In this document: in pieces, positions 1 to 64,000 of the stretch | Layout of the letters: every line of letters begins with the position of its first letter | How positions within the stretch are numbered: the stretch's first letter is position 1 | The notes under the pieces: model-generated | Databases searched by the model: none | Told to the model about the DNA's origin: nothing | Seen by the model: only the letters and a program-made list of their open reading frames with translations | Source of the DNA: Hyphomicrobiales bacterium | GTDB taxonomy: Bacteria; Pseudomonadota; Alphaproteobacteria; Rhizobiales; Rhizobiaceae | Length of the DNA: 64,000 nt | NCBI GenBank assembly: GCA_900469615.1 | Contig: UBYA01000001.1 | Location: 248,001 to 312,000 of the forward strand | Direction: 5' to 3' | Program-made: the position numbers and the translations under genes

Positions 1-1415
1 TCGCTCATGCCGATGACCTCAGGCAGTTCGGAGGACACCAGCAGGATTGCCGTGCCTTCTGCCGCCAGCTGGCGGATGATTTTGTAGATTTCGAACTTGG
101 CCCCGACGTCCACGCCCCGCGTCGGCTCATCGAGGATGAGAATTCGCGGCTTCGTCAGCAACCACTTCGCCAGAACGATCTTCTGCTGGTTGCCGCCCGA
201 TAGCGAGCCGGCCACGGTTTCCAGCGATGCCGTCTTGATGGCGAGGCGACCGACTTCTTCCGTGGCGGCCTGCCGTTCGCGTCGGCGCTTGAGGAAGCCG
301 AAGCGATCGGCGAAGTCTTTCAGCGCCACCATCGAAATGTTCGTTTCGACGCTATGGGCAAGGACGAGACCTTCTTCCTTGCGGTTTTCGGTGACGAACC
401 CGATGCGCTTGTCGATGGCTTCGACGGGCGAGCGGATGGCAATTTCCTTGCCGTCGATCGAGACGGTGCCCGCTGACGATTGCCTCATGCCGAACAGGGT
501 GTTCATCACCTCCGATCGCCCGGAGCCGATCAGGCCGAAGAAACCCAGGATTTCTCCGCTTCGAACGTCGAAGCTGACATTCTCGAACTCGCCCGGGCGG
601 GACAATCCCTGGACGGACAGAGCCGCCTTTTGATCCGCGGATGGTGCAGGTACATCGCGCGGCGGATAGATCTCGTTCATGTCGCGGCCGACCATCAGGG
701 CGATCAATTCCTCGATCGTCGTCTCGGTCCTGTCGCGCGTCGTGATATAGCTGCCATCGCGCACGACCGTAATATCGTCGCTCAACCGCATGATCTCTTC
801 CATGCGATGCGACACGTAGATGATCGCGACATCCTGGGCCTTCAGGCGTGCGATGATGTCGAAGAGAATTTCCGCCTCGTTGTCGCTGAGCGAGGATGTC
901 GGCTCATCGAGAATGACGACCTTGGCCTTGATGCTGAGACCCTTGGCGATCTCGACCAGCTGCCGCTGCGCGATCGACAGATCGCCCACCTTGTCGGTGA
1001 CGGAAACGGGTAGTTTGAGTTCGGCGACCAGTTCGGCCGCCTCGCGAATGAGCGCCTTGTCGTTGATGAAGCCGCAACGGGATGGTTCCCGTGTCGCAAG
1101 GATGTTCTCCGCGACGGTCAGGTTGTTGCACAGGCTGAGTTCCTGAAAGACGATCGTCAGGCCGGCCTTCGTCGCGTCCTGCGGCCCCGCCGGGGCATAG
1201 GGCTCGCCGGCAAGGCGGATGCTGCCCGATGTCGGCTGATAGACACCGGCAAGGATTTTCATCAGGGTCGATTTGCCCGCGCCGTTCTCTCCGAGGATCG
1301 TGTGCACGCGACCCGGCATGACGCGCAGCTGCATGCCCTTCAGTGCGGAGACGGAGCCAAAGACTTTCGTTACGTCCTTGATCTCCAGGATTGGACTGCC
1401 ATTCGAGGATGCCAT
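1..1415 (-). CDS. Sugar ABC transporter ATP-binding protein, RbsA/MglA type (partial)
   Basis: This is the cytoplasmic double-ATPase subunit that powers import of a monosaccharide such as ribose, galactose or xylose. Two ABC domains are in tandem: the first has the Walker A GENGAGKST at residues 42-50 and a signature region reading LSIAQRQLVEIAKG; the second carries LSGGNQQKIVLAKW followed by ILDEPTRGVD. This fused layout is typical of the carbohydrate uptake-2 (CUT2) family. About 471 codons are present and the last few tens are lost beyond position 1. The start ATG at 1415 gives MASSNGSP. It lies downstream of the binding-protein gene (103-base gap with hairpins); a permease gene is expected beyond the window edge. 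The precise sugar cannot be told from sequence. Confidence 0.93.
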   Translation of the reverse strand, partial: MASSNGSPILEIKDVTKVFGSVSALKGMQLRVMPGRVHTILGENGAGKSTLMKILAGVYQPTSGSIRLAGEPYAPAGPQDATKAGLTIVFQELSLCNNLTVAENILATREPSRCGFINDKALIREAAELVAELKLPVSVTDKVGDLSIAQRQLVEIAKGLSIKAKVVILDEPTSSLSDNEAEILFDIIARLKAQDVAIIYVSHRMEEIMRLSDDITVVRDGSYITTRDRTETTIEELIALMVGRDMNEIYPPRDVPAPSADQKAALSVQGLSRPGEFENVSFDVRSGEILGFFGLIGSGRSEVMNTLFGMRQSSAGTVSIDGKEIAIRSPVEAIDKRIGFVTENRKEEGLVLAHSVETNISMVALKDFADRFGFLKRRRERQAATEEVGRLAIKTASLETVAGSLSGGNQQKIVLAKWLLTKPRILILDEPTRGVDVGAKFEIYKIIRQLAAEGTAILLVSSELPEVIGMS

Positions 1416-1438
1416 GCCTCACCTTTTCTTGCCTGGCT

Positions 1439-1470
1439 CCGGCGGCCCGCGATAAAACGCAAGCCGCCGG
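1439..1470 (-). other. Stem-loop between binding-protein and ATPase genes
   Basis: Perfect 8-base arms CCGGCGGC (1439-1446) and GCCGCCGG (1463-1470) with a 16-base loop, plus a smaller hairpin CTTTTC/GAAAAG at 1481-1496. It lies just 3' of the binding-protein gene. No U-run follows, so it is more likely a message-stabilising or attenuating hairpin than a strong terminator. The same arrangement recurs at 24096 and 33162. Confidence 0.5.
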
Positions 1471-1517
1471 GAGGTGCGGTCTTTTCTGTAGAAAAGCCGT
1501 CTTGGGAGCAGATAGGA

Positions 1518-2411
1518 TTAGTTCTTCTTCACGTACACGCCGGGCACGATGGGCTGGCTTTCCGGAACGCTTTCGCCAGCCTTGACCTTGATGGCCGTGT
1601 CGACGGCAAGCTTGCCCATCTGGTCAGGGAACTGCTGGATGACGCCGACCATGTCGGGGTCCGTGTCGACCGCCTTGATCGCTTCCGGCATGCCGTCAAA
1701 GCCGATCACCTTCACCTTGCCGCCGAGCCCGGCGGATTTCACGGCGACGGACGCAGCAAGCGCGGCATCGTCACCGAAGCCGAAAATGCCGTTGATATCG
1801 GGATTGGCCTGCAGCATGTTCTGCGCCACGGCCAGAGCCTCGGCGCGCGTGATGCCGGTCTGGATCGAGACGATCTTGATGTCGGGATGCTTTGCGATCG
1901 CATCCTTGAAGCCGTTCACGCGGTTGACCACGGACTGCACCAGCGGATAGTCGATGATGGCGACATTGCCCTTGCCGCCGAGCTGCTGCGCCATCAGTTC
2001 GCCAGCCTTGACGCCGCCGGCGTAATTATCCGTGCCGATGTAGGACGCAACCTTGGCGCCTTCGACCGGAACGTCGACGGTGATGACCTTGATGCCGGCT
2101 GCCTGGGCGCGCGCAACGGCCGCCAACGCGCCCTTGCTGTCGACGGGCGACATGATGATCACATCGACGCCCTTGACGATGAAGTCTTCGATATCGGCCA
2201 GCTGCTTGTTCAGGTCCTGGTTGGCGATCGACATTTCGACCTGAACGTTCTTGGCAGCGGCTTCATCCGTGATGGCCTTGGCAAGCGCGTTGTAGAAGGG
2301 GTGCTGCTGGGTGAGCAACGAAACGCCGATGTCTTCGGCGTGGGCCGTGACGGCTGCCAACATGACGCTGGCGGAAACAAGCAGGGACTTGGTGAAAGAA
2401 GATAGAGTCAA
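1518..2411 (-). CDS. Sugar ABC transporter periplasmic substrate-binding protein (RbsB-like)
   Basis: A 297-residue periplasmic binding protein of the type 1 fold that captures a sugar and delivers it to the inner-membrane transporter. The N-terminus is a clear signal peptide ending AHA-ED around residue 25. The mature protein starts with the family's IGVSLLTQQHPFYNAL strand and later has GVDVIIMSPVDSKG, VDVPVEG and VIGFDGMPEAI, all typical of ribose/xylose-type binding proteins. The start is supported by GGGAGGAG just upstream. It is the first gene of the operon that continues into the RbsA-type ATPase. The specific sugar is not determinable here. Confidence 0.93.
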   Translation of the reverse strand: MTLSSFTKSLLVSASVMLAAVTAHAEDIGVSLLTQQHPFYNALAKAITDEAAAKNVQVEMSIANQDLNKQLADIEDFIVKGVDVIIMSPVDSKGALAAVARAQAAGIKVITVDVPVEGAKVASYIGTDNYAGGVKAGELMAQQLGGKGNVAIIDYPLVQSVVNRVNGFKDAIAKHPDIKIVSIQTGITRAEALAVAQNMLQANPDINGIFGFGDDAALAASVAVKSAGLGGKVKVIGFDGMPEAIKAVDTDPDMVGVIQQFPDQMGKLAVDTAIKVKAGESVPESQPIVPGVYVKKN

Positions 2412-2488
2412 AGGAGCTCCTCCCTATGATGAGACCTCGAAAGCGGACGTCCGTCCTGGCACGGCCTCCCACCAGCGGACGGGATGCT

Positions 2489-2517
2489 TCATAAAGTCAT
2501 TTCTTAACGCGCGTCAA
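2489..2517 (-). promoter_or_regulatory. Candidate sigma-70-type promoter for the sugar ABC operon
   Basis: Read on the minus strand, TTGACG (2517-2512) is followed after exactly 17 bases by TTATGA (2494-2489), about 80 bases upstream of the binding-protein start. The surrounding gap (2412-2801) is locally AT-rich from 2490 to 2580 and contains no convincing gene. No operator palindrome was clear to me in it. Confidence 0.45.
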
Positions 2518-2801
2518 GTTTTATTTATCCGCGCGAATTATTTTAATTCATCTTGTGCTAAGAAATTTGCGGAAAATTGACGGCGGCAGAGCGTCCGGCG
2601 ACGCGTTTGCGCGCCGAACCCGGCTATGGAAGTCAAAGGGATTGAGTGAGTGGCAGGCGGCCTGCTTTCCGGGCGGAGGCGATCCGTCATTGCCTCGAAA
2701 CAAGAAACGGCAATTTCAGTCCCGGGATGAAAAGGGCGGCACGCATTGTGTACGGTCCGGCCGGGTGACGCCGCCGTAAACACGGGACTTCCGGAATCGC
2801 C

Positions 2802-3383
2802 CTAAAAGCGCTCCATCCGCCGGCCGACCTTCAGCAGAAACTGGCCGCGGGAGGCATCGGTCGAGCGGTTCATGTCGTAGTGGGCGAGGAAGACGACCGG
2901 GGCGAAGGGCTTGATCTGTGCCCGCAACACGCGCTTGACGATCTTCTTCGGCGGATTGCCGGCGACAAAGGCGCGGAAGGGGTCGGCGCCGTAGGTCAGC
3001 ACTGCGCCGAGCTTGCGGATGTGCTGCAGCTTGGAGCGGACCTTGCCGTCGACAAGCTCGAAAGAGACGCCGGGGAGCCAGACCCGGTCGAAATAGCCCT
3101 TGAGGATAGCTGGAAAGCCAAAATTCCAGACCGGGGTGACGATCACCAGCGCCTCGGTGCGCTCCAGTCGTTCGACATGGGATTTTACCGCCTCGGTATT
3201 GTCGGGATAGTCGTGATAGATGACGCGGTCGTGTCGCGACAGCACGGGATCGAAGCCTTCGGCATAGAGGTTGCAATCGTCGACCTCGTGACCGGCACGC
3301 TTCAGGCTCGCGATGGTTTGGCGGTGCAGTGCGGCTCCGTAGCTTTCCTCGACCGGGTGGGAATGAAGGACGAGAACCTTCAT
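2802..3383 (-). CDS. NAD(P)H-dependent oxidoreductase, flavodoxin-like fold
   Basis: A 193-residue protein of the NAD(P)H:quinone oxidoreductase/flavodoxin-2 family, which uses FMN or FAD to reduce quinones or other small acceptors. The start MKVLVLHSHPVEESYG is the characteristic first strand and phosphate-binding loop. VIVTPVWNFGFPAILKGYFD is the family's conserved second flavin-contacting region, and LTYGAD follows. Its ATG overlaps the stop of the FAD-linked oxidase by four bases (ATGA), so it is translationally coupled and is the last gene of the 8975-to-2802 operon. It might recycle reducing equivalents for the oxidase, but that is inference. Confidence 0.8.
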   Translation of the reverse strand: MKVLVLHSHPVEESYGAALHRQTIASLKRAGHEVDDCNLYAEGFDPVLSRHDRVIYHDYPDNTEAVKSHVERLERTEALVIVTPVWNFGFPAILKGYFDRVWLPGVSFELVDGKVRSKLQHIRKLGAVLTYGADPFRAFVAGNPPKKIVKRVLRAQIKPFAPVVFLAHYDMNRSTDASRGQFLLKVGRRMERF

Positions 3384-4789
3384 GACGCCTCCATCAGCGC
3401 CGCAAGGCCCGGGAAGAGGTAGTTCTTGCCGGATTTGAAATCGAAATTCGGATCGTCCCAGGCGATCATCTTGCCGGGATTGAGCAGGCCCTTCGGATCG
3501 GTTTCCTTCTTGAAGGCGAGTTGCACGGCATCCGTCTGCTTCATGCCGCCTTCCTCCAGCGTGTAGCGATGCGGATTGAAGATCGGGCAGCCGTGATCCT
3601 GATGGATCTTGATGATTTCCTCAAGCCGCGCCTCGGACGTATAACGCACGAGCGGCAGGCCGGCGCACTGGATCTCCCCGTCGAACCTGATGAATTCGAG
3701 ATGGCCGGGCACTTCGTCGCCGAAGATCTCCACCATCTTCTGCACCTTGGCGACATGGTCCGGCCCCGGATACTGCACTTGCAGGTAGGTGATCGACGGA
3801 TCGACCTTGAGGGCGCGCAGCGTCGTATGGTTCCAGGCGAGCTCATAGGCATGCGGGATGCCCTTCATGCTTTCCACCTTGTCAGAGCGGAAGGTGATCT
3901 CGCCTTTCTGCTGCCGCGTAAAGGCGATGAAGGGATCCATCGCGTGCGGGGCGATCATCAGCGCCACGATCGATTGCCCCGGGCGGATATAGGGCTTGTG
4001 GCGAGCAAAATATTCATACGGAATAGGGGCCGCGATCGGGGCGATTTCCTTGACCAGAATGCCGTTGCACTTGGCGAGCGCGTCGGAAAACCGCACGGCA
4101 TCCATGAAATCGTCATAGCCGACAAGCACGTCCACCCAGTCATAGGCCGGCGCCAGCGGCATTTCGATCTCGGTGATGATGCCGTTGGTGCCGTAGGCAT
4201 GGCTGACCTTGGTCAGATCCCAGCCGGTGAGATCGAGGATGCGGGGCTCGGCTTCCATCGTCACGACGCGCAGGCGCAGGATGTTGCCGAGATCGCGCAG
4301 GCCGCCCCAGGTGATGGAACCGACGCCGCCGGAGCCGCCGGCGATGAAGCCGCCGATCGTCGCCGTCTGCGCGGTCGAAGGATGAAAGCGCAGTTCCTGG
4401 CCGGAATGGGCCTTGGTCTGGCGGTCGAGCTCGGCGATGACGATGCCGGGCTCGCAGATGACACGGCCGGGGTGGATCTCCTTGACCTTGTTCATGGCGG
4501 CGAGATTGAGCACGATACCGCCGGAGAGCGGCATGGCCTGGCCGTAATTGCCGGTGCCGGTGCCGCGCGGCGTGACGGGAACGTCATGCGCATAGGCGAC
4601 CTTCAGCGTACGGATCACCTCTTCCTCTGTCTTCGGCGTGACGACGAGATCGCCCGTCACGTTTTCGAGCTGGGCTTTCAGGATCGGCGAATACCAGTAG
4701 AAGTCCCGGCTCTTCTGGCGCACGAGCGCCGGATTGTCTTCGACGGCGATACCTTCGAGTTCTTTCTTGATGCGCTGGTAATCCGGCAT
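3380..4789 (-). CDS. FAD-binding oxidoreductase (GlcD/VAO type)
   Basis: A 469-residue oxidase or dehydrogenase of the vanillyl-alcohol oxidase fold with an N-terminal FAD-binding domain. The pyrophosphate-binding motif TPRGTGTGNYGQ is at residues 73-84, and a second conserved glycine-rich stretch, GGFIAGGSGGVGS, follows. The C-terminus ends in the usual DPKGLLNPGKM motif. The start at 4789 was chosen because GGAG lies six bases upstream; an in-frame ATG at 4819 would overlap the preceding gene and has no ribosome site. The family oxidises hydroxy acids, aromatic alcohols or aldehydes. The natural substrate here is unknown, presumably a product of the neighbouring amidohydrolase. Confidence 0.85.
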   Translation of the reverse strand: MPDYQRIKKELEGIAVEDNPALVRQKSRDFYWYSPILKAQLENVTGDLVVTPKTEEEVIRTLKVAYAHDVPVTPRGTGTGNYGQAMPLSGGIVLNLAAMNKVKEIHPGRVICEPGIVIAELDRQTKAHSGQELRFHPSTAQTATIGGFIAGGSGGVGSITWGGLRDLGNILRLRVVTMEAEPRILDLTGWDLTKVSHAYGTNGIITEIEMPLAPAYDWVDVLVGYDDFMDAVRFSDALAKCNGILVKEIAPIAAPIPYEYFARHKPYIRPGQSIVALMIAPHAMDPFIAFTRQQKGEITFRSDKVESMKGIPHAYELAWNHTTLRALKVDPSITYLQVQYPGPDHVAKVQKMVEIFGDEVPGHLEFIRFDGEIQCAGLPLVRYTSEARLEEIIKIHQDHGCPIFNPHRYTLEEGGMKQTDAVQLAFKKETDPKGLLNPGKMIAWDDPNFDFKSGKNYLFPGLAALMEAS

Positions 4790-4790
4790 G

Positions 4791-6104
4791 TCAGGCTCCA
4801 ATGACGCTGTCGAGTTCACGATAGTCCGGCAGGTTGCGGTCGATCACCTTGCCCTTGCGAAGGACGACGCGGTCGGACTGCGGACGGGAAAGGAATTCGC
4901 TCCAGCGCCGGGCGCTGAAAAGCACGAGATCGGCCGGGCTGCCGACCGCTATGCGCCCGATGTCCGGGCGGCCGAGAATGGCCGATGGCGAGGTGGTGAC
5001 GACCCTTGCCGCCGTATCCAGCGGATGGTCGAGATGCAGGATGCGCACGGCTTCGCGGAATACTTCGACCGGATCGAGATCGCCATAGGCATAGAAGGGG
5101 TCGCGGGTATTGTCGGAGGCAACGGCGGTGGGAACACCGGCCGCGGCAAGCTCGTGCAGGAGGGTGACGCCGCGCCAGCGCGGCGTGCGCCCGGGATGGC
5201 GGTCCTGCAGATACATATTGCACATCGGCAGCGAGACGATGGAAATCCCGGCCCTGGCGACGAGATCGATGGTCGCGCGCGCGACATCCTCATCCTGCCG
5301 GGCAAGCGAGCAGCAATGGCCGGCCGTCACCTTGCCGGTAAAGCCGTTGCGAAGCACGGCTTCGGCGATTGCCTTCAGCGTCAGGACTTCTCTGTCTTCG
5401 GTCTCGTCGACGTGCAGATCGATATCGAGGCCGTTGTCGGCGGCGGCGCGGATCAGCTTGTCTAGCTGCGCATCCAGCTCCGGGCTCATCTGGGTAACGC
5501 CGCCCATCAAGCCGCCGGCGTCGCGAACGACCGTCAGCAAATCGGCGAAAAAGGCTTCATCCGCCATGTTTTCGAGTGGAAAGAGGGCGACGGCCTGCAG
5601 CGCGATCCTGTCCTTCCAGGCATCGCGAACCGAGCTGAAGACCTCGAAGGAAATGCGGTGCTGCGGCGCCAGCGAATCGAGATGAGTGCGGATCAGGCCG
5701 GTGCCATGGGCATAGGCCGAGCGCAGAGAGAATTCCATGCGCCTGTGCACGTCGTCGGCCGACCAGTTGGCCTCGCGATCCGCGCGCACGGCATCGAGGG
5801 CGCCCATGAAGCTGCCGTCCGGATTGGCGCGGCGCTCCCATATGTGGCCCTTGTCCAGATGGGTGTGCATATCGGCGAAGGTCGGCCAGACCATGCCGTC
5901 CTTCATATCGACCTTGGCATATTCGGCCGGTGCGGCGCCGGGCGCGAGGATATCGCTGACGAGACCGTCGGCGACGACGATATCGGCCTTGACAAGGCCC
6001 TCGCGGGAAGACGCTTCAAAGCCGGTCAGCGTCACGGCGGGCACCGTGGCGTTGCTCAGCACGAAGCGGGCGGCATTCGGCGGCGACATGAAGGCGTGGG
6101 ACAT
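4791..6104 (-). CDS. Amidohydrolase of the cytosine deaminase (CodA-like) family
   Basis: A 437-residue metal-dependent hydrolase of the amidohydrolase superfamily. The predicted metal and catalytic set matches CodA: HTH in DMHTHLDK (H80, H82), HVDET (H231 and catalytic E234), GHCCSL (H263) and SDNTRDPFY (D331). CodA-type enzymes deaminate cytosine, isoguanine or creatinine-like rings, so an N-heterocycle is the likely substrate. It starts in a TGATG overlap with the upstream permease stop, and its stop is one base from the next start. Tight coupling to a THI5-like transporter suggests it acts on the imported compound. No nucleobase salvage genes are nearby, so a catabolic role is favoured. 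Confidence 0.85.
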   Translation of the reverse strand: MSHAFMSPPNAARFVLSNATVPAVTLTGFEASSREGLVKADIVVADGLVSDILAPGAAPAEYAKVDMKDGMVWPTFADMHTHLDKGHIWERRANPDGSFMGALDAVRADREANWSADDVHRRMEFSLRSAYAHGTGLIRTHLDSLAPQHRISFEVFSSVRDAWKDRIALQAVALFPLENMADEAFFADLLTVVRDAGGLMGGVTQMSPELDAQLDKLIRAAADNGLDIDLHVDETEDREVLTLKAIAEAVLRNGFTGKVTAGHCCSLARQDEDVARATIDLVARAGISIVSLPMCNMYLQDRHPGRTPRWRGVTLLHELAAAGVPTAVASDNTRDPFYAYGDLDPVEVFREAVRILHLDHPLDTAARVVTTSPSAILGRPDIGRIAVGSPADLVLFSARRWSEFLSRPQSDRVVLRKGKVIDRNLPDYRELDSVIGA

Positions 6105-6964
6105 CAGTTCTCCCGCTTGAGGCTGCTCTCATGCCAGCGATGCAGGCTCAGCCATGAGATGAAGGAGGTGAAGGCGAAGATGGCGACGCCGAGTGCCGAC
6201 AGGAGCAGGAGGGCAGCAAAGAGCCGCGGCATGTTCTGGCGGTATTGCGCTTCCAGCAGGCGGAAGGCGAGGCCGGAATTGGGGCCGCCGGAGCCGGCAG
6301 CGAATTCGGCGACGACCGATGCGATCAGCGACAGACCGCCGCCGATCCTCAGCCCGGTCATGAAATAGGGCTGGGCGGCAGGCAGCTTCAGATGCAGCAA
6401 TGCCTGCCAACGCGAGGCGCCATAGAGATCGAAGAGATTGAGAAGATTGTGATCGACGCTTTTCAGGCCCTGCACCATGTTGGAAAGGATGGGGAAGAAG
6501 GCGACGAGGAAGCCGCAGATCAGCAATGCCCCCTCACGCGTCGGCGCATAGATCAGGATCAACGGCGCGATCGCCACGATCGGGGTTACTTGCAGGATGA
6601 CGGCCAGCGGATAGAAGGCCAGCTCGATCCAGCGGGACTGCACCAGGAAGATGGCAAAGCCGACACCGCCGATCAGCGCAAGCACCAGCGAGATGAAGGT
6701 GATCTCCGTCGTCACCCACAGAGCCGGCCAAAGAATGCCCCAGTCGGAAACGAGCGCTTTGGCGACGGCGATCGGGCTCGGCAGGATATATTGCGGAACG
6801 CCGGTGATGACGACCAAAAGCTGCCAGAGGACAAGAAGCACGACGACGGTCAGGATCGGCACGAAGACGCCGAGCAGGCGCTCGATATTGCGCCTTCCGC
6901 CGGCGGGAGCGACACCGGCGGCTTCAACCGAAAGATCGACGGGCAGGCTGGTGCTGTCGCTCAT
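6104..6964 (-). CDS. ABC transporter permease, SsuC/TauC/NMT1 type
   Basis: An approximately 286-residue inner-membrane permease with about six hydrophobic helices and the binding-protein-dependent transport (EAA-loop) region near LFDLYGASRWQALLHLKLPAAQPYF, split here across the cytoplasmic loop. It belongs to the nitrate/sulfonate/taurine/hydroxymethylpyrimidine class of importers. The start at 6964 lies in a TGATG overlap with the ATPase stop and has AGGAGG seven bases upstream, so it is preferred over an upstream ATG inside the ATPase gene. Confidence 0.92.
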   Translation of the reverse strand: MSDSTSLPVDLSVEAAGVAPAGGRRNIERLLGVFVPILTVVVLLVLWQLLVVITGVPQYILPSPIAVAKALVSDWGILWPALWVTTEITFISLVLALIGGVGFAIFLVQSRWIELAFYPLAVILQVTPIVAIAPLILIYAPTREGALLICGFLVAFFPILSNMVQGLKSVDHNLLNLFDLYGASRWQALLHLKLPAAQPYFMTGLRIGGGLSLIASVVAEFAAGSGGPNSGLAFRLLEAQYRQNMPRLFAALLLLSALGVAIFAFTSFISWLSLHRWHESSLKREN

Positions 6965-7788
6965 CAATGGGCCTCCTGTCGGCCAATGGCCTCGATCAGG
7001 GAAAGGGAAACTTTTTCGCAAACCTGCCGATACTCTTCCGATGAGCGATAAAGCGGATCGCGCTCGCCGCTGGTTTCCAACGGGAAGTCGCTGTGGACGC
7101 GTCCGGGCCGCGCCTTCATGACGACGATGCGGTTGGAGAGATAGGCGGACTCATAGACGGAATGCGTAACGAAGATGACGGTGATGCCTGTCGTCTGCCA
7201 GAGGCGCAGGACGTCGTCGTTCAGCTTCTGCCGGGTGATTTCGTCGAGCGCGGCAAAAGGTTCGTCCATCAGCAGCAGCTTCGGCTTCGTCACCAGCGCG
7301 CGGGCAATCGAGACGCGCATCTTCATGCCGCCGGACAGCTCCCGCGGATAGGCATCGGCAAAGTCCTGGAGGCCGACTGTCGCCAGTGTTTCCATGATCT
7401 GTTCACGGGCCGCGGTCTTCGAAATACCCATCAGCTTCAAGGGCAGGTGGACATTGCCGAAAACCGTCTTCCAGGGAAGCAGCGTCGGTTCCTGGAAGAC
7501 GAAGCTGATATCGCCTTCCGGCAAGCCCTTGGCGCTGATGCGCGAACTCGGCCAATCGATCCTGCCGCTGGAAGCGCCGCCGAGGCCGGCGATGATGCGC
7601 AAGGCCGTCGATTTGCCGCAGCCGGAAGGGCCGAGCAGGCTGATGAACTCGCCGCTCTCCACGTTGATCGACATGCCGGACAGCGCCAGCGTGCCGTTGG
7701 AAAAGACCTTGGAGACCTGCTCCATGACGACAAGCGGCCGCTTGCGCATTTCTGCGGAGGGGTCAGTGGTCGCATTGGGCAGTGTCAT
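6964..7788 (-). CDS. ABC transporter ATP-binding protein, SsuB/TauB type
   Basis: A 274-residue ATPase subunit. It has Walker A LLGPSGCGKST, the Q-loop SFVFQEPTLLPW, the signature ELSGGMKMRVSIARAL, Walker B LLLMDEPFAALD and the switch histidine in IFVTHSVYESAYL. It energises the adjacent permease and pairs with the 7959-8975 binding protein. The start at 7788 (MTLPNATT) follows GAGAG; a longer frame reaching 7908 would include the palindromic repeat at 7833-7872 and is rejected. Confidence 0.93.
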   Translation of the reverse strand: MTLPNATTDPSAEMRKRPLVVMEQVSKVFSNGTLALSGMSINVESGEFISLLGPSGCGKSTALRIIAGLGGASSGRIDWPSSRISAKGLPEGDISFVFQEPTLLPWKTVFGNVHLPLKLMGISKTAAREQIMETLATVGLQDFADAYPRELSGGMKMRVSIARALVTKPKLLLMDEPFAALDEITRQKLNDDVLRLWQTTGITVIFVTHSVYESAYLSNRIVVMKARPGRVHSDFPLETSGERDPLYRSSEEYRQVCEKVSLSLIEAIGRQEAH

Positions 7789-7832
7789 GTCTGGCTCTCT
7801 ATCGATGTCGGCTACTGGGTTCGGAGCGAAAG

Positions 7833-7872
7833 TTGCCCTCTCCTGGCCCTCACCCCGCAGGCGGGGAAGGGG
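7833..7872. repeat. GC-rich palindromic unit between binding-protein and ATPase genes
   Basis: CCCCGC (7853-7858), two bases, then GCGGGG (7861-7866), flanked by CCCT and AGGGG. It resembles the GC-rich palindromic elements scattered through intergenic DNA of rhizobial genomes. It could also act as a processing hairpin, limiting expression of the genes after the binding protein. Family assignment is from memory only. Confidence 0.45.
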
Positions 7873-7958
7873 ATGATCGCGTTTGCGGCCGCCGATGACT
7901 ATCGCCATAACCTGTGGCGGCAGTCGCTGTTTCGTCGCCCGGCGGCCTTGTCCGAATG

Positions 7959-8975
7959 TTACTTCTTCAGGGACATTCCGACACCCTTGCAGACGAACTG
8001 CGTGTCGAAGGCTTTCTTGTAGTCGACATCGGCATCGAAGAGCTTGATCTGCACCATCTCGTCGAAGAACTTCTTGTAGTGCGCGTCGGTGATGCAGCCG
8101 ATGCCCTTGTCGAGGGCATCGCCGGATTCCACGATGCCGTGTTCTTTCATCTGGGCGATGGAAAAGGCGATCTGGCCATCCGTTATATCGGGATTGTCCT
8201 TCTTGATCAGCTCGTTGGCCGCCTTGTTGTCGCCGTAGAGATAGTTGTACCAGCCCTCGATCGAGGCGTTGACGAAGCGCTGAACGAGATCGGGGTTCTT
8301 GTCGACCAGCGCCTTCTGCGTGGTGATCATCGTCGAGTAGGGCGAGTAGCCGGCGTCGGCGATCAGGAAGACTTTCGGCTTCCAGCCGGCCTGTTTCTCG
8401 ATCTCGTAGGGTTCAGAGGTCACATAGCCCTGCTGCGCGGATTGTTTGTCGGCCATGAAAGGCGCCGGGCTGAAATTGTAGGGCTTGTACTGCTCATCCT
8501 TGAAGCCCGGAAAATTGGCCTTCATCCATTCGAAATAGGTGACGTAGCCGTCCTTGCTCAGGAACAGCGTCGGCAGCTTGGCGAGATCCTCGAATTTTTC
8601 CACGCCGGCATCCGGATGGGCGATCAGCACCTGCGGATCCTTCTGGAAGATGGCGGCGATATCGACGATCGGGATGCCCTGCTTGACCGCATCGATTTCC
8701 TGCTGCGGGCTTCCCATGTAGAAATCCAGCTTGCCGGAGACCAGAAGCGCCTGGTTGGCGGCGTTCGGGCCGCCCTGGACGATGGTGACGTCAAGGCCGT
8801 ATTTTTTGTAGGTTCCATCGGCAACGGCCTGGTAGAAACCGCCGTGCTCGGCCTGTGCGAGCCAGTTCGTGCCGTAGGTGACGTTGTCGAGCGCATTTGC
8901 CGGCTCGGCCGCCGCGATCGCGGCCGCCAAGCCCATGGCGGCGAGAAATGCTTTCGTCTTCAATGCATTATACAT
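7959..8975 (-). CDS. ABC transporter substrate-binding protein, NMT1/THI5-like
   Basis: A 338-residue periplasmic binding protein of the NMT1/THI5/SsuA-like family, which binds pyrimidines such as hydroxymethylpyrimidine, sulfonates or related small molecules. There is a signal peptide ending near PANA-LD (residues 27-29). Typical motifs are YGTNWLAQAEHGGFYQAVADG at the mature N-terminus (split here from longer context), KYGLDVTIVQGGP and SGKLDFYMGSPQ. It is the first gene of the six-gene operon. Together with the CodA-like enzyme it suggests uptake of an N-heterocycle. Confidence 0.9.
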   Translation of the reverse strand: MYNALKTKAFLAAMGLAAAIAAAEPANALDNVTYGTNWLAQAEHGGFYQAVADGTYKKYGLDVTIVQGGPNAANQALLVSGKLDFYMGSPQQEIDAVKQGIPIVDIAAIFQKDPQVLIAHPDAGVEKFEDLAKLPTLFLSKDGYVTYFEWMKANFPGFKDEQYKPYNFSPAPFMADKQSAQQGYVTSEPYEIEKQAGWKPKVFLIADAGYSPYSTMITTQKALVDKNPDLVQRFVNASIEGWYNYLYGDNKAANELIKKDNPDITDGQIAFSIAQMKEHGIVESGDALDKGIGCITDAHYKKFFDEMVQIKLFDADVDYKKAFDTQFVCKGVGMSLKK

Positions 8976-9056
8976 GGCTGACTGTTCCCCTTATCTGCCA
9001 TGGGACGTCGTTGTCGAAGCCCATTTCCTGTATTTGAGCGATTGCGTTGCGCTTTG

Positions 9057-9091
9057 AAAAGCATCAAAATTCGTGCACATTGATGCCTTTT
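9057..9091. promoter_or_regulatory. Inverted repeat, probable LysR-type regulator site
   Basis: AAAAGCATCAA (9057-9067) and TTGATGC-C-TTTT (9080-9091) form a near-perfect dyad centred at about 9073.5, in the divergent gap between the THI5-like binding protein and the LysR gene. The centre lies about 73 bases upstream of the LysR start, a usual position for an autoregulatory LysR site. Confidence 0.5.
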
Positions 9092-9146
9092 CGGCATCTG
9101 TCCCGGCTCTGTGCCTAAATTGTGCGGCCTGGATAAAAAATAAGCA

Positions 9147-10127
9147 ATGGGAACGGGCATGCTGCACTCGAGACGACTTCTTTACATCAACGAGATTGCC
9201 CGCTGCGGCTCCATCCGCAAGGCGGCGGCGCGGCTCAACGTGGCCTCGTCGGCAATCAACAGGCAGATTCTGGCCCTGGAGGAGGAGATGGGGGCACCAC
9301 TGTTCGAGCGCCTGCCCCGCGGCCTCCGGCTGACGGCGGCGGGCGAGCTCTGTATCGAGCACATCCGCGAGGTATTGAAGAATTACGAGCGGCTGGAAGG
9401 GCGCATCCGCAGTCTGAAGATGCAGCAGGCCGGCAAGATCAGGATGGTCGCGACCACCGGCCTGACGGCCGGTCCTTTGCCTGAGATTATCGCGCGCTTT
9501 CTCTCCGAACATCCAAGGGTATTTATCCAGCTGCGCAACGATGCCGGCTCGACCACCATGGCGCCGGTCGTCTCCGGCGAAGTCGATATCGGCCTCGGCT
9601 TCAATATACCGGCGACACCGGGCATCCGCTCGCTCGGCAATTTCGACATACCGATCGGCATCGTGCTGCCGCCCGGTCATCCCCTGATCGGACCGGGGCC
9701 GATCAATCTTGCCGATGTCGTGGAGGAGCGGCTGCTGCTGGCGCAGCCGGGCACGAGCCTCAGGGACGTCATCAATCTGACGCTGGCGCGTCTTTCCGTG
9801 CAGGTCGAGCCGGTGCTGGAGAGCAACGCGTCGGAAATGCTGAAGCAGCTGGTGAAATGCGGTGCGGGGCTGACGCTGCTCAATCCGCTGGATGTCATCA
9901 CCGAATGCCGGCGCGGCGAGCTGGTGTTCCGGCCGATCGCCGAGCCGAACTCGCGGCATCAGCCCATGAAGCTGTTCGCCCGCGCGCGGGCGCCGCTCGA
10001 TGCCGCCACCAGCCTTTTCGTCGAATACCTGCTCGCGGAGCTCGCCGGGATGGTGGAAGAATTGCAGGCGAAGGGGCACATCGTCATGCCCTCCGAACGC
10101 CGCCGCTCGGACGGCTATTTCGAATAG
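9147..10127 (+). CDS. LysR family transcriptional regulator
   Basis: A 326-residue regulator with the N-terminal winged helix-turn-helix (INEIARCGSIRKAAARLNVA region, then SSAINRQILALEEEMGAPLFER) and a C-terminal effector domain beginning near KIRMVATTG. It is divergent from the THI5-like transporter operon and convergent with the creatininase gene (13-base overlap of the ends), so it most likely controls the former and perhaps itself. An ATG at 9159 (MLHSRRLL) is an alternative start. The effector is unknown. Confidence 0.92.
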   Translation: MGTGMLHSRRLLYINEIARCGSIRKAAARLNVASSAINRQILALEEEMGAPLFERLPRGLRLTAAGELCIEHIREVLKNYERLEGRIRSLKMQQAGKIRMVATTGLTAGPLPEIIARFLSEHPRVFIQLRNDAGSTTMAPVVSGEVDIGLGFNIPATPGIRSLGNFDIPIGIVLPPGHPLIGPGPINLADVVEERLLLAQPGTSLRDVINLTLARLSVQVEPVLESNASEMLKQLVKCGAGLTLLNPLDVITECRRGELVFRPIAEPNSRHQPMKLFARARAPLDAATSLFVEYLLAELAGMVEELQAKGHIVMPSERRRSDGYFE

Positions 10128-10918
10128 AGATTGGAGAGCGGATAATCGCGCAGGTCGCGCAGCATTTCGATGAAGCCGGCGATCTGGTGCCGGCAGATGA
10201 GCGCGCCCTTTTCCGCCGTGCCGGCTGCGGCATTGCCGACGACGCCGTTGGGATTGAGATCGTGCGCGATCCAGGCGAGCGAATGCGGCGGCAGCGGCTG
10301 CAGATATCGGGAATGCTCCCTCATCCATTCCGCCTTGGAGACGAAATTCTCGGCCTTGTCCATCCGCACCAGCTCAGGCCGGAAATGCAGCATGAGCGAG
10401 GTTTCGACATCGCCGCCATGGATGCCGAAGCGCTGCTCATGCTCGTCGATCATGCCGTCCGGGGTGCCGAAGCGGGTCCATTGCGTCGCAACCACAGCCA
10501 TTCGGTGCCGCACGCGCAGCTCGCGGGCGACAATGCCCATGATGTCGAGATTTCCGCCATGGGAATTGACGATGACCATCTTGCGGATGCCGGCCTCCGC
10601 GACCTTGGTGCCGATCGCGGTCCAGACCGGGATCAAAAGTTCGGCGCCGAGAGATAGCGTGCCGGGGCCGTAGATATGCTCGTTGGCCTTGCCGATTTCC
10701 TGGGTCGGCAAAACGAGAAAATCGAGATCGTCGGGACGCTGGGTCTTCAGCTCCGCCAGCATTCCTTGCGCGATCGCGACATCGGTGGCGATCGGCAGAT
10801 GCGGGCCGTGCTGTTCCGTCGAGGCGATCGGCAGGATCGCGATCGTGGTATCGGGCGAGAGATCGGCGAAATCATAGGTATTGAGTTCGTTCCAATAGAA
10901 GGGCTTTGCCATTGCCAT
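10115..10918 (-). CDS. Creatininase family protein
   Basis: A 267-residue member of the creatininase/FAPy-deformylase/MftE superfamily of metal-dependent amidohydrolases, which open cyclic amides or hydrolyse formamides. Visible motifs are LPIASTEQHGPHLPIATD (metal-binding E and H), a conserved VNSHGGN, and GGDVETSLML. The start at 10918 has GAGAGG upstream. Its end overlaps the convergent LysR gene. It may supply a ring-opening step for the compound handled by the CodA-like enzyme; it has its own promoter region. The exact reaction cannot be assigned. Confidence 0.85.
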   Translation of the reverse strand: MAMAKPFYWNELNTYDFADLSPDTTIAILPIASTEQHGPHLPIATDVAIAQGMLAELKTQRPDDLDFLVLPTQEIGKANEHIYGPGTLSLGAELLIPVWTAIGTKVAEAGIRKMVIVNSHGGNLDIMGIVARELRVRHRMAVVATQWTRFGTPDGMIDEHEQRFGIHGGDVETSLMLHFRPELVRMDKAENFVSKAEWMREHSRYLQPLPPHSLAWIAHDLNPNGVVGNAAAGTAEKGALICRHQIAGFIEMLRDLRDYPLSNLYSK

Positions 10919-11212
10919 GTCCTCTCGCCTGCGTCTTATGGCTAACGGATACGGCAAGGATGGTGGCGGTGGAAAGCATCAATTTGCGGCCGTGCCGCTG
11001 CCTTTTTGCGTACGCAGGGGATGTAAAGGCGAAAGCCGCCACTTCTTCCGGCCTGGCAACGGAACCGTCAGGCCCGCACGGTCCGCGGTCGGAATTCGCG
11101 CTGAAACAGGCGTTGCCGGAGTCCATGGTGTCAAACGTCACAAAAATCGAATGTTTTCTAAAAAAATGTGATAAAAGGGCGGGATATTCTGCAAAGGCCA
11201 GGGGAGGGGACC

Positions 11213-12142
11213 ATGCAGTCGTTGGTTGCGCCAGTTCATACGCCGGTGCCGGTGGAGGTCCTCGAGGCGGAAATCCGCAGGGTTTGCGGCGCGTTCAGCC
11301 TGGAACCGACGCTGTCGTCGGGCATCGTCGCCGGCGATGTCGCCACCCGCCGCATGGGTCTGTTCGAGACGGCGATCGTCGGGCTCGATGCCAGCAAGCA
11401 TGTCGAACGCGGCGTCAAGGCGATCCGGCAGGACCCCGGCGAGCACTTCTTTCTCCTGATCCAGGACGCCGGGCGTTGCCGCGTCGAGCAGAACGGCCTG
11501 GTCGCCGATCTGGCGCCGGGCGACATGTTCCTGGTGGATTCGGTCCGGCCTTCCCGTTTCTTCTATGGCGGCGTCCGCTCCAGCCAGGTTTCGATCCACC
11601 TTCCCCGCCAAGAGATGGTGCATCGTTTCGGCGACGCCTGCACCGGCGGCGTCTCGATCAGCCGGAGCGATCCGCTTTGGCTCGCCATGCGGGCGGTGAT
11701 GACCAAGATGCTGGATGGCCCGGCGGCCCAGCCGCAGCTCGGCGAAGCGTTCCTCTGTCTCATGGGCGCCTATTTCCAGTCGGCCCGGGAGACAGGCACG
11801 CGGCGGGCGCCGGCGAGCTTGCTGTCGCGCGCGCTTGCCCTGATCGACCGCCACGCTGCCGATCCAGCCTTCGGTCCGCGGGAGCTTGCCAGCCGCCTCA
11901 ACGTATCCGAGCGCATGTTGCAGCGGCATTTCCGGGCGCTGGGCGAAACGCCCGGACACCGCCTTCTGAACCGCCGCCTCGATATCGCCCACAGCCGGCT
12001 TTGCGCCCGCACCGCCGATATGGCCGGCGATGGCATCGCCGCGATCGCCTATGACGCCGGTTTCAACGATCTCTCCTATTTCTATCGCGAATTCCGCAAG
12101 AAATACGGCATGACGCCCGGCGCCGCCGCACGCTGCCACTGA
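11213..12142 (+). CDS. AraC family transcriptional regulator (FeaR-like)
   Basis: A 309-residue regulator with an N-terminal AraC-binding-like sensor domain and a C-terminal double helix-turn-helix (FGPRELASRLNVSERMLQRHF, split by the first helix, then IAAIAYDAGFNDLSYFYREFRKKYGMTP). The start at 11213 follows GGGGAGGGGA. It sits 109 bases upstream of an aldehyde dehydrogenase and a copper amine oxidase. In Escherichia coli the AraC-type FeaR activates the equivalent tynA and feaB genes, so activation of the downstream pair in response to an amine or its aldehyde is likely. Confidence 0.88.
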   Translation: MQSLVAPVHTPVPVEVLEAEIRRVCGAFSLEPTLSSGIVAGDVATRRMGLFETAIVGLDASKHVERGVKAIRQDPGEHFFLLIQDAGRCRVEQNGLVADLAPGDMFLVDSVRPSRFFYGGVRSSQVSIHLPRQEMVHRFGDACTGGVSISRSDPLWLAMRAVMTKMLDGPAAQPQLGEAFLCLMGAYFQSARETGTRRAPASLLSRALALIDRHAADPAFGPRELASRLNVSERMLQRHFRALGETPGHRLLNRRLDIAHSRLCARTADMAGDGIAAIAYDAGFNDLSYFYREFRKKYGMTPGAAARCH

Positions 12143-12251
12143 CGCTTTTGTCCAACAGTCCGGACGTTTCCGTCCAAGCCCGACGCTCGTTCCCGGCTTA
12201 ATCTTCTCGCAATCCCCGGCTCCTGGCCGGGTTTCAGCGGAGGAACTGGCA

Positions 12252-13658
12252 ATGACGTTATATTCTGCAACCATTGGCGGGATGCCGGTCACGGGCGAAG
12301 CGGATTTCGGCGTATGGAACCCGGCCACCGGTCAGGAGGCCGGGCGTGCGCCCAACATGGGAGCCGCCGACCTCGACCGGGCGGTCGCGGCCGCGCGTGC
12401 GGCGTTTCCGGAATGGTCGGCGCGCAGCGACAGCGAACTGCAGCGCATGTGCTCTGCCGTGACCTCCCGCATCGAAGAGCATGCCGACGAGCTTGCCACC
12501 ATCATCACGCTCGAGCAGGGTAAGCCGCTGAACGGTCTCGGCTCGCGCTGGGAAATGGGCGGTGCGGTCGCCTGGGCAGGCTATACGACCGGGCTTTCGC
12601 TTCCGGTCAAGGTGTTGCAGGACAATGCCGAAGGCCGCGTCGAACTGCATCGCAAGCCGGTCGGCGTCGTCGGCTCGATCACCCCATGGAACTTCCCGGT
12701 CATGATCGCGATCTGGCATATCATGCCGGCATTGCGCACCGGCAATACCGTCATCGTCAAGCCGTCGCCGCTCACCCCGCTTTCGACGCTGCGCCTTGCC
12801 GAGATCATGAACGAGGTGCTGCCGCCCGGCGTGCTGAACGTCGTGACGGGCGACGATAAAGGCTTCAATCTCGGCGCCGCCATGGCTGCCCATTCCGACA
12901 TCAACAAGATCGTCTTCACCGGTTCCATTGCCACCGGCCAGAAGGTCATGCAATCGGCCGCCTCCAACATGAAGCGGCTGACACTGGAGCTCGGCGGCAA
13001 CGATGCCGGTATCGTTTTGCCGGATGCCGATCCCGAGAAGATTGCCGAAGGCCTTTTCTGGGGCGCCTTCATCAACAACGGCCAGACCTGCGCGGCGCTG
13101 AAGCGTCTCTATGTACACGAGTCGATTCATGATGCCGTCTGCGAAGCGCTGGTCGCCTATGCGCGCAACGTGCCGGTCGGCAATGGCATGGACGAGACGA
13201 GCGCGCTCGGGCCGGTGCAGAACCGCATGCAGTTCGAGAAGCTGAGCCGGCTCGTTGCCGATGCCGCGCACCGCGGCAAGGTGCTGCTCGGCGGCGCGCC
13301 GGGCGAGGGGCTCTTCTTTCCGCCAACGATCATTTCCGGCCTGTCGAACGGCGATGCGCTGGTCGACGAGGAGCAGTTCGGCCCCGCTCTGCCCGTCATC
13401 AAGTACGACCACGTCGACGATGCCATCCGCATGGCGAACGACAGCCGGAACGGCCTCGGCGGCTCAGTCTGGTCGTCGGACATATCGGCTGCAAAGGCCG
13501 TGGCCGCGCGCATGGAATGCGGCTCGGTCTGGATCAACAAGCACGGCGCGATCCAGCCCAACGCGCCTTTCGGCGGTGTGAAGACCTCCGGCCTCGGTGT
13601 CGAGTTCGGCGAAGAAGGGCTGAAGGAATATACGGATATCCAGGTGATGTTCGCCTGA
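12252..13658 (+). CDS. NAD(P)-dependent aldehyde dehydrogenase (FeaB-like role)
   Basis: A 468-residue aldehyde dehydrogenase. It has the cofactor and catalytic residues in the expected places: N147 in TPWNFP, K170 in VIVKPSP, the general base E246 in ELGGNDAG and the nucleophile C280 in NNGQTCAA. Domain length is normal for the soluble family. It is followed by the amine oxidase after about 30 bases, so it probably oxidises the aldehyde made by that enzyme (for example phenylacetaldehyde) to the acid. The amine oxidase product forms in the periplasm and must enter the cytoplasm first. Confidence 0.9.
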   Translation: MTLYSATIGGMPVTGEADFGVWNPATGQEAGRAPNMGAADLDRAVAAARAAFPEWSARSDSELQRMCSAVTSRIEEHADELATIITLEQGKPLNGLGSRWEMGGAVAWAGYTTGLSLPVKVLQDNAEGRVELHRKPVGVVGSITPWNFPVMIAIWHIMPALRTGNTVIVKPSPLTPLSTLRLAEIMNEVLPPGVLNVVTGDDKGFNLGAAMAAHSDINKIVFTGSIATGQKVMQSAASNMKRLTLELGGNDAGIVLPDADPEKIAEGLFWGAFINNGQTCAALKRLYVHESIHDAVCEALVAYARNVPVGNGMDETSALGPVQNRMQFEKLSRLVADAAHRGKVLLGGAPGEGLFFPPTIISGLSNGDALVDEEQFGPALPVIKYDHVDDAIRMANDSRNGLGGSVWSSDISAAKAVAARMECGSVWINKHGAIQPNAPFGGVKTSGLGVEFGEEGLKEYTDIQVMFA

Positions 13659-13689
13659 TCTTGCAAGGCATTGTACAGGGAGGATGGAA

Positions 13690-15666
13690 ATGAACATGAA
13701 GCACTATCTGGCTTCGGCCGGGCTGCTGCTGACGCTTGGCGCGTCGGCTGCGATGGCGCACCCGCTCGACGGGTTGACGGCGGACGAGTACCAGAAGATC
13801 AACCGAATCCTGCGCGAGCAGAAGGTGGTCGACGACAACACGCTCTATCCGCTGATCGAACTGAAGGAGCCGGCCAAGGCCGACGTCCTGCAATGGAAGG
13901 ACGGCGACAAGCCGCTCGACCGCGAGGCGAAGGTGCAATTGACGAGCCCGCAGGGCTTCAAGGAGGCCGTCGTCAACATCACCAGGGGCACGGTCGAAAG
14001 CACGACACCGATCAAGGGTCAGCCCATGGTGCTCTTCACCGAGTTCATGGACGCCCTTCAGGGCGTGCTTGGCGATCCGCAGATGGTCGCGGGTCTCAAG
14101 AAGCGCGGCCTGACGCCGGATCAGGCCTTCTGCCTGCCGTTGACGGCCGGCAACTTCTTCACCGAGGAATACCGGAATTCACGCCTGATGAAGGTGCCTT
14201 GCTACCACGTTCCGGAAGGGTCGAATTATTATGCCAAGCCGATCGAAGGCCTCTTTGCCGTCTACGATATCGGCAAGAAGAAGGTGTTGAAGGTCATCGA
14301 TACCGGCGCCATCGAAGGTCCGAAGGACAATTGGGGCTATACAGAGAAGGAAGTGGCCGAGCGCGAGCCGCTGCGCCCGCAGACCAATCTTGCTACGCTC
14401 TCGCAGCAGGGCGGCCCGAACTACAAGATATCGGGCAGCCATCTCGAATGGGACATGTGGCGCTTCAATTTCCGCGTCGACAAGCGCCCGGGACTCGTTC
14501 TCTCCAATCTCGACGTGAAGGATGGCGATACCTGGCGTTCGGTGATCTATCAGTCGCATCTCTCGGAAGTCTTCGTGCCCTACATGGACCCGACCGAGGG
14601 CTGGTACTGGCGCACCTACATGGATAGCGGAGAATATGGTTTCGGCCTGTTCCTGAGCCCGCTGCGGGCCGGCCTGGACTGCCCGATCTACGCGACCTTC
14701 CTGCCGGCGACCATCGCCGACGACAAGGGCAATCCGCTGACTATCCCGAACGCCATCTGCGTCTTCGAGCGCAGCGTCGGAGATCCGGCATGGCGCCATT
14801 TCGAGGTGTTCGCCCAGACGCCGGACAAGCCGGTTCCGGCGGAGGGCAGGCCCGGCAGCGAGCTCGTCGTGCGCACCGCATCGGAAGTCGGCAATTACGA
14901 CTACCTGATCGACTACCGCCTGCAGCCCGATGGTCAGATCCGCATCATGATCGGTGCGACCGGCCTCGACGCGGTCAAGGGTGTGCAATCGACCTCTATG
15001 GACGATCCGACGGCGGCCGCAGATACCGCGCACGGCACGCTGATCGCGCCGAATCTGGTGGCCGCCAATCACGACCATTATTTCAATTTCCGTATCGATT
15101 TCGACGTCGACCAGCCGGCCAACCATTTCGGCACGATGGATATCGTTCCGGCCAAGGTCGACGCGAAGAACCCGCGCCGCTCGATGTGGACGGTCCAGCA
15201 CACGATGCCGAAGACGGAAATGGAAGCGCGCTACCAGCTTTCGGCGATGAAGCCGCGCTACTTCATGATCTCCGATCCCTCGCGCAAGGGCTATCTCGGC
15301 CAGGAGCCGGGCTGGATGATCCATCACGGCGACGTGGCCTATGGTCCCTTCGACTTCGTCAAGGATCCGCCGATGAAGCGCAATGCCTATATCGAATATT
15401 CGGTATGGAACACGGTCTACGACCCGAACCAGCAATATGCCGGCGGCAAATTCGCCATGCAGAGCGACGGCTCCGACACGCTGCCGGAGTGGGTCAAGGC
15501 CAACAAGCCGCTGATGGGCAAGGATATCGTCACCTGGTTCACCGCCGGTTTCCATCATATCCCGCGCATGGAAGACTGGCCTGTCATGTCGACCGAATGG
15601 AAGACCATCCATATTGAGCCGCATAATTTCTTTGCCCATAATCCGGCATTGACGCTACGCAATTGA
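13690..15666 (+). CDS. tynA: Periplasmic copper-containing primary amine oxidase
   Basis: A 658-residue copper/topaquinone amine oxidase, which converts a primary amine, oxygen and water to aldehyde, ammonia and hydrogen peroxide. A signal peptide ends at AMA-HP. Y403 in GNYDY is the topaquinone precursor. D312 in YMDSGEYG is the catalytic base. H461 and H463 in NHDHYFNF plus one of H622/H623 in AGFHHIPR are the copper ligands; spacing between these matches E. coli TynA. It lacks the extra N-terminal D1 domain of the E. coli enzyme. GGGAGG lies six bases before the start at 13690. Likely substrates are phenylethylamine or tyramine, inferred from the AraC/aldehyde dehydrogenase context. Confidence 0.93.
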   Translation: MNMKHYLASAGLLLTLGASAAMAHPLDGLTADEYQKINRILREQKVVDDNTLYPLIELKEPAKADVLQWKDGDKPLDREAKVQLTSPQGFKEAVVNITRGTVESTTPIKGQPMVLFTEFMDALQGVLGDPQMVAGLKKRGLTPDQAFCLPLTAGNFFTEEYRNSRLMKVPCYHVPEGSNYYAKPIEGLFAVYDIGKKKVLKVIDTGAIEGPKDNWGYTEKEVAEREPLRPQTNLATLSQQGGPNYKISGSHLEWDMWRFNFRVDKRPGLVLSNLDVKDGDTWRSVIYQSHLSEVFVPYMDPTEGWYWRTYMDSGEYGFGLFLSPLRAGLDCPIYATFLPATIADDKGNPLTIPNAICVFERSVGDPAWRHFEVFAQTPDKPVPAEGRPGSELVVRTASEVGNYDYLIDYRLQPDGQIRIMIGATGLDAVKGVQSTSMDDPTAAADTAHGTLIAPNLVAANHDHYFNFRIDFDVDQPANHFGTMDIVPAKVDAKNPRRSMWTVQHTMPKTEMEARYQLSAMKPRYFMISDPSRKGYLGQEPGWMIHHGDVAYGPFDFVKDPPMKRNAYIEYSVWNTVYDPNQQYAGGKFAMQSDGSDTLPEWVKANKPLMGKDIVTWFTAGFHHIPRMEDWPVMSTEWKTIHIEPHNFFAHNPALTLRN

Positions 15667-15675
15667 CGACATGAC

Positions 15676-15701
15676 GTCAGCGCCGCTCGAGCGGCGCTGA
15701 C
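15676..15701 (+). terminator. Perfect GC-rich palindrome after the amine oxidase gene
   Basis: GTCAGCGCCGC (15676-15686), loop TCGA, then GCGGCGCTGAC (15691-15701): an 11-base perfect stem ten bases after the stop codon, followed by GGCTTT. It is the likely transcription end of the amine operon, although the U-run is weak. Confidence 0.7.
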
Positions 15702-15822
15702 GGCTTTCCGCGATGCCTTGCGGGAGAGGTGGCGGGATCGGAGAGCGGCCTATCCACGGCCGCCTGCCCTCGCTGGCTAGCGCATTTCCGCTTTTCTTCG
15801 AATCGTCAAAACGCCCTATCCT

Positions 15823-15880
15823 TTTGTCTTCACGCAATTCCGGATGGAAACCGCCGCTCATTTTTCCCGGAATTGCTCTA
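15823..15880. repeat. Dispersed palindromic intergenic repeat, copy A
   Basis: The unit begins TTTGTCTTCACGCAATTCCGG and ends CCCGGAATTGCTCT. Its ends form a perfect 10-base inverted repeat (GCAATTCCGG 15834-15843; CCGGAATTGC 15867-15876). Near-identical copies lie at 29223 and 57326. This copy is between two convergent genes and overlaps the last codon of the minus-strand one. I recall such units as frequent in Rhizobium genomes; they may act as two-way terminators. Confidence 0.75.
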
Positions 15881-17047
15881 TTCGGCCGGCATTTTGCAGT
15901 TGGCGGCGTATATGTCGCCGTGCTCCGTCAGGATCTTGCCCTCCGTCTTCAGGGCGATTTTGCCGTCAGGACCTTTTTCCGCCTTCAAGGAATACCAATC
16001 CTGGATCGGGTGCTGATTGGGGCCGAGCTTGAACGAGCCGCGCACGCTCGGGATGGCGGTGCTCAGGATGGCCTTGCGGAAATCCGCCGGATCGTCGGGA
16101 GCGGCCTTCTCCAGGCCCGCTCCCATCATCAGCGCCGCGTCATAACCCTGCGCCGCATAATATGTGATCGGTCGCTCGCCGAATTTCTTCTTCCATGCCG
16201 CCACGAACTCCTTGTTGATAGGGTTATCGAGATCGTCGTTCCAGTGGCTGGTGACCCGGACGCCCAGGGCGGCATTGCCGACCGCCCCGACGATGACCTG
16301 ATCGAGAGAGGCCGGGTGCACGACCATGGGGATCTGTTTCAGCAGCCCCGACTGATCGTATTGCCGCATGAAGGCGATGCCCAGGCCGCCGGGTTCGAAT
16401 TCGTAGACGACATCGGGGTTGGCTGCGCGAATTTGCGCGATCTCGGGCGCAAAGTCGGTCTGGTCGAGACCGGTGTAAACCTCGCCTGCGACCGTGCGCT
16501 TATAGAAGCGTTTGAACGCCAGCATGGTTTCCTTGCCGGCCTGATAGTTCGGAGCGATCAGGAAGGCCTTTTTGTAGCCGAGAGACTGCGCAAGCGCGCC
16601 GGCGCTCTCGCCCTGGCCATCGTCCTGCCATGAGCTGACGAAGTAATTCGGATTGCAGTCCTTGCCGGCGAAGGAGGCGGAGGCCGTGTTGGCGCTTACA
16701 TAGATGGCGTCGCCATCGAGGATATCCGGCACGGCGGCGAATGCGACGTTGGCGAAAACGATGCCGGTAAACAGCTTTATGCCCTGGTCGGAAAGCATCT
16801 TGTCGGCAATTTGCTTGGCGTTGCCGGGCTTCATGGCGTCATCCTCGACCGCCAGCAAAACATCCTTGCCGCCGAGCTTGCCGCCGTCCTTATCGATCGC
16901 CAGCTGGAATCCGTCGCGGATATCTTGCCCGAGATAACCTGCCGGACCCGACAGCGTCGTGATCATGCCGATCTTGACCGGTTCGGCGCTGGCAACGCTT
17001 GCCGACAGCGCGAACGCCGTTGCAACCAGAATTCCCTTATAATTCAT
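15878..17047 (-). CDS. ABC transporter substrate-binding protein, branched-chain amino acid (LivK/HAAT) type, orphan
   Basis: A 389-residue periplasmic binding protein of the hydrophobic amino acid transporter family. The signal peptide ends at ASA-EP, and the mature start VKIGMITTLSGPAGYLGQDI is characteristic (given here only to the first 20 residues). Members of this family in soil bacteria often bind aromatic acids. No permease or ATPase gene is adjacent, so it may share the Liv system at 58.7-62 kb or one elsewhere. It lies between the amine module and the LysR/monooxygenase module, on the same strand as that LysR gene and 216 bases from its end. The start is supported by GAGGAG. Confidence 0.88.
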   Translation of the reverse strand: MNYKGILVATAFALSASVASAEPVKIGMITTLSGPAGYLGQDIRDGFQLAIDKDGGKLGGKDVLLAVEDDAMKPGNAKQIADKMLSDQGIKLFTGIVFANVAFAAVPDILDGDAIYVSANTASASFAGKDCNPNYFVSSWQDDGQGESAGALAQSLGYKKAFLIAPNYQAGKETMLAFKRFYKRTVAGEVYTGLDQTDFAPEIAQIRAANPDVVYEFEPGGLGIAFMRQYDQSGLLKQIPMVVHPASLDQVIVGAVGNAALGVRVTSHWNDDLDNPINKEFVAAWKKKFGERPITYYAAQGYDAALMMGAGLEKAAPDDPADFRKAILSTAIPSVRGSFKLGPNQHPIQDWYSLKAEKGPDGKIALKTEGKILTEHGDIYAANCKMPAE

Positions 17048-17241
17048 TGGAATGTTCTCCTCTTATTATGGTGTCCGCGTGCAAGATCGTGCGACCGCGG
17101 CGGCGGCATTGCGGTTGCTGCGTGCAAACGGAAATCAGGTCGCTGACGCGCCGCTCTCCCCTGGCGCTTTCAGTCGGCCAAGCTTGGCGCAACGAAAAAT
17201 TCCGTAAATGGAAAAATCGTCGTCTGGATATAATCGAGGGG

Positions 17242-17264
17242 AATATCAAAACGGCTTTGATATT
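17242..17264. repeat. Inverted repeat at the 3' end of the LysR gene
   Basis: AATATCAAA (17242-17250), ACGGC, TTTGATATT (17256-17264) form a perfect 9-base stem with a 5-base loop right at the LysR stop. It may end LysR transcription, or be an operator for the downstream binding-protein gene. TTCC-N6-GGAA at 17200-17213 lies nearby and resembles the palindrome at 18276-18294. Confidence 0.45.
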
Positions 17265-18196
17265 TATGCCAGGGCCGCCAGTTCCCGGGATGTGCTTCTC
17301 AGCGTTTCCACCAGGACCTCGGCGGCAGGCGACAAGCGCGCATTGGCGCGAGTGGTGATCCCAATCGGTATGGCCGTCGTCCGCAGCGCGACCGGCAGGA
17401 TCGCGATTGCTCCCGCCGCGGCCTCGCGGCGAGCGACGGCGGCCGGAAACACGCCGAGATAGTCGGCGTCGATCAGCAGGGCGCGGTTGGTCAACAGGGA
17501 TACGGATTCGACGGCATGGGTCGGCGGCTCGAGGCCCTCCTCCAGGAAGGCGATGTCGATCTGGCGTCGAAGGCTGGTCTCCTGCGGCGGTAAAATCCAT
17601 TCCCAGCCGGCCAGATCGGCCAGACGAAGCGCTCCGCGTTCGGCCAGCGGATGGCCGCGCCGCACGACGACAAGAGCAATGTCGTCCATCAGGACTTCCT
17701 GGACGACGCTCAGGCGGTCGGGAAGTTCCGACAGGCGCCCGACGACGATGTCCAGTTCGCCGGCCCTGAGGGCGGGAATGAGGACATCGTTGGTGCCTTC
17801 CACGATCTTGACGACAAGCTTGGGGCGTTCCCGCCTCAGCCGCGCGATCGCCGTGGGAAGCAGCTCGGCGGCGGCCGACAGCAGCGTGCCGATGGCAACC
17901 CTTCCACCCGTACCGTCGCGAAGGTCCGCCAGATGCTCTTCCGCATGCGCCAGCTGGGCGATAACCAGCCGGGCATGCTGCGCGAGAGTGTGGCCGAACA
18001 TGGTCGGCACCACGCCGCGATTGGTGCGGTCGAACAATCGGGCCTTCATCAGCGCCTCGATCTCCTGCAGCGCCTTGGTTACGGCGGACTGCGTCATGTT
18101 GAGCCGCTTGGCGGCTCGAACAAGGTTTCCCTCCTTCTCGATCGCGACCACCATGCGAAGATGCCGGATGGTGAGGCGGCTCGTGAGAAGCTTCAT
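17264..18196 (-). CDS. LysR family transcriptional regulator (GbpR-like)
   Basis: A 310-residue regulator. The DNA-binding domain reads LTIRHLRMVVAIEKEGNLVRA at the start, then LNMTQSAVTKALQEIEALM; the effector domain follows from GRVAIGTLLSAAAELLP. The start at 18196 (MKLLTSRL) is chosen because AGGA lies just upstream; a longer open frame to 18283 would run over the operator-like palindrome. It is divergent from the FAD monooxygenase and co-oriented with the orphan binding protein, so it probably controls both. The sensor ligand may be an aromatic or N-heteroaromatic compound. Confidence 0.9.
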   Translation of the reverse strand: MKLLTSRLTIRHLRMVVAIEKEGNLVRAAKRLNMTQSAVTKALQEIEALMKARLFDRTNRGVVPTMFGHTLAQHARLVIAQLAHAEEHLADLRDGTGGRVAIGTLLSAAAELLPTAIARLRRERPKLVVKIVEGTNDVLIPALRAGELDIVVGRLSELPDRLSVVQEVLMDDIALVVVRRGHPLAERGALRLADLAGWEWILPPQETSLRRQIDIAFLEEGLEPPTHAVESVSLLTNRALLIDADYLGVFPAAVARREAAAGAIAILPVALRTTAIPIGITTRANARLSPAAEVLVETLRSTSRELAALA

Positions 18197-18275
18197 TTCC
18201 TGTCCTTTAAGGCGATAGGCATGGTTCCGGTATTCCAAATTTTCATAGATAACGCCAGAGAATTCACTTGCGCAC

Positions 18276-18294
18276 ATTTCCAATCATTGGAAAT
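18276..18294. promoter_or_regulatory. Perfect palindrome in the divergent LysR/monooxygenase gap
   Basis: ATTTCCAA (18276-18283), TCA, TTGGAAAT (18287-18294): 8-base perfect arms containing the T-N11-A core of LysR sites. The centre is about 90 bases from both start codons. A half-site TTCCAA is seen about 40 bases away at 18233-18238. Confidence 0.6.
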
Positions 18295-18376
18295 TCTCTT
18301 CACCGGAGGCGTGGAGGGACTGCATTGCGTGTGCTGCGCAGGCAGTAACCCGTTCGCCGGTTGGAGGATGATCGGA

Positions 18377-19531
18377 ATGAATGCAGGGAGCGGGGCGCCA
18401 CGTCGGGCGGAAATCGCCGGAGCCGGGATTGGCGGTCTGACGGCCGCGGCGGCTCTGGCGCAGCGTGGCTGGTCGGTGGTGGTTCATGAGCGTGCCCCGA
18501 ATCTACGCACCTACGGCGCGGGCATATATATCTGGAGCAACGGCCTGCGTGTATTGAAAGCCCTCGGCGCGCTGGAGCAGGCAACCGTCGGCGCTCATAT
18601 CGGACCGCAGTTCCACACCCGCGATCATAACAATACGACGATGGAGGAAATACCCATCAACGGTGCCGGCGATGCGCGGCTGGTGACTATCCTGCGCGAA
18701 CAGCTGATCGGCACCCTGGTCGATACCTGCCGCAAGGCGGGGGTTGAAATCGTCACGAATTCCGAAGCCTTATCGGCCACGCCGGACGGCGAACTGCTGC
18801 TTGCCGACGGCTCGAAGCGACAGGCCGACCTCGTCGTCGCAGCGGACGGCATCAATTCGCGGGTGCGCGATTCGCTCGATTTGTTGATGTATCGCAAGCA
18901 ACTGGGCTACGGCGCCATTCGAATGCTGATCGCGCGAGACGATGCGGATGTCCCCGCGGAAGATCGCGATCGCTACATCGAATATTTCACCGGAAGCCGG
19001 CGGATTCTCTATACGCCGGCCAGCGCCACGGACCTGTACGTGGCTTTGTGTTGTGCGGCAGACGACGAGAAGGCGCTGGCGGTGCCGGCGGATCGCGAGC
19101 TATGGGCGCAATCCTTTCCGCATCTTGCCCATCTCGTGTCGCGGTTTGGCGGCTCGGGCCGCTGGGATGCCTTCGAAGTCGTCAAGCTGAAGAGGTGGAG
19201 CAAGGGGCGCGTCGCGATTGTCGGCGATGCTGCTCATGCGATGCCTCCCTATCTCGGGCAAGGCGGCGGCTGCGCCCTGATGAACGGACTGGCATTGGCG
19301 GTCGCGGTCGACGGAGCGCTCGACGTGCCCCGGGCACTGACCGAATGGGAAGCGCGCGAACGGCCGATCACCGAGCACACGCAGGACACGGCCGAGCGTC
19401 TGGGCGATATGAACTTCTGGCCCGACGACGTGCGCTCCGAGGTCATGAAGATCACCGGCAGATGCGTCGAACTCGGTATGGAGCGCATGAAAACCGCCCG
19501 CTACGCGCCGGCCGCCACAGAGCCGGTCTGA
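18377..19531 (+). CDS. FAD-dependent monooxygenase of the MHPC-oxygenase / 4-oxoquinaldine-3-monooxygenase type
   Basis: A 384-residue single-component aromatic hydroxylase (class A flavoprotein). GAGIGG (residues 15-20) is the FAD-binding dinucleotide motif, VVAADGINSRVR is the second conserved DG region, and GDAAHAMPPYLGQGG is the FAD ribityl-binding motif. From memory it is closest to 2-methyl-3-hydroxypyridine-5-carboxylate oxygenase (shared GAGIY-W-NGLRVL stretch), hence an N-heteroaromatic substrate. GGAGG lies nine bases before 18377; an ATG at 18368 is possible. It is followed after 55 bases by a Hod-type dioxygenase, the arrangement used to hydroxylate a 4-quinolone at C3 and then open the ring. 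Alternative: salicylate-type hydroxylase. Confidence 0.82.
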   Translation: MNAGSGAPRRAEIAGAGIGGLTAAAALAQRGWSVVVHERAPNLRTYGAGIYIWSNGLRVLKALGALEQATVGAHIGPQFHTRDHNNTTMEEIPINGAGDARLVTILREQLIGTLVDTCRKAGVEIVTNSEALSATPDGELLLADGSKRQADLVVAADGINSRVRDSLDLLMYRKQLGYGAIRMLIARDDADVPAEDRDRYIEYFTGSRRILYTPASATDLYVALCCAADDEKALAVPADRELWAQSFPHLAHLVSRFGGSGRWDAFEVVKLKRWSKGRVAIVGDAAHAMPPYLGQGGGCALMNGLALAVAVDGALDVPRALTEWEARERPITEHTQDTAERLGDMNFWPDDVRSEVMKITGRCVELGMERMKTARYAPAATEPV

Positions 19532-19586
19532 GCGTGAGCAGGATCAAAACCACGGCCGAGACCTTCCAGAGACGGAGAGACATTCC

Positions 19587-20375
19587 ATGAACTCGATCGA
19601 GATTGGCGCAAACACTTTTTCTTATGACGAGACCGGCTCCGGCGATGTCATCCTGCTGCTGTCGGGCTGGTGCCAGGACCATCGGCTGTTCAAGACGCTC
19701 GCGCCCGAGCTTGCCAAAACGAACCGCGTCATTCGTCTCGACTGGCGCGGCCACGGCGACCATCGTGAACATGACGGCGACTTCACCTGCAGCGACCAGG
19801 CATCGGACGTCGTTGCCTTTCTCGACAGGATGAACATCGAGCGGGTTCTGCCAGTTTCCACCTCGCATGGTGGTTGGGCCAATATCGAGGTGACGGATCG
19901 GCTGGGTACGCGGCGCATTCCGCGATCGGTCGTCATAGACTGGATTCAGACGACTCCGAACGAGGATTTCTTCCGTATGATCGACCACATCCAGGACCGC
20001 ACCAACTGGGAGAACGGCCGTGGCGATTTCTTCAACTACTGGATCGGCGACACCAAGAACCAGGATATCGTCAATCACGTCAAGAACGAGATGGCGAACT
20101 ACAGCTTCGAGATGTGGGCGCGCTCGGGTCGCGAGATCGCCAGCGCCTATCGCAAGTGGGGCAACCCGATGCTGCGCATGGCCGCGTTGAAGGAGACGCG
20201 CCCGATCACCCATATTTATTCCCAGCCTTTTGAACCCGAATACACGCAGGCCCAACTCGACTTTGCGTCGAAAAACCATTGGTACAAACCGACCAAGCTG
20301 CCGGGCGAGACGCACTTCCCGACATTGGAGCAGCCGAGGGCCGTTGCGGACGCTATCCGTAGCTTCATCGGCTGA
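19587..20375 (+). CDS. Alpha/beta-hydrolase-fold, Hod/QDO/AqdC-like cofactor-free dioxygenase
   Basis: A 262-residue alpha/beta-hydrolase-fold protein. The likely triad is S93 in STSHGGW, D118 in VIDW and H243 in GETHFP. The stretches GWCQDHRLFK (27-36), WRGHG (53-57), STSHGGW and YSQPFEPEY match my memory of 3-hydroxy-4-oxoquinaldine 2,4-dioxygenase (Hod) rather than of ordinary esterases, which usually have GxSxG elbows. Hod-type enzymes cleave 3-hydroxy-4(1H)-quinolones with oxygen, releasing carbon monoxide, with no metal or flavin. The adjacent flavin monooxygenase could make the 3-hydroxy substrate. Two active-site histidines of Hod seem to be replaced here (Q30 and T92), so the substrate may differ. 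A hydrolytic role cannot be excluded. Confidence 0.75.
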   Translation: MNSIEIGANTFSYDETGSGDVILLLSGWCQDHRLFKTLAPELAKTNRVIRLDWRGHGDHREHDGDFTCSDQASDVVAFLDRMNIERVLPVSTSHGGWANIEVTDRLGTRRIPRSVVIDWIQTTPNEDFFRMIDHIQDRTNWENGRGDFFNYWIGDTKNQDIVNHVKNEMANYSFEMWARSGREIASAYRKWGNPMLRMAALKETRPITHIYSQPFEPEYTQAQLDFASKNHWYKPTKLPGETHFPTLEQPRAVADAIRSFIG

Positions 20376-20878
20376 GTGAAGGTGTATCGGCGCAGGGGCG
20401 TCGTCGGCTAACCGGCGCTTTATGCGAGGCGCCGTATAGCCGGTGACGTTCCCTTGCCGCATGATCACAGTGCATTCGGTGCGGATGGAATGCTATCTCG
20501 CGACCTGGCCTCCCGACAGTTCCCGCATTTGCGGTTCCATGAAATCGGCCGGCCGCAGGCCCGAGATTCCGATAGCCGGCTCGGATTCGGCTGCGGTCAT
20601 GAACCATCCGATATTTGCGGGCGCCTCGTCCGCCTGGCGCAGTTTGCGCGGATTGGTGGCGTTCAGAGCCGTATTGATGATTGAAAACGATCACCCATAT
20701 CGCCGCTGCATGGCATGGCGCGAATATTTCCTGGAATAAAAGGCGCTTTGCTCCATTGTCCCCGACGCTGCGTCGGAAGCGACAATTGCGGAATTGCAAG
20801 CTTTCCGTCTTGACAAGATCGAAAAAGATCATAAAAAGATCGCATTCGATCACATCTTGGGCTGGAGGAGGCCTCCCG
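20376..20878. other. 503-base intergenic region
   Basis: No intact gene is recognised. The last 70 bases hold the promoter/operator of the DeoR gene. On the minus strand from about 20680 to 20490 an open stretch ends in RELSGGQVAR, which recalls an ABC signature, but I could not match it to a family. It may be a gene remnant. Confidence 0.35.
20810..20851 (+). promoter_or_regulatory. Promoter and phased GATC repeats upstream of the DeoR gene
   Basis: TTGACA at 20810-20815 is a good -35 element. GATC then recurs at 20817, 20827, 20838 and 20848, spacing 10, 11 and 10 bases, three of them as AAGATC, i.e. on one face of the helix. Such direct repeats over the promoter are expected of an operator for an oligomeric DeoR-family repressor. 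The DeoR start is at 20879. Confidence 0.5.
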
Positions 20879-21673
20879 ATGAGCGAGATCTTGTCCGAAA
20901 ACGAGTTCAAGTCCGCAGCCGTCCGTCAGGCCCGACTGCTCGACCATCTGCGCGAAGAGGTCTTCGCCGATGCGCAGAAGCTGAAGGATGTGCTGGGCGT
21001 ATCGATCGCCACCGTCAGGCGCGACCTCAACGAACTGGAGACGCGCGGGCTGCTGAAGCGCATGCATGGCGGCGCGGCCCTCATCAATCAGACAACCCGC
21101 GACTACACCACCCCCGTTCGTGAAGTGACCAATGCCGAGGAGAAGGCTCGCATCGGTGCGGCCGCCGCCGAGCTTATCGTCGAGGGCGATGCCGTCATGA
21201 TCGACAGCGGGACGACATCCCTGCAGGCTGCCAAACGCCTCGCCGGACGCCAATCTCTGACGTTCGTCACGAACGGAACCGACACGCTTGCCCAGTTGGT
21301 CGCGGGTGGGGCCCGCAGCCTCCATTTCATCGGCGGCGAATATATCGACCTCAATCATTCGCTGGGCGGCCCGATGGCCGTCGACGCGGTGCGGCGTTTC
21401 AGCGTCGACAGAGCAATTCTCAGCGTTACGGCCGTCGATCTCGACCGCGGCCTGATCGCTACCCTGAACCCGCAGATCGGCGCTGTGCAGCAAGCCATGA
21501 TCGAAGTGGCAAGGACCGTTATCGTCGTTGCCGATCACTCCAAATTCCAGCGCAGCGCCCTTTCGGTCATCGCGCCGCTGCGCGACATCGATCACATCGT
21601 CACCAATGAAGAGACACGTCCTCTTACGCGCTCGCTGCCGGGTGATCTGCGTTCAAAATTCATCTTTGTCTGA
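20879..21673 (+). CDS. DeoR/GlpR family transcriptional regulator
   Basis: A 264-residue repressor with an N-terminal helix-turn-helix (QKLKDVLGVSIATVRRDLNE, then LETRGLLKRMHGGA) and a C-terminal sugar-phosphate-isomerase-like sensor (MIDSGTTSLQAAKRL, FVTNGTDTLAQ, VVADHSKFQR). Family members sense phosphorylated sugars or glycerol phosphate. GGAGGAGG lies just before the start at 20879. It leads an apparent operon with a Ugp-like transporter, a phosphodiesterase and a phosphatase, so a sugar or polyol phosphate released from an imported phosphodiester is a reasonable inducer. Confidence 0.92.
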   Translation: MSEILSENEFKSAAVRQARLLDHLREEVFADAQKLKDVLGVSIATVRRDLNELETRGLLKRMHGGAALINQTTRDYTTPVREVTNAEEKARIGAAAAELIVEGDAVMIDSGTTSLQAAKRLAGRQSLTFVTNGTDTLAQLVAGGARSLHFIGGEYIDLNHSLGGPMAVDAVRRFSVDRAILSVTAVDLDRGLIATLNPQIGAVQQAMIEVARTVIVVADHSKFQRSALSVIAPLRDIDHIVTNEETRPLTRSLPGDLRSKFIFV

Positions 21674-21708
21674 CCGTGCGGTCAGTTTTGCCCGACGGGA
21701 GGAAAGTC

Positions 21709-22773
21709 TTGGTAGGAATATCAGTCAATAATCTGGTGAAGCATTGGGGCGATTTCAAAGCCGTCGACGATGTGAGCTTTCAAACGGAGAAGGCTGAATT
21801 CGTCGCGCTTCTCGGCCCCTCCGGCTGCGGCAAGTCGACGACGCTCAGGCTCATTGCCGGCCTCGACAGCGTCACGTCGGGCAGCATCGCCATTGCGGAT
21901 CGCGACGTGACGGACCTTGCGCCCGCAAAGCGTAACCTCTCCATGGTCTTCCAGTCCTACGCGCTGTTTCCGCATCTCAACGTCGCCGACAATATCCTGT
22001 TCGGCCTGTCCGTGCGCGGCGTGTCGAAGGCTCAGCAGCAGGAGCGTCTCAAGCGGATCGTCGATCTTCTCGGTCTCGGGCATCTTCTCGACCGCCGGCC
22101 GGGCCAGATGTCGGGCGGTCAGCAGCAGCGCGTCGCCCTCGGGCGCGCCCTGATTTCCGAAACCCCTGTCTGCCTGCTCGACGAGCCGCTTTCCAACCTC
22201 GATGCCAAGCTGCGAGCCGGCATGCGCAGCGAAATCCGGGCCCTTCAGAAGCGGCTCGGCATCACGATGCTGTATGTGACGCATGATCAGACGGAAGCCA
22301 TGAGCATGGCGGATCGTGTCATCCTGCTCAACAAGGGGCGTGTCGAGCATGCCGGCCCCCCGGCGGAGCTTTACGAAAAGCCGGCTTCCGTCTTCGTCGC
22401 GCAGTTCATCGGCACGCCGCCCATGAACATTCTCGATATGGCGGCGGGGGCGAACGGTTCGGTCATTGCCGGCGGTTCGCGGCCCCTGACGCACGCGGCT
22501 GCGGACGGTTTGCGCTTCGGGATACGGCCGGAGCATCTGCGTCTGGTGGACAAGGGGGAGCCGGCGACGGTGCTGTCCAGCGAATATTTCGGCGCGGATA
22601 CCATCCTTGTCTGCCGTATCGGCAGCCAGACGCTCCAGGTGCGAGTGACCGGCAGGCCGGGCCTTCAGGAAGGGGCCGTGGTGGAACTCGGCTGGGATGC
22701 GAACGCCATGCATTTCTTTGACAAATCAAGCGGGCTGAGGCGCGAAGACGTCGCCCCCGCAAGCAGCTTTTAG
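21709..22773 (+). CDS. ABC transporter ATP-binding protein, UgpC/MalK type
   Basis: A 354-residue ATPase of the CUT1 class. It has Walker A LLGPSGCGKSTT, signature MSGGQQQRVALGRAL, Walker B VCLLDEPLSNLDAKLR, the switch in LYVTHDQTEAMSMADR, and a C-terminal OB-fold (TOBE) domain beginning near LRFGIRPEHL. The start is probably TTG at 21709, six bases after GGGAGG; a GTG at 21676 lies before that ribosome site and is disfavoured. It follows the DeoR gene by 35 bases and precedes the binding protein. Confidence 0.92.
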   Translation: MVGISVNNLVKHWGDFKAVDDVSFQTEKAEFVALLGPSGCGKSTTLRLIAGLDSVTSGSIAIADRDVTDLAPAKRNLSMVFQSYALFPHLNVADNILFGLSVRGVSKAQQQERLKRIVDLLGLGHLLDRRPGQMSGGQQQRVALGRALISETPVCLLDEPLSNLDAKLRAGMRSEIRALQKRLGITMLYVTHDQTEAMSMADRVILLNKGRVEHAGPPAELYEKPASVFVAQFIGTPPMNILDMAAGANGSVIAGGSRPLTHAAADGLRFGIRPEHLRLVDKGEPATVLSSEYFGADTILVCRIGSQTLQVRVTGRPGLQEGAVVELGWDANAMHFFDKSSGLRREDVAPASSF

Positions 22774-22785
22774 TGGAGGATGGAA

Positions 22786-24087
22786 ATGATACTTCTCAGC
22801 AAACGAAATGCCCTCAAGCTGGCGGCTGCCGGGCTTTCCTATCTCGCTCTCGGTGCTGGAATCGCGCTGGCGCAGACAAAACTCGATTTCTATTATCCGG
22901 TCCAGGTCGGCGGTCCCGTCACCAAGATCATCGACGGCTATGTGCAGAAGTTCATGGCTGAAAACCCGGATATCGTCGTAGCGCCCATCTATGCCGGCAA
23001 CTACAACGACACGACCACCAAGGCGCTGACCGCCGCCAAGGCCGGCACGCCGCCGGCGGTTGCCGTGCTGCTTGCCACCGACGTCTTCACCCTCATCGAC
23101 GAAGACGTCATCGAGCCGATCGACGATCTGGTCAAATCCGACGACGACAAAGCCTGGGTGAAAGGCTTCATGCCCGCGTTTCTGAAGAGCGCCCAGACCG
23201 AGGGGCATCTCTGGTCGATACCGTTCCAGCGCTCCACGGCCGTCATGTACTACAACAAGCAGGCCTTCAAGGACGCCGGGCTCGATCCGGAGAAATACCC
23301 CGCCACCTGGGAAGACATGGTCGCCGCGGGCAAGGCCGTCACAACGAAGGATTCGTCCGGTCAGGTCAGCCGCTGGGGCGTCGGCATTGCCGGCAACATC
23401 GGTTCCGCGCAGTGGCTGTTCGGTGCCCTCGTCGCCGAAAACGGCGCCAAGCTCGTCAATGACGAGGGGACGGAAACCTATCTGACGGATCCGAAGGTCG
23501 TTGAAGCGCTGCAGTTCTGGGTCGACCTGTCGAAGAAGGATGCCATCCATCCTCCGGGCATCTTCGAATGGGGGACTGCTCCTGCCGATTTCCTCGCTGG
23601 TCGCGTGGCCATGATCTGGCATACGACCGGCAATCTCACCAATATCCGCAAGAACGCCACCTTCGATTTCGGCGTCGCTCCTTTCCCGGGTCATCCAACC
23701 CCGGCCTCGGTGCTGGGTGGCGGCAACCTCTATATCTTCAAGGACGCATCCGACGAACAAAAGGCAGCCGCGTTCAAATTGGTCAAGTTCCTGACCTCGG
23801 ACGAGATTCTTGCCGATTGGGCTGTCCAGACGGGCTATGTCGCTCCAAGGGATGGCTCGTGGGCAACCGACACGATGAAGAAGTACGTTGCCGAGACGCC
23901 GCAGGCTCTCGTCGCGCTCAAGCAGATCCCGGCCTCCGTGCCGGAGTTCTCCACACATGAGAATGCGCGGACGACCAAGATCCTGAATGACGCGCTGGCC
24001 GCCGCATTGACCGGCAGCAAGACGCCGGAAGCCGCAATGGCCGACGCTCAGAAGGAAATCGACCTCATCCTCAAACCCTATCGCTGA
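22786..24087 (+). CDS. ABC transporter substrate-binding protein, UgpB-like
   Basis: A 433-residue family 1 extracellular solute-binding protein. The signal peptide ends ALA-QT. The sequence shows UgpB-like features: FMAENPDIVVAPIYAGNYND near the mature N-terminus, SIPFQRSTAVMYYNKQAFKD, GLDPEKYPATWEDM, a GGGNLYIFK stretch and a tail with TGSKTPEAAM. UgpB binds sn-glycerol-3-phosphate and glycerophosphodiesters, which fits the phosphodiesterase encoded downstream. GGAGG is six bases before 22786. Confidence 0.88.
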   Translation: MILLSKRNALKLAAAGLSYLALGAGIALAQTKLDFYYPVQVGGPVTKIIDGYVQKFMAENPDIVVAPIYAGNYNDTTTKALTAAKAGTPPAVAVLLATDVFTLIDEDVIEPIDDLVKSDDDKAWVKGFMPAFLKSAQTEGHLWSIPFQRSTAVMYYNKQAFKDAGLDPEKYPATWEDMVAAGKAVTTKDSSGQVSRWGVGIAGNIGSAQWLFGALVAENGAKLVNDEGTETYLTDPKVVEALQFWVDLSKKDAIHPPGIFEWGTAPADFLAGRVAMIWHTTGNLTNIRKNATFDFGVAPFPGHPTPASVLGGGNLYIFKDASDEQKAAAFKLVKFLTSDEILADWAVQTGYVAPRDGSWATDTMKKYVAETPQALVALKQIPASVPEFSTHENARTTKILNDALAAALTGSKTPEAAMADAQKEIDLILKPYR

Positions 24088-24095
24088 TCCGCGGA

Positions 24096-24127
24096 GACGA
24101 CACGCGGCTATCGCGCCGCGTGTCGTC
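24096..24127 (+). other. Stem-loop between binding-protein and permease genes
   Basis: GACGACACGCGG (24096-24107), an 8-base loop, CCGCGTGTCGTC (24116-24127): a perfect 12-base stem nine bases after the binding-protein stop. There is no U-run. It probably protects the upstream message and lets the binding protein be made in excess over the membrane subunits. Confidence 0.6.
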
Positions 24128-24168
24128 CTCCTTCAGCTATGGCGAAGACAAGGCCGACAGGATTCACG

Positions 24169-25044
24169 ATGAATAAATCTCGCAATGTCCTCTTTGGGAG
24201 CTTGCTGCTGTTGCCGGCCGCGGTTCTTCTGTGGGTGTTTACCTACCAGCCGATTTTGGCGACGCTCTATCATAGCTTCTTTTCGACACCGAAAGGCAGG
24301 CGGGCCGCCGTCTTCGTCGGAACCGATCAGTACGCGCGGATGTTCCAGGACCCGGTATTCTGGCAGGCCCTGCTGAACAATCTCATCTACGCAGCGGTAA
24401 CGATCCCCGTGTCGATGGCGCTGGCGCTTGCCATGGCTCTCTTCGTCAACAGCCGCATAGCCGGCCAGGGCGCTGTCCGGATGGCGTATTTCACGCCGAC
24501 GGTGCTCCCCATGGTCGCCGTCGCCAATATCTGGCTGTTCTTTTATGCGCCAGGCTATGGACCGATCGACCAGCTGCTCGGCTTTTTCGGCTTCGGTCAT
24601 AACAATCTGCTGGGCATGCCGGGCACCGCCCTGTGGGCGCTGATCGTCATCACGATCTGGAAGGAGGCCGGCTTCTTCATGATCTTCTACCTGGCGGCTC
24701 TGCAGCAGATATCGCCGACGCTTATCGAGGCGGCCCGGTTGGAAGGCGCATCGGCAACGCAGATCTTCCGCCGCGTGACCGTGCCTCTGATCATGCCGAC
24801 AACGCTCTTCGTGCTCGTCAACGCGATGATCGGTGCATTCCGTCTGGTCGATCATGTGATTGCCCTCACCAAGGGCGGCCCGGACAATTCGACGACGCTG
24901 CTCCTCTATTACATCTACGAAGTCGGGTTCCAGTACTGGGATACGGGTTATGCGGCTGCGCTCACGGCGTTCCTGCTTCTCCTTCTTGCGATTATCGCGC
25001 TCTTCCAATTCGGCTATCTCGACAAGAAGGTTCATTATCGATGA
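24169..25044 (+). CDS. ABC transporter permease, UgpA/MalF type
   Basis: A 291-residue inner-membrane permease with about six helices. The first follows MNKSRNVLFGSLLLLPAAV, and the conserved cytoplasmic EAA loop reads LIEAARLEGASATQIFRRVT. It forms the channel with the next gene's product. AGGA lies before 24169; an in-frame ATG at 24139 falls just beyond the hairpin and has a poor ribosome site. The last four bases overlap the start of the next gene. Confidence 0.92.
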   Translation: MNKSRNVLFGSLLLLPAAVLLWVFTYQPILATLYHSFFSTPKGRRAAVFVGTDQYARMFQDPVFWQALLNNLIYAAVTIPVSMALALAMALFVNSRIAGQGAVRMAYFTPTVLPMVAVANIWLFFYAPGYGPIDQLLGFFGFGHNNLLGMPGTALWALIVITIWKEAGFFMIFYLAALQQISPTLIEAARLEGASATQIFRRVTVPLIMPTTLFVLVNAMIGAFRLVDHVIALTKGGPDNSTTLLLYYIYEVGFQYWDTGYAAALTAFLLLLLAIIALFQFGYLDKKVHYR

Positions 25045-25862
25045 ACGACACCACACCCACCCGCGCTTCCCATGTGACGACGTTCGGCGCCTGGCTGCTT
25101 GCCATCGTCTGGATATCTCCGATGATATTCGCGCTTTGGGCAGCCTTTCACCCCTCCACAGGCTCCAGCAGCTTCGATCTGACGGCACCGTTGACCTTGG
25201 ACAACTTCAGCCAGGTTCTCTCCGCCGCGCCGTTTCCGCGCTATTTCCTGAATACGTTTCTGCTCGTGACGCTCATTCTCGCCTGCCAGATCGTGGTGTG
25301 CACGTTAGCGGCCTACGCGTTCGTGTGTTTTCCGTTCCGCGGGTCGGGCGTGCTGTTCATGCTGGTGCTGATCCAGCTTATGATCATGCCCGAGATCCTT
25401 CTGGTTGAAAATTATCGTACGCTCGCAAGCCTTGGCCTGCGGGACACCATTCTCGGCATGGGCATGCCCTATCTTGCATCCGCATTTGGCATCTTCCTGT
25501 TTCGGCAGACGTTCAAGAGCGTGCCGAAAGAACTGGAAGAAGCCGCGAGGCTTGAAGGCGCGAATGCGTTGCAGGTGCTGTTGCGCGTCTTCGTGCCGCT
25601 TGCCAAGCCCACCTATGTCGCCTTTGGCCTGGTGACGGTCAGCTATCACTGGAACAATTTCCTTTGGCCTCTCGTGGTGACGAATTCAGTGGAAACGCGG
25701 CCGATCACCGTCGGCTTGCAGGTCTTCGCAACGGTCGAACAGGGCGTGGACTGGAGCCGTGTGAGCGCCGCCACCCTGCTTTCCGTGGCGCCGCTTCTGG
25801 TCGCCTTCATCATCTTCCAAAGGCAGTTCGTCCAGAGCTTCATGCGGGCCGGCATCCGTTGA
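25041..25862 (+). CDS. ABC transporter permease, UgpE/MalG type
   Basis: A 273-residue permease with about six helices and the EAA loop ELEEAARLEGANALQVLLRV. Its ATG overlaps the preceding TGA (ATGA), so the two are translationally coupled. It completes a CUT1 transporter with the UgpC-, UgpB- and UgpA-like proteins. Confidence 0.92.
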   Translation: MNDTTPTRASHVTTFGAWLLAIVWISPMIFALWAAFHPSTGSSSFDLTAPLTLDNFSQVLSAAPFPRYFLNTFLLVTLILACQIVVCTLAAYAFVCFPFRGSGVLFMLVLIQLMIMPEILLVENYRTLASLGLRDTILGMGMPYLASAFGIFLFRQTFKSVPKELEEAARLEGANALQVLLRVFVPLAKPTYVAFGLVTVSYHWNNFLWPLVVTNSVETRPITVGLQVFATVEQGVDWSRVSAATLLSVAPLLVAFIIFQRQFVQSFMRAGIR

Positions 25863-25898
25863 GCAGAGGTGGCGAGGCCGCAGAAAGAGATCTACATC

Positions 25899-26684
25899 AT
25901 GCTGATAGCTCACATTTCCGATTTCCACGTCTTCTCCAGCCAGCCTGAAACCCGTCAGGTCAGGCTGGATATAGCCGACGTCGCGCGCCGTGTGGTCCAG
26001 GACCTCGCAAACTTCACGCCCGCGCTCGATGCAATCGCTTTTACCGGAGATCTGACGGATGGTGGCTCGCAGGAAGACTACGCGCTGTTGAAGGAGATAT
26101 TGTCGCCGCTACAGGTTCCAGTCTTCATGGTGCCCGGCAATCACGACAAGCGCCGGACGCTGCGCGCAGCCTTCGCCGACACGCTTCCGTTCGAAGACGG
26201 GCCGTTTCTCAACTACGAGACGCGGGCCGGAGGTCTCAGGGTGCTGGCGCTCGACACGCTGATCGAGGGGCGGGGCGAGGGCGCTCTCGCGCCGGAAAGT
26301 CTTGCCTGGCTCGCCGGACGGCTCACGCCGGCCACGCCCGAGCCGACGCTCGTCCTGCTCCATCATCCGCCATTTCCGTCGGGCATGGCATCGCTCGACA
26401 ATGCCGCGCTCACGGAAGGGCGCGACGCGTTGGCCGCGATGGTGCGGGAATATCCCGGACGGCTGATCATCCTGGCCGGTCATATCCACCGGCCCTACCA
26501 GTCGATCTGGAATGGTGCCTATTGCGCGGTCGGCGGCAGTCCGGCCTTCCAGGTCGCACTTGACCTGGAAGCGGATCGCCATGAGCCCCCCTGCATATCC
26601 CAACCCTATGCCTACTACGTCTATCGCATCGACCGAGAGGGCGAGTTCGCCGTTCACACCCGTTTTGTCTCTCTTGATCGCTAA
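25899..26684 (+). CDS. Metallophosphoesterase, GpdQ-like glycerophosphodiesterase
   Basis: A 261-residue calcineurin-like phosphoesterase. Predicted metal ligands are D8 and H10 (HISDFH), D51 (TGDLTD), N81 and H82 (GNHDK), H156 (HHPPFPSG), H195 and H197 (GHIHRP). The numbering nearly coincides with GpdQ of Enterobacter aerogenes (D8, H10, D50, N80, H81, H156, H195, H197, from memory), an enzyme that hydrolyses glycerophosphodiesters. CpdA-type cAMP phosphodiesterases are a related alternative, but the position directly after a Ugp-like importer favours glycerophosphodiester breakdown in the cytoplasm. There is no signal peptide. The start at 25899 gives MLIAHISD. Confidence 0.85.
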   Translation: MLIAHISDFHVFSSQPETRQVRLDIADVARRVVQDLANFTPALDAIAFTGDLTDGGSQEDYALLKEILSPLQVPVFMVPGNHDKRRTLRAAFADTLPFEDGPFLNYETRAGGLRVLALDTLIEGRGEGALAPESLAWLAGRLTPATPEPTLVLLHHPPFPSGMASLDNAALTEGRDALAAMVREYPGRLIILAGHIHRPYQSIWNGAYCAVGGSPAFQVALDLEADRHEPPCISQPYAYYVYRIDREGEFAVHTRFVSLDR

Positions 26685-26696
26685 AGGATTGAAGCA

Positions 26697-27464
26697 TTGA
26701 ATAAAGACTATGAACGCGTAAAAACGATTGCCATCGAGGCGGGTGAAGTCGCGATGGGGCATTTCATGGGCCTGTCGTCGCTCGACGTGGAAGCCAAAGG
26801 GCCGCTCGATCTCGTCACTGCCGCGGATCGGGACGTCGAGCGCTTCATTTGCGATCAATTGTCCGCGGCTTTTCCGGAAGACGGCATATTCGGGGAGGAA
26901 GGCAGCACGATCGAGAGCAAGTCCGGTCGCGTGTGGGTCATCGACCCGATCGACGGAACGTTCAACTTCGTGCGCGGCAGCGATGGCTGGGGTATATCGA
27001 TCGGCCTCCTTGAGCAGGGCGTCCCGACATTCGGTGTGGTGAACACGCCGGTAAGACGCGAGCTCTTCGCCGGCGGACAGGGGCATCCGCCATCCCTGAA
27101 CGGCAACGTTTTGCCCGCGCTGCGCCCGTTCAACCGCGGCTGCGCCGCCGTCGGCCTCGGCATTCATCCCAAGGTTCCGACCGAAGAAGGGCTGGATCTG
27201 CTGCGGCAGGTCACAAGCGACCTCAAGATCGCCTTCCGCGTCACGGGCTCATCCGTCATTTCCCTGATCGACATCGCCAAGGGCGCTGTCGACGGCTACA
27301 TCGGCCGCGGAATTCCGAGCTGGGATATTCTCGGCATGCTTCCCTGCCTTCAGCAGCTCGGTATCGAGACCACCATCGACTGGCAGGCGGAAGGTCTTGC
27401 AACGGAGCTTGACTTCGTTTGCGGGACACCGGAGATCATAGCCATGACAAAGATGCTGGGCTGA
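26697..27464 (+). CDS. Inositol monophosphatase family protein
   Basis: A 255-residue magnesium-dependent phosphatase. The family motifs are GEEGS (metal-binding Glu), WVIDPIDGTFNF, and WDILG near the C-terminus (W-D pair of the third metal ligand). Family members dephosphorylate inositol phosphate, histidinol phosphate or phosphosugars. The start is TTG at 26697, eight bases after AAAGGA, and twelve bases after the phosphodiesterase gene. In this operon it could remove phosphate from the alcohol phosphate released by the GpdQ-like enzyme, for instance inositol phosphate from glycerophosphoinositol; that is inference. Confidence 0.85.
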   Translation: MNKDYERVKTIAIEAGEVAMGHFMGLSSLDVEAKGPLDLVTAADRDVERFICDQLSAAFPEDGIFGEEGSTIESKSGRVWVIDPIDGTFNFVRGSDGWGISIGLLEQGVPTFGVVNTPVRRELFAGGQGHPPSLNGNVLPALRPFNRGCAAVGLGIHPKVPTEEGLDLLRQVTSDLKIAFRVTGSSVISLIDIAKGAVDGYIGRGIPSWDILGMLPCLQQLGIETTIDWQAEGLATELDFVCGTPEIIAMTKMLG

Positions 27465-27575
27465 GGCGCGGACCGGGGGCGTTTTTTCCCTCCGCGACAC
27501 AAGGCCCGCTCACGAATGACAATATCCCGCGTCCTCTCTCCATTGCAGGAAGGATAGCGCCATAGAGGAAGCAAC

Positions 27576-29216
27576 ATGACCTCCACGATCGTCATGATAA
27601 ATCTGTTCGGCGCGGTTGCCCTGCTGTTGTTCGGGCTTGCCCAGGTCAAGGAGGGAGCGTCGCGGGCGTTCGGAGCAAAGCTGCGGACCGGGCTTGCCAC
27701 GGGAACGAGAAGCGGCCTGCGCTCCTTCATATCGGGCTTCGTGGCGACGGTCGCCCTGCAAAGCTCGACGGCCACCGCCTTGATGGTATCCTCTTTCGTG
27801 GAACGGCAGCTGATCGAGCCGCGCATGGCGCAGATCGTATTGCTCGGCGCCAATGTCGGAACAGCCGTAACCGCCTGGATCGTCGCCACCGGCATCGATT
27901 GGCTGTCGCCGCTGGTGATCCTGATCGGCATCGTGCTCTACCGGAGTGGGTCGACCAATCGGCAGGGCGGCGGCCTCGCGCTGATCGGCATCGGCTTGAT
28001 GCTGCTTTCGCTGCATCTGCTGAGCAGCGCAACCGAGCCGATGCGACAGTCGCCGGCGCTGGCCGCCTTCATCGGCCTGCTGGACAATGCATGGCCGGTG
28101 GCGCTGGCTTTGGCTGCGATGGTCGCTTTCGTCTCCTCATCGAGTCTGGCTGCCGTGGTCCTGATCCTGTCGGTATCCTCAACCGGCATTCTTTCCAACG
28201 GTCTGGTCATCGTGCTGGTGCTCGGCGCCAATCTCGGCGGTGCTATTCCGCCCGTGATTGCGTCGCTGCGCGGTGCACCCTCCGCCAAGCGGGTAACGCT
28301 CGGCAACCTCATCGTCCGCGCGATCGGCTGCGCGATCGCGCTGCCGCTTGCCGGTTTCGGCGGCGAGTTGCTGGAGATGTTGCCTCTCGGTCCCACCAAA
28401 TTGCCGGTCGATGCCCATCTCGGCTTCAATCTCATCCTTGCCATTCTCGCATGGCCCTTCTCCCGGCCGCTGGCGCGGCTCATGCGCCGATTGGTGCCCG
28501 ACGAGGCTCAGCCGGACAATGCCCCGAAATATCTTGATCAACGCGAGCTTTCGACGCCGGTGGTAGCGCTCGCCAGCGCGACGCGCGAGACGCTCGGCGT
28601 GGGCGATCTCATCGAGCGCATGTTGATCCGTGTTTCGGACGCTTTCGAGCGGAGCGATCTGTCGAAGCTTGCGGAGATCGGCGGTCTCGAGCAGCGGGTG
28701 GACGTCCTTCAGAGAGAAGTGAAGGTCTATCTGTCCAAACTCGGCCGCCAGGGGCTGAGCCAGGACAATGCCAACCGCTCGATCGTCATAATCGACTATG
28801 CCATCAATCTCGAACATATCGGCGACATCATCGAAAAGGGCCTCGTGCCCCAGGTTGCCAAGAAGGTTACGCAGGGCCTCAAGTTTTCCGACGATGGCTA
28901 TGACGAACTCGCCAAGCTCTTTCATCTCACGATCGACAATCTGCGCATGGCGCAGACCATATTCGTCACGCGGGATTTCAATCTCGCCAAGCAGATGATG
29001 GAGGTGAAGGTCGAGGTGCGGCACATGGAGAAGCAATCTTCGGGGCGCCATCTCGAGCGCCTGCGCGACGGCCGGGTCGAAAGCCTGCAAACGAGCTCGC
29101 TGCATCTCGACATATTGCGCGATCTCAAGCGCATCAACGCCCATATCGTATCAGTCGCTCATCCGATCCTCGACGAAAGCGGTCTGTTGATCGAAAGCAG
29201 GTTGCGTTCTCCCTAA
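27576..29216 (+). CDS. Na/Pi cotransporter family protein with PhoU-like C-terminal domain
   Basis: A 546-residue membrane protein of the NptA/PNaS family. Two repeated transport halves carry the QSSTATALM motif (FVATVALQSSTATALMVSSF, 20 residues) and SSSSLAAVVL. A cytoplasmic PhoU-like helical domain starts near residue 330 (SATRETLGVGDLIERML). Such proteins move phosphate with sodium, and in bacteria some export excess phosphate. GAGGAAG precedes the ATG. Following a phosphodiesterase and a phosphatase, it may balance phosphate released inside the cell. It is 111 bases after the previous gene and could also have its own promoter. Confidence 0.9.
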   Translation: MTSTIVMINLFGAVALLLFGLAQVKEGASRAFGAKLRTGLATGTRSGLRSFISGFVATVALQSSTATALMVSSFVERQLIEPRMAQIVLLGANVGTAVTAWIVATGIDWLSPLVILIGIVLYRSGSTNRQGGGLALIGIGLMLLSLHLLSSATEPMRQSPALAAFIGLLDNAWPVALALAAMVAFVSSSSLAAVVLILSVSSTGILSNGLVIVLVLGANLGGAIPPVIASLRGAPSAKRVTLGNLIVRAIGCAIALPLAGFGGELLEMLPLGPTKLPVDAHLGFNLILAILAWPFSRPLARLMRRLVPDEAQPDNAPKYLDQRELSTPVVALASATRETLGVGDLIERMLIRVSDAFERSDLSKLAEIGGLEQRVDVLQREVKVYLSKLGRQGLSQDNANRSIVIIDYAINLEHIGDIIEKGLVPQVAKKVTQGLKFSDDGYDELAKLFHLTIDNLRMAQTIFVTRDFNLAKQMMEVKVEVRHMEKQSSGRHLERLRDGRVESLQTSSLHLDILRDLKRINAHIVSVAHPILDESGLLIESRLRSP

Positions 29217-29222
29217 GAGCCA

Positions 29223-29279
29223 TTTGTTTCACGCAGTTCCGAACGGAAACCGCTGCGCACTTTTCCTGGAATTGCTCTT
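29223..29279. repeat. Dispersed palindromic intergenic repeat, copy B
   Basis: The unit runs TTTGTTTCACGCAGTTCCGA to TCCTGGAATTGCTCT. Ends form an inverted repeat with one mismatch (GCAGTTCC 29233-29240; GGAATTGC 29268-29275). It fills the whole 61-base gap between two convergent genes, so it is probably the shared transcription end. Confidence 0.75.
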
Positions 29280-30174
29280 AGCTGCAAAACCCGACGTCAA
29301 CGCTGACTTTTCGGATCATCGCGATGACCTGGCTCAATGCCCGCACGACCGCTCCCTTGTTCGTCGCGACGAACACTTCCTGCATGGGAAGTCGCGTCCG
29401 CGTCTTGAGCACCGTCAGCGACCCGCGGCGCAGTTGCTCCTGAAGCAGCCTTGGGGGCAGGATGCTGATTCCCGTACCGGCCTCCACCAGGTTCAGGATC
29501 GCACCCAGGCTGTTGCAGACATTCAGGCGCAGGCCGAGATTGCTGTTGCCGCGAAGCGCGTTCGTCGTCAGCGAATGCAGATTGGATGGCGCCGGCGTCG
29601 AGAATATGCGTTGGGAAAGGAGCGCGTCGTCGGAGACCTCATCCATTCCGGGGAACAGCTTCGGGCTCGCGATCCAGCTGACGGATTGCCGGCCGAGCAA
29701 TTCGAGCGCGACATTCTCATGAGCAGGCGGCGTCGAGACGACGGCGACGTCCAGCAGGCCTTCGGACAAGTCCTTTGCAAGATTGTGGCTGGTGTCCACC
29801 GTCGCGGCGATGCGGCTTCCGGCGAACCGCCGGTCGAGCTCGTCGAGCAGCGCGGGAAGGCAAGCGACCGCAAAGCTGTCCATGACCCCGACGCGCAGCG
29901 TCGGCAGGCGGGTATTCCGCGTGCGGATATTGGATTCGATATCGCGGGCGATGCCGATCATGGCTTCCGCATAGCCCTTGAGCGCTTCCCCCTCGCTCGT
30001 GAGCAGCAGCTGCCGCTTTTGCCGATGGAACAGCGAAACGCCAAGCTGCGTCTCGAGTTCGCGTATGCGATAGGAAACCGTCGGCTGTGTGACATTGAGC
30101 TGCTCGGCCGCAGCGTTGAAACTTTTCAGCTGCGACACCCAGTAGAAAGATTCCAGTGCGGACAAGCTCAACAT
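29278..30174 (-). CDS. LysR family transcriptional regulator
   Basis: A 298-residue regulator. The N-terminus MLSLSALESFYWVSQLKSFN is followed by AAEQLNVTQPTVSYRIRELE, a textbook winged HTH, and an effector domain from LRVGVMDSFAVACLP. The start at 30174 has GAGG six bases upstream; the longer frame to 30213 begins inside the operator-like element. It is divergent from the HD-domain/amino acid transporter operon and most likely controls it and itself. The ligand is unknown. Confidence 0.92.
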   Translation of the reverse strand: MLSLSALESFYWVSQLKSFNAAAEQLNVTQPTVSYRIRELETQLGVSLFHRQKRQLLLTSEGEALKGYAEAMIGIARDIESNIRTRNTRLPTLRVGVMDSFAVACLPALLDELDRRFAGSRIAATVDTSHNLAKDLSEGLLDVAVVSTPPAHENVALELLGRQSVSWIASPKLFPGMDEVSDDALLSQRIFSTPAPSNLHSLTTNALRGNSNLGLRLNVCNSLGAILNLVEAGTGISILPPRLLQEQLRRGSLTVLKTRTRLPMQEVFVATNKGAVVRALSQVIAMIRKVSVDVGFCS

Positions 30175-30186
30175 CGGGCGCCTCAA

Positions 30187-30207
30187 ATAGAATTTTTCTA
30201 TCGATAG
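30187..30207. promoter_or_regulatory. ATA-N9-TAT element, probable LysR operator
   Basis: ATAGAATTTTTCTAT (30187-30201) has the ATA-N9-TAT form described for Nac/Cbl-type LysR sites and contains the inverted repeat TAGAA/TTCTA. It overlaps a second palindrome CTATCGATAG (30198-30207). It lies 13 bases before the LysR start, which suits autorepression, and about 85 bases before the divergent HD gene. Confidence 0.55.
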
Positions 30208-30286
30208 CACCAATTATCCTAATTAGATTTTCAATGCGACAGCGAATAGGGTCAAAACATCAGCAAATGCAGCAGGTGTTGAAAAA

Positions 30287-30919
30287 ATGTACAAGACCAT
30301 TTCGCGCGCCCATATTTTAGAGGATTTGCCCGAGATCGACGAAATCTCTTCGGCCGATCTGCGGGAGAAGGTAATCGATGCCTGGGTCTTCGCGTTGGAA
30401 CGGTCTTCGTTCGATCGTGTGATCGACATCCCCGGCGAAGGCAGCCCAAATGTCTTTGCGCTGAAACGCGGCATGCAGGATGCCCATCTCCGCGGCGTGA
30501 CGCGTCTGGCGCTGGCGATCTATGAGGAATTCAAGGCGACCTTTCCGGAAGCCAGGGTCGATCGCGACATCATTCTCGCGGGCGGCCTTTGCCATGATAT
30601 CGGCAAGACATGGGAGTTCGATCCGGTAAATCTGCAGCGCTGGCGCGAGCGCGGCGATCGCTACGGCGAGCCGTCGTTCCGGCATTCGGCCTACGGCACG
30701 CATGTCTGCCTGTCGGTCGGGCTTCCCGAGGAGATCGGCCACATCTGCATGGGCCATTCGCTGGAGGGCGCGCATATTGGTCACAGCACCGAATGCTACA
30801 TCATTCGTCAGGCCGACCATACGTGGTGGCATGTCTCGGCTGCGCTGGATCTATGCCGCGCGGATACGATTGCATTCGCCGGACCCAATCTGCGCGTACG
30901 GCCGCTCGGCATACAGTGA
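30287..30919 (+). CDS. HD domain-containing hydrolase
   Basis: A 210-residue single-domain protein of the HD superfamily of metal-dependent phosphohydrolases and related lyases. The metal-binding residues appear as H67 (DAHLRG), H103-D104 (GLCHDIGKTW) and a later Asp near QADHTW. Further histidines (RHSAYGTH, MGHSLEGAHIGHS) suggest a full metal site. There is no nucleotide-signalling partner domain. It leads an operon with a polar amino acid transporter and a dehydrogenase, so a metabolic substrate is more likely than a signalling one. The precise reaction is unknown. Confidence 0.75.
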   Translation: MYKTISRAHILEDLPEIDEISSADLREKVIDAWVFALERSSFDRVIDIPGEGSPNVFALKRGMQDAHLRGVTRLALAIYEEFKATFPEARVDRDIILAGGLCHDIGKTWEFDPVNLQRWRERGDRYGEPSFRHSAYGTHVCLSVGLPEEIGHICMGHSLEGAHIGHSTECYIIRQADHTWWHVSAALDLCRADTIAFAGPNLRVRPLGIQ

Positions 30920-30962
30920 GCGCGGCGCTCGAACGCCGAGGCAAGGAAGATAGAGGAAGGTT

Positions 30963-31649
30963 ATGCACTACACCTTTCAGTTTGCCCCACTGCTGGCCTA
31001 CCTGCCGAAGTTCGCAAACGGTCTTTGGCTGACGCTCCTGCTGTCCCTGATCGGGATATTCGGAGGCATGGCGCTCGGTATCGCCTGTGCGGTGATCTCG
31101 ACGCTTCCTTACAGGCTTCCTCGCTTCCTGGTCCGCTGCTACGTCGAAATCATGCGCAACACACCGTTGCTCGTGCAGATTTTCCTGATCTTTTTCGGCC
31201 TGCCTAATCTGGGCATCAGGTTGTCGCCGCTGGTATCCGTGTGCATTGCGCTGGTTCTCAACAATGGTGGCTATATCGCCGAAATCGTCAGGGGCGGTAT
31301 CCAGTCGACCCATCGCAGCCAGCTGGAGGCCGCCGAGAGCCTCGGCATGACCTACGCCCAAACGCTCAGGTTCGTCATATTGCCGCCCGCACTCGAAAAG
31401 GTTTTCGCGCCGATCGTGTCGCAATGCGTCCTCTTGATGCTGTCGACGAGCCTGGTCGCGGCGATTGGTGTCGAGGACCTGTCCGGCGCGGCGATGATTG
31501 CGAGCTCCGAGACGTTCAGAACCATGGAAACCTACCTGGTGATCGGGGTGATCTATGTGGTGCTGAACTTCGTGTTTCGAGCGCTCCTGAATGTCTGTGG
31601 CCTGATCGTTTTCACGCGGTCTCGCCGTCGCCTGCTGGGGAGGGGTTGA
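30963..31649 (+). CDS. Polar amino acid ABC transporter permease (HisM/GlnP type)
   Basis: A 228-residue inner-membrane permease of the polar amino acid family. The family motif around RNTPLLVQIFLIFFGLPNLG (20 residues) is present, and the EAA loop reads QLEAAESLGMTYAQTLRFV. GAGGAAGG precedes the ATG. It pairs with the next permease, separated by one base. Confidence 0.92.
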   Translation: MHYTFQFAPLLAYLPKFANGLWLTLLLSLIGIFGGMALGIACAVISTLPYRLPRFLVRCYVEIMRNTPLLVQIFLIFFGLPNLGIRLSPLVSVCIALVLNNGGYIAEIVRGGIQSTHRSQLEAAESLGMTYAQTLRFVILPPALEKVFAPIVSQCVLLMLSTSLVAAIGVEDLSGAAMIASSETFRTMETYLVIGVIYVVLNFVFRALLNVCGLIVFTRSRRRLLGRG

Positions 31650-31650
31650 A

Positions 31651-32304
31651 ATGCGTTCGTTTGGCACGCCCGAATTTCTGTTCATCTTCTACGCTCTCAG
31701 ATGGACGCTCTTGCTGACGGCCATCGCCTTCGCGGGCGGCGCAATCGCCGGCATATTGCTTGCCCTGTTGAGGATTTCGAACAGTGCGATGGCGCGCAGC
31801 ATGGCTCTTGGGTTCATGCAGCTCATCCAGGGCCTGCCGCTGCTCATCCTTCTGTTTCTCTGCTACTACGCTCCATCCTTGTTGGGGCTGGAAGTGAGCG
31901 CCATGGTCGCCGCGGCAATCGCATTGACCATCAATTCCGGCGCGTTTCTGGGCGCGATTTGGGAAAGCGCTCTGAAGGCAATCCCCAGGGCACAGTGGGA
32001 GAGCGCCGATGCGCTGGCCCTGACGCCTTACAAGACCCTTCGCCATGTGATTGCGCCTCAGGCCGTGAAGCTTGCCTTGCCGTCGACCGTCGGCTTCCTG
32101 GTCCAGATCGTCAAGCAGACGTCGCTGGCGTCGATCATCGGCTTCATCGAGATTACGAGGGCAGGGCAGCTGGCCAGCAACGCGACGTTCGAGCCGCTCA
32201 AGGCCTTTCTGGTCGTGGCAGGATTTTATTTCATCGTCTGTTTCCCGCTGACACAGCTCAGCCTGTGGATGGAAGCGCGCACCGGGAGAGGGCGGGGTAT
32301 CTAG
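31651..32304 (+). CDS. Polar amino acid ABC transporter permease (HisQ/GlnP type)
   Basis: A 217-residue permease. It has the characteristic IQGLPLLILLFLCYYAPSLL stretch and an EAA loop reading QWESADALALTPYKTLRHVI. It is in close tandem with the preceding permease, so the two form a heterodimeric channel. Confidence 0.92.
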   Translation: MRSFGTPEFLFIFYALRWTLLLTAIAFAGGAIAGILLALLRISNSAMARSMALGFMQLIQGLPLLILLFLCYYAPSLLGLEVSAMVAAAIALTINSGAFLGAIWESALKAIPRAQWESADALALTPYKTLRHVIAPQAVKLALPSTVGFLVQIVKQTSLASIIGFIEITRAGQLASNATFEPLKAFLVVAGFYFIVCFPLTQLSLWMEARTGRGRGI

Positions 32305-32364
32305 CTTTTACACGGCCCGCAGAGGCCGGATTCAACTGGAACACAAAACTGAGAGGATATGAAA

Positions 32365-33153
32365 ATGCGTCTTAGAAATATCATTGTGGGCCTCCTCGGA
32401 CTGGTTGCGATAACGGCGACTGCCGTCGCGGCGGAAGCTTCTACGCTCGACGATATCATCGCGCGAAAGAAGGTCATGATCGGCGTCGACCTGTCCGTCC
32501 CGCCCTTCGGCATCACCAACGACCAGATGCAGCCAGATGGTCTCGATGTCGACGTTGCCAAGCTTTTGGCAAAAGACCTCGGCGTCCAGCTGGAATTGGT
32601 CCCCGTAACCGGCCAGAGCCGCATCCCGGCACTCCAGACGGGCAAGGTGGATTTCGTCGTGGCAAGCTTCGGCATCTACACCGAGCGCGCTTTGTCGATC
32701 GCATTCTCCAACCCCTATGGCGGCCACAAGTCCGTCATCGTCGCCCCCAAGGGTACGGAAATTCACAGCCTACAGGATCTTGCCGGCAAGCGCGTCGGAG
32801 TGCCGAGGGGCACGGCACATGAAAAAATGCTGTCCGAGGCGAACATCAAGGGCATGCAGCTGGTCCGCTTTGACGACGATAGCACGACCTTGAATGCGCT
32901 CGTCTCCGGCCAGGTCGATGCAATCGGGACCGTCAACTACATCGCGGCCCAGCTGCAGGAGCGTTATCCCGATCAGTATGAACAGAAGACGACCTATCTG
33001 CAGAGCTTCTACGGCGTCGGCATGCGCCGCAACGATCCGGACCTTCTGCATTGGGTCAACACCGTTCTGTTCGTCCACGAGCAAAGCGGCGAGCTCGGCA
33101 AAATCTACGAGAAGTGGATGAAGACGCCGATGCCGGAGCTGCCCTCCTTCTAA
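32365..33153 (+). CDS. Polar amino acid ABC transporter substrate-binding protein
   Basis: A 262-residue periplasmic family 3 binding protein. The signal peptide ends at AVA-AE. Family motifs follow: KKVMIGVDLSVPPFG, DGLDVDVAKLLAKDL, VDFVVASFGIYTERAL and GKRVGVPRGTAHEKML. It binds an amino acid or a similar small zwitterion; the ligand is not determinable. GAGAGG is eight bases before the ATG at 32365; the ATG at 32359 is too close to it. Confidence 0.92.
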   Translation: MRLRNIIVGLLGLVAITATAVAAEASTLDDIIARKKVMIGVDLSVPPFGITNDQMQPDGLDVDVAKLLAKDLGVQLELVPVTGQSRIPALQTGKVDFVVASFGIYTERALSIAFSNPYGGHKSVIVAPKGTEIHSLQDLAGKRVGVPRGTAHEKMLSEANIKGMQLVRFDDDSTTLNALVSGQVDAIGTVNYIAAQLQERYPDQYEQKTTYLQSFYGVGMRRNDPDLLHWVNTVLFVHEQSGELGKIYEKWMKTPMPELPSF

Positions 33154-33161
33154 AGTCTGGA

Positions 33162-33186
33162 GCGAAACCCTCCATGAGGGTTTCGC
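33162..33186 (+). other. Stem-loop between binding-protein and ATPase genes
   Basis: GCGAAACCCT (33162-33171), loop CCATG, AGGGTTTCGC (33177-33186): a perfect 10-base stem eight bases after the binding-protein stop. There is no U-run after it. Probably a 3' message stabiliser or partial terminator within the operon. Confidence 0.6.
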
Positions 33187-33205
33187 AAACCGCAAAGAGG
33201 TTTTC

Positions 33206-33937
33206 ATGTCAGTCGTCGTTGCGAAAGACATCCGCAAGAGCTTCGGCCCGCTTGAAGTTCTGAAAGGGGTTTCCCTGACCGTCGAGGCGGGAGAGGTCAT
33301 CTCCCTGATCGGCCGAAGCGGCTCCGGCAAGAGCACGTTCCTGCGTTGCCTGAACGGGTTGGAAAAGATCGATAGCGGCGACATCGAGGTGGCCGGGCAT
33401 GTAATGGATCGCAAGCCCGCCAGGCTTCGCGAACTTCGCCGCGATGTCGGTATCGTCTTCCAAAGCTACAACCTCTTTCCGCATCTGACTGCGGGCGAGA
33501 ATATCATGCTTGCGCCCGTCCAGGTGAATGGCCTCAGCAAGGCTGCCGCCCGCCAGGAAGCCGAAAGATGCCTGTCGCTCGTCGGGCTGGGGGATCGGTT
33601 CGGCACCTATCCCGACATGTTGTCTGGCGGGCAGCAGCAGCGCGTTGCCATCGCCCGGTCGCTGGCGATGAAGCCGAAGGTTCTTCTGTTCGACGAAGTG
33701 ACCTCGGCGCTCGACCCCGAATTGACGGGCGAGGTCCTCGCCGTGATCGAGAACCTCGCAAAGCAGGGAATGACGATGATTCTCGTCACCCATGAAATGG
33801 GCTTTGCCCGGCGCGTGGCGAACCGGACGATCTTCATGAAAGACGGCATCATCCACGAAGAGGGGCCTTCGGCCGAACTCTTCAGCGCGCCGAGGACGCC
33901 GGAGCTGAAAGCCTTCCTGCGTTCCGAAGTCGGTTGA
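33206..33937 (+). CDS. Polar amino acid ABC transporter ATP-binding protein (GlnQ/HisP type)
   Basis: A 243-residue ATPase with Walker A LIGRSGSGKSTFLRCLNGLE (20 residues), Q-loop IVFQSYNLFPHLT, signature LSGGQQQRVAIARSLA, Walker B VLLFDEVTSALDPEL and switch VTHEMGFARRVANR. It drives the two permeases upstream. AAAGAGG precedes its ATG. Confidence 0.94.
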   Translation: MSVVVAKDIRKSFGPLEVLKGVSLTVEAGEVISLIGRSGSGKSTFLRCLNGLEKIDSGDIEVAGHVMDRKPARLRELRRDVGIVFQSYNLFPHLTAGENIMLAPVQVNGLSKAAARQEAERCLSLVGLGDRFGTYPDMLSGGQQQRVAIARSLAMKPKVLLFDEVTSALDPELTGEVLAVIENLAKQGMTMILVTHEMGFARRVANRTIFMKDGIIHEEGPSAELFSAPRTPELKAFLRSEVG

Positions 33938-34001
33938 TCCAACCGCCAATTGAAAATCGATGAACGGCCGCGTCCATGGGACGGGCCGAGAGGAGAGCTT
34001 T

Positions 34002-34883
34002 GTGACACGCAAACGGACAGTCGCGATGGTCGGATGCGGCGTGATGGGGAGTGCCATCGCCACCCGTCTGCTGGCCCGGGGGCATGAACTTTTCGCGTAT
34101 GACCGCGACCCCGCCAAAATCGATGCCTTATGCGCCAAGGGCGCGATGAAAGCGGCGTCCGCCAGCCAGGCGGCGCAACGATCGGAATTCGTGATCCTCA
34201 GCCTGAATTCCGCGACCATCGTGCGCGCGGCCGTATTCGGCGAGGAGGGGGTGTCGACGGGAGCCCGCCGCAACACGGTCATTATCGACATGTCGTCGAT
34301 CGATCCGATCGCGACCAGAGCGCTGGCCAAGGATGCCGCCGATATCGGCTTGCCATGGCTTGATTGCCCACTTTCCGGCGGCGCCCCCAAGGCACTTCTC
34401 GGGAAGCTGACCGTCATGGCCGGCGGCGAGCGGGAAACGTTCGAAAGGGCTCGGACTGTCATGGCGGACCTTTGCGAAAACCTGACCTTGATGGGACCAA
34501 GCGGTTCCGGCCAGACGACGAAGCTGATCAACCAGGTCCTGTGCGCCCTCAATTTCGTTGCGGTCGCCGAAGCGACCCGGCTGGCCGTCGACGCCGGTGT
34601 CGATGCCCAGAGAATACCTGCGGCTCTGCAGGGCGGCAGAGCCGACAGCGCCATTCTCCAGGAGTTCATGGGAAAAATGGCTCGCCATGATTATTCGCCG
34701 ACGGGACGGATCGACAACATGGTCAAGGACCTCGATGCCGTGCAGTCGCTTGCGCGCACGACCGGCACGCCCATGCCGATGACGGCGCTTTGTATGGAAA
34801 TACACAAGGTTCTCGTATCCGCGGGCCTCGGGCCTGCCGACAACGCTGCGCTCATGCGCTTTTTCGATGGCCCCAGAGGTTGA
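34002..34883 (+). CDS. NAD(P)-dependent oxidoreductase, 3-hydroxyisobutyrate dehydrogenase family
   Basis: A 293-residue beta-hydroxyacid dehydrogenase. VGCGVMGSAIATRLL is the dinucleotide-binding motif, CPLSGGAPKALLGKLTVMAG the substrate-binding signature, and GSGQTTKLINQV contains the catalytic lysine (K in TTKLINQ). Likely start is GTG at 34002, following GAGGAGAG. Members oxidise 3-hydroxyisobutyrate, tartronate semialdehyde (reverse) or similar hydroxyacids. As part of the amino acid transporter operon it probably handles a downstream intermediate of the imported compound. Confidence 0.85.
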   Translation: MTRKRTVAMVGCGVMGSAIATRLLARGHELFAYDRDPAKIDALCAKGAMKAASASQAAQRSEFVILSLNSATIVRAAVFGEEGVSTGARRNTVIIDMSSIDPIATRALAKDAADIGLPWLDCPLSGGAPKALLGKLTVMAGGERETFERARTVMADLCENLTLMGPSGSGQTTKLINQVLCALNFVAVAEATRLAVDAGVDAQRIPAALQGGRADSAILQEFMGKMARHDYSPTGRIDNMVKDLDAVQSLARTTGTPMPMTALCMEIHKVLVSAGLGPADNAALMRFFDGPRG

Positions 34884-34896
34884 GAGGAGAGAAAAG

Positions 34897-35238
34897 ATGA
34901 TTACGCGATATGCCGAATTTGTCGGTGCCATCCATGCAGGCAGGGAAAACGATTTCTACGCCTTTGTCGAAGAGCGCCTCGTGCCGCTCTGGACGAAGTT
35001 CGAGGGCGCGACGGCGGTTAGCATATCGAGAGAAGTCTCGCGAGACGAGGGAGCGCCGTCGGTGCCGCTCCTGCTCGCGATCTCGTATCCGGACGAAGCC
35101 GCGCTGGAACGGGCAATGGCGTGCGACGCTCGTTTTCGGTCCCGGGAAGAAACCCAGGCGTTACTGACGATGTTCGACGGCACCATATTTCATCGCGTCA
35201 CCCGGCAAAGCAGCTACGAAGTCCGAAAAGCGGACTAA
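34897..35238 (+). CDS. Small conserved-looking protein, possible dimeric alpha/beta barrel
   Basis: A 113-residue protein with a strong ribosome site (GAGAGGAGAG) 13 bases after the dehydrogenase gene, so it is the last gene of the operon. It has no signal peptide or membrane segment. The pattern (helix-rich start, then VPLLLAISYPDEAALERAM and a later short strand) recalls the EthD/Dabb class of small ferredoxin-like proteins, which include enzymes and accessory factors. I do not recognise it with certainty; the function is unknown. Confidence 0.65.
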   Translation: MITRYAEFVGAIHAGRENDFYAFVEERLVPLWTKFEGATAVSISREVSRDEGAPSVPLLLAISYPDEAALERAMACDARFRSREETQALLTMFDGTIFHRVTRQSSYEVRKAD

Positions 35239-35731
35239 GGTCCGGTATGGCAAATCGCGCAGGCCTTGGCGGCAAGCGCGTGCTGGAAATGCATGGCTTC
35301 AAATCGAAGCGATTGCGCTGGTCATTCAAGGACGGCCTTCCATCCCTCTCGTGAAAATACCGGAAATATAGTAAGCTATTACTTACGAATTTGTGCCGCG
35401 GGCAAGCGGATCGACTTCCCCGGCGCGATTGATCTCTTGCCGGGCCGGCCTGCGGCATTTTCCGAACGGCTCACCATGGAACTCGCCCCTCCGATCCCCA
35501 GGCAAGGGAAGCCCTGTCGCACGCAGGCAGTTCGCGGCCGGCCGCGCTATCAAAAATGGACGTAGGTATTGCGCAGGAATTTGCCTAGCGTCCGGGAGCT
35601 GGATGGAAAGGCGGTCGACTGGGTGTCGCGGCCGGCCATCGGCGCTCATCGATCGGGGAAGCCGAACGGACGGCCCGCACGACCGGATTAAGCTTGCGAC
35701 GCGATGCCGATAACATTGTTGGGAGAAGAAT
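35239..35731. other. 493-base intergenic region
   Basis: I see no convincing gene, RNA or mobile element here. The reading frames on both strands are short and of shadow type. The region has a less regular composition than the flanking operons and may mark the border between two acquired segments. Confidence 0.4.
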
Positions 35732-36028
35732 ATGGAGCGCCTTCGCCCCTCCATGGGCCGCGATCTGTCGCCGAAGCAACTCGATACACTTCAGAAAGTC
35801 TTGAAGCACATCACCAGCCAGCCATGGTTCGACAATAGGGAACACTGCCGTCAAGCATTGGCGGAACGGTTGGCACTCTTGATTCACATTGGAATAGAAA
35901 GCGCGGCCCATCTGCAGATCATCGCCGTTTCCTGGTCGGTCGACGATTTCAATCGTGCGAAGTCGAAAACAGATCGAGCCGTACCGAAGAGCATGGGTCA
36001 GATAACACAGCTGCGCGATTACCAATAG
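35732..36028 (+). CDS. Hypothetical small protein
   Basis: A 98-residue reading frame with GGGAGAAG nine bases upstream of its ATG. The protein begins MERLRPSMGRDLSPKQLDTL and continues as a mostly helical, soluble sequence without signal peptide. It stands alone, with nearly 500 bases of empty DNA before it. Composition is plausible for a real protein, and the frame is less GC-extreme than the neighbours. No family recognised. Confidence 0.45.
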   Translation: MERLRPSMGRDLSPKQLDTLQKVLKHITSQPWFDNREHCRQALAERLALLIHIGIESAAHLQIIAVSWSVDDFNRAKSKTDRAVPKSMGQITQLRDYQ

Positions 36029-36156
36029 CGGTTCAATTGACCATTCCTGCGCAGTAGATCCTTTGGATCAAGTCGTCATGACCGACATCGGCCGTCAATA
36101 AGCCGGAGGCAGTAAAACAGGCCAAGCTCAGGTCAAGGCGGGTAATGCGGCGGACA

Positions 36157-36792
36157 TCAGTCCGTAATCGCACCGGGCGTGCGTGCCGGATGCGCATTCA
36201 TAAATGCCGGTATCTCTTCCAGAGCCGCGCGAACTGCCCGGATGCGAGGCATGTCGGCAAGAGAGACACCCCAGCGGTCAGCATTGTAAAGCTGCGGGAC
36301 GAGGCAGATATCCGCCATCGATATCCGGTCGCCGTGGCAGAAGCGGCCGGTTGCGGGCGAGGCCAGCATCGCCTCGACCGCGAGGAGTCCGGGGCCGATG
36401 AATGTCCTCATCCATTCTTCCGCGGTGATGTGCTTTTCCGATGCGCTCACCACATGGCGAACCACCCGCAGGTTGCATACGGGGTGGATATCCATGGCGA
36501 TCGCATAGGCGATGGACCTCACCCTTGCCCGGCCTATGGGGTCGGCCGGCAGGAAGCCGGCGTGGCGCGTTTCATCGAGATACTCGATGATGGCCAGCGA
36601 TTGGGTCAGGATCGCGTCGTCGATCTCCAGGACCGGGACGAGACCTTGCGGATTGAGGGCCAGATGGGCCGGCTCCGTCTGGCGGCCCTTGGTCAGATCG
36701 ACGGAGACGGTCTCCCAGCTTTCGTTCAGGAGGCCAAGCGCGATCCGCAACCGATAGCTTGCCGACGAACGCCAGTAGTCATGCAATATCAT
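36157..36792 (-). CDS. maiA: Maleylacetoacetate isomerase, zeta-class glutathione S-transferase
   Basis: A 211-residue glutathione-dependent isomerase that turns maleylacetoacetate into fumarylacetoacetate in the homogentisate branch of tyrosine catabolism. The N-terminal thioredoxin-like domain has the zeta-class SSASYRLRIAL motif (residues 9-19) and the NPQGLVPVLE glutathione-binding stretch; the C-terminal helical domain has SMADICLVPQLYNA. Its start overlaps the end of the MarR gene by 14 bases. The partner genes hmgA and fahA are present only as fragments at 38691-39439, so this enzyme may be a leftover or serve another ring-cleavage pathway such as gentisate. Confidence 0.85.
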   Translation of the reverse strand: MILHDYWRSSASYRLRIALGLLNESWETVSVDLTKGRQTEPAHLALNPQGLVPVLEIDDAILTQSLAIIEYLDETRHAGFLPADPIGRARVRSIAYAIAMDIHPVCNLRVVRHVVSASEKHITAEEWMRTFIGPGLLAVEAMLASPATGRFCHGDRISMADICLVPQLYNADRWGVSLADMPRIRAVRAALEEIPAFMNAHPARTPGAITD

Positions 36793-37225
36793 GATCGTCC
36801 TCCTGCATCATGAGCTGCCGTAGCGCGTTCTGGAACACGCCCGCCGCAGGCCCGAGTTCGGCTTCAAGCTCCGCCTGGAACGCATCCGCGATCTCGACCA
36901 GCCGGCGCATCAGATCCTTCCCCGCCGCCGTCAGCGACAGGCTGACGAGGCGGCGGTCTTCTTCGTGTTCGCGTTTTTCCACGAGGCCCGCCTCTTCCAG
37001 GCGTGTTGCCGCGCGGCTCACCTTCGACTTTTCCATGTCGACGCGCTCATGGATGTCTTTCACGCTGACCGAGCCGGATTGCAGAAGATGGGCGAGCACG
37101 CGCCATTCCGGCATGGAGATGCCGGATTCGGCACCGTAAAGGCGCGCAAGCCGCCGGCTGACGCGGGCTGCGGCGACATTGAGCTGGTAGGGCAGAAATT
37201 GCTGAAGGTCGAAGCGTTTTGTCAT
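36779..37225 (-). CDS. MarR family transcriptional regulator
   Basis: A 148-residue winged-helix regulator (LAHLLQSGSVSVKDIHERVD, then MEKSKVSRAATRLEEAGLV and the DRRLVSLSLTAAGKDL wing). The start at 37225 gives MTKRFDLQQF; a longer frame upstream runs through the operator and is rejected. It is co-transcribed with maiA and divergent from an MHS transporter, with a strong palindrome 20 bases upstream. It probably represses both directions until an aromatic acid binds, and may be the former regulator of a complete homogentisate cluster. Confidence 0.9.
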   Translation of the reverse strand: MTKRFDLQQFLPYQLNVAAARVSRRLARLYGAESGISMPEWRVLAHLLQSGSVSVKDIHERVDMEKSKVSRAATRLEEAGLVEKREHEEDRRLVSLSLTAAGKDLMRRLVEIADAFQAELEAELGPAAGVFQNALRQLMMQEDDHDIA

Positions 37226-37239
37226 GATGAGTTTGTGGC

Positions 37240-37268
37240 TTGACTTCGTTGCAAATGCAACGAATATC
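37240..37268. promoter_or_regulatory. MarR operator embedded in the MHS transporter promoter
   Basis: TTCGTTGCA (37245-37253), AA, TGCAACGAA (37256-37264) is a perfect 9-base inverted repeat, the size of a MarR site. On the plus strand TTGACT (37240-37245) and, after 17 bases, AATATC (37263-37268) could be -35 and -10, so the operator lies between them. It is also 20 bases from the MarR start. Confidence 0.65.
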
Positions 37269-37332
37269 TCCGGCCGGCGAAGGAGCGCAGCCGGCAGATC
37301 GCATCCCGACGTTATCGAGGAGGATACACAGG

Positions 37333-38646
37333 ATGAGCATGCCCACCGCTCTGGCGGCGCAATCGGCTTCCGGTCACAAGTCATCCATCCGGCTGCTCTT
37401 TGCCAGCAGCGCCGGAACCGTCATCGAATGGTACGATTTCGCCGTCTTCGCGGTTTGCGCGGCCCTTGTTTTCAACACGGTATTCTTCCCCGGAGCGAAC
37501 CCGCTCACCGGCCTGATTGCCGCTCTGGCGACACAGGCAGTCGGTTTCGTCGCCCGCCCGCTCGGCGGCTGGTTCTTCGGTGTTCTGGGCGACAGGGTCG
37601 GCCGCAAGAAGAGCCTGGTTCTCAGTCTTTTCCTGATGGGCGGCTCCACGGTGGCGATGGGTCTGCTGCCGACCTACGCACAGGCTGGCATTATCGCGCC
37701 GGTCCTGCTGTTGCTCCTGCGTCTCCTGCAAGGCTTTGCCGTCGGCGGGGAATCGACCGGCGCCCTGGTCATGATCGCCGAAAGCCTGCCGGCCAACCGG
37801 CGCGGGCTCTGGACCGGGTTCCCGATGATCGGCGGGCCTGCCGGCAATGTGCTTGCGACGGCCGCGGTCGGCGGCGTTATCGGGCTCGTCGGCATCGAGG
37901 GCTTCATCGCGTGGGCGTGGCGCGTTCCGTTCCTGGCCTCTATCCTGCTCATTTCGGTCGGCATATGGGTCCGCCGCAAGGTGGAGGAATCGCCCGCCTT
38001 CATCGAGATTCAGGAAAAGAAGGAAGATGTCGTCAGGGCGCCTCTGCGCGAGGCGCTTGCCGAGCATCCCGGCAACATGCTGCGTGTCCTCCTGGTCAAG
38101 GCGGGCGAGAGCGCCCTGTTCTACCTGTTCTCGACTTTCTTCATCGTGCTGGCGACGGTCTATCTGAAGGCTCCCCGCGAGGCGGCGCTGAACGCGCTGT
38201 TCTTTGGTTCGCTCGTCGAGGTCGCCGCGATCTTGCTGGCCGGTGCCCTGGCGGACCGGATCGGACGACGGCCGGTAACGATCCTCGGGCTGGTCGGAGG
38301 CATAGCTGCCGGTTTTCATCTCTTTACGCTCGCCGAGGGAGCAACGGCATCCGAACTCGTGATCGCGACCCTGATGACCCTCATCTGCCACGGCATCATC
38401 GTGGGCGGCATGTCCGCCTATTTCACGGAGCTGTTCCCGGCACGCCTGCGCTACACTGCCATGTCGACCGCCTATTCGGTGGCGGCAGTCCTCGGCGGCG
38501 CGCTGGCGCCGATCATCGGCACCTGGCTTCTCGAAGGATTCGGTACGCCGATGGCCGTCGGTATCTATGCAGCCGTCATGGCGGTGCCGGCCATCCTCGT
38601 CATGGTGAAGACACCCGAAACCAAAGGCCGCGACCTGCTGCGCTGA
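37333..38646 (+). CDS. MFS transporter, metabolite:H+ symporter (MHS) family
   Basis: A 437-residue twelve-helix major facilitator protein. The hallmark GTVIEWYDFAVFAVCAAL region follows a short N-terminus, then RPLGGWFFGVLGDRVGRKKS (20 residues, MFS motif A) and ADRIGRRPVTILGL. MHS members import organic or aromatic acids with protons. The start at 37333 (MSMPTAL) is preferred to upstream in-frame codons that cover the operator. It is divergent from MarR-maiA and is followed directly by hmgA/fahA fragments, so it may once have imported homogentisate or a related aromatic acid. Confidence 0.9.
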   Translation: MSMPTALAAQSASGHKSSIRLLFASSAGTVIEWYDFAVFAVCAALVFNTVFFPGANPLTGLIAALATQAVGFVARPLGGWFFGVLGDRVGRKKSLVLSLFLMGGSTVAMGLLPTYAQAGIIAPVLLLLLRLLQGFAVGGESTGALVMIAESLPANRRGLWTGFPMIGGPAGNVLATAAVGGVIGLVGIEGFIAWAWRVPFLASILLISVGIWVRRKVEESPAFIEIQEKKEDVVRAPLREALAEHPGNMLRVLLVKAGESALFYLFSTFFIVLATVYLKAPREAALNALFFGSLVEVAAILLAGALADRIGRRPVTILGLVGGIAAGFHLFTLAEGATASELVIATLMTLICHGIIVGGMSAYFTELFPARLRYTAMSTAYSVAAVLGGALAPIIGTWLLEGFGTPMAVGIYAAVMAVPAILVMVKTPETKGRDLLR

Positions 38647-38690
38647 TCCCCGCCAGGCCCGCTTCTATTTCCTCATCGGCAAAGGCCGGC

Positions 38691-38819
38691 GCGATGCGTC
38701 CGCAGGGGCCCGATGACGATCTGACATGGATCACCGGCATGCGTACGATCACCACGGCGGGCGACGTCAACATACAGGTGGGCATGGCAAGCCACGTCTA
38801 CCTCGTCACCCGGTCGATG
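38691..38819 (+). pseudogene. hmgA: Fragment of homogentisate 1,2-dioxygenase
   Basis: In the frame starting at 38691 the translation contains LTWITGMRTITTAGDVNIQV and then GMASHVYLVTRSM. This fits the conserved HmgA segment that in human and rhizobial enzymes reads (from memory) like F-x-x-G-x-x-T-x-x-x-A-G-D-x-x-x-x-x-G-x-A-x-H. Only about 43 codons are left: the first hundred or so residues and the whole metal-binding C-terminal part are missing. The similarity stops at about 38819, where sequence matching fahA begins in a different frame. The fragment cannot be active. Confidence 0.65.
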
Positions 38820-39439
38820 CAGTGCTTCTCAACGACTGGTCGGCGCGCGATATCCAGACATGGGAATATCAGCCCCTGGGGCCGTTCCAGGCCAAGGCCA
38901 CTGCCACCACCATCAACCCGTGGATCGTCACCAAGGCGGCGCTGGATCCCTTCCGCGTGTCCACTCCGCCACGCGAGCGCCCTCTGCTCGCCTACCTTGG
39001 GGAACCCCGTCCGCTCAACTTCGACATAGAGCTCGCGGTGGCGCTGACCCCGCTTTCTGGTCAGGAAACCGTCATCTCGGCGACGAACGCCCGGGAGCTT
39101 TATTGTTCGGCGGCGCAGCCGTTGGCTCACCACGCAAGTTGCGGCTGTCCGATGAGGACCGGTGATCTGCTCGGCTCGGGTACGATTTCGGGGCCGGAGC
39201 GCACGAACCGGGGGAGCCTGCTGGAACTGACCCGGAACGGGCAGGAACCGCTCACCCTGCCCGACGGGCAGACGCGCGGATTTATCGAGGACGGCGACCA
39301 GCTGACGATCCGCGGATATGCGCATGGCGCCGGCTATCGCATCGGCTTTGGCGATTGCTCAGGTGAAATCCTGCCGGCGGTCAGCTTACCGAGCTGGGGC
39401 GGCGAAGGACATTCCGACGATATCGGGGAAGGTATCTAA
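38816..39439 (+). pseudogene. fahA: 3' half of fumarylacetoacetase
   Basis: From about 38816 the frame encodes AVLLNDWSARDIQTWEYQPL, then GPFQAKATATTINPWIV, the signature core of fumarylacetoacetase, and continues to a normal-looking C-terminus (GDLLGSGTISGP, FIEDGDQLTIRGY, GFGDCSGEILPA). The N-terminal half, including the SH3-like domain and the first metal ligands, is absent. The preceding DNA is an hmgA fragment in another frame. The full enzyme is about 420-440 residues; about 207 remain. It is therefore a deletion remnant, though a short product could still be translated from 38726. Confidence 0.8.
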
Positions 39440-39495
39440 CGCCGAGCCCGCGTCGATTTTCCTTGGCGTTGCATGCTCAAATCAACGGATCGTCG

Positions 39496-40437
39496 TCAGT
39501 TGCTGCCAGCGACGGGCAAACTCACCGTTAGGCCGGCGGCTTCCTTACGCGGCTTCGTGATCGATACGATCATAGCGATTGCAGCAAGGCCCACGAGACA
39601 GCCTATGATGACATCGATCACGTAGTGGTTTGCATCCGGTACAGCCGAAAGCGCCATGGTGACGTTCAATGCCAAGCCGGGATAGCGCAGAAGGCGTATT
39701 TCCCATGCCGCCCATGCGCAGAGTGTGGCCACGGCGGCATGAACGGAAGGGAAAGTCAGGATGCCGGCGCTTTTTGCAAGGCTCCATACGAAAGTGGGAT
39801 CGTCGCGAACCGCGTGAAACTGCTGCAGGAAAAAATAGCCGTAGGTCGAATCTATATTATGAAGCTTGTTGGGATCGAACTGATAGAATGAGTAGGTGCC
39901 GACGGCTGGCCACAGTGTTGAAATTGCACTGGCGATAAAGCACAGCAATCCGTATGCGCCGACCATTTGGTAGGCCCGGTTGCTCCTGCCCGCAACAATC
40001 AAAATCAGCGGCCATAGAAGAAGCTGATAGCTAAACGTCCGATAAGCCTGATTGAACGCCGCCGCCAGAAGGCTGTGCTGATCCACCCACATCATCAGGG
40101 CTGGCCAATCCACGCCCAGCCAGCTATCCCATTGCGATAATTGCTGATCTGCTACTGGAAGGTCCATCCGCATCGCTATGTAGGTAGAGAGGGTGATCGG
40201 TACGATCAAAAGGAAACCGCAACCCAGGCATTCAACCACTGCGCGAAATGTCGATAGTTTGAACCGTGTCGCGAGGATGCTGAGGACAATCGTATAAAAT
40301 CCGACGAACAGCACTGCGATGATCGTATCTTGCAGATCGAGTTGCAGGCCACCGGCTTTCGCCAGCAGCCAAGCGGCGCAGTAGGACAGAGGCGTACCCA
40401 CCGTTAAAACCAATCGGGCTCGAAAAAAATCCTGCAT
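39496..40437 (-). CDS. PAP2-superfamily membrane protein (Aur1/PAP2_3-like)
   Basis: A 313-residue integral membrane protein with about six to seven hydrophobic helices. The C-terminal half has FPSVHAAVATL and NHYVIDVIIG, the two histidine motifs of PAP2-type phosphatases and inositolphosphotransferases. The fit to the PAP2_3 subgroup (phosphatidate phosphatase or inositol-phosphorylceramide-synthase-like) is good, but the lipid substrate is unknown. The start at 40437 (MQDFFRARL) follows AGGCGAGG; a TTG at 40512 is a weaker option. GC content is lower than in the flanking operons. Confidence 0.82.
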   Translation of the reverse strand: MQDFFRARLVLTVGTPLSYCAAWLLAKAGGLQLDLQDTIIAVLFVGFYTIVLSILATRFKLSTFRAVVECLGCGFLLIVPITLSTYIAMRMDLPVADQQLSQWDSWLGVDWPALMMWVDQHSLLAAAFNQAYRTFSYQLLLWPLILIVAGRSNRAYQMVGAYGLLCFIASAISTLWPAVGTYSFYQFDPNKLHNIDSTYGYFFLQQFHAVRDDPTFVWSLAKSAGILTFPSVHAAVATLCAWAAWEIRLLRYPGLALNVTMALSAVPDANHYVIDVIIGCLVGLAAIAMIVSITKPRKEAAGLTVSLPVAGSN

Positions 40438-40638
40438 GTGGAGCTGGCCTCGCCTGTAAGTGCGTAGGATTAGCGACGTGAGGTTGCAAATCGGTAAAGA
40501 TGCCGATCGCAATTGAAGCGTCTGCCCTTCCAGCGCCAGCGCAGGCCCGAGAGGTTGGAAATCGTCAGCAGCACGTTTACGCCCCCGATCCGCATCCCGG
40601 CATCATGGCTTTCGGGGTCTGATCAAGGCGGCCTCTGC

Positions 40639-41637
40639 CTATATCGTGGGGAAATGACAGGCTACCTTGCGGCCGGCGCCAAAGGGCTTTGGCTCTGGTC
40701 GCTCCGTGCGGCAGCGATCTTCTGCAATCGGGCAGCGGGGATGAAAGCGGCAGCCGGGCGGCGGGTTGAGGGGGCTCGGCACATCTCCGGTCAGCAGGAT
40801 ACGCCTGCGCGTACCGGCGCTCGTCGTTTCCACCACGGGAACCGCGGAGATCAGCGCCTGGCTGTAGGGGTGGGCCGGCGTCGAGAAGACCTCCTCGGCC
40901 GGTCCCTCCTCGACGATGGAGCCGAGATACATGACGGCGATGCGGGTCGAGACCTGGCGTACCACCGACAGGTCGTGGGCGATGAAGATATAGGTGAGCC
41001 CCAGCTTTTCCTGAAGGTCGGCGAGCAGGTTGACGATCTGCGCCTGCACCGACACGTCGAGCGCGGAGACGGGCTCGTCCAGTACCACCAGATCCGGATT
41101 GAGCGCGATGGCTCGCGCGATGCCGACGCGCTGGCGCTGGCCGCCGGAGAATTCATGCGGGTAGCGGGCGACGTGATCCGGCAGAAGGCCGACGATTTCG
41201 AAGAGTTCCGCAACGCGCCTGTCGATGTCGGCGGAGGAGAGTTTCGTGTGGATGCGCAGCGGTTCGGCGACGAGGTCACCGACGCGCCGGCGCGGATTGA
41301 GCGAAGCCGATGGGTCCTGAAAGACCATCTGCAGGCGGCGGCGCAACGGCCGCAACTCGTTCAGCGATTTGCCGGTGATGTCTTCGCCTTCGAAGAGCAG
41401 CTGGCCGCCGGTGATATCGTAGAGCCGTACCAGACAGCGCGCGAGCGTGGACTTGCCGCAGCCCGATTCACCCACGAGTCCGAGCGTTTCCCCGCGCTGG
41501 ACCGTCAGCGAGACGTTATCGACGGCGTGAACGGTCCGCCGGCCTTCCGCGGAAAACCGGGTGCCGATCGAAAAGCGCTTCATGAGCGAACGGGTTTCCA
41601 GAATGGGGCGGTGTGTGTTCGTCATGGCGTCGCTCAT
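40639..41637 (-). CDS. Dipeptide/oligopeptide ABC transporter ATP-binding protein (DppF/OppF type)
   Basis: A 332-residue ATPase with Walker [21 protein letters not shown] (20 residues), signature [18 protein letters not shown], Walker [15 protein letters not shown] and the C-terminal oligopeptide-transporter extension with a cysteine pair ([16 protein letters not shown]). It is the last gene of the peptide operon and overlaps the previous one by four bases (ATGA type). Confidence 0.94.
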
Positions 41638-42593
41638 GCTTGTGCCTCCCGAAGGCAGGCGGCGGCGTGCGTGCCGCCTCCGAGGGCCGGCTTTTCCGTC
41701 GTGCAGGCCTCATAGCGTACCGGACAGCGCGGTTCGAAGGCGCAACCGTGCGGCAGGCGTAGCAGTGAGGGCGGTGAGCCGGGAATGGCCGGCAGGCGGC
41801 GTGGTTTCTCGCCGGTCAGCGGCGGGATCGAACCGAGCAGCGCGCGGGTATAGGGATGGCGCGGTTCGGAAAACAGTGCCGCGCGGCTGCCGCGCTCCAC
41901 GATGCGGCCCGCATACATGACCATCACCCGATCGGCGAGCTCGGACACCACGCCCATGTCGTGCGTGATGAAAACCACCGCGGAATTGTGGGTGGCGCGC
42001 AGCTTGCGCACGAGATCGAGGATACCCGCCTGCACGGTGACGTCCAGTGCCGTCGTCGGTTCGTCGGCGACGAGCAGCGCCGGGTTGCAGGACAGCGCCA
42101 TGGCGATGACCGCGCGCTGGCGCATGCCGCCGGAAAGCTGGTGAGGATAGCGGGACATGGCCTCGCGCGGGTTGGGGAAATTCACCTCCGCCAGCAGTTC
42201 CTCCACCCGCGCCAATGCCTTCGCCTTGCTGATCTTCTGGTGAGCGCGGATCTGTTCGGCGATTTGCCAGCCGATCGTGTAGACGGGCGTCAGCGCCGTC
42301 ATCGGATCCTGGAAGATCATGGCGATCTCGCTGCCGCGCAGGTGTCGCAGCTCGCGTGCCGGCAGGCCGATCAGCTCGCGGCCGTTGTAGCGGATCGAGC
42401 CTTCGATGGTGGCGTTGGGGTCGTTGATCAGCCCCATGACCGCCAGCAGGGAGACGGTCTTGCCTGAGCCGGATTCTCCGACGACGCCGAGGATTTCGCC
42501 CTTGTCGAGATCGAAGGAAACACCGTCGATGGCCCGGATCAGGCCATCTTCGGTGCGGAACGATACCCGAAGGTCACGCACGGAGAGCATCAT
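41634..42593 (-). CDS. Dipeptide/oligopeptide ABC transporter ATP-binding protein (DppD/OppD type)
   Basis: A 319-residue ATPase. Walker A is [19 protein letters not shown], the signature is [19 protein letters not shown], Walker B is [14 protein letters not shown], and the C-terminal cysteine motif is [18 protein letters not shown]. It forms the ATPase heterodimer with the next gene's product. Start overlaps the permease stop by four bases. Confidence 0.94.
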
Positions 42594-43561
42594 GATGTCC
42601 TCACACGGGGGTCGAGAAGGATGTAGACGAAATCGACCACCGCATTGGCGACGACCACGAACATGGAGGCATACATCACCGTCGCCATGATCATCGGCAG
42701 ATCGAGGTTTTGCATCGCGTCATAGGTGAGCTTGCCGATGCCGTTCAGTCCGAAAACCACTTCGGTCAGGAGCGCGGAGCCGCCCACGAGGGCGCCGAAG
42801 TCGAGGCCGAACAAGGTGACGAAGGCGATCAGCGAAGTGCGCAGGGCATGACGCAGCAGGATACGGGTCTCCGACAGTCCCTTTGCCCGCGCCGTGCGGA
42901 TGAAATCCTCCTGCATGGACTCGATGATCGCGGCGCGCAGCACCCGGCCGTAGATGCCGATATAGAGGACGGCAAGCGTGATCCATGGAATGACCAGCGT
43001 GAGGAACCAGCCCTTGGGATCGCTCATCAGCGGCTTGTAGCCGAGGGGCGGCACCCAGGAGAACAGCCAGGTATCGTGATATCGGCTCTGGGTGATGAGG
43101 TTCATCACTTCGCCGAGCCAGTAGACGGGCATGGAGATGCCGAGCAGCCCGAGCGCCATCAGCAGCTTGTCCAGCCAGCTGTCGCGCGTGGCGGCCGCCA
43201 CGATGCCGATGACGACCGACACCACGACCCAGAGGATGGCCGCGCCGAAGACGAGCGACAGCGTGACCGGGATGGCGTCGAATACCGCCGGCACGACCTT
43301 CCAGCCGCGATTGACGAAGGAAGTGAGGTCGCCGGTGACGAAGATCTTCTTCATCATCAGTCCGTACTGCACATAAAGCGGCCGGTCGAAGCCGAAGGAG
43401 TGGCGCACGGCCTCCAGCACCTCGGGCGAAGCGTTGCGTCCGGCAATGCGTGCGGCGGGGTCGGCGCCGGGCGTGGCGAAGAAAATCAGGAAGACGATCA
43501 CCGAAATGCCGAACATCACGAACAGCATCTGACCGAAGCGGCGCAGGATGGCGTAGATCAT
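42590..43561 (-). CDS. Dipeptide/oligopeptide ABC transporter permease (DppB/OppB type)
   Basis: A 323-residue permease. The N-terminus MIYAILRRFGQMLFVMFGIS and the periplasmic DRPLYVQYGLMMKKIF region are DppB-like, as is the cytoplasmic loop IRTARAKGLSETRILLRHAL. The start at 43561 lies in a TGATG overlap with the DppC-type stop; a longer frame to 44095 only shadows the other permease. Here DppB follows DppC, the reverse of the usual order. Confidence 0.93.
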   Translation of the reverse strand: MIYAILRRFGQMLFVMFGISVIVFLIFFATPGADPAARIAGRNASPEVLEAVRHSFGFDRPLYVQYGLMMKKIFVTGDLTSFVNRGWKVVPAVFDAIPVTLSLVFGAAILWVVVSVVIGIVAAATRDSWLDKLLMALGLLGISMPVYWLGEVMNLITQSRYHDTWLFSWVPPLGYKPLMSDPKGWFLTLVIPWITLAVLYIGIYGRVLRAAIIESMQEDFIRTARAKGLSETRILLRHALRTSLIAFVTLFGLDFGALVGGSALLTEVVFGLNGIGKLTYDAMQNLDLPMIMATVMYASMFVVVANAVVDFVYILLDPRVRTS

Positions 43562-44577
43562 CAGGTGCGCCCCAGCTGGACCTTCGAGCGCGGGTCGAGC
43601 GCATCGCGCAGGCCGTCGCCGAACACGTTGAGCGCCATCACGGAGACCGCAATCGCAAGACCGGGCGCCAGCGCCACGATCGGGCGCGTATAGAGCAATG
43701 CCTGGCCGTCCTGGATGATCGTGCCCCAGCTCGCGGCCGGCGGCTGCACGCCGATGGAAAGAAAGGACAGCGCCGATTCCGTCAGCATGTTGAGCGCCAT
43801 CATCAGCGGCGTGAAGACGATAAGGGTCGTCGTGACGTTCGGCTGGATGTCGCGCCAGAGGATGCGCCGGCCGGGCACGCCGAGATTGATGGCGGCGAGA
43901 ACGAATTCGCTGTTGCGCAGCGAGAGGACCTGGCCGCGGATGGGACGCGCCACATAGGGTACGTAGACGATGCCGATGATGATGACAGGCAGCCAGAGAC
44001 TGCCCGATTCGATCAGGATCGGGCCGATGGATATGCCCTGCGCGATCGTCACGATGGAGAGCGAGATCGCAAGCAGGTAGATCGGAAACGCCCACAGAAC
44101 GTCGAGGAGGCGGGACAGCGCCGTGTCGGTGAGGCCGCCGAAATAGCCGGCGACAAGACCCGCCGCGGTGCCGATGATCAGCGTGAAGACGGTGGCTCCT
44201 CCAGCGATCATGAGGGAGTTCAGCCCCCCGTAGAGCAGGCGGGCCATGACGTCCCGCCCCTGGTTGTCCGAGCCGAGGAAGTAGTTGCCGAGTTCCCAGG
44301 TCGGGCCGATCGGCGTGTAGCCGAGGCCGAGCCCTTCCGTCGAAGCTTCCATCACGGGAACCTCGACGCCATCGACCTGGATGACGGCATCGAGCGTCGA
44401 CGTGAACGGATCCACGCCTGCCCAGCGCGCATAGAGCGGCGCGCTGAGACAGGAAAGGATGATGAGCAGGAAGATGGCAAGGGACGCCATGGCGGCCCTG
44501 TTACGTCTCAACCGCGCGAAAGCGAGGGCCCATGGCCCTCGCGTCCGGTGCTGAACGCCAACGGCTTCATTCGACAC
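43561..44577 (-). CDS. Dipeptide/oligopeptide ABC transporter permease (DppC/OppC type)
   Basis: A 338-residue permease with the cytoplasmic N-terminal extension typical of DppC (WALAFARLRRNRAAMASLAI) and the motif LGSDNQGRDVMARLLYGGLN. The EAA-like loop is EFVLAAINLGVPGRRILWRD. It contains a large periplasmic loop between helices 1 and 2. It lies 21 bases after the binding-protein gene. Confidence 0.93.
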   Translation of the reverse strand: MSNEAVGVQHRTRGPWALAFARLRRNRAAMASLAIFLLIILSCLSAPLYARWAGVDPFTSTLDAVIQVDGVEVPVMEASTEGLGLGYTPIGPTWELGNYFLGSDNQGRDVMARLLYGGLNSLMIAGGATVFTLIIGTAAGLVAGYFGGLTDTALSRLLDVLWAFPIYLLAISLSIVTIAQGISIGPILIESGSLWLPVIIIGIVYVPYVARPIRGQVLSLRNSEFVLAAINLGVPGRRILWRDIQPNVTTTLIVFTPLMMALNMLTESALSFLSIGVQPPAASWGTIIQDGQALLYTRPIVALAPGLAIAVSVMALNVFGDGLRDALDPRSKVQLGRT

Positions 44578-44598
44578 GCAAACCCCCTACGCCGGATA

Positions 44599-46260
44599 TC
44601 ACTGCACCCAGGACTGAGTGATCATCCAGTTGAACTGGCGGTTGAACCGGAAATTGCCGAGGCGCTTGCTGACGAAATCGAGACGCTTGGGCGTGAAGAG
44701 GCCGACGGCGGGCGCCTGGTCGGTGACTTGATGATCGATCTCGGCCCAGAGCGCATTTGCCGCGGTCTGATCGGTCACGCCGAGGTCGAGTGCCTTGTGC
44801 ATCTTCGCGTCGATCGCCTCGTCGCAGAAGCCGGCGATGTTGATCGAGGCGTCGGAGCCTTCGCGGAACGAGGCGCAGCCGAACAGGATATTCAGGAAGT
44901 CCGAAGCCGCCGGATAATCTTTGTACCACTGGGTCACAGACATCTGCACCTTGTTGTTGGTGTTCTGGATATAGGTGAACTGAATGTTGGCGGAAATCGG
45001 CTTGACGTCGGCGACGTAGCCGATGCTCGTCAGAACGCTCTGCAGGTAGACGCCGATGGAGCGCGAGACGGCGGTATCCTCGACGATGATCGTAACCTTC
45101 TGGCCCTTGGTGCCCGATTCCTCCACAAGCTGCTTGGCCTTTTCGAGATCGGGAGCCGACCACTTCGCACCCGGATTCTTCGTGTAGGGGCAATAATCCA
45201 CATGGCCGGGGAAATCCGGCGGCAGGACCTGGCAGACCGGCGAGGCGAGCACCTTGCCGCCGAAGAGCTTGACCAGCGTGTTGCGGTCGACGGCGAAGGC
45301 GACCGCCTGGCGGGCCTTGACGTTATCGAACGGGGCGAGGCGCGTGTTGAGCGGCGCGTACCACCAGGCCGAAAGCGGCGCGATGTGGAGCTGGTCCTTA
45401 TACTTGGTACCGAGCTCGGCAAGGCGGTCGCTCGGCAGCGCGTCGAACATCCAGTCCGCTTCGCCGTTCTGGATCGCCGTCACGGCCGCTTCCTCGGAAA
45501 GGCCGAAATCGTATTGCACCGTATCCGGATAGCCGTCCGGCTGTGCTTCCTCGCTCCATTGCTTGAAGTGTGGGTTGCGCGAGACGGTCATGCCCTTGTT
45601 GGGGTCGAAGGCGGAGATCATGTAGGGGCCGGTGCTCGGGATCGGCACGGAGCCCATGTCTTCGGCGGGCGTGTCGGCGGGGAGCGTCACGGCGTGGGGC
45701 AGGGCGAGCTTGTAGAGCAGCTCGGCATCCGGCTTGACGAGGTTGATCGTCACGGTGCCGGCCGCTTCGTCGCCCACGACGCCGCCCTCGAGCGTGCAGC
45801 TCTTGGTGTCGGCAAGGCATTTGTCCACGCCGACGATCCCGGCATAGAAGGTGCCGGAGGTCGGGCCGGAGACCTTGAAGATGCGCTGGAAGGAAGCGAC
45901 CACGTCCTTCACGCCGACCTCCTGGCCGGTGGAAAACTTGATGCCCTTGCGCAGCTTGAAGGTGAAGGTCTTGCCGTCGTTGGAAACTGCGGGCAGCACC
46001 TCGGCGAGGTCCGGAACGATGGTGAAGCCGTCCATGCCTTCGGCCTTGCGGAAGGCGACGAGGCCGTCATAGATCGGCTGGTACATCTGCCAGCCCTGGT
46101 CGGTGTAGTTGATGTGCGGGTCGAGCGTGCCGGCCGCAGAGCGGGCGAGAAGGCGCATCGTGCCGCCACGGTGTTCCTTGAGATATTCGGCCTGTGCCGG
46201 AGCCAGCCATCCGCCGGCCAGAAGCGCGGCGGCCGAGGCCGTCAAAAGCAGTTTCTTCAT
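44599..46260 (-). CDS. Peptide ABC transporter substrate-binding protein (family 5)
   Basis: A 553-residue periplasmic peptide-binding protein. The signal peptide ends at AQA-EY. Family 5 landmarks are GGTMRLLARSAAGTLDPHIN (20 residues), FKLRKGIKFSTGQEVGVKDV and VSRNPHFKQW. Length is typical of DppA/OppA-like proteins. It probably binds di- or oligopeptides, given two peptidases in the same operon. AAAAGGGGA precedes the start. Confidence 0.93.
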   Translation of the reverse strand: MKKLLLTASAAALLAGGWLAPAQAEYLKEHRGGTMRLLARSAAGTLDPHINYTDQGWQMYQPIYDGLVAFRKAEGMDGFTIVPDLAEVLPAVSNDGKTFTFKLRKGIKFSTGQEVGVKDVVASFQRIFKVSGPTSGTFYAGIVGVDKCLADTKSCTLEGGVVGDEAAGTVTINLVKPDAELLYKLALPHAVTLPADTPAEDMGSVPIPSTGPYMISAFDPNKGMTVSRNPHFKQWSEEAQPDGYPDTVQYDFGLSEEAAVTAIQNGEADWMFDALPSDRLAELGTKYKDQLHIAPLSAWWYAPLNTRLAPFDNVKARQAVAFAVDRNTLVKLFGGKVLASPVCQVLPPDFPGHVDYCPYTKNPGAKWSAPDLEKAKQLVEESGTKGQKVTIIVEDTAVSRSIGVYLQSVLTSIGYVADVKPISANIQFTYIQNTNNKVQMSVTQWYKDYPAASDFLNILFGCASFREGSDASINIAGFCDEAIDAKMHKALDLGVTDQTAANALWAEIDHQVTDQAPAVGLFTPKRLDFVSKRLGNFRFNRQFNWMITQSWVQ

Positions 46261-46274
46261 TTTTGTCCCCTTTT

Positions 46275-47180
46275 CTATCGATCGTGCTGATTGAGAAAGT
46301 CCCCGACCACCCGCATGCAGTCTTCCTGCTGCTCGATATGCGGCATGTGGCTGGAGTGTTCGAATATCTCCCAGCGCGAGCCCTTGATGCCGTCCTTGAA
46401 GGGCTGCACCGTGGCCGGCGTGGCTTCATCGTAACGTCCGGAAATGATGAGGGTGGGCACATCGACGGCCGGCAGGCGGTCGATGACGCTCCAGCTCTTC
46501 AAGGTGCCGATGACGTGGAACTCGTTCGGCCCGTTCATCAGCGTGTAGACGGTGGGGTTGCGCGCCGCCTGCTCGAAGCTTTCGGTCACTTCGGGCGGGA
46601 ACGGCACGACGCGGCAGACATGCCGCTCGTAGAAGGCCATCGTCGCCTGCTGGTAGTCGGGATGGTCCGTCGTGCCAGCCGCTTCATGCCGGGTCAGCGT
46701 GTCCTGCACGTCCTGCGGCAGGCCGAGCCGCAACCGGTTGGCCTCCTCGACCCAGAGCTTCATGGAGGCGGGCGAATTGGCGATCGTCAGCGAGGCCAGT
46801 CCCCTGGGTTGGAGCACCGCATATTCCGCACCCAGCATGCCGCCCCAGCTTTGCCCGAGCACATGGAAGCCGCCGCGGATGCCGAGGTGGTCGACGACGT
46901 TCTCCAACTCGTCGATGAAGAGCTGCGGCGTCCAGAAATCGGCGCCTTTTTCCGGCAGCAGCGTGGAATTGCCGCAACCGAGCTGGTCGTAGTGGATGAC
47001 GGCCCGGCCGTCGCGCGCGAGCAGCTTGTAGGCATCGACATAATTATACGCGACACCCGGCCCGCCGTGCAGAATGATCACCGGCAGCTTGCGGCTGCCG
47101 AGGTCGCCGCTTATGCGATACCAGGTTTCATAGCCCCGGAACGGCGCCCGTCCTTCCGTGCTGTCGATCCGAACCGTCAT
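46275..47180 (-). CDS. Proline iminopeptidase-family alpha/beta hydrolase
   Basis: A 301-residue serine peptidase (family S33). It carries the oxyanion-hole motif HGGPGVAYNY, then DQLGCGNSTLLP, the nucleophile elbow GQSWGG, ISGRYDEATP with the acid, and the catalytic histidine in SSHMPHIEQ. These are hallmark features of proline iminopeptidase and tricorn-interacting factor F1. It removes N-terminal proline or similar residues from peptides in the cytoplasm. The start at 47180 follows GGGAGGGG. It lies between the leucyl aminopeptidase and the peptide binding protein genes. Confidence 0.88.
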   Translation of the reverse strand: MTVRIDSTEGRAPFRGYETWYRISGDLGSRKLPVIILHGGPGVAYNYVDAYKLLARDGRAVIHYDQLGCGNSTLLPEKGADFWTPQLFIDELENVVDHLGIRGGFHVLGQSWGGMLGAEYAVLQPRGLASLTIANSPASMKLWVEEANRLRLGLPQDVQDTLTRHEAAGTTDHPDYQQATMAFYERHVCRVVPFPPEVTESFEQAARNPTVYTLMNGPNEFHVIGTLKSWSVIDRLPAVDVPTLIISGRYDEATPATVQPFKDGIKGSRWEIFEHSSHMPHIEQQEDCMRVVGDFLNQHDR

Positions 47181-47206
47181 GCCGCCCCTCCCAAGATCGC
47201 CGCCAT

Positions 47207-48706
47207 TCAGGCGCTCCTCCTGCCGGTCCTCACCCATTCCTCCAGCATCTGCACGCCGAAGGCCGTGGCGCCCTCCCGGCCGAGGGGGCGGTCCTCCTCA
47301 GCCAGTTCCTTGCCGGCAATGTCGAGATGCACCCAGGGGCGGTCTTCGGTGAAATGGCGAAGGAACGCCGCGGCATAGGGCGCGTCGCCATCCTCCATAT
47401 CCTTGGCATGGTGGCGGAGATCGGCAAGGGGCGATTTCAGCCCGTCGTCATAAGCCCGGTCTAGCGGCAGGCGCCAGAAGCGCTCGCCGACCGTTTCGCC
47501 CGCGGCGATCATCTCGGCGGCAATTGCATCGTCGGTGCTGAAGAGGCCTGCGAAGACCGAGCCGAGGCCGCGCATGACCGAATAGGTCAAGGTCGCGAGA
47601 TCGACGATCGCCGATGGCTCGAAACGCGTCGCCGCGTAGTAGAGGCAGTCGGCCAGGATCAGGCGGCCTTCGGCATCGGTATCGAAGACCTCCACGGTCT
47701 GGCCCGAGGCTGTGGTGATGATTTCGCGCGGCTTCAGCGATGTGCCGGACGGCAGGTTTTCGGCAATGCCGAGAACGCCGACGGCATGAACCGGGCTCTT
47801 CTGCCGGGCAAGCGACAGGAGAAGGCCCGCGACGGCCGCCGCACCGGCCATGTCGGCCTTCATGTCGAACATCTGGACGCCGCCCTTGATGCAGAGCCCG
47901 CCGGAATCGAAGCAGACACCCTTTCCGACGAAGGCAAGCGGCTGCTCGCCCGATCCTTCACCGCGATAGCGCAGTACCGCCACCTTCGGCGCGCGGACCG
48001 AGCCGGAACCGACCGCCAGAATGGCGTTCATGCCGAGGTCCTTGAGCCGGTCGGCATCCAGCACCTCCACCTCGATACCGGCGGCGCGCAGTGGTTCCAG
48101 GTGCTGCGCGAAACTGTCCGGATGAAGATGATTGGGCGGCAGGTTGACGAGCGTGCGGGCATACTCGACGCCTTCCGCCACGGCATTGGTGCGCGCGAGG
48201 GCGGCGTTGAGGGTTTCCTTGTCCGCGCCGACGAGTTGCAGGCGCCAGTTCTTGTCGGCGCCAGCGACAGGTCGCTTGTTGCGCAGGTCGAACCGATAGC
48301 GCCGCAGTCGGACGCCAAATGCGACGCGCGCCAGTATTTCGGCTTCGGAAAAGGTGGCGTTGGCAACCGGATCGAGGACCAGGGTTGCCTCATTCTCGCC
48401 CCTGTCTTCCAGGTGCGCGGCGAGGCTGCCGCCGGCCTTTGCCAGCGAAAGGGCGCTCATGGCTTCCGCCTTGCCGAGCGGAAGGACGATCACGCGGCGG
48501 GCGGTGACGCCCTGCGGCGGCACGAGATCGATGCAGGCGCTGCCTCCGGTGGCGCAGGAGCGCGAGACGATCCCGCCGGTGGCCGCGTCGAGCGCGGCGG
48601 CACGCGCGCCGAGGTCCTGCCCGTCGGCTTTCAGGATCACGATGACCGGAGCGTCGGCGGCAACGGCATCAGCCGCTTCGAAGACCGGGACTGGCGATTG
48701 GGGCAT
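47207..48706 (-). CDS. Leucyl aminopeptidase family protein (M17)
   Basis: A 499-residue M17 metallo-aminopeptidase. The zinc-binding region reads VGKGVCFDSGGLCIKGG and KADMAGAAAVAG, and the signature DTDAEGRLILADCL corresponds to the family's NTDAEGR motif with N changed to D. The N-terminal macro-like domain is less conserved. It should release N-terminal residues from peptides brought in by the Dpp system. It is the first gene of the operon, 26 bases ahead of the iminopeptidase, and divergent from a LysR gene. Confidence 0.88.
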   Translation of the reverse strand: MPQSPVPVFEAADAVAADAPVIVILKADGQDLGARAAALDAATGGIVSRSCATGGSACIDLVPPQGVTARRVIVLPLGKAEAMSALSLAKAGGSLAAHLEDRGENEATLVLDPVANATFSEAEILARVAFGVRLRRYRFDLRNKRPVAGADKNWRLQLVGADKETLNAALARTNAVAEGVEYARTLVNLPPNHLHPDSFAQHLEPLRAAGIEVEVLDADRLKDLGMNAILAVGSGSVRAPKVAVLRYRGEGSGEQPLAFVGKGVCFDSGGLCIKGGVQMFDMKADMAGAAAVAGLLLSLARQKSPVHAVGVLGIAENLPSGTSLKPREIITTASGQTVEVFDTDAEGRLILADCLYYAATRFEPSAIVDLATLTYSVMRGLGSVFAGLFSTDDAIAAEMIAAGETVGERFWRLPLDRAYDDGLKSPLADLRHHAKDMEDGDAPYAAAFLRHFTEDRPWVHLDIAGKELAEEDRPLGREGATAFGVQMLEEWVRTGRRSA

Positions 48707-48982
48707 GAGGGCTACTTCCTGTTACAGCAACGCAAAGGCTGGCTGTCGCAGGCACTTTCCATCGATCGGAAGGACGGCAATTGCCGCCGATCCGTAAGCG
48801 ATGGCCGTGCCGGAAACTAACCATCACCGGTGGCGAAAGGGGTGCCAGAGAGCGAATAATCGTTTTCCCATGGCGATTTAGGAGCTCATGCAAATCGGTA
48901 GCGCCGAAGGGGATAAGCGTTCAAGCGCCAATTTCGTCCATATCGATTGACAAAAACTCAGGTGATAATCCATGGTCCCGCC

Positions 48983-49885
48983 ATGGCTTTACCTTCACTC
49001 AACGGCATGCGGGCTTTCGAGGCGGCAGCGCGCCTCGGCAGCATCAAGGATGCGGCGGAAGAGCTGCACCTGACCCCCTCGGCGGTCAGCCGGCATATCC
49101 GCACGCTCGAAAAATCGCTTGGCCAGGAACTGTTCGAGCGCGGCTTCCGGCAAGTGACCCCGACGATACGCGGCTCCTATTATGCACGCACGCTTGCGGA
49201 AGCCTTCGAGACGATCTGGCGCGCAACGGAGGATGTCAGCCTGCACGAGGGCCCGCGCAGCCAGAAGGCCCACCGCGTCAAGCTCATGTGCGAGCCGACC
49301 CTGCTCAATCTGTGGCTGGCCGACCGCCTGCCGAACTTCCGCCGCCTGCATCCGAGCGTGGACCTGGAAATCTCCACCTCGGGCAAGCGGACCAATGTCG
49401 ATCTCGCGATCATCGACGAGTTCGTCTACAAAGCCGGCCCGGCCCTGACGATGATGATCCCGCTGCTGCTGACGCCGGTCTGTGCGCCTTCGCTGCTGGA
49501 AGGGCCGCTGCCGCTGCGCTCGCCCGCCGATCTCCTGCACCACCGCCTCATCCACGAATGCGAAACGACGCGCTGGAAGCAATGGCTGGAGCTGGAAGGC
49601 ATTTCCGGCGCCGGTATCGCGACGGGCTCCACACTGCACGATTGCACGCTCATCATGCGCGAGGCGATGAATGGCGCGGGCATAGCCCTTGCCGACACGA
49701 TCATGGCACAGGACCTTCTGCGGCAAGGCAAGCTCGTCGCCCCCTTCGCAGCCCGCCATGCCTATCCGGCCGGCTATTACCTGCAACAGCGCCGCAGCAT
49801 CGGCAACAAACCCGGCGCCCGCTTGTTTCAGGACTGGCTGCTGGCCGAGGTCGCCGAGCACAAGCGGGCGATGAACATCGAGTAG
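48983..49885 (+). CDS. LysR family transcriptional regulator (GcvA-like)
   Basis: A 300-residue regulator with the GcvA/AmpR-subfamily start MALPSLNGMRAFEAAARLGS (20 residues) and HTH LTPSAVSRHIRTLEKSLGQE. The effector domain begins near HRVKLMCEPTLLNLW. The start at 48983 is taken from this family pattern; a TTG at 48947 is possible. It is divergent from the peptide transporter operon across 276 bases and is its likely regulator. I saw no decisive palindrome in that gap. Confidence 0.9.
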   Translation: MALPSLNGMRAFEAAARLGSIKDAAEELHLTPSAVSRHIRTLEKSLGQELFERGFRQVTPTIRGSYYARTLAEAFETIWRATEDVSLHEGPRSQKAHRVKLMCEPTLLNLWLADRLPNFRRLHPSVDLEISTSGKRTNVDLAIIDEFVYKAGPALTMMIPLLLTPVCAPSLLEGPLPLRSPADLLHHRLIHECETTRWKQWLELEGISGAGIATGSTLHDCTLIMREAMNGAGIALADTIMAQDLLRQGKLVAPFAARHAYPAGYYLQQRRSIGNKPGARLFQDWLLAEVAEHKRAMNIE

Positions 49886-50563
49886 GAGGGCGCCGGTTTT
49901 CCTGCTGGATCCCGCGCATGCCCTTTGTCATAGAGCCGCGAGACCACGGAATCGCCGGAGTGGATGCCCCAATGAAACCGGACAAATCGTAAAACGCGAT
50001 ATGATGGAATGTTCGTTCCGGGAAAAATCGTAATAAATTGCGGACAACGCAGATTTACTCACCATCCCGACGAATTGTGAATTTTTGATTTATCATATTT
50101 TAAGATGTATTTTCCTCTTATGAGCGGCGTATTGCGATAGGTGCTATAGCTTCAGGTGCCGATCATGATGATTGGTGTCGCCGCGTTTTCGCTTGCCGGC
50201 CGTATGCGCCGATCGTTGAGATGGTTCATCCGGCCATTCAAAGGCGATCGGCGCAGATCTTTTGGGTGTAACAACGGAGAGGCGGATGCGCTCTGAAATT
50301 GATGTCAGAGCAGGTTGAAATATGCACGTATCCAAGGAAACATCGAAGGCGCCGGGCTGTAGGGCGTCGCTTGCTGACGGAGTTGAGGCAGGAACCTGCG
50401 CGCGGGCTTCTGCCGGCTGGCATGTCGGGTTTTCCATCGCCATCGCGGCTTTGCTTCCGAGGTTCCTTCTGTCTCGCCAGCCCTGTCCGGCGTCGCCGCT
50501 GCAGCCTTCTAGGCCACGCTTCCTGCCAACTCCTGCACTGACATCGAACCGGATGGATGTGAC
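49886..50563. other. 678-base intergenic region
   Basis: No convincing gene is seen. Bases 49990-50160 are strikingly AT-rich compared with the flanks and could hold promoters for either side. Short open frames from 50238 onward show no recognisable protein. Confidence 0.4.
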
Positions 50564-51673
50564 ATGTTGAAAGAGACCGAAGAGCAAGCCAGGCACAGCA
50601 TGCCGGCAAAGGGCGATCCGGCGCAAGCGGGTCTCGAATGGTTGAGCGTGCTGGTTGGCTTCGGCGCTTTCGTAACGTTTACCATATGGGTCAGCGAGTT
50701 CATGACGGGAAGCCTCGGAGTGGCCGACATATGGGCATTGCCGTTGCTGTCCCTGGCTTTCGTCGTAACATTCCTGTTCTAGCGGATAAGGCCGGACAGG
50801 ATAGATGCGATCGGTTATATCCCCGCTGTTGCATTGAACGTCTATCTCATCATCGGCGTATATCTTAATATTTTCCCGCAATTCGGCCGCATGGATTTCT
50901 ACCAGTTCTACAGTACGTCCTACTGGTTTCCCATCGGAACCGGCGTGTCGTTCATTTTTCTTGCGCCCAGAATTGCGGTGATGTTTTCATTTTCAATGCT
51001 GGCAATCATGCTCTTGCCGCTTGCTGTTTCGGCATTGTCGACGGATGCTTATCTTTGGCCCGTAAACTCGCGGCTTCTGGTTCTTCAGGTCGTTCTGGCA
51101 CAGATCGTATTTGTCATCCTGTTCCTGAACGTTGCAGTCATTCGTTCGAGATATTCGAAGACGCGCGAGTATATTCGCGTGCTCCAGCTTCTGTCCTCAA
51201 CCGATAGTCTGACCGGTTTGCTGAACCGCCGCGCCATGCTTGAAATCCTTCGCAGGGAGATCGATGCGGCTCGTCATGCGAAGGCGCCCCTTATCGTGGC
51301 GATGATCGATGTCGATTACTTCAAGCGAATTAACGACGGACTTGGACACGAGGCCGGGGACGTGGTCCTCATTCATCTCGGACAATTGCTGACGGCGCAA
51401 TTGCGGAGCCAGGACCATTTCGGGCGATGGGGCGGTGAAGAGTTTCTTCTGATTGCTTCCGAGACGACCTTGCAGAATGGCCATATGCTCATGGAGAAGC
51501 TGCGCGAGACTGTCGCGGCGGAGCAGTTTCCATCCGCTCGCCGCGTGACGATCAGCGCCGGTATCGCGGAACTGACCGACCTCGATGATGCAACCATGCT
51601 GCTGAAACGCGCGGATGAGGCTCTTTACCGGGCCAAAGCGGAGGGACGAAACCGGACGATGGTCGCGGCTTAG
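50564..51673 (+). pseudogene. Membrane-anchored GGDEF diguanylate cyclase with in-frame amber stop
   Basis: A single 370-codon frame is interrupted only by TAG at 50780 (codon 73). Before it lie 72 codons with two hydrophobic helices (LEWLSVLVGFGAFVTFTIWV and ALPLLSLAFVVTFLF); after it come three or four more helices and a complete GGDEF domain (SSTDSLTGLLNRRAM, IDVDYFKRINDGLGHEAGD, GGEEF at codons 290-294, and an RSQD I-site five residues earlier). Cyclic-di-GMP synthesis is the expected activity. The amber could be a CAG-to-TAG mutation. A shortened protein might start at TTG 50834, keeping the cyclase domain. Reading frame continuity across the stop argues for recent inactivation or readthrough. 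Confidence 0.75.
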
Positions 51674-51769
51674 CGCCGTTCGGCGAAAAATCTGCCTGAG
51701 GCATAGCGTGCCGCCGGCCTCTCCGTTGTCCACAGCCACCAAAATACTTGACGGCGCGAAGCGGCCGAT

Positions 51770-51785
51770 TGATTGATTTCAATCA
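51770..51785. promoter_or_regulatory. LacI-type operator, copy 1
   Basis: TGATTGATTTCAATCA: 7-base arms TGATTGA/TCAATCA around a 2-base centre, 107 bases before the LacI start. Its reverse complement is identical to the operator at 52952-52967. Confidence 0.75.
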
Positions 51786-51891
51786 GATCTGGGAGATCGC
51801 GGTCGATAGCGGCGTTCGGGGATGCTGGCCCGGCTGCAGGTGTCGGAAAGGCTTCGGCGCGGCCGCGGCTGTTGCGGAGAGGTTGGGGCTT

Positions 51892-52941
51892 ATGAATGCG
51901 AAACGGCCGGGAGGTCGAGCAACCCTCTTCGATGTTGCGAAGCGAGCGGGCGTCGGCACGGCCAGTGTCGACCGCGTGCTGAACGATCGCGGCAACGTCA
52001 GCGAGGAAATCAGCAGAAGGGTTCTGGAGGCCGCAAGGGAGCTTGGCCTTCGCCGGACGCTTCCTCAGGCCCATCGGCGCATGATCCGCATAGACGTCGT
52101 TCTCGCGCGGCCCGAGCTGCCGCTTATCGGCAGGCTCGGCTACGAGTTCCGGAGGCTGTCGGCCACGCTCGACCGGTCGATCGTCATCCATCGGACGGTT
52201 TTGGACGACGAGCGTCCGGAAACGCTCGCCAAGGCATTGACGAGAACGACTTGCGATGCGGTCGTTTCCTATATGCCGGACCATCCGGCGGTTCACGCGG
52301 CTGTGGAGGAGCTGAGCTTGAGAGGCGTTCCTGTGGTGACGGTCGTATCGGATGTGCCCGGCTCCACGCGCATCGGCTATGCCGGTATCGATCACATCAA
52401 GGCCGGCCGTTCGGCCGGCTACTTCGTGACGAAGATGGGGAGGGTGCCCGGCAAGGTCGTCATTCTGTGCAACAGCCCGGGCTTTCAGTCCCATTCCGAC
52501 CGAATCGGCGGCTTCACCCGCTTTCTGGAAGAGAAGGCGCCCGAATGGTCGGTCGCATGCGTCGTGGAGGGTGGCGACGACCGATATCGATCCGAGCTGG
52601 AACTGCGCCAAGCCTTCAAGGCAAGCCCGGACGTTGCGGCCGTGTACAATGTAGGTGCCGCCAACATCGGGGTCGCACGGGCGATCCGGGCGGATATCCT
52701 GAAGAAGAGACCGATCTTCGTCGGTCACGAGCTGACACGCAACACGGCCGTCTTTCTCAGGGAAGGGATAATGTCCCTTACGATCGATCAAAGCCCCGAA
52801 CTTCAGGTGCGTGCGGCGGTCAACATGATCCTGAGGCACTTCGAGTTTCCGGGCTTCGACCAACCCGCCTTCGCGCTCGATACCGAGGTTCCGTTCGTCC
52901 TGTACGGTCCGGAAAACATTCCCGGTTCGCTTCCCTTCTGA
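51892..52941 (+). CDS. LacI family transcriptional regulator
   Basis: A 349-residue repressor. The N-terminal HTH reads ATLFDVAKRAGVGTASVDRV, followed by a hinge (ISRRVLEAARELGLRRT) and a periplasmic-binding-protein-like sensor with type 1 fold (VVSDVPGSTRIGYAGIDHIK, 20 residues). The start at 51892 follows GAGAGG. Identical operator palindromes upstream and downstream show it most likely regulates itself and the two dehydrogenase genes. The natural inducer is probably a sugar, inositol or a derivative, given the partner enzymes. Confidence 0.92.
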   Translation: MNAKRPGGRATLFDVAKRAGVGTASVDRVLNDRGNVSEEISRRVLEAARELGLRRTLPQAHRRMIRIDVVLARPELPLIGRLGYEFRRLSATLDRSIVIHRTVLDDERPETLAKALTRTTCDAVVSYMPDHPAVHAAVEELSLRGVPVVTVVSDVPGSTRIGYAGIDHIKAGRSAGYFVTKMGRVPGKVVILCNSPGFQSHSDRIGGFTRFLEEKAPEWSVACVVEGGDDRYRSELELRQAFKASPDVAAVYNVGAANIGVARAIRADILKKRPIFVGHELTRNTAVFLREGIMSLTIDQSPELQVRAAVNMILRHFEFPGFDQPAFALDTEVPFVLYGPENIPGSLPF

Positions 52942-52951
52942 TTTAGGGTGT

Positions 52952-52967
52952 TGATTGAAATCAATCA
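52952..52967. promoter_or_regulatory. LacI-type operator, copy 2
   Basis: TGATTGAAATCAATCA, the exact reverse complement of the 51770-51785 site, lies 11 bases after the LacI stop and about 100 bases before the first dehydrogenase gene. It is expected to control that operon. Confidence 0.75.
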
Positions 52968-53066
52968 GCATTGGTTTTGAAATCGGATCGGATTTTGGAA
53001 ATCCTCCACCCCTCGGCCGAATGCCTCCGAAGCATCGAGGCAACGTCGATAGGGAAGGAGATACCA

Positions 53067-54083
53067 ATGAGCGATAATATTGCCCCGGTCCGCTGGGGTA
53101 TCCTTGGGGCCGCGCGGATTGCGGATGGCGCCGTCATCCCGGGGATGGTGAACAGCCGATATTGCGACCCCGTCGCGATCGGCGCGCGGAGCTGGGACCG
53201 TGCGCGAGCCATGGCCGATCGGCACGGGATCGCCCGCGCCTATGGCAGTTACGAGGAGGTCCTCGCCGATCCGGAGGTCGAGGCTGTCTACGTGGCGCTT
53301 CCGAACCATCTTCACGTCGAATGGACGCGCAAGGCTGCGGATGCCGGCAAGCACGTCCTGTGCGAGAAGCCGGCCGGGATGACCGCCGGCGAGCTGACGC
53401 AGCTCAAGGGCCTGGATCCGAAGCTGAAGATTTCCGAAGCCTTCATGGTGAGGCAGCAGCCGCGCTGGATCAAGCTTCGCGAGATCCTGCGCAACGGCGA
53501 CTACGGGCGACCGATGTCTTTCTCGTCACTCCTCTCGTTCATGATGACCAACGAGCAGGACTTCCGTCAGAAGCCCGAGTTCGGCGGCGGCGCCTACTAC
53601 GACCTCGGCTGCTATACCGCGATGACGGCCCGATACGTCTTCGATGCCGAGCCGAAGCGTGTCTTCGCCGCCGTCGAGCGCAATTCCGGCGGCATCGACA
53701 TGTTCACGTCGGTGATCCTCGATTTCGGCGATGGCCGGCATGCGACATTCATGGTCTCGCTGGCTGAGGCTTCGTCCCAGTCGATCCAGATCGTCTGCGA
53801 ACGCGCCTTCATTCAGCTGCCGCAGGCCTACGTGCCTTCACGAGTGAATCCGAACGCGATTGCGATCGATACCTCCGCAGATCATGCGAGCTCGATCGTC
53901 CATATGCTCGAATTCCCGCCGCTCGACCAGTACGAGGAGGAGGTCACGAATTTCTCGAAAGCGATCCGCGGGGCGGATGCTCCATATTTCGACATGAACG
54001 ATGCTCGTGCCAATGCGGCCGTCGCGGACGCGGTCTTTGCCTCGGCCAGGAGCGGCAGCTGGATCGATGTTGGAGAAAACTAG
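53067..54083 (+). CDS. Gfo/Idh/MocA family oxidoreductase
   Basis: A 338-residue NAD(P)-dependent sugar or polyol dehydrogenase. RWGILGAARIADGAVIPGM is the Rossmann motif, VALPNHLHVEWTRKAADAGK the cofactor region, and LCEKPAGMT contains the catalytic lysine of the EKP motif. The C-terminal Gfo/Idh/MocA domain follows (GGGAYYDLGCYTAM includes the conserved D and C-x-Y). GGGAAGGAG precedes its ATG at 53067. It is cotranscribed with idhA. Substrate is unknown; xylose, inositol derivatives or a glycoside are options. Confidence 0.88.
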   Translation: MSDNIAPVRWGILGAARIADGAVIPGMVNSRYCDPVAIGARSWDRARAMADRHGIARAYGSYEEVLADPEVEAVYVALPNHLHVEWTRKAADAGKHVLCEKPAGMTAGELTQLKGLDPKLKISEAFMVRQQPRWIKLREILRNGDYGRPMSFSSLLSFMMTNEQDFRQKPEFGGGAYYDLGCYTAMTARYVFDAEPKRVFAAVERNSGGIDMFTSVILDFGDGRHATFMVSLAEASSQSIQIVCERAFIQLPQAYVPSRVNPNAIAIDTSADHASSIVHMLEFPPLDQYEEEVTNFSKAIRGADAPYFDMNDARANAAVADAVFASARSGSWIDVGEN

Positions 54084-54084
54084 A

Positions 54085-55074
54085 ATGACCATAAAAATTG
54101 CCCTCATCGGTGCCGGACGTATCGCGAAAGTCCATTCGAAGGCGATCGCCGCCAGCACTGATGCCGAACTCGTGGCCGTTACGGATGCGCTGCCCGAGGC
54201 AGCCCGCGCGCTGGCACTTGCAACCGGCAGCAAGGCGGCGGACCCTGACGCGATCGCGGCAGACAAAAGCGTCGACGCCGTCCTGGTCTGCACACCCACC
54301 GATACACATGCCGACCTTATCGAAAAGTTCGCGAAGGCTGGAAAACACGTCTTCTGCGAAAAGCCGGTCGACCTTGATCTGGCTCGGGCCGAGGCGGTCG
54401 TCTCGATTGCGGAGAAGGCCGGCGTCCGTCTCATGCTCGGTTTCAACCGTCGTTACGATCCCAATTTCGCCGGCGTTCGCGCCGCCATCGACCAGGGCCG
54501 CATCGGCGGTGTCGAGATGGTGACGATCACCTCCCGCGATCCGGGTGCGCCGGATATCGCTTATGCATCGCGCTCGGGCGGCATCTTCCGCGACATGACG
54601 ATCCATGACCTTGACATGGCCCGCTTCATGCTCGGCGAGGAGCCTGTGGCGGTCTCCGCGCATGCCACCGTCCTCATCAAACCCGAACTGAAGGATATCG
54701 GTGATTTCGACAGCGCCACGGTCATTCTCGAAACGGCCTCCGGCAAGCAGGCGATCATCACCAACTCCCGGCGGGCGACCTATGGCTACGACCAGCGTGT
54801 CGAGGTTCACGGTTCGCTGGGTGTCGCCGGAGCCGGGAACCAGCTTGAGAACACCGTTGTTATCGGCACACGGGAAGGATACTCCAGCGCCGCGCTGCAG
54901 AACTTCTTCATGACGCGCTACACGGCGTCCTACGCGGCCGAGATCGCCGAATTCATCGCCGCGTTGAAGGAAAATCGCGAACCCGCGACGACCGGCCGCG
55001 ATGGCGTGATTGCGCTGAAGCTGGCCGATGCCTGCGTGGAATCCGTCAGGCAGGGAAGGCGCATCGAAGTCTAA
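54085..55074 (+). CDS. idhA: Inositol 2-dehydrogenase
   Basis: A 329-residue NAD-dependent oxidoreductase of the Gfo/Idh/MocA family resembling IdhA/IolG. The start MTIKIALIGAGRIAKVHSKA includes the Rossmann GAGRIA motif. FCEKPVDLD carries the EKP lysine, and GFNRRYDPNF and GGIFRDMTIHDLDMARFMLG (20 residues) contain the conserved D and H. It oxidises myo-inositol to 2-keto-myo-inositol if the call is right. It follows the previous gene by one base, both under the LacI repressor. No other iol genes are in the window. Confidence 0.85.
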   Translation: MTIKIALIGAGRIAKVHSKAIAASTDAELVAVTDALPEAARALALATGSKAADPDAIAADKSVDAVLVCTPTDTHADLIEKFAKAGKHVFCEKPVDLDLARAEAVVSIAEKAGVRLMLGFNRRYDPNFAGVRAAIDQGRIGGVEMVTITSRDPGAPDIAYASRSGGIFRDMTIHDLDMARFMLGEEPVAVSAHATVLIKPELKDIGDFDSATVILETASGKQAIITNSRRATYGYDQRVEVHGSLGVAGAGNQLENTVVIGTREGYSSAALQNFFMTRYTASYAAEIAEFIAALKENREPATTGRDGVIALKLADACVESVRQGRRIEV

Positions 55075-55085
55075 GCCAGATATAG

Positions 55086-55113
55086 GGGAAGCGCGCCCGG
55101 CGGCGCGTTTCCC
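55086..55113 (+). terminator. Terminator-like stem-loop after idhA
   Basis: GGGAAGCGCGCC (55086-55097), loop CGGC, GGCGCGTTTCCC (55102-55113): a 12-base stem with one G-T wobble, 11 bases after the idhA stop and between convergent genes. It probably serves as the operon's end. Confidence 0.65.
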
Positions 55114-55165
55114 GAGCGACAGCGCATTTCCGCGCGGGAAATGACGTCGTTGTACCGGGCCATCC

Positions 55166-56377
55166 TCACGCGTCAAAGCTGGTGGTGCTTCCTGTCTGCA
55201 TGACGAGATCCAGGAACAGCTGCTGGGCAGCCGTGGGCAGCCACTCTGCTCGAAGGGTGACGCCGATCGGCCTTGCCGTATGCTTCAAATCAAGCGGGAG
55301 CGCCTGCAATAGCCCGCGCGACAGCTCGGCCTGAGCTTGCAAAAACGATATGCATCCCAGGTGATCGGTTCGGGCCAGAAGCTCGCGCATCAGGATAAGG
55401 GAGCTCGACTCGACGATGCTGCTCGGAGGGTTGTCTACCGAGGCGAACAACGCGTCGAAATGGCGGCGGATCGGTGTTCCCGTTTGCCCAACGACCCACG
55501 GAAAGGATGCGAGATCCCTGCTCGTGAGATCTTTCCTCCCGACGAGCGGATGGTCGTTGCCCGCGACGATAACGATGGTGTCGCTGAACAGAAGCCGCTG
55601 CTCGACGTCGCCAATCGGCGGCGGATCACGCATTGCCCCGATCAGGAAATCAATTTCGCCACGCCGAAGACCTGCCAGGAGGTCTGAATACGGACCTTCC
55701 AGCACATGGAGCGGAGTCCTCGGTCGAAGTTTGCGGAACTCTGCAATGGCCCTTGGAAGCACGAAAGAGCGAGAAAGGGGCATCGCCCCTATGATGATCT
55801 TGCCGGCTTCCTCATCGTTTGCGTCCGCGAGATCGACCTCGGCTTGCGCGAGCTCGGCAAGCGCAAGACGGGCGGCTTGCGCAAGCCCGTTGGCCGCCTT
55901 CGTGGCTACAATGCCGAATGACTTTCGGTCGAACAGCGTGCGGCCAGCTTCCTCCTCGAATTGCGTCACCGCTCTGTGCACTGTCGGTTGCGCCAGCCCC
56001 AGCTTCTTTGCGGCAAGGGTGAAGTTCTCGCACTCGCGCACGGCGATCAGCGCGCGCAGTTGCGAGGTGGTCGTCAACATCCGCAGGCGAGGGCTCAGTT
56101 CGTCGAGCGCAGGATCAAGGTATCCGAACGCCCGTCGCGCCCTCTTGGCGAGGATGTCGCCGTGAGGAGTCGCGAAAAGCCCCTGCGGCGTTCGCGTGAA
56201 CAGTTTCGTACGAAGTTCCCGCTCGATCTTTGCCAGCGCCTGTGTGACGGCGGGCTGCGACAGATGACAGGCCGCGGCGGTCTTCGTCACCGAGTTCGTG
56301 GTCACAACGGTCAGGAAGACCCTCAGATGGCGAAGGTTGTGCTGAATCTGCGGTGTCGGAGACGTCCCGTTGTTCAA
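55166..56377 (-). CDS. LysR family regulator with two N-terminal HTH domains
   Basis: A 403-residue protein, about 100 longer than usual, because it has two LysR-type winged-helix domains in tandem. The first is at residues 16-75 (LSQPAVTQALAKIERELRTK) and the second at 105-165 (LAQPTVHRAVTQFEEEAGRT); the usual effector domain follows (KIIIGAMPLSRSFVLPRAIA). The start is TTG at 56377, overlapping the preceding gene's TGA (TTGA), so it is translationally coupled as the last gene of the Liv operon. A longer frame to 56956 is a shadow of that gene. It may regulate the Liv operon and the divergent galB-like operon. Confidence 0.85.
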   Translation of the reverse strand: MNNGTSPTPQIQHNLRHLRVFLTVVTTNSVTKTAAACHLSQPAVTQALAKIERELRTKLFTRTPQGLFATPHGDILAKRARRAFGYLDPALDELSPRLRMLTTTSQLRALIAVRECENFTLAAKKLGLAQPTVHRAVTQFEEEAGRTLFDRKSFGIVATKAANGLAQAARLALAELAQAEVDLADANDEEAGKIIIGAMPLSRSFVLPRAIAEFRKLRPRTPLHVLEGPYSDLLAGLRRGEIDFLIGAMRDPPPIGDVEQRLLFSDTIVIVAGNDHPLVGRKDLTSRDLASFPWVVGQTGTPIRRHFDALFASVDNPPSSIVESSSLILMRELLARTDHLGCISFLQAQAELSRGLLQALPLDLKHTARPIGVTLRAEWLPTAAQQLFLDLVMQTGSTTSFDA

Positions 56378-57261
56378 TCGGCTGTCGATCCCAAAATCGC
56401 GTCGGCCCTGGCTTCCAGAGAGTCTTCGACGGACCACGTCACCCTTCCGCCGATCTGACGCTGCCAGTCCGCCGTCGCGGTTGCCATTCTGTCCGGCAAT
56501 CCAAGCTCTCTCAGCGTTGCCGCAACCTCGGTCATCTCCGCAGCCCTTCTCTGTCCGTGGACCATCATTCTCTCGAGGTTGTAGGCCGCGCGCTTGTTCC
56601 AGTCCAGTCCGGGATCGGAAGCTTGAAGCGACGCGAGCACTGCCGCTTCGACACCTGCGCGCCTTGCCGCCAGAAAGCACTCCGCGGTCAGCGCTTCGAA
56701 GCCCTTGATCATCACCGATCGGAGCATCTTGATCGAGGATGCCTGGCCAACGGTGTCTCCGGCTATCCTGGCATTCATGCCGAGCCTGGAAAGAATGTCC
56801 AACGCCTTGTCGGCGGACGCGCCCGATAGCAAAAGCGGGGTCCGGTGCCGCGCAGGATATACGGGCGCCATGACTGCGACATCGACATAGATCCCGCCGG
56901 CCGCCTCGACGGCTTCTGCGGCCCGCGATTTCGTATTGGGGGAGCACGAGTTGCAATCGAGATAAAGCGTGCCTTTCCCAAGGCCCGCCGCAGCCCGGGT
57001 CGCCGCCTGCAGCGCCTTGTCGGCGGTTACGAGACTGAACACGACATCTCGGCCCGCGAGCGCTTCAGCGGGGGTTTCTGCGCATTGAACCCGAAGATCC
57101 CCGCATCTGTCCTGCAGATCGGAGCGGGTGGCAAGGTCTTCCATTTTCACGTCGAACGCTGCAATGCTCAGGGGTTCGCCGCTGCTGATCCCGTTACTCC
57201 GCCATCCGGACACGAAGGCCTGCGCGGCCTCCCCAAATCCCATCAGACCTACAGTTGCCAT
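56374..57261 (-). CDS. NAD(P)-dependent oxidoreductase, 6-phosphogluconate dehydrogenase-like (DUF1932 type)
   Basis: A 295-residue two-domain dehydrogenase. ATVGLMGFGEAAQAFVSGW is the nucleotide-binding start. The NAD domain includes FSLVTADKALQAATRAA and DCNSCSPNTK, with MAPVYPARHRTPLLLSGA as the substrate loop. The C-terminal helical domain has GQASSIKMLRSVMIKGFEAL (20 residues), the lysine position of the family. GGAAGG is seven bases before 57261. It lies downstream of the Liv binding protein (178-base gap holding repeat copy C) and before the LysR gene. The substrate is unknown, probably an intermediate of the imported aromatic compound. Confidence 0.8.
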   Translation of the reverse strand: MATVGLMGFGEAAQAFVSGWRSNGISSGEPLSIAAFDVKMEDLATRSDLQDRCGDLRVQCAETPAEALAGRDVVFSLVTADKALQAATRAAAGLGKGTLYLDCNSCSPNTKSRAAEAVEAAGGIYVDVAVMAPVYPARHRTPLLLSGASADKALDILSRLGMNARIAGDTVGQASSIKMLRSVMIKGFEALTAECFLAARRAGVEAAVLASLQASDPGLDWNKRAAYNLERMMVHGQRRAAEMTEVAATLRELGLPDRMATATADWQRQIGGRVTWSVEDSLEARADAILGSTAD

Positions 57262-57325
57262 CGTCATTCCTTCCCGGCACCTAGCGGCTCCCGCGTTTCG
57301 CGGAATTGCCGACCCGCTCTATCTC

Positions 57326-57385
57326 TTTGTTTGCACGCAATTCCGAACGGGAAACCGCTGCGCATTTTTCCCGGAATTGTTCTCG
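57326..57385. repeat. Dispersed palindromic intergenic repeat, copy C
   Basis: The unit runs TTTGTTTGCACGCAATTCCG to TTTTTCCCGGAATTGTTCT. The ends form an inverted repeat (GCAATTCCG 57337-57345; CGGAATTGT 57372-57380, one mismatch). It lies after the binding-protein gene, between it and the dehydrogenase-like gene, and may be a transcription attenuator. Confidence 0.75.
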
Positions 57386-57439
57386 TTCGCCCAACGGAAT
57401 AAAGCGCGGAGACCCGATTGTGTCTCCGCGCCCATGCAT

Positions 57440-58609
57440 TCAGTGAGCGGGGTCCCTTACGTTCTTGATGGTCTGGAATTCCGTATTGTAGAACTCGCCA
57501 TCGACCTTCTCGACCTTTCGCATGTATATGTTCTGCACGATGTCGCGGGTCTGGGGATCGATCGAGATCGGTCCGCGCGGGCTGTCGAGCTGCATTCCTT
57601 CGGCAGCCTTGATGAACGTTTCACCGCTTGCATCGCCCTTGGTCTTGTCCAGCGTCTTGTAGATCAGGTCGAGGGCGTCCCAAGCCGCGGCTGCGACCAT
57701 GTTCGGACGCATCCCGTCGTTGTTCTTTTTGAAGGCTTCGACAAATTCCTTGTTTTGCGGGGAGTCGTGGTTGGTGGAGTAAGGGCCTCCGGTAATGACG
57801 CCCAGCGCTGGCTCGCCCATCTCGTTCAGCAAATCATCGTCGGTGACATCGGCCATGGCGATCACCTTGATGCCGGACTTGTCGAGACCGCGTTCGACAA
57901 ACTGCTTCATAAAGGCGGCGCCGGCGCCGGTCGGCACGAATACGAACAGCCCTTCCGGCTTTTCGTCTGCAGCGCGCTGAAGAAACGGAGCGAAGTCGGG
58001 ATTTGCGAGCGGGACCTTTATCTTGGAGAGGATCGTGCCGCCGTTTTCCTCCAGCGTCTTTGAGAACCATTCTTCGGCATCCTTGCCCGGGCCGTAGTCC
58101 GAAACGATGGAAACGAACCTCTTCGTGCCGTTTTCGGGAGCCCATTTTCCGATCACGCTCGCAACCTGCGGGATCGTCCAGGAGGTGCGAAGCATATAGG
58201 GGGAAGCCTTCATGATTGACGAGGTTGCCGCCACCATGATCACCTGCGGGATCTTCGCACGCTTCGAAAGCTGTGCCACCGAAAGCGCGGTCGGCGTGTT
58301 GCCGAATCCGGTGAGGATCGAGACCTTGTCGTTGGTCACGAGTTCCTGCGAGATGCGAAGGGCGTTATCCGGGGAACTCGCATCGTCCTTGACGATGAAT
58401 TCGATCTTCTTGCCGCCGGCGGTCTTGCCGTGCGTCGCGACATAGGTCTTCAGCGCTGCGTTGATTTGCCGCCCGTTCGACTGGAAGCCGCCCGTCATGG
58501 GAATGACGACGCCGACCTTCACTGCGTCTTCGGCATGCACGGGGACCGCCGTCATCGACATGAGCGACAGCAATGCGGCCGCTCCGGCTAAGATGCGTTT
58601 CATGTTCAT
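57440..58609 (-). CDS. ABC transporter substrate-binding protein, LivK/HAAT type
   Basis: A 389-residue periplasmic binding protein of the branched-chain amino acid/aromatic acid family. The signal peptide ends at VHA-ED. The mature start VKVGVVIPMTGGFQSNGRQI (20 residues) and AKIPQVIMVAATS, TSWTIPQVASVIGKWA are typical. It is on the same strand as and just after the LivF gene, so it serves the adjacent Liv system. The starting ATG at 58609 follows AGGAGGAG. Nearby aromatic degradation genes make an aromatic acid ligand likely. Confidence 0.9.
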   Translation of the reverse strand: MNMKRILAGAAALLSLMSMTAVPVHAEDAVKVGVVIPMTGGFQSNGRQINAALKTYVATHGKTAGGKKIEFIVKDDASSPDNALRISQELVTNDKVSILTGFGNTPTALSVAQLSKRAKIPQVIMVAATSSIMKASPYMLRTSWTIPQVASVIGKWAPENGTKRFVSIVSDYGPGKDAEEWFSKTLEENGGTILSKIKVPLANPDFAPFLQRAADEKPEGLFVFVPTGAGAAFMKQFVERGLDKSGIKVIAMADVTDDDLLNEMGEPALGVITGGPYSTNHDSPQNKEFVEAFKKNNDGMRPNMVAAAAWDALDLIYKTLDKTKGDASGETFIKAAEGMQLDSPRGPISIDPQTRDIVQNIYMRKVEKVDGEFYNTEFQTIKNVRDPAH

Positions 58610-58702
58610 TCTCTCCTCCTTGTTGACCGCATGCCAGCTCATTTGTCTGCCGCATGCCGCTTCCTTGTCTCAAACCATTTCGTCCGGCGACGTTTGCGAC
58701 CG

Positions 58703-59410
58703 TTACGCCGCGCCGACTCCGAGGAACCTGCCCAACGTCGCCCGATCGCCGGCAAGGGAAGCGCTGTCGCCGGAATAGGCGACAGTTCCCCGGTCGAGAA
58801 TGACCGCGCGGTCGGTGATCGCCAGAATCTGCTGCGCATGCTGCTCGACGATGATTGCAGCAAGACCTTCGTTGCGGACGATCCTTCGGATGGCTGCCAG
58901 CAGTTCCTCGACGATGATCGGCGCCAGGCCCTCGGTGGGTTCATCGAGCAGGAGGATCCGCGGATTGAGAACGAGGGCGCGGGCGATTGACAGCATCTGC
59001 TGCTCGCCGCCCGAGAGCTGGTTGCCCAAATTCGAACGACGTTCCCGAAGCCGAGGGAAGAGGTCGTAGACCGCCTTCAGTGTCCACTTTCCTGGTCGCG
59101 CGACTGCCGTGATGTTTTCCTCGACGGTCAGGGATCGGAAGATTCCGCGCTCTTGCGGAACCCAGCCGACGCCTGCTTCAACCCGCCGCTCCGGGGGCAT
59201 GCGCTCGATCGGCAGACCATTGAGCTTGATCGAGCCGGACTGGTGGCGCGTCAGTCCAACGATCGTATTGAGCGCGGTCGTCTTGCCGACGCCGTTGCGG
59301 CCCAGCAGCGCGAGGGCGGTTCCCTGTTCGACCGAGAGGTTGACGTTGTGAAGCACCGTCGCCTTGCCGTAGCCGGCGGACAGCGCATCGATCGCGAGAA
59401 GCTCAGTCAT
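58703..59410 (-). CDS. livF: Branched-chain/aromatic ABC transporter ATP-binding protein (LivF type)
   Basis: A 235-residue ATPase: Walker A LLGRNGVGKTTALNTIVGL, signature LSGGEQQMLSIARALVLN, Walker B ILLLDEPTEGLAPIIVE, switch IIVEQHAQQILAIT. The start at 59410 (MTELLAID) overlaps the LivG stop by eight bases. It precedes the LivK-type binding protein gene. Confidence 0.93.
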   Translation of the reverse strand: MTELLAIDALSAGYGKATVLHNVNLSVEQGTALALLGRNGVGKTTALNTIVGLTRHQSGSIKLNGLPIERMPPERRVEAGVGWVPQERGIFRSLTVEENITAVARPGKWTLKAVYDLFPRLRERRSNLGNQLSGGEQQMLSIARALVLNPRILLLDEPTEGLAPIIVEELLAAIRRIVRNEGLAAIIVEQHAQQILAITDRAVILDRGTVAYSGDSASLAGDRATLGRFLGVGAA

Positions 59411-60155
59411 GCGCGCCCCCGAGGTAGACTTCCTTGACGCGCTGGTCCCGGGCGATTTCATCAACGCTGCCTTCGGCAAAGAGCGCCCCTGCAACGAGGA
59501 CGGAAATCCTGTTCGCGAAATTGAAGACCAGATCCATGTCGTGCTCGATTAGCAGGATGGACACGTCCGACGACAAAGCCGAGATCCGCTTCATGACCTC
59601 CTTGCGGTCGGCTTCCGGAACGCCCGCGGCGGGCTCGTCGAGCAGCAGGACCCGGGGTTTGGATGCGATCGCCAGCGCGATTTCCAGAAGCCGCTGCTTG
59701 CCGTAGGGCAGCGCCGAACACTTTTCGTTGCCCACGCCGGCAAGGCCAAAGTCTTCCAGCAGGGCGGCAACCTCCTGCTCCAATCCTTCGATTGCATGCG
59801 TCGGGCGCAGGAAGCTCCATCCGCGACGGTCGCGTTCGGCCACGACGAGCGCCAGGCTCTCGATCACGGTGAGCCCCGCAAAGAGCTGGTTGATCTGGAA
59901 GGTGCGGACCAGTCCCTTCGCAACGCGGCGTTCCAGCTTCAGGCGGGTAATGGTCTCTCCATTCAGGACAATCTCACCGCTCGACGGTTGCAACACGCCC
60001 GTGAGCAGGTTGATGAATGTCGTCTTGCCCGCGCCGTTCGGGCCGATCAATGCGTGACGGGCGCCGCGCTCGAGGCGGAAGTTGGCATCGGTAGTCGCGT
60101 TCAGGGCGCCGAACGACTTGTTGAGGCCCCTGGTTTCCAGTGCGGGCGTGGTCAT
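59403..60155 (-). CDS. livG: Branched-chain/aromatic ABC transporter ATP-binding protein (LivG type)
   Basis: A 250-residue ATPase: Walker A LIGPNGAGKTTFINLLTGVL, signature LPYGKQRLLEIALAIAS, Walker B VLLLDEPAAGVPEADRK, switch LLIEHDMDLVFNFANR. The C-terminal LivG extension (DEIARDQRVKEVYLG) is present. The start at 60155 overlaps the LivM stop; a long frame upstream to 61337 is a shadow of LivM. Confidence 0.93.
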   Translation of the reverse strand: MTTPALETRGLNKSFGALNATTDANFRLERGARHALIGPNGAGKTTFINLLTGVLQPSSGEIVLNGETITRLKLERRVAKGLVRTFQINQLFAGLTVIESLALVVAERDRRGWSFLRPTHAIEGLEQEVAALLEDFGLAGVGNEKCSALPYGKQRLLEIALAIASKPRVLLLDEPAAGVPEADRKEVMKRISALSSDVSILLIEHDMDLVFNFANRISVLVAGALFAEGSVDEIARDQRVKEVYLGGAHD

Positions 60156-61201
60156 GGCGCCTCTCCTTTCGATGCCCGGATCGAAGAGGACGTCTTTCGC
60201 GCCCTCAAGCCCCGCGCTGCGAGCTGCTCGATGATCTGACGCGGACGGTCGCGACCCGCCAGGACGAAGGCGACCAACAGGATGCCGAGCCAGAACTGCC
60301 AGTATTGCGGGGTCACGGATGAGAGGGCGTCCTGGATCAGCTCGTAGACGAGCGCTCCGATCAGGCCACCGTAGAGATAGCCAGTACCGCCGATGACAAG
60401 CACCATCAGTCCGTCGGCGGACTTCTGGAACGAGAGGGCGTCGAGCGAGATGAACTGCTGCGTCTGGGTGAACAGCGCGCCGGCGATACCCGCATAGGCT
60501 CCGGCCAGTGTATAGATTGCGATCTGGCGTGCCTTCACCGGGATGCCGACGGCGGACGCTCGCAACGGGTTGTCGCGGATCGCCTTCAGAGAGTTTCCGA
60601 AGGGCGAGGCCACGAGGTAACGGGCGAGGACGAACAGGACGAAAAGGACGGCGAGGCAATAGGCGTAGCCGACATGTCCGTAGATGTCGAAATCGTAGGA
60701 GCCGAACAGGGGCTCGATCGTGATGCCCTGCAAGCCATCGGCGCCGCCGGTCAGCCAGGCAGCCTGATTGGCGATCTCGTAGAGAACCGCCGCCACGCCG
60801 AGCGTCACCATCAGCCGGGTCAGATCGGCGCCCCGCAGCAGCAGAAGGCTGGTTGGCAGCGCAACAATGGCACCTGCTGCCGCAGCAACCAGCAATCCGG
60901 TCAGCGGCTCCCCGGTTATGTAGATCGAAAAGAGGCCGCTGGCATATGCGCCCACGCCATAGAATGCCGCCTGTCCCAACGTCACTATTCCCGCAAAACC
61001 GAGTATCAGGTCGATCGATAGAGCGAGCAGGGCGAAGATCGTGATCTCGGTGAGGATCAGATGTTCGTCGGGCAGAAGGAACCACGATGCCGCCGCCGCC
61101 ATCCAGAAAAGGACCTCCAGCAGCCCCCAGCGCGTCTGGTGCTTGAGGCTCGCTTTGACCGCGGCCGAAAGTGCTTTGCTTGACTCTTTCGCGAGCGCCA
61201 T
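60152..61201 (-). CDS. livM: Branched-chain/aromatic ABC transporter permease (LivM type)
   Basis: A 349-residue inner-membrane permease with ten or so hydrophobic segments. FAGIVTLGQAAFYGVGAYAS and RDNPLRASAVGIPVKARQIA are the LivM core motifs, the latter the cytoplasmic coupling loop. Start lies in a TGATG overlap with LivH. Confidence 0.93.
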   Translation of the reverse strand: MALAKESSKALSAAVKASLKHQTRWGLLEVLFWMAAAASWFLLPDEHLILTEITIFALLALSIDLILGFAGIVTLGQAAFYGVGAYASGLFSIYITGEPLTGLLVAAAAGAIVALPTSLLLLRGADLTRLMVTLGVAAVLYEIANQAAWLTGGADGLQGITIEPLFGSYDFDIYGHVGYAYCLAVLFVLFVLARYLVASPFGNSLKAIRDNPLRASAVGIPVKARQIAIYTLAGAYAGIAGALFTQTQQFISLDALSFQKSADGLMVLVIGGTGYLYGGLIGALVYELIQDALSSVTPQYWQFWLGILLVAFVLAGRDRPRQIIEQLAARGLRARKTSSSIRASKGEAP

Positions 61202-62055
61202 CAGCCGGCCCTCGAGAACAGGCCCTGGGGACGAACAACGAGAACCGCCACCAGCACGATATAGATGATGAAGCCGCCGAGCGACGGCACGTAGTATTTG
61301 CCGAGGACGTCAGCCACCCCGAGCAAGATCGAGGCAACGAGCGGTCCGGTCATGCTGGATGTCCCGCCGACCGATACCACGATCAGGAAGTAGACCATGA
61401 ATTTCAGCGGGAAGGTCGGATCGAGGCCGAGGATTTCCGCGCCGAGCGCTCCCCCCAGTCCGGCAAGGCCCGAACCGACGGCGAAGGTCGCCGCGAAGAT
61501 GGTGTTGACACGGATGCCGACGCCGCGGGCCACGCGCCGATCGTCGACCGAGGCCCGTAGCCTGCTGCCGAAACGGGTACGGCTCAGAACGAGCTGCAAG
61601 CAGGCTGCAAGGGCTCCGCAGACGAGGACCAGGAATGCGCGGTAGACGCCGATCCCGACGCCGAAAACGAACACGCGGCCCTTCAGGAAGTCCGGCAGAT
61701 TGAGGATCTGCTGCTGGGACCCCAGCAGATAGTCGACGCCTGCGACCGCGATGAAGACGATGCCGATCGAGAAGAGGACCTGATCGAGGTGGGTCTTGTC
61801 GAACAGCCTGGTATAAAGCGTCCGTTCCAGCACAAGACCCGCGATCGCGGTGACAATGCAGGCGATCGGCAGGGTCAGCAGGAATGGAACGCCCCAGCGG
61901 TTCGTCAGGACGACGGTGACATAGCCGCCAGCCATAGCGAAGGCGCCATGCGCCAGGTTGATGAAGCTCATCAGCCCGAGGGTGACCGCCAGTCCGCACG
62001 ACAATACGAACAACAGCATCCCATAGGCCAGCCCATCGAACAGAAGGGTCAACAT
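61201..62055 (-). CDS. livH: Branched-chain/aromatic ABC transporter permease (LivH type)
   Basis: A 284-residue permease. The N-terminus MLTLLFDGLAYGMLLFVLSC is typical; FINLAHGAFAMAGGYV is the LivH motif, and GSRLRASVDDRRVARGVGI is the coupling loop. GGGGAGGAAA precedes the start. First gene of the Liv operon; divergent from galB. Confidence 0.93.
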   Translation of the reverse strand: MLTLLFDGLAYGMLLFVLSCGLAVTLGLMSFINLAHGAFAMAGGYVTVVLTNRWGVPFLLTLPIACIVTAIAGLVLERTLYTRLFDKTHLDQVLFSIGIVFIAVAGVDYLLGSQQQILNLPDFLKGRVFVFGVGIGVYRAFLVLVCGALAACLQLVLSRTRFGSRLRASVDDRRVARGVGIRVNTIFAATFAVGSGLAGLGGALGAEILGLDPTFPLKFMVYFLIVVSVGGTSSMTGPLVASILLGVADVLGKYYVPSLGGFIIYIVLVAVLVVRPQGLFSRAG

Positions 62056-62170
62056 GTTTCCTCCCCGTGCGGCCGATGTTCTTGATTCTCGGGCAGCACG
62101 TCGCGTTGCGGACCCGTCGAAATCGGGCCCGGTTTTCTCGCGTTAACGTGGAGGCATCGGGGATGGAAGG

Positions 62171-62250
62171 CTATTTCAAAATGGCCCGCAAGACATAACA
62201 AATAGCTATAATGTGCGTAGGGTTTCGCCGGCCTCGACAGTTACCTATAG
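62171..62250. promoter_or_regulatory. Divergent LivH/galB regulatory region with CTAT/ATAG half-sites
   Basis: In the 281-base divergent gap (62056-62336), CTATTT (62171-62176) and AAATAG (62200-62205) form an inverted pair, ATAGCTAT (62202-62209) is a palindrome, and CTATAG recurs at 62245-62250. These look like LysR half-sites, and a LysR-type gene sits in the Liv operon. The evidence is modest. Confidence 0.3.
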
Positions 62251-62336
62251 CCAAATATTATCGGATCGGCCTTAGTTCCAAATTGGCAAACCACTCTTCC
62301 AGGCGTGATATCTCCCCAACAGGAAGGAGACATCAA

Positions 62337-63071
62337 ATGTCGGAAAAGAAGACCGCACTCGTCGTTAGCGCCCATGCCGCCGATTTCGTCTGGCGCTGCG
62401 GAGGCGCGATCGCCCTGCACGCGGACAAGGGGTATGACGTAACGGTCGTCTGCCTCTCGTTCGGTGAGCGCGGAGAGTCAGCCAAGCTTTGGAAAGAGAG
62501 CGGCATGACGCTGGAGAAGGTCAAGGCGGCAAGGCGTAACGAGGCGGAGAGGGCTGCGAAAGCGCTCGGCGTCCATGATCTCGTCAGCTTCGACCTCGGC
62601 GATTATCCGCTGCGATTGACGGACGAGGACAAGTATCGTCTCGTAGACGTGATCCGCGACGTGCAGCCCGCCTTCATGCTGAGCCACTCCCAGTACGATC
62701 CCTACAACACGGACCACATGTATGCCACGCAAGTCGCCCTCGAAGCCCGCATGATTGCCCAGGCCTGGGGACATAATCCCGGCCAGAAGGTGCTCGGCGC
62801 CCCGCAGCTGTACCTCTTCGAGCCGCACCAGACCGAACAGATGGGCTGGAAGCCGGACGTCTTTCTCGACATCACCCCGGTATGGGAGAAAAAGCGCGCC
62901 GCGATCGAATGCATGGAAGGCCAGGAGCATTTGTGGGAATTCTACACGCGTGTCGCTCAGAATCGCGCCAACCACTTCCAGCGTAATTCCGGCGGCCAGT
63001 CCGGTGGTCGGGCATCGAAGTATGCGGAAGGATTCCAGTCGGTCTTTCCGCGAACGGTCGACGAACTTTGA
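62337..63071 (+). CDS. galB: PIG-L/LmbE family protein, 4-oxalomesaconate hydratase (GalB-like)
   Basis: A 244-residue LmbE-like protein. The start MSEKKTALVVSAHAADFVWR (20 residues), with H13 and D16, then LSFGERGESAKLWK, DLGDYPLR, DPYNTDH, LFEPHQTEQMGWKPDVFLDI (20) and GQEHLWEFYTRVA match my memory of GalB of Pseudomonas putida, a zinc enzyme that hydrates 4-oxalomesaconate in gallate/protocatechuate meta-cleavage. It precedes an extradiol dioxygenase gene by 20 bases. AGGAAGGAG precedes the ATG at 62337. N-acetylglucosaminyl deacetylase is the generic alternative. Confidence 0.82.
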   Translation: MSEKKTALVVSAHAADFVWRCGGAIALHADKGYDVTVVCLSFGERGESAKLWKESGMTLEKVKAARRNEAERAAKALGVHDLVSFDLGDYPLRLTDEDKYRLVDVIRDVQPAFMLSHSQYDPYNTDHMYATQVALEARMIAQAWGHNPGQKVLGAPQLYLFEPHQTEQMGWKPDVFLDITPVWEKKRAAIECMEGQEHLWEFYTRVAQNRANHFQRNSGGQSGGRASKYAEGFQSVFPRTVDEL

Positions 63072-63091
63072 CCGAACCCGGGAGGATGAAA

Positions 63092-64000
63092 ATGGAGCCA
63101 TGCTTCGACATCGCGCACCTGGCGCACGTCGAGATGTACACGAACAAGTTCGATGAAAGTCTCGATTTCTTTCTGCGCGTCTATGGGTTGACGCTATCCG
63201 CTCAAGAAGAGAAGTCCGCATATCTTCGGGCATGGGACGACTACGAGTTTCACACTCTGAAGCTGACGCGCCACCACACGACGGGCGTTGGTCACATCGC
63301 CTATCGCGCGTCGTCGCCGGAGGCGCTGGAGCGCAGGGTGAAAGCGATCGAGGAGAGCGGCTATAAGGTGCTCGGCTGGGTTGACGGCGACCAGGGCCAC
63401 GGACGGGCCTTCCGCTTCGAGGATCCGTTCGGGCACGTATTCGAGATCTATTACGATACCGTGCGCTACCAGCCGCCGGAAGAGCACAAGCCCGCACTGA
63501 AAAATATCGCATCCCGGTATCATGGACAGGGATGCCACCCGCGCCGCCTGGATCATTTGAACCTGCTGGCCAGCGAAGTCACCGAATTCCGGCGCTTCAT
63601 GCAGACGTGCCTTGGCTCGCGGGTCACCGAGATGATCCAGCTTGACAACGGCAGGATCGGCGGCTGCTGGTTCACGATCAACAACAAGGGATATGATCTC
63701 GCCTGCACCGAGGAGCATGGAAAGGGCAACGCGCGCCTGCACCACGTCACCTATGCGACGGATACGCGCGAAGAAATCCTCCGGGCCGCCGACATTTTTC
63801 TCGAGAACGGTGTGCATATCGAGACCGGACCGCACAAGCACGCGATCCAGGGGACTTTCTTCCTCTACGTCTGGGAGCCCGCAGGCAACCGGGTCGAATT
63901 GGCCAATGCCGGCGCGCGCCTGATCCTTGCTCCGGATTGGGAGCCCGTCGTCTGGACAGAGGCCGAGCGCAGGAAGGGGCAGGCCTGGGGCCTGAAGACC
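63092..64000 (+). CDS. Extradiol ring-cleavage dioxygenase, VOC family (partial, cut by window edge)
   Basis: 303 codons are visible and the frame is still open at the right edge, so only a short tail is missing. It has the two-repeat catechol 2,3-dioxygenase layout: N-terminal VOC domain (HLAHVEMYTNKFDESLDFF) and catalytic C-terminal domain with H155 (RLDHLNLL), H217 (LHHVTYAT) and E269 (NRVELAN) as iron ligands; H248 and Y259 suit the proton relay of XylE-type enzymes. GGAGG is six bases before 63092. Next to galB it probably cleaves a catechol, gallate-like or protocatechuate-like ring. Confidence 0.85.
   Translation, partial: MEPCFDIAHLAHVEMYTNKFDESLDFFLRVYGLTLSAQEEKSAYLRAWDDYEFHTLKLTRHHTTGVGHIAYRASSPEALERRVKAIEESGYKVLGWVDGDQGHGRAFRFEDPFGHVFEIYYDTVRYQPPEEHKPALKNIASRYHGQGCHPRRLDHLNLLASEVTEFRRFMQTCLGSRVTEMIQLDNGRIGGCWFTINNKGYDLACTEEHGKGNARLHHVTYATDTREEILRAADIFLENGVHIETGPHKHAIQGTFFLYVWEPAGNRVELANAGARLILAPDWEPVVWTEAERRKGQAWGLKT

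Follow-up and report, generated by a model that had tools for sequence, protein, structure and literature searches.

A homogentisate cluster acquired by a Rhizobium-genus soil bacterium has probably been pruned to a maleylacetoacetate isomerase gene (maiA), a MarR-family regulator gene, and a permease gene, and the native operon of the same genome has lost its own maiA, such that one pathway is split over two repC-bearing contigs. With somewhat less confidence, we also lean toward reciprocal pruning, in which the native and acquired operons would have eroded complementarily, the pathway would be obligately shared by two replicons, and the acquired HmgR-like regulator would have captured the permease at the vacated hmgA promoter. 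The acquired genes lie in a 64,000-nucleotide stretch (i.e., the window) of one contig of a draft assembly (55 contigs), and their features are as follows.

36157 to 36792, minus strand: maiA, maleylacetoacetate isomerase (TIGR01262, 252.6 bits; cut-off, 171.05)
36779 to 37225 (approximate), minus strand: MarR-family regulator, HmgR-like (Pfam MarR, 8e-17), overlapping maiA
37240 to 37264, plus strand: candidate MarR operator and promoter (a TTGACT -35-like box and then the perfect palindrome TTCGTTGCA-AA-TGCAACGAA)
37333 to 38646, plus strand: MHS-type MFS permease of 437 aa (Pfam Sugar_tr, 5.9e-32), located downstream of the hmg promoter where the 5' part of hmgA would be
38647 to 38708, plus strand: joint 1, ~60 bp from the permease stop to the hmgA piece that show no clear similarity to hmgA (from tblastn and comparison with relatives)
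38709 to 38822, plus strand: internal hmgA fragment (HmgA residues ~121 to 158 of 454; ~38 codons)
38822 to 38823, plus strand: joint 2, hmgA codon ~158 to fahA codon ~217 in another frame (from relatives)
38822 to 39439, plus strand: 3' part of a long-type fahA (residues 217 to 408 of 411 and then ~13 unmatched codons), open to the stop

The window maiA scores above the TIGR01262 equivalog cut-off, from which glutathione-dependent isomerase activity is predicted, and it is intact as originally described (i.e., an open frame with 0 of 38 near-invariant positions altered). It is the only maiA of the genome above the family cut-off. The second-best of the 14 TIGR01262 matches reaches 69.9 bits, and the 13 further, GST-like genes could isomerise maleylacetoacetate. 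In a quick tree (SH-aLRT of 90 to 95 on the relevant branches, without bootstrap), 18 of the 22 maiA genes of long-type clusters form a supported group with the window maiA, which adjoins Amaricoccus and lies apart from 11 native maiA genes; the other four (Serratia, Neorhizobium, Ruegeria, and Sedimentitalea) are on the native side, and none of the starred sets of up to half of the tree rows contains the window gene. On this tree, the gene thus groups with the Rhodobacterales-type clusters and not with native Rhizobium maiA, and the remaining copy lies outside the native group, as expected of a foreign lineage in xenologous displacement. Its closest relative is 73% identical and too distant to name a donor. 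The tree and the maiA-marR arrangement, which long-type clusters also have, both speak against the window gene being a translocated native maiA.

The MarR frame, whose start codon was set by alignment (the mechanical open reading frame begins at 37384), is likewise open, in agreement with the original prediction. The regulator shares 65% identity with its counterpart in the Amaricoccus hmg cluster and 53 to 59% with three others, and it is closer to Serratia marR1 (55%) than to marR2 (36%) or the MarR of Gemmobacter (41%). The candidate operator pattern, which was written from this very site, has one site in the window and none in 100 shuffles. The same site lies between marR and hmgA in Peteryoungia, and sites with up to 3 mismatches are present in 28 of 63 long-type hmgA upstream regions (shuffled mean, 8.0) and absent from the other 35. 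At the native homogentisate locus, described below, no site within 3 mismatches was found. The transporter is divergent from marR-maiA, as first described, but its placement in the MHS family did not hold in full: it scores 379.6 bits against the TIGR00883 subfamily cut-off of 443.45 and is hence called MHS-type only. The three permease homologs found at 75 to 76% identity are all beside hmg clusters. Phrase searches for homogentisate transport returned no publication.

Downstream of the permease, the predicted hmgA-fahA scar proved real, with pieces of both genes matched in different frames. The frame at 38691 to 38819, which had been read as hmgA, does carry hmgA similarity, matching HgmA_N positions 101 to 136 of 273 (E value, 4e-5; 23.5 bits; gathering score, 20.2). 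This is the only part found in the window of the complete HgmA_N and HgmA_C domains of a working homogentisate 1,2-dioxygenase. Residues 119 to 157 of Neorhizobium petrolearium HmgA are 87% identical to the translation of 38706 to 38822, and in tblastn with five HmgA proteins the similarity starts at 38706 to 38712. The clear similarity therefore spans ~38 codons rather than the ~43 first counted, and the piece is internal to the gene and not its 5' end. The joint to fahA was moved from 38816 to 38822; judged from relatives, it has an overlap of 0 to 1 nt and no direct repeat. A direct repeat of several bases had been considered there and was rejected, given that relatives read ATGCAG/GAC in hmgA and TAY-GTG in fahA, which leaves 0 to 1 nt. 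The alignments support a former hmgA-fahA pair fused by a deletion, which would measure about 1.5 kb if the lost stretch equals the Peteryoungia length. The single internal deletion that had been proposed is insufficient, since the first ~120 hmgA codons are missing as well and the permease stands at the hmgA promoter. At the sequence level, the acquired copy is shown to be missing most of hmgA together with the first half of fahA, the loss having involved at least two joints.

Beyond the second joint lies, as predicted, the 3' part of fahA in another frame, with ~192 C-terminal residues of the long type (residues 217 to 408 of the 411 of Peteryoungia FahA versus 38822 to 39397; 73% identity). 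The piece matches TIGR01266 positions 230 to 420 of 420 with 238.8 bits against a cut-off of 375.3, short of a full-length fumarylacetoacetase, and no complete long-type fahA above the cut-off was found elsewhere in the genome. The GC content of its three codon phases is 0.654, 0.532, and 0.761. Seven of its 93 near-invariant residues are altered, a number reached by 1 of 83 homologs, which suggests that the piece has been drifting for some time. The gene loss itself is real; its dating as recent is weakened by this drift, yet the piece contains no stop or frameshift. The 237-aa frame at 38726 to 39439, which is open throughout, might be taken for a new working protein made of the FahA C-terminal domain and a new N-terminus. 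We regard this as scarcely credible, in view of the drifting residues and the loss of the first ~216 FahA residues, to which the catalytic histidine and part of the metal site presumably belong.

Counterparts are present elsewhere in the genome. On contig C21, an intact hmgA (C21:705933), the only one with an HgmA_C match in the genome, is preceded by hppD and followed by a short-type fahA-like gene, with no maiA behind them. Contig C21 also carries repC, and its reading as the chromosome was dropped for that reason. The gap behind fahA (707478 to 707743) comprises ~265 bp without N, versus 5.1 to 5.3 kb including maiA in four congeners (G051, G044, G104, and G078), with which both flanks are collinear (82 to 87%). 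Compared with these four, the native operon is shown by alignment to lack maiA within a missing block of ~4.8 kb. A genome search for this block returned the window maiA (65%), the end of fahA, seven short matches (33 to 167 bp), and nothing else, and relocation was rejected as no moved copy was found. Within the gap, no remnant of the block scored better than an E value of 0.18, except at the edge of the downstream flank (0.015 to 0.052). The native copy is thus absent from its ancestral place, as in xenologous displacement. Four other genomes (G043, G088, G142, and G023) have an hmgA close to that of C21 and retain maiA, but their downstream flank is not the same in the stretches compared; for this reason, the deletion is deduced from the other four congeners.

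Among 148 genomes of the genus (one per species), hmgA was detected in 114 and maiA above the cut-off in 116. All 114 hmgA-bearing genomes have maiA above the cut-off, which suggests that hmgA is not kept without maiA in this genus. The genes hmgA, fahA, and maiA occur together in 110 of the 114; the exceptions are the genome studied here and three others without a native-type hmgA (G013, G054, and G062).

These data bear on simpler readings. Plain decay, i.e., a dispensable replicon on which one deletion struck an hmgA-fahA operon and the rest is on its way out, fits the real joint and the presence elsewhere of an intact hmgA and of a fahA-like gene. We consider it unlikely, given that the 5' part of hmgA is missing as well, for which one deletion is too few, and that maiA is intact, conserved, and the sole copy above the cut-off. 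The description of the cluster as decayed thus applies to hmgA and fahA; since maiA, marR, and the permease gene are open and maiA has no second copy above the cut-off, the locus has not simply decayed. An assembly error at 38822 or in the C21 gap is conceivable in a draft assembly but highly improbable, because the drift in the fahA piece is unexpected for an intact gene that was misjoined and both flanks of the gap are collinear with the four congeners.

The retained genes could also have been re-purposed (e.g., for gentisate-type isomerisation and aromatic acid uptake), leaving the native hmgA-fahA without a dedicated isomerase. Enzymes of the maiA type overlap with maleylpyruvate isomerases, and the candidate operator is absent at the native locus, both of which would suit this explanation. 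We nevertheless judge it improbable, more so than plain decay: the window maiA exceeds an equivalog cut-off, an hmg cluster adjoins each of the three closest permease homologs found, and none of the 114 hmgA-bearing congeners lacks maiA.

The preferred explanation, complementary loss after acquisition, would run as follows. A Rhodobacterales-type long cluster (maiA-marR / hmgA-fahA) would have been acquired on a repC-bearing replicon by a recipient already equipped with native hppD, hmgA, fahA, and maiA. Redundant genes would then have been lost, in either order, with the same end state, i.e., a single pathway composed of native HppD, HmgA, and short-type FahA and the acquired MaiA. The acquired MarR may still act at its old candidate operator, controlling maiA-marR in one direction and, in the other, the permease, whose substrate probably belongs to the pathway. 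The acquired set for tyrosine breakdown has lost two enzymes that are present elsewhere and has kept the one missing from the native set. If correct, this would be a natural case in which redundancy after transfer is resolved per pathway step through complementary loss and not by whole-operon replacement. An otherwise accessory replicon would carry a needed step, and loss of the replicon or of the window maiA would halt tyrosine breakdown at maleylacetoacetate. The case would also caution that the sole copy of an enzyme may lie in a cluster annotated as a pseudogene remnant.

The titles and abstract openings searched describe no such split of the homogentisate pathway, which is no proof that none has been published. 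The arrangement would represent a variant of xenologous gene displacement, with the foreign copy predicted to perform the native function. The window shares its gene order with long-type clusters in which maiA-marR and hmgA-fahA are divergent (Peteryoungia desertarenae plasmid, Amaricoccus macauensis, and Thioclava indica), as well as the long-type FahA and, with Peteryoungia, the TTGACT-operator arrangement. Identities to the Amaricoccus cluster are 74% for fahA, 84% for hmgA, 65% for marR, and 73% for maiA. Unlike in those clusters, hmgA and fahA are fragments here and the hmgA promoter is now occupied by a permease gene. No match in the window was obtained for the MBL gene located after fahA in Peteryoungia and Thioclava, and only a distant one for the FAD-monooxygenase (25%; 18413 to 19297). 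Compared with the native Rhizobium hmgA-fahA(short)-maiA operon, contig C21 retains hppD, hmgA, and the short-type fahA collinear with congeners, but lacks maiA and the ~4.8 kb behind fahA seen in four of them. In R. etli, panCB on plasmid p42f is a case of needed housekeeping steps on a plasmid and of a pathway shared between replicons, for which chromosome-to-plasmid movement of the native genes is favoured over xenologous displacement (PMC3082293). In the present case, by contrast, both the tree and the gene order favour acquisition of a xenolog.

The genes named in the original prediction (maiA, the MarR gene, and the gene for an MHS-type permease) are all present as open frames. Downstream, the Pfam model HgmA_N (model positions 101 to 136 of 273) has a match in the frame at 38691-38819, and the C-terminal FAA_hydrolase model has one at 38816-39436. 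A tblastn search with proteins from four annotated clusters recovered both predicted similarities, to hmgA (38706/38712-38822; HmgA residues 119/122 to 158 of about 454) and to fahA (38822-39397; 58 to 73% identity; Peteryoungia FahA residues 217 to 408 of 411), meeting in a joint at 38822 where the parent sequences, judged from relatives, have at most 1 base in common. The hmgA piece is 76 to 87% identical to the cluster proteins versus 49% to the HmgA of its own genome. A single deletion had been proposed as the cause of this scar. However, the hmgA fragment is internal: its 5' end (approximately 120 codons) is also lost, and approximately 60 bp of unclear origin lies between the end of the permease gene (38646) and the hmgA piece. 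Peteryoungia, Amaricoccus, and Thioclava have intact clusters (maiA-marR on one side of a divergent promoter, hmgA-fahA on the other) with hmgA directly behind that promoter; here, the permease gene holds this position. At least two joints are therefore required, rather than one deletion.

An intact hmgA and a fahA-like gene were found elsewhere in the genome. The only HgmA_C match lies on contig C21 (the window is on contig C22), preceded by hppD (TIGR01263; 403.5 bits versus a cut-off of 277) and followed by a short-type fahA-like gene. The latter takes its name from domains and position; it does not conform to TIGR01266, the full-length model. A complete long-type fahA was not detected in this genome. 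Among its 14 TIGR01262 matches, only the window maiA exceeds the cut-off (171 bits; second-best match, 69.9 bits). Only two repC genes were found, one each on C21 (496434-496955) and C22 (32162-32683); therefore, these contigs of a draft assembly are probably two replicons, and a repABC replicon probably carries the native operon as well.

C21:703641-707478 and C21:707743-710786 are collinear with a congener (G051), and similar stretches are collinear with three others (G044, G104, and G078), at 82 to 87% identity across the four. Between these blocks, the four congeners carry 5.1 to 5.3 kb with maiA and further frames; our genome has approximately 265 bp without N. A genome search did not find the missing native block elsewhere: apart from the end of fahA, it returned the maiA of the window (65%) and seven short matches. 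Four further congeners (G043, G088, G142, and G023) keep maiA, and their downstream flank is not shared in the stretches fetched.

Across the genus, hmgA was detected in 114 of 148 genomes and maiA over the cut-off in 116, including all 114 with hmgA (110 from adjacency, four from the genus-wide maiA match list). In those 110, HgmA_C is followed on the same strand, at 1.2 to 2.2 kb, by the start of a strong maiA match, a spacing that leaves room for fahA. The exceptions are our genome, G013, G054, and G062. Since the hmgA genes of G013 and G062 are of the long type (86 to 89% to Peteryoungia) and the G054 gene is divergent (64%), accompanied by a long fahA (45%), our genome is the only 1 of the 114 with a native-type hmgA-fahA lacking maiA behind it. 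The long-type hmgA-fahA of G013 adjoins marR, the 14 kb fetched (L060) contain no match to maiA, MBL, or FAD-monooxygenase, and the single maiA over the cut-off in that genome is a weaker match (E 5e-59); G013 is possibly another split pathway.

In a quick maximum-likelihood tree (37 of 113 extracted maiA proteins), the remaining maiA shows a foreign affinity. Its nearest neighbor is the Amaricoccus-cluster maiA (identity, 73%; SH-aLRT, 94), within a 19-row group (support, 95) containing 18 of the 22 maiA genes from long-type clusters. The 11 native Rhizobium maiA genes make up one side of a branch with a support of 90; they represent 11 of 21 named native loci, the others having no qualifying, non-identical row. 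Less tidily, with midpoint rooting four long-type-cluster maiA genes (Serratia, Neorhizobium, Ruegeria, and Sedimentitalea) are placed on the native side, and none of the starred sets comprising up to half the tree rows includes the window maiA. Since MarR (65%), the hmgA piece (84%), and the fahA piece (74%) also match the Amaricoccus cluster, all four pieces fit one acquired cluster. The remnant sits between two blocks shared separately with different congeners: 30000-35200 on the left (71 to 73% to G114, G072, G120, G106, G115, and G099) and a peptide-ABC block at 40640-46000 on the right (84% to G135; 87 to 90% to two Shinella zoogloeoides plasmids).

Aligned with 83 homologs, the piece of fahA is altered at 7 of 93 near-invariant positions (≥95% conserved), compared with a homolog mean of 1.18 (7 or more in 1 of 83); the contrast is weak at fully invariant positions (1 of 62 changed; as many in 13 of 83 homologs). 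The window maiA is changed at 0 of 38 near-invariant positions (112 others: mean, 0.61; maximum, 4). By sequence conservation, the fahA piece is drifting, and maiA carries no sign of drift. Because the fahA frame is still free of stops for 205 codons, the loss is probably not ancient.

Three permease homologs at 75 to 76% identity were found, on one Serratia proteamaculans plasmid and in two genomes of the window's family (394 searched), and all adjoin marR-hmgA-fahA-maiA clusters. They share a two-regulator homogentisate module (permease, then marR2 and marR1, then hmgA-fahA-maiA), located as follows.

Two-regulator modules in the fetched loci
L206, 3327-9269
L216, 1134-7111
L217, 1523-7574

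The occurrence of this module on a Serratia conjugative plasmid and in two genomes of the window's family suggests movement between classes by transfer. In all three loci, the permease gene is divergent from the second MarR gene, whereas the window MarR belongs with the first (55% identity, versus 36% to the second); thus, the permease position at the hmgA promoter is rearranged. No hmg genes were found near the more distant homologs compared (L218 and L219 at 56 to 57%; Burkholderia multivorans at 53%); the family also gave three further matches at 49 to 57%. From neighborhood alone, the permease may serve the homogentisate pathway, importing homogentisate or a precursor.

The divergent promoter region contains a candidate operator.

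Candidate operator
37240-37264, between marR and the permease gene: TTGACT, then the perfect palindrome TTCGTTGCA-AA-TGCAACGAA

The site is unique in the window (the pattern was written from the site itself, so only its uniqueness is informative). Peteryoungia has the same arrangement upstream of hmgA, and other clusters have less perfect ones. Among the 63 of 80 loci that gave hmgA with enough upstream sequence, the palindrome occurs at ≤3 mismatches in 28 and is lacking in 35; in 20 simple shuffles per upstream region, the mean best match had 8.0 mismatches. None at ≤3 mismatches was found in the 9-kb native locus. MarR may bind this palindrome, and the permease gene would have inherited the hmgA promoter.

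The simplest account is complementary loss, in which an acquired cluster and the native operon would each have lost genes that the other kept. We infer that HmgA and FahA encoded on C21 work together with the MaiA of C22; the order in which the genes were lost is likewise an inference. An ordinary-looking pseudogene scar flanks the sole over-cut-off copy of a pathway enzyme in the genome, and the complementary loss offers a clean, testable case. The closest published parallel among those compared is the plasmid-borne panCB of Rhizobium etli, for which xenologous displacement was considered and transfer from the chromosome was favored by the authors (PMC3082293). The window locus and the native operon are not a new kind of system.
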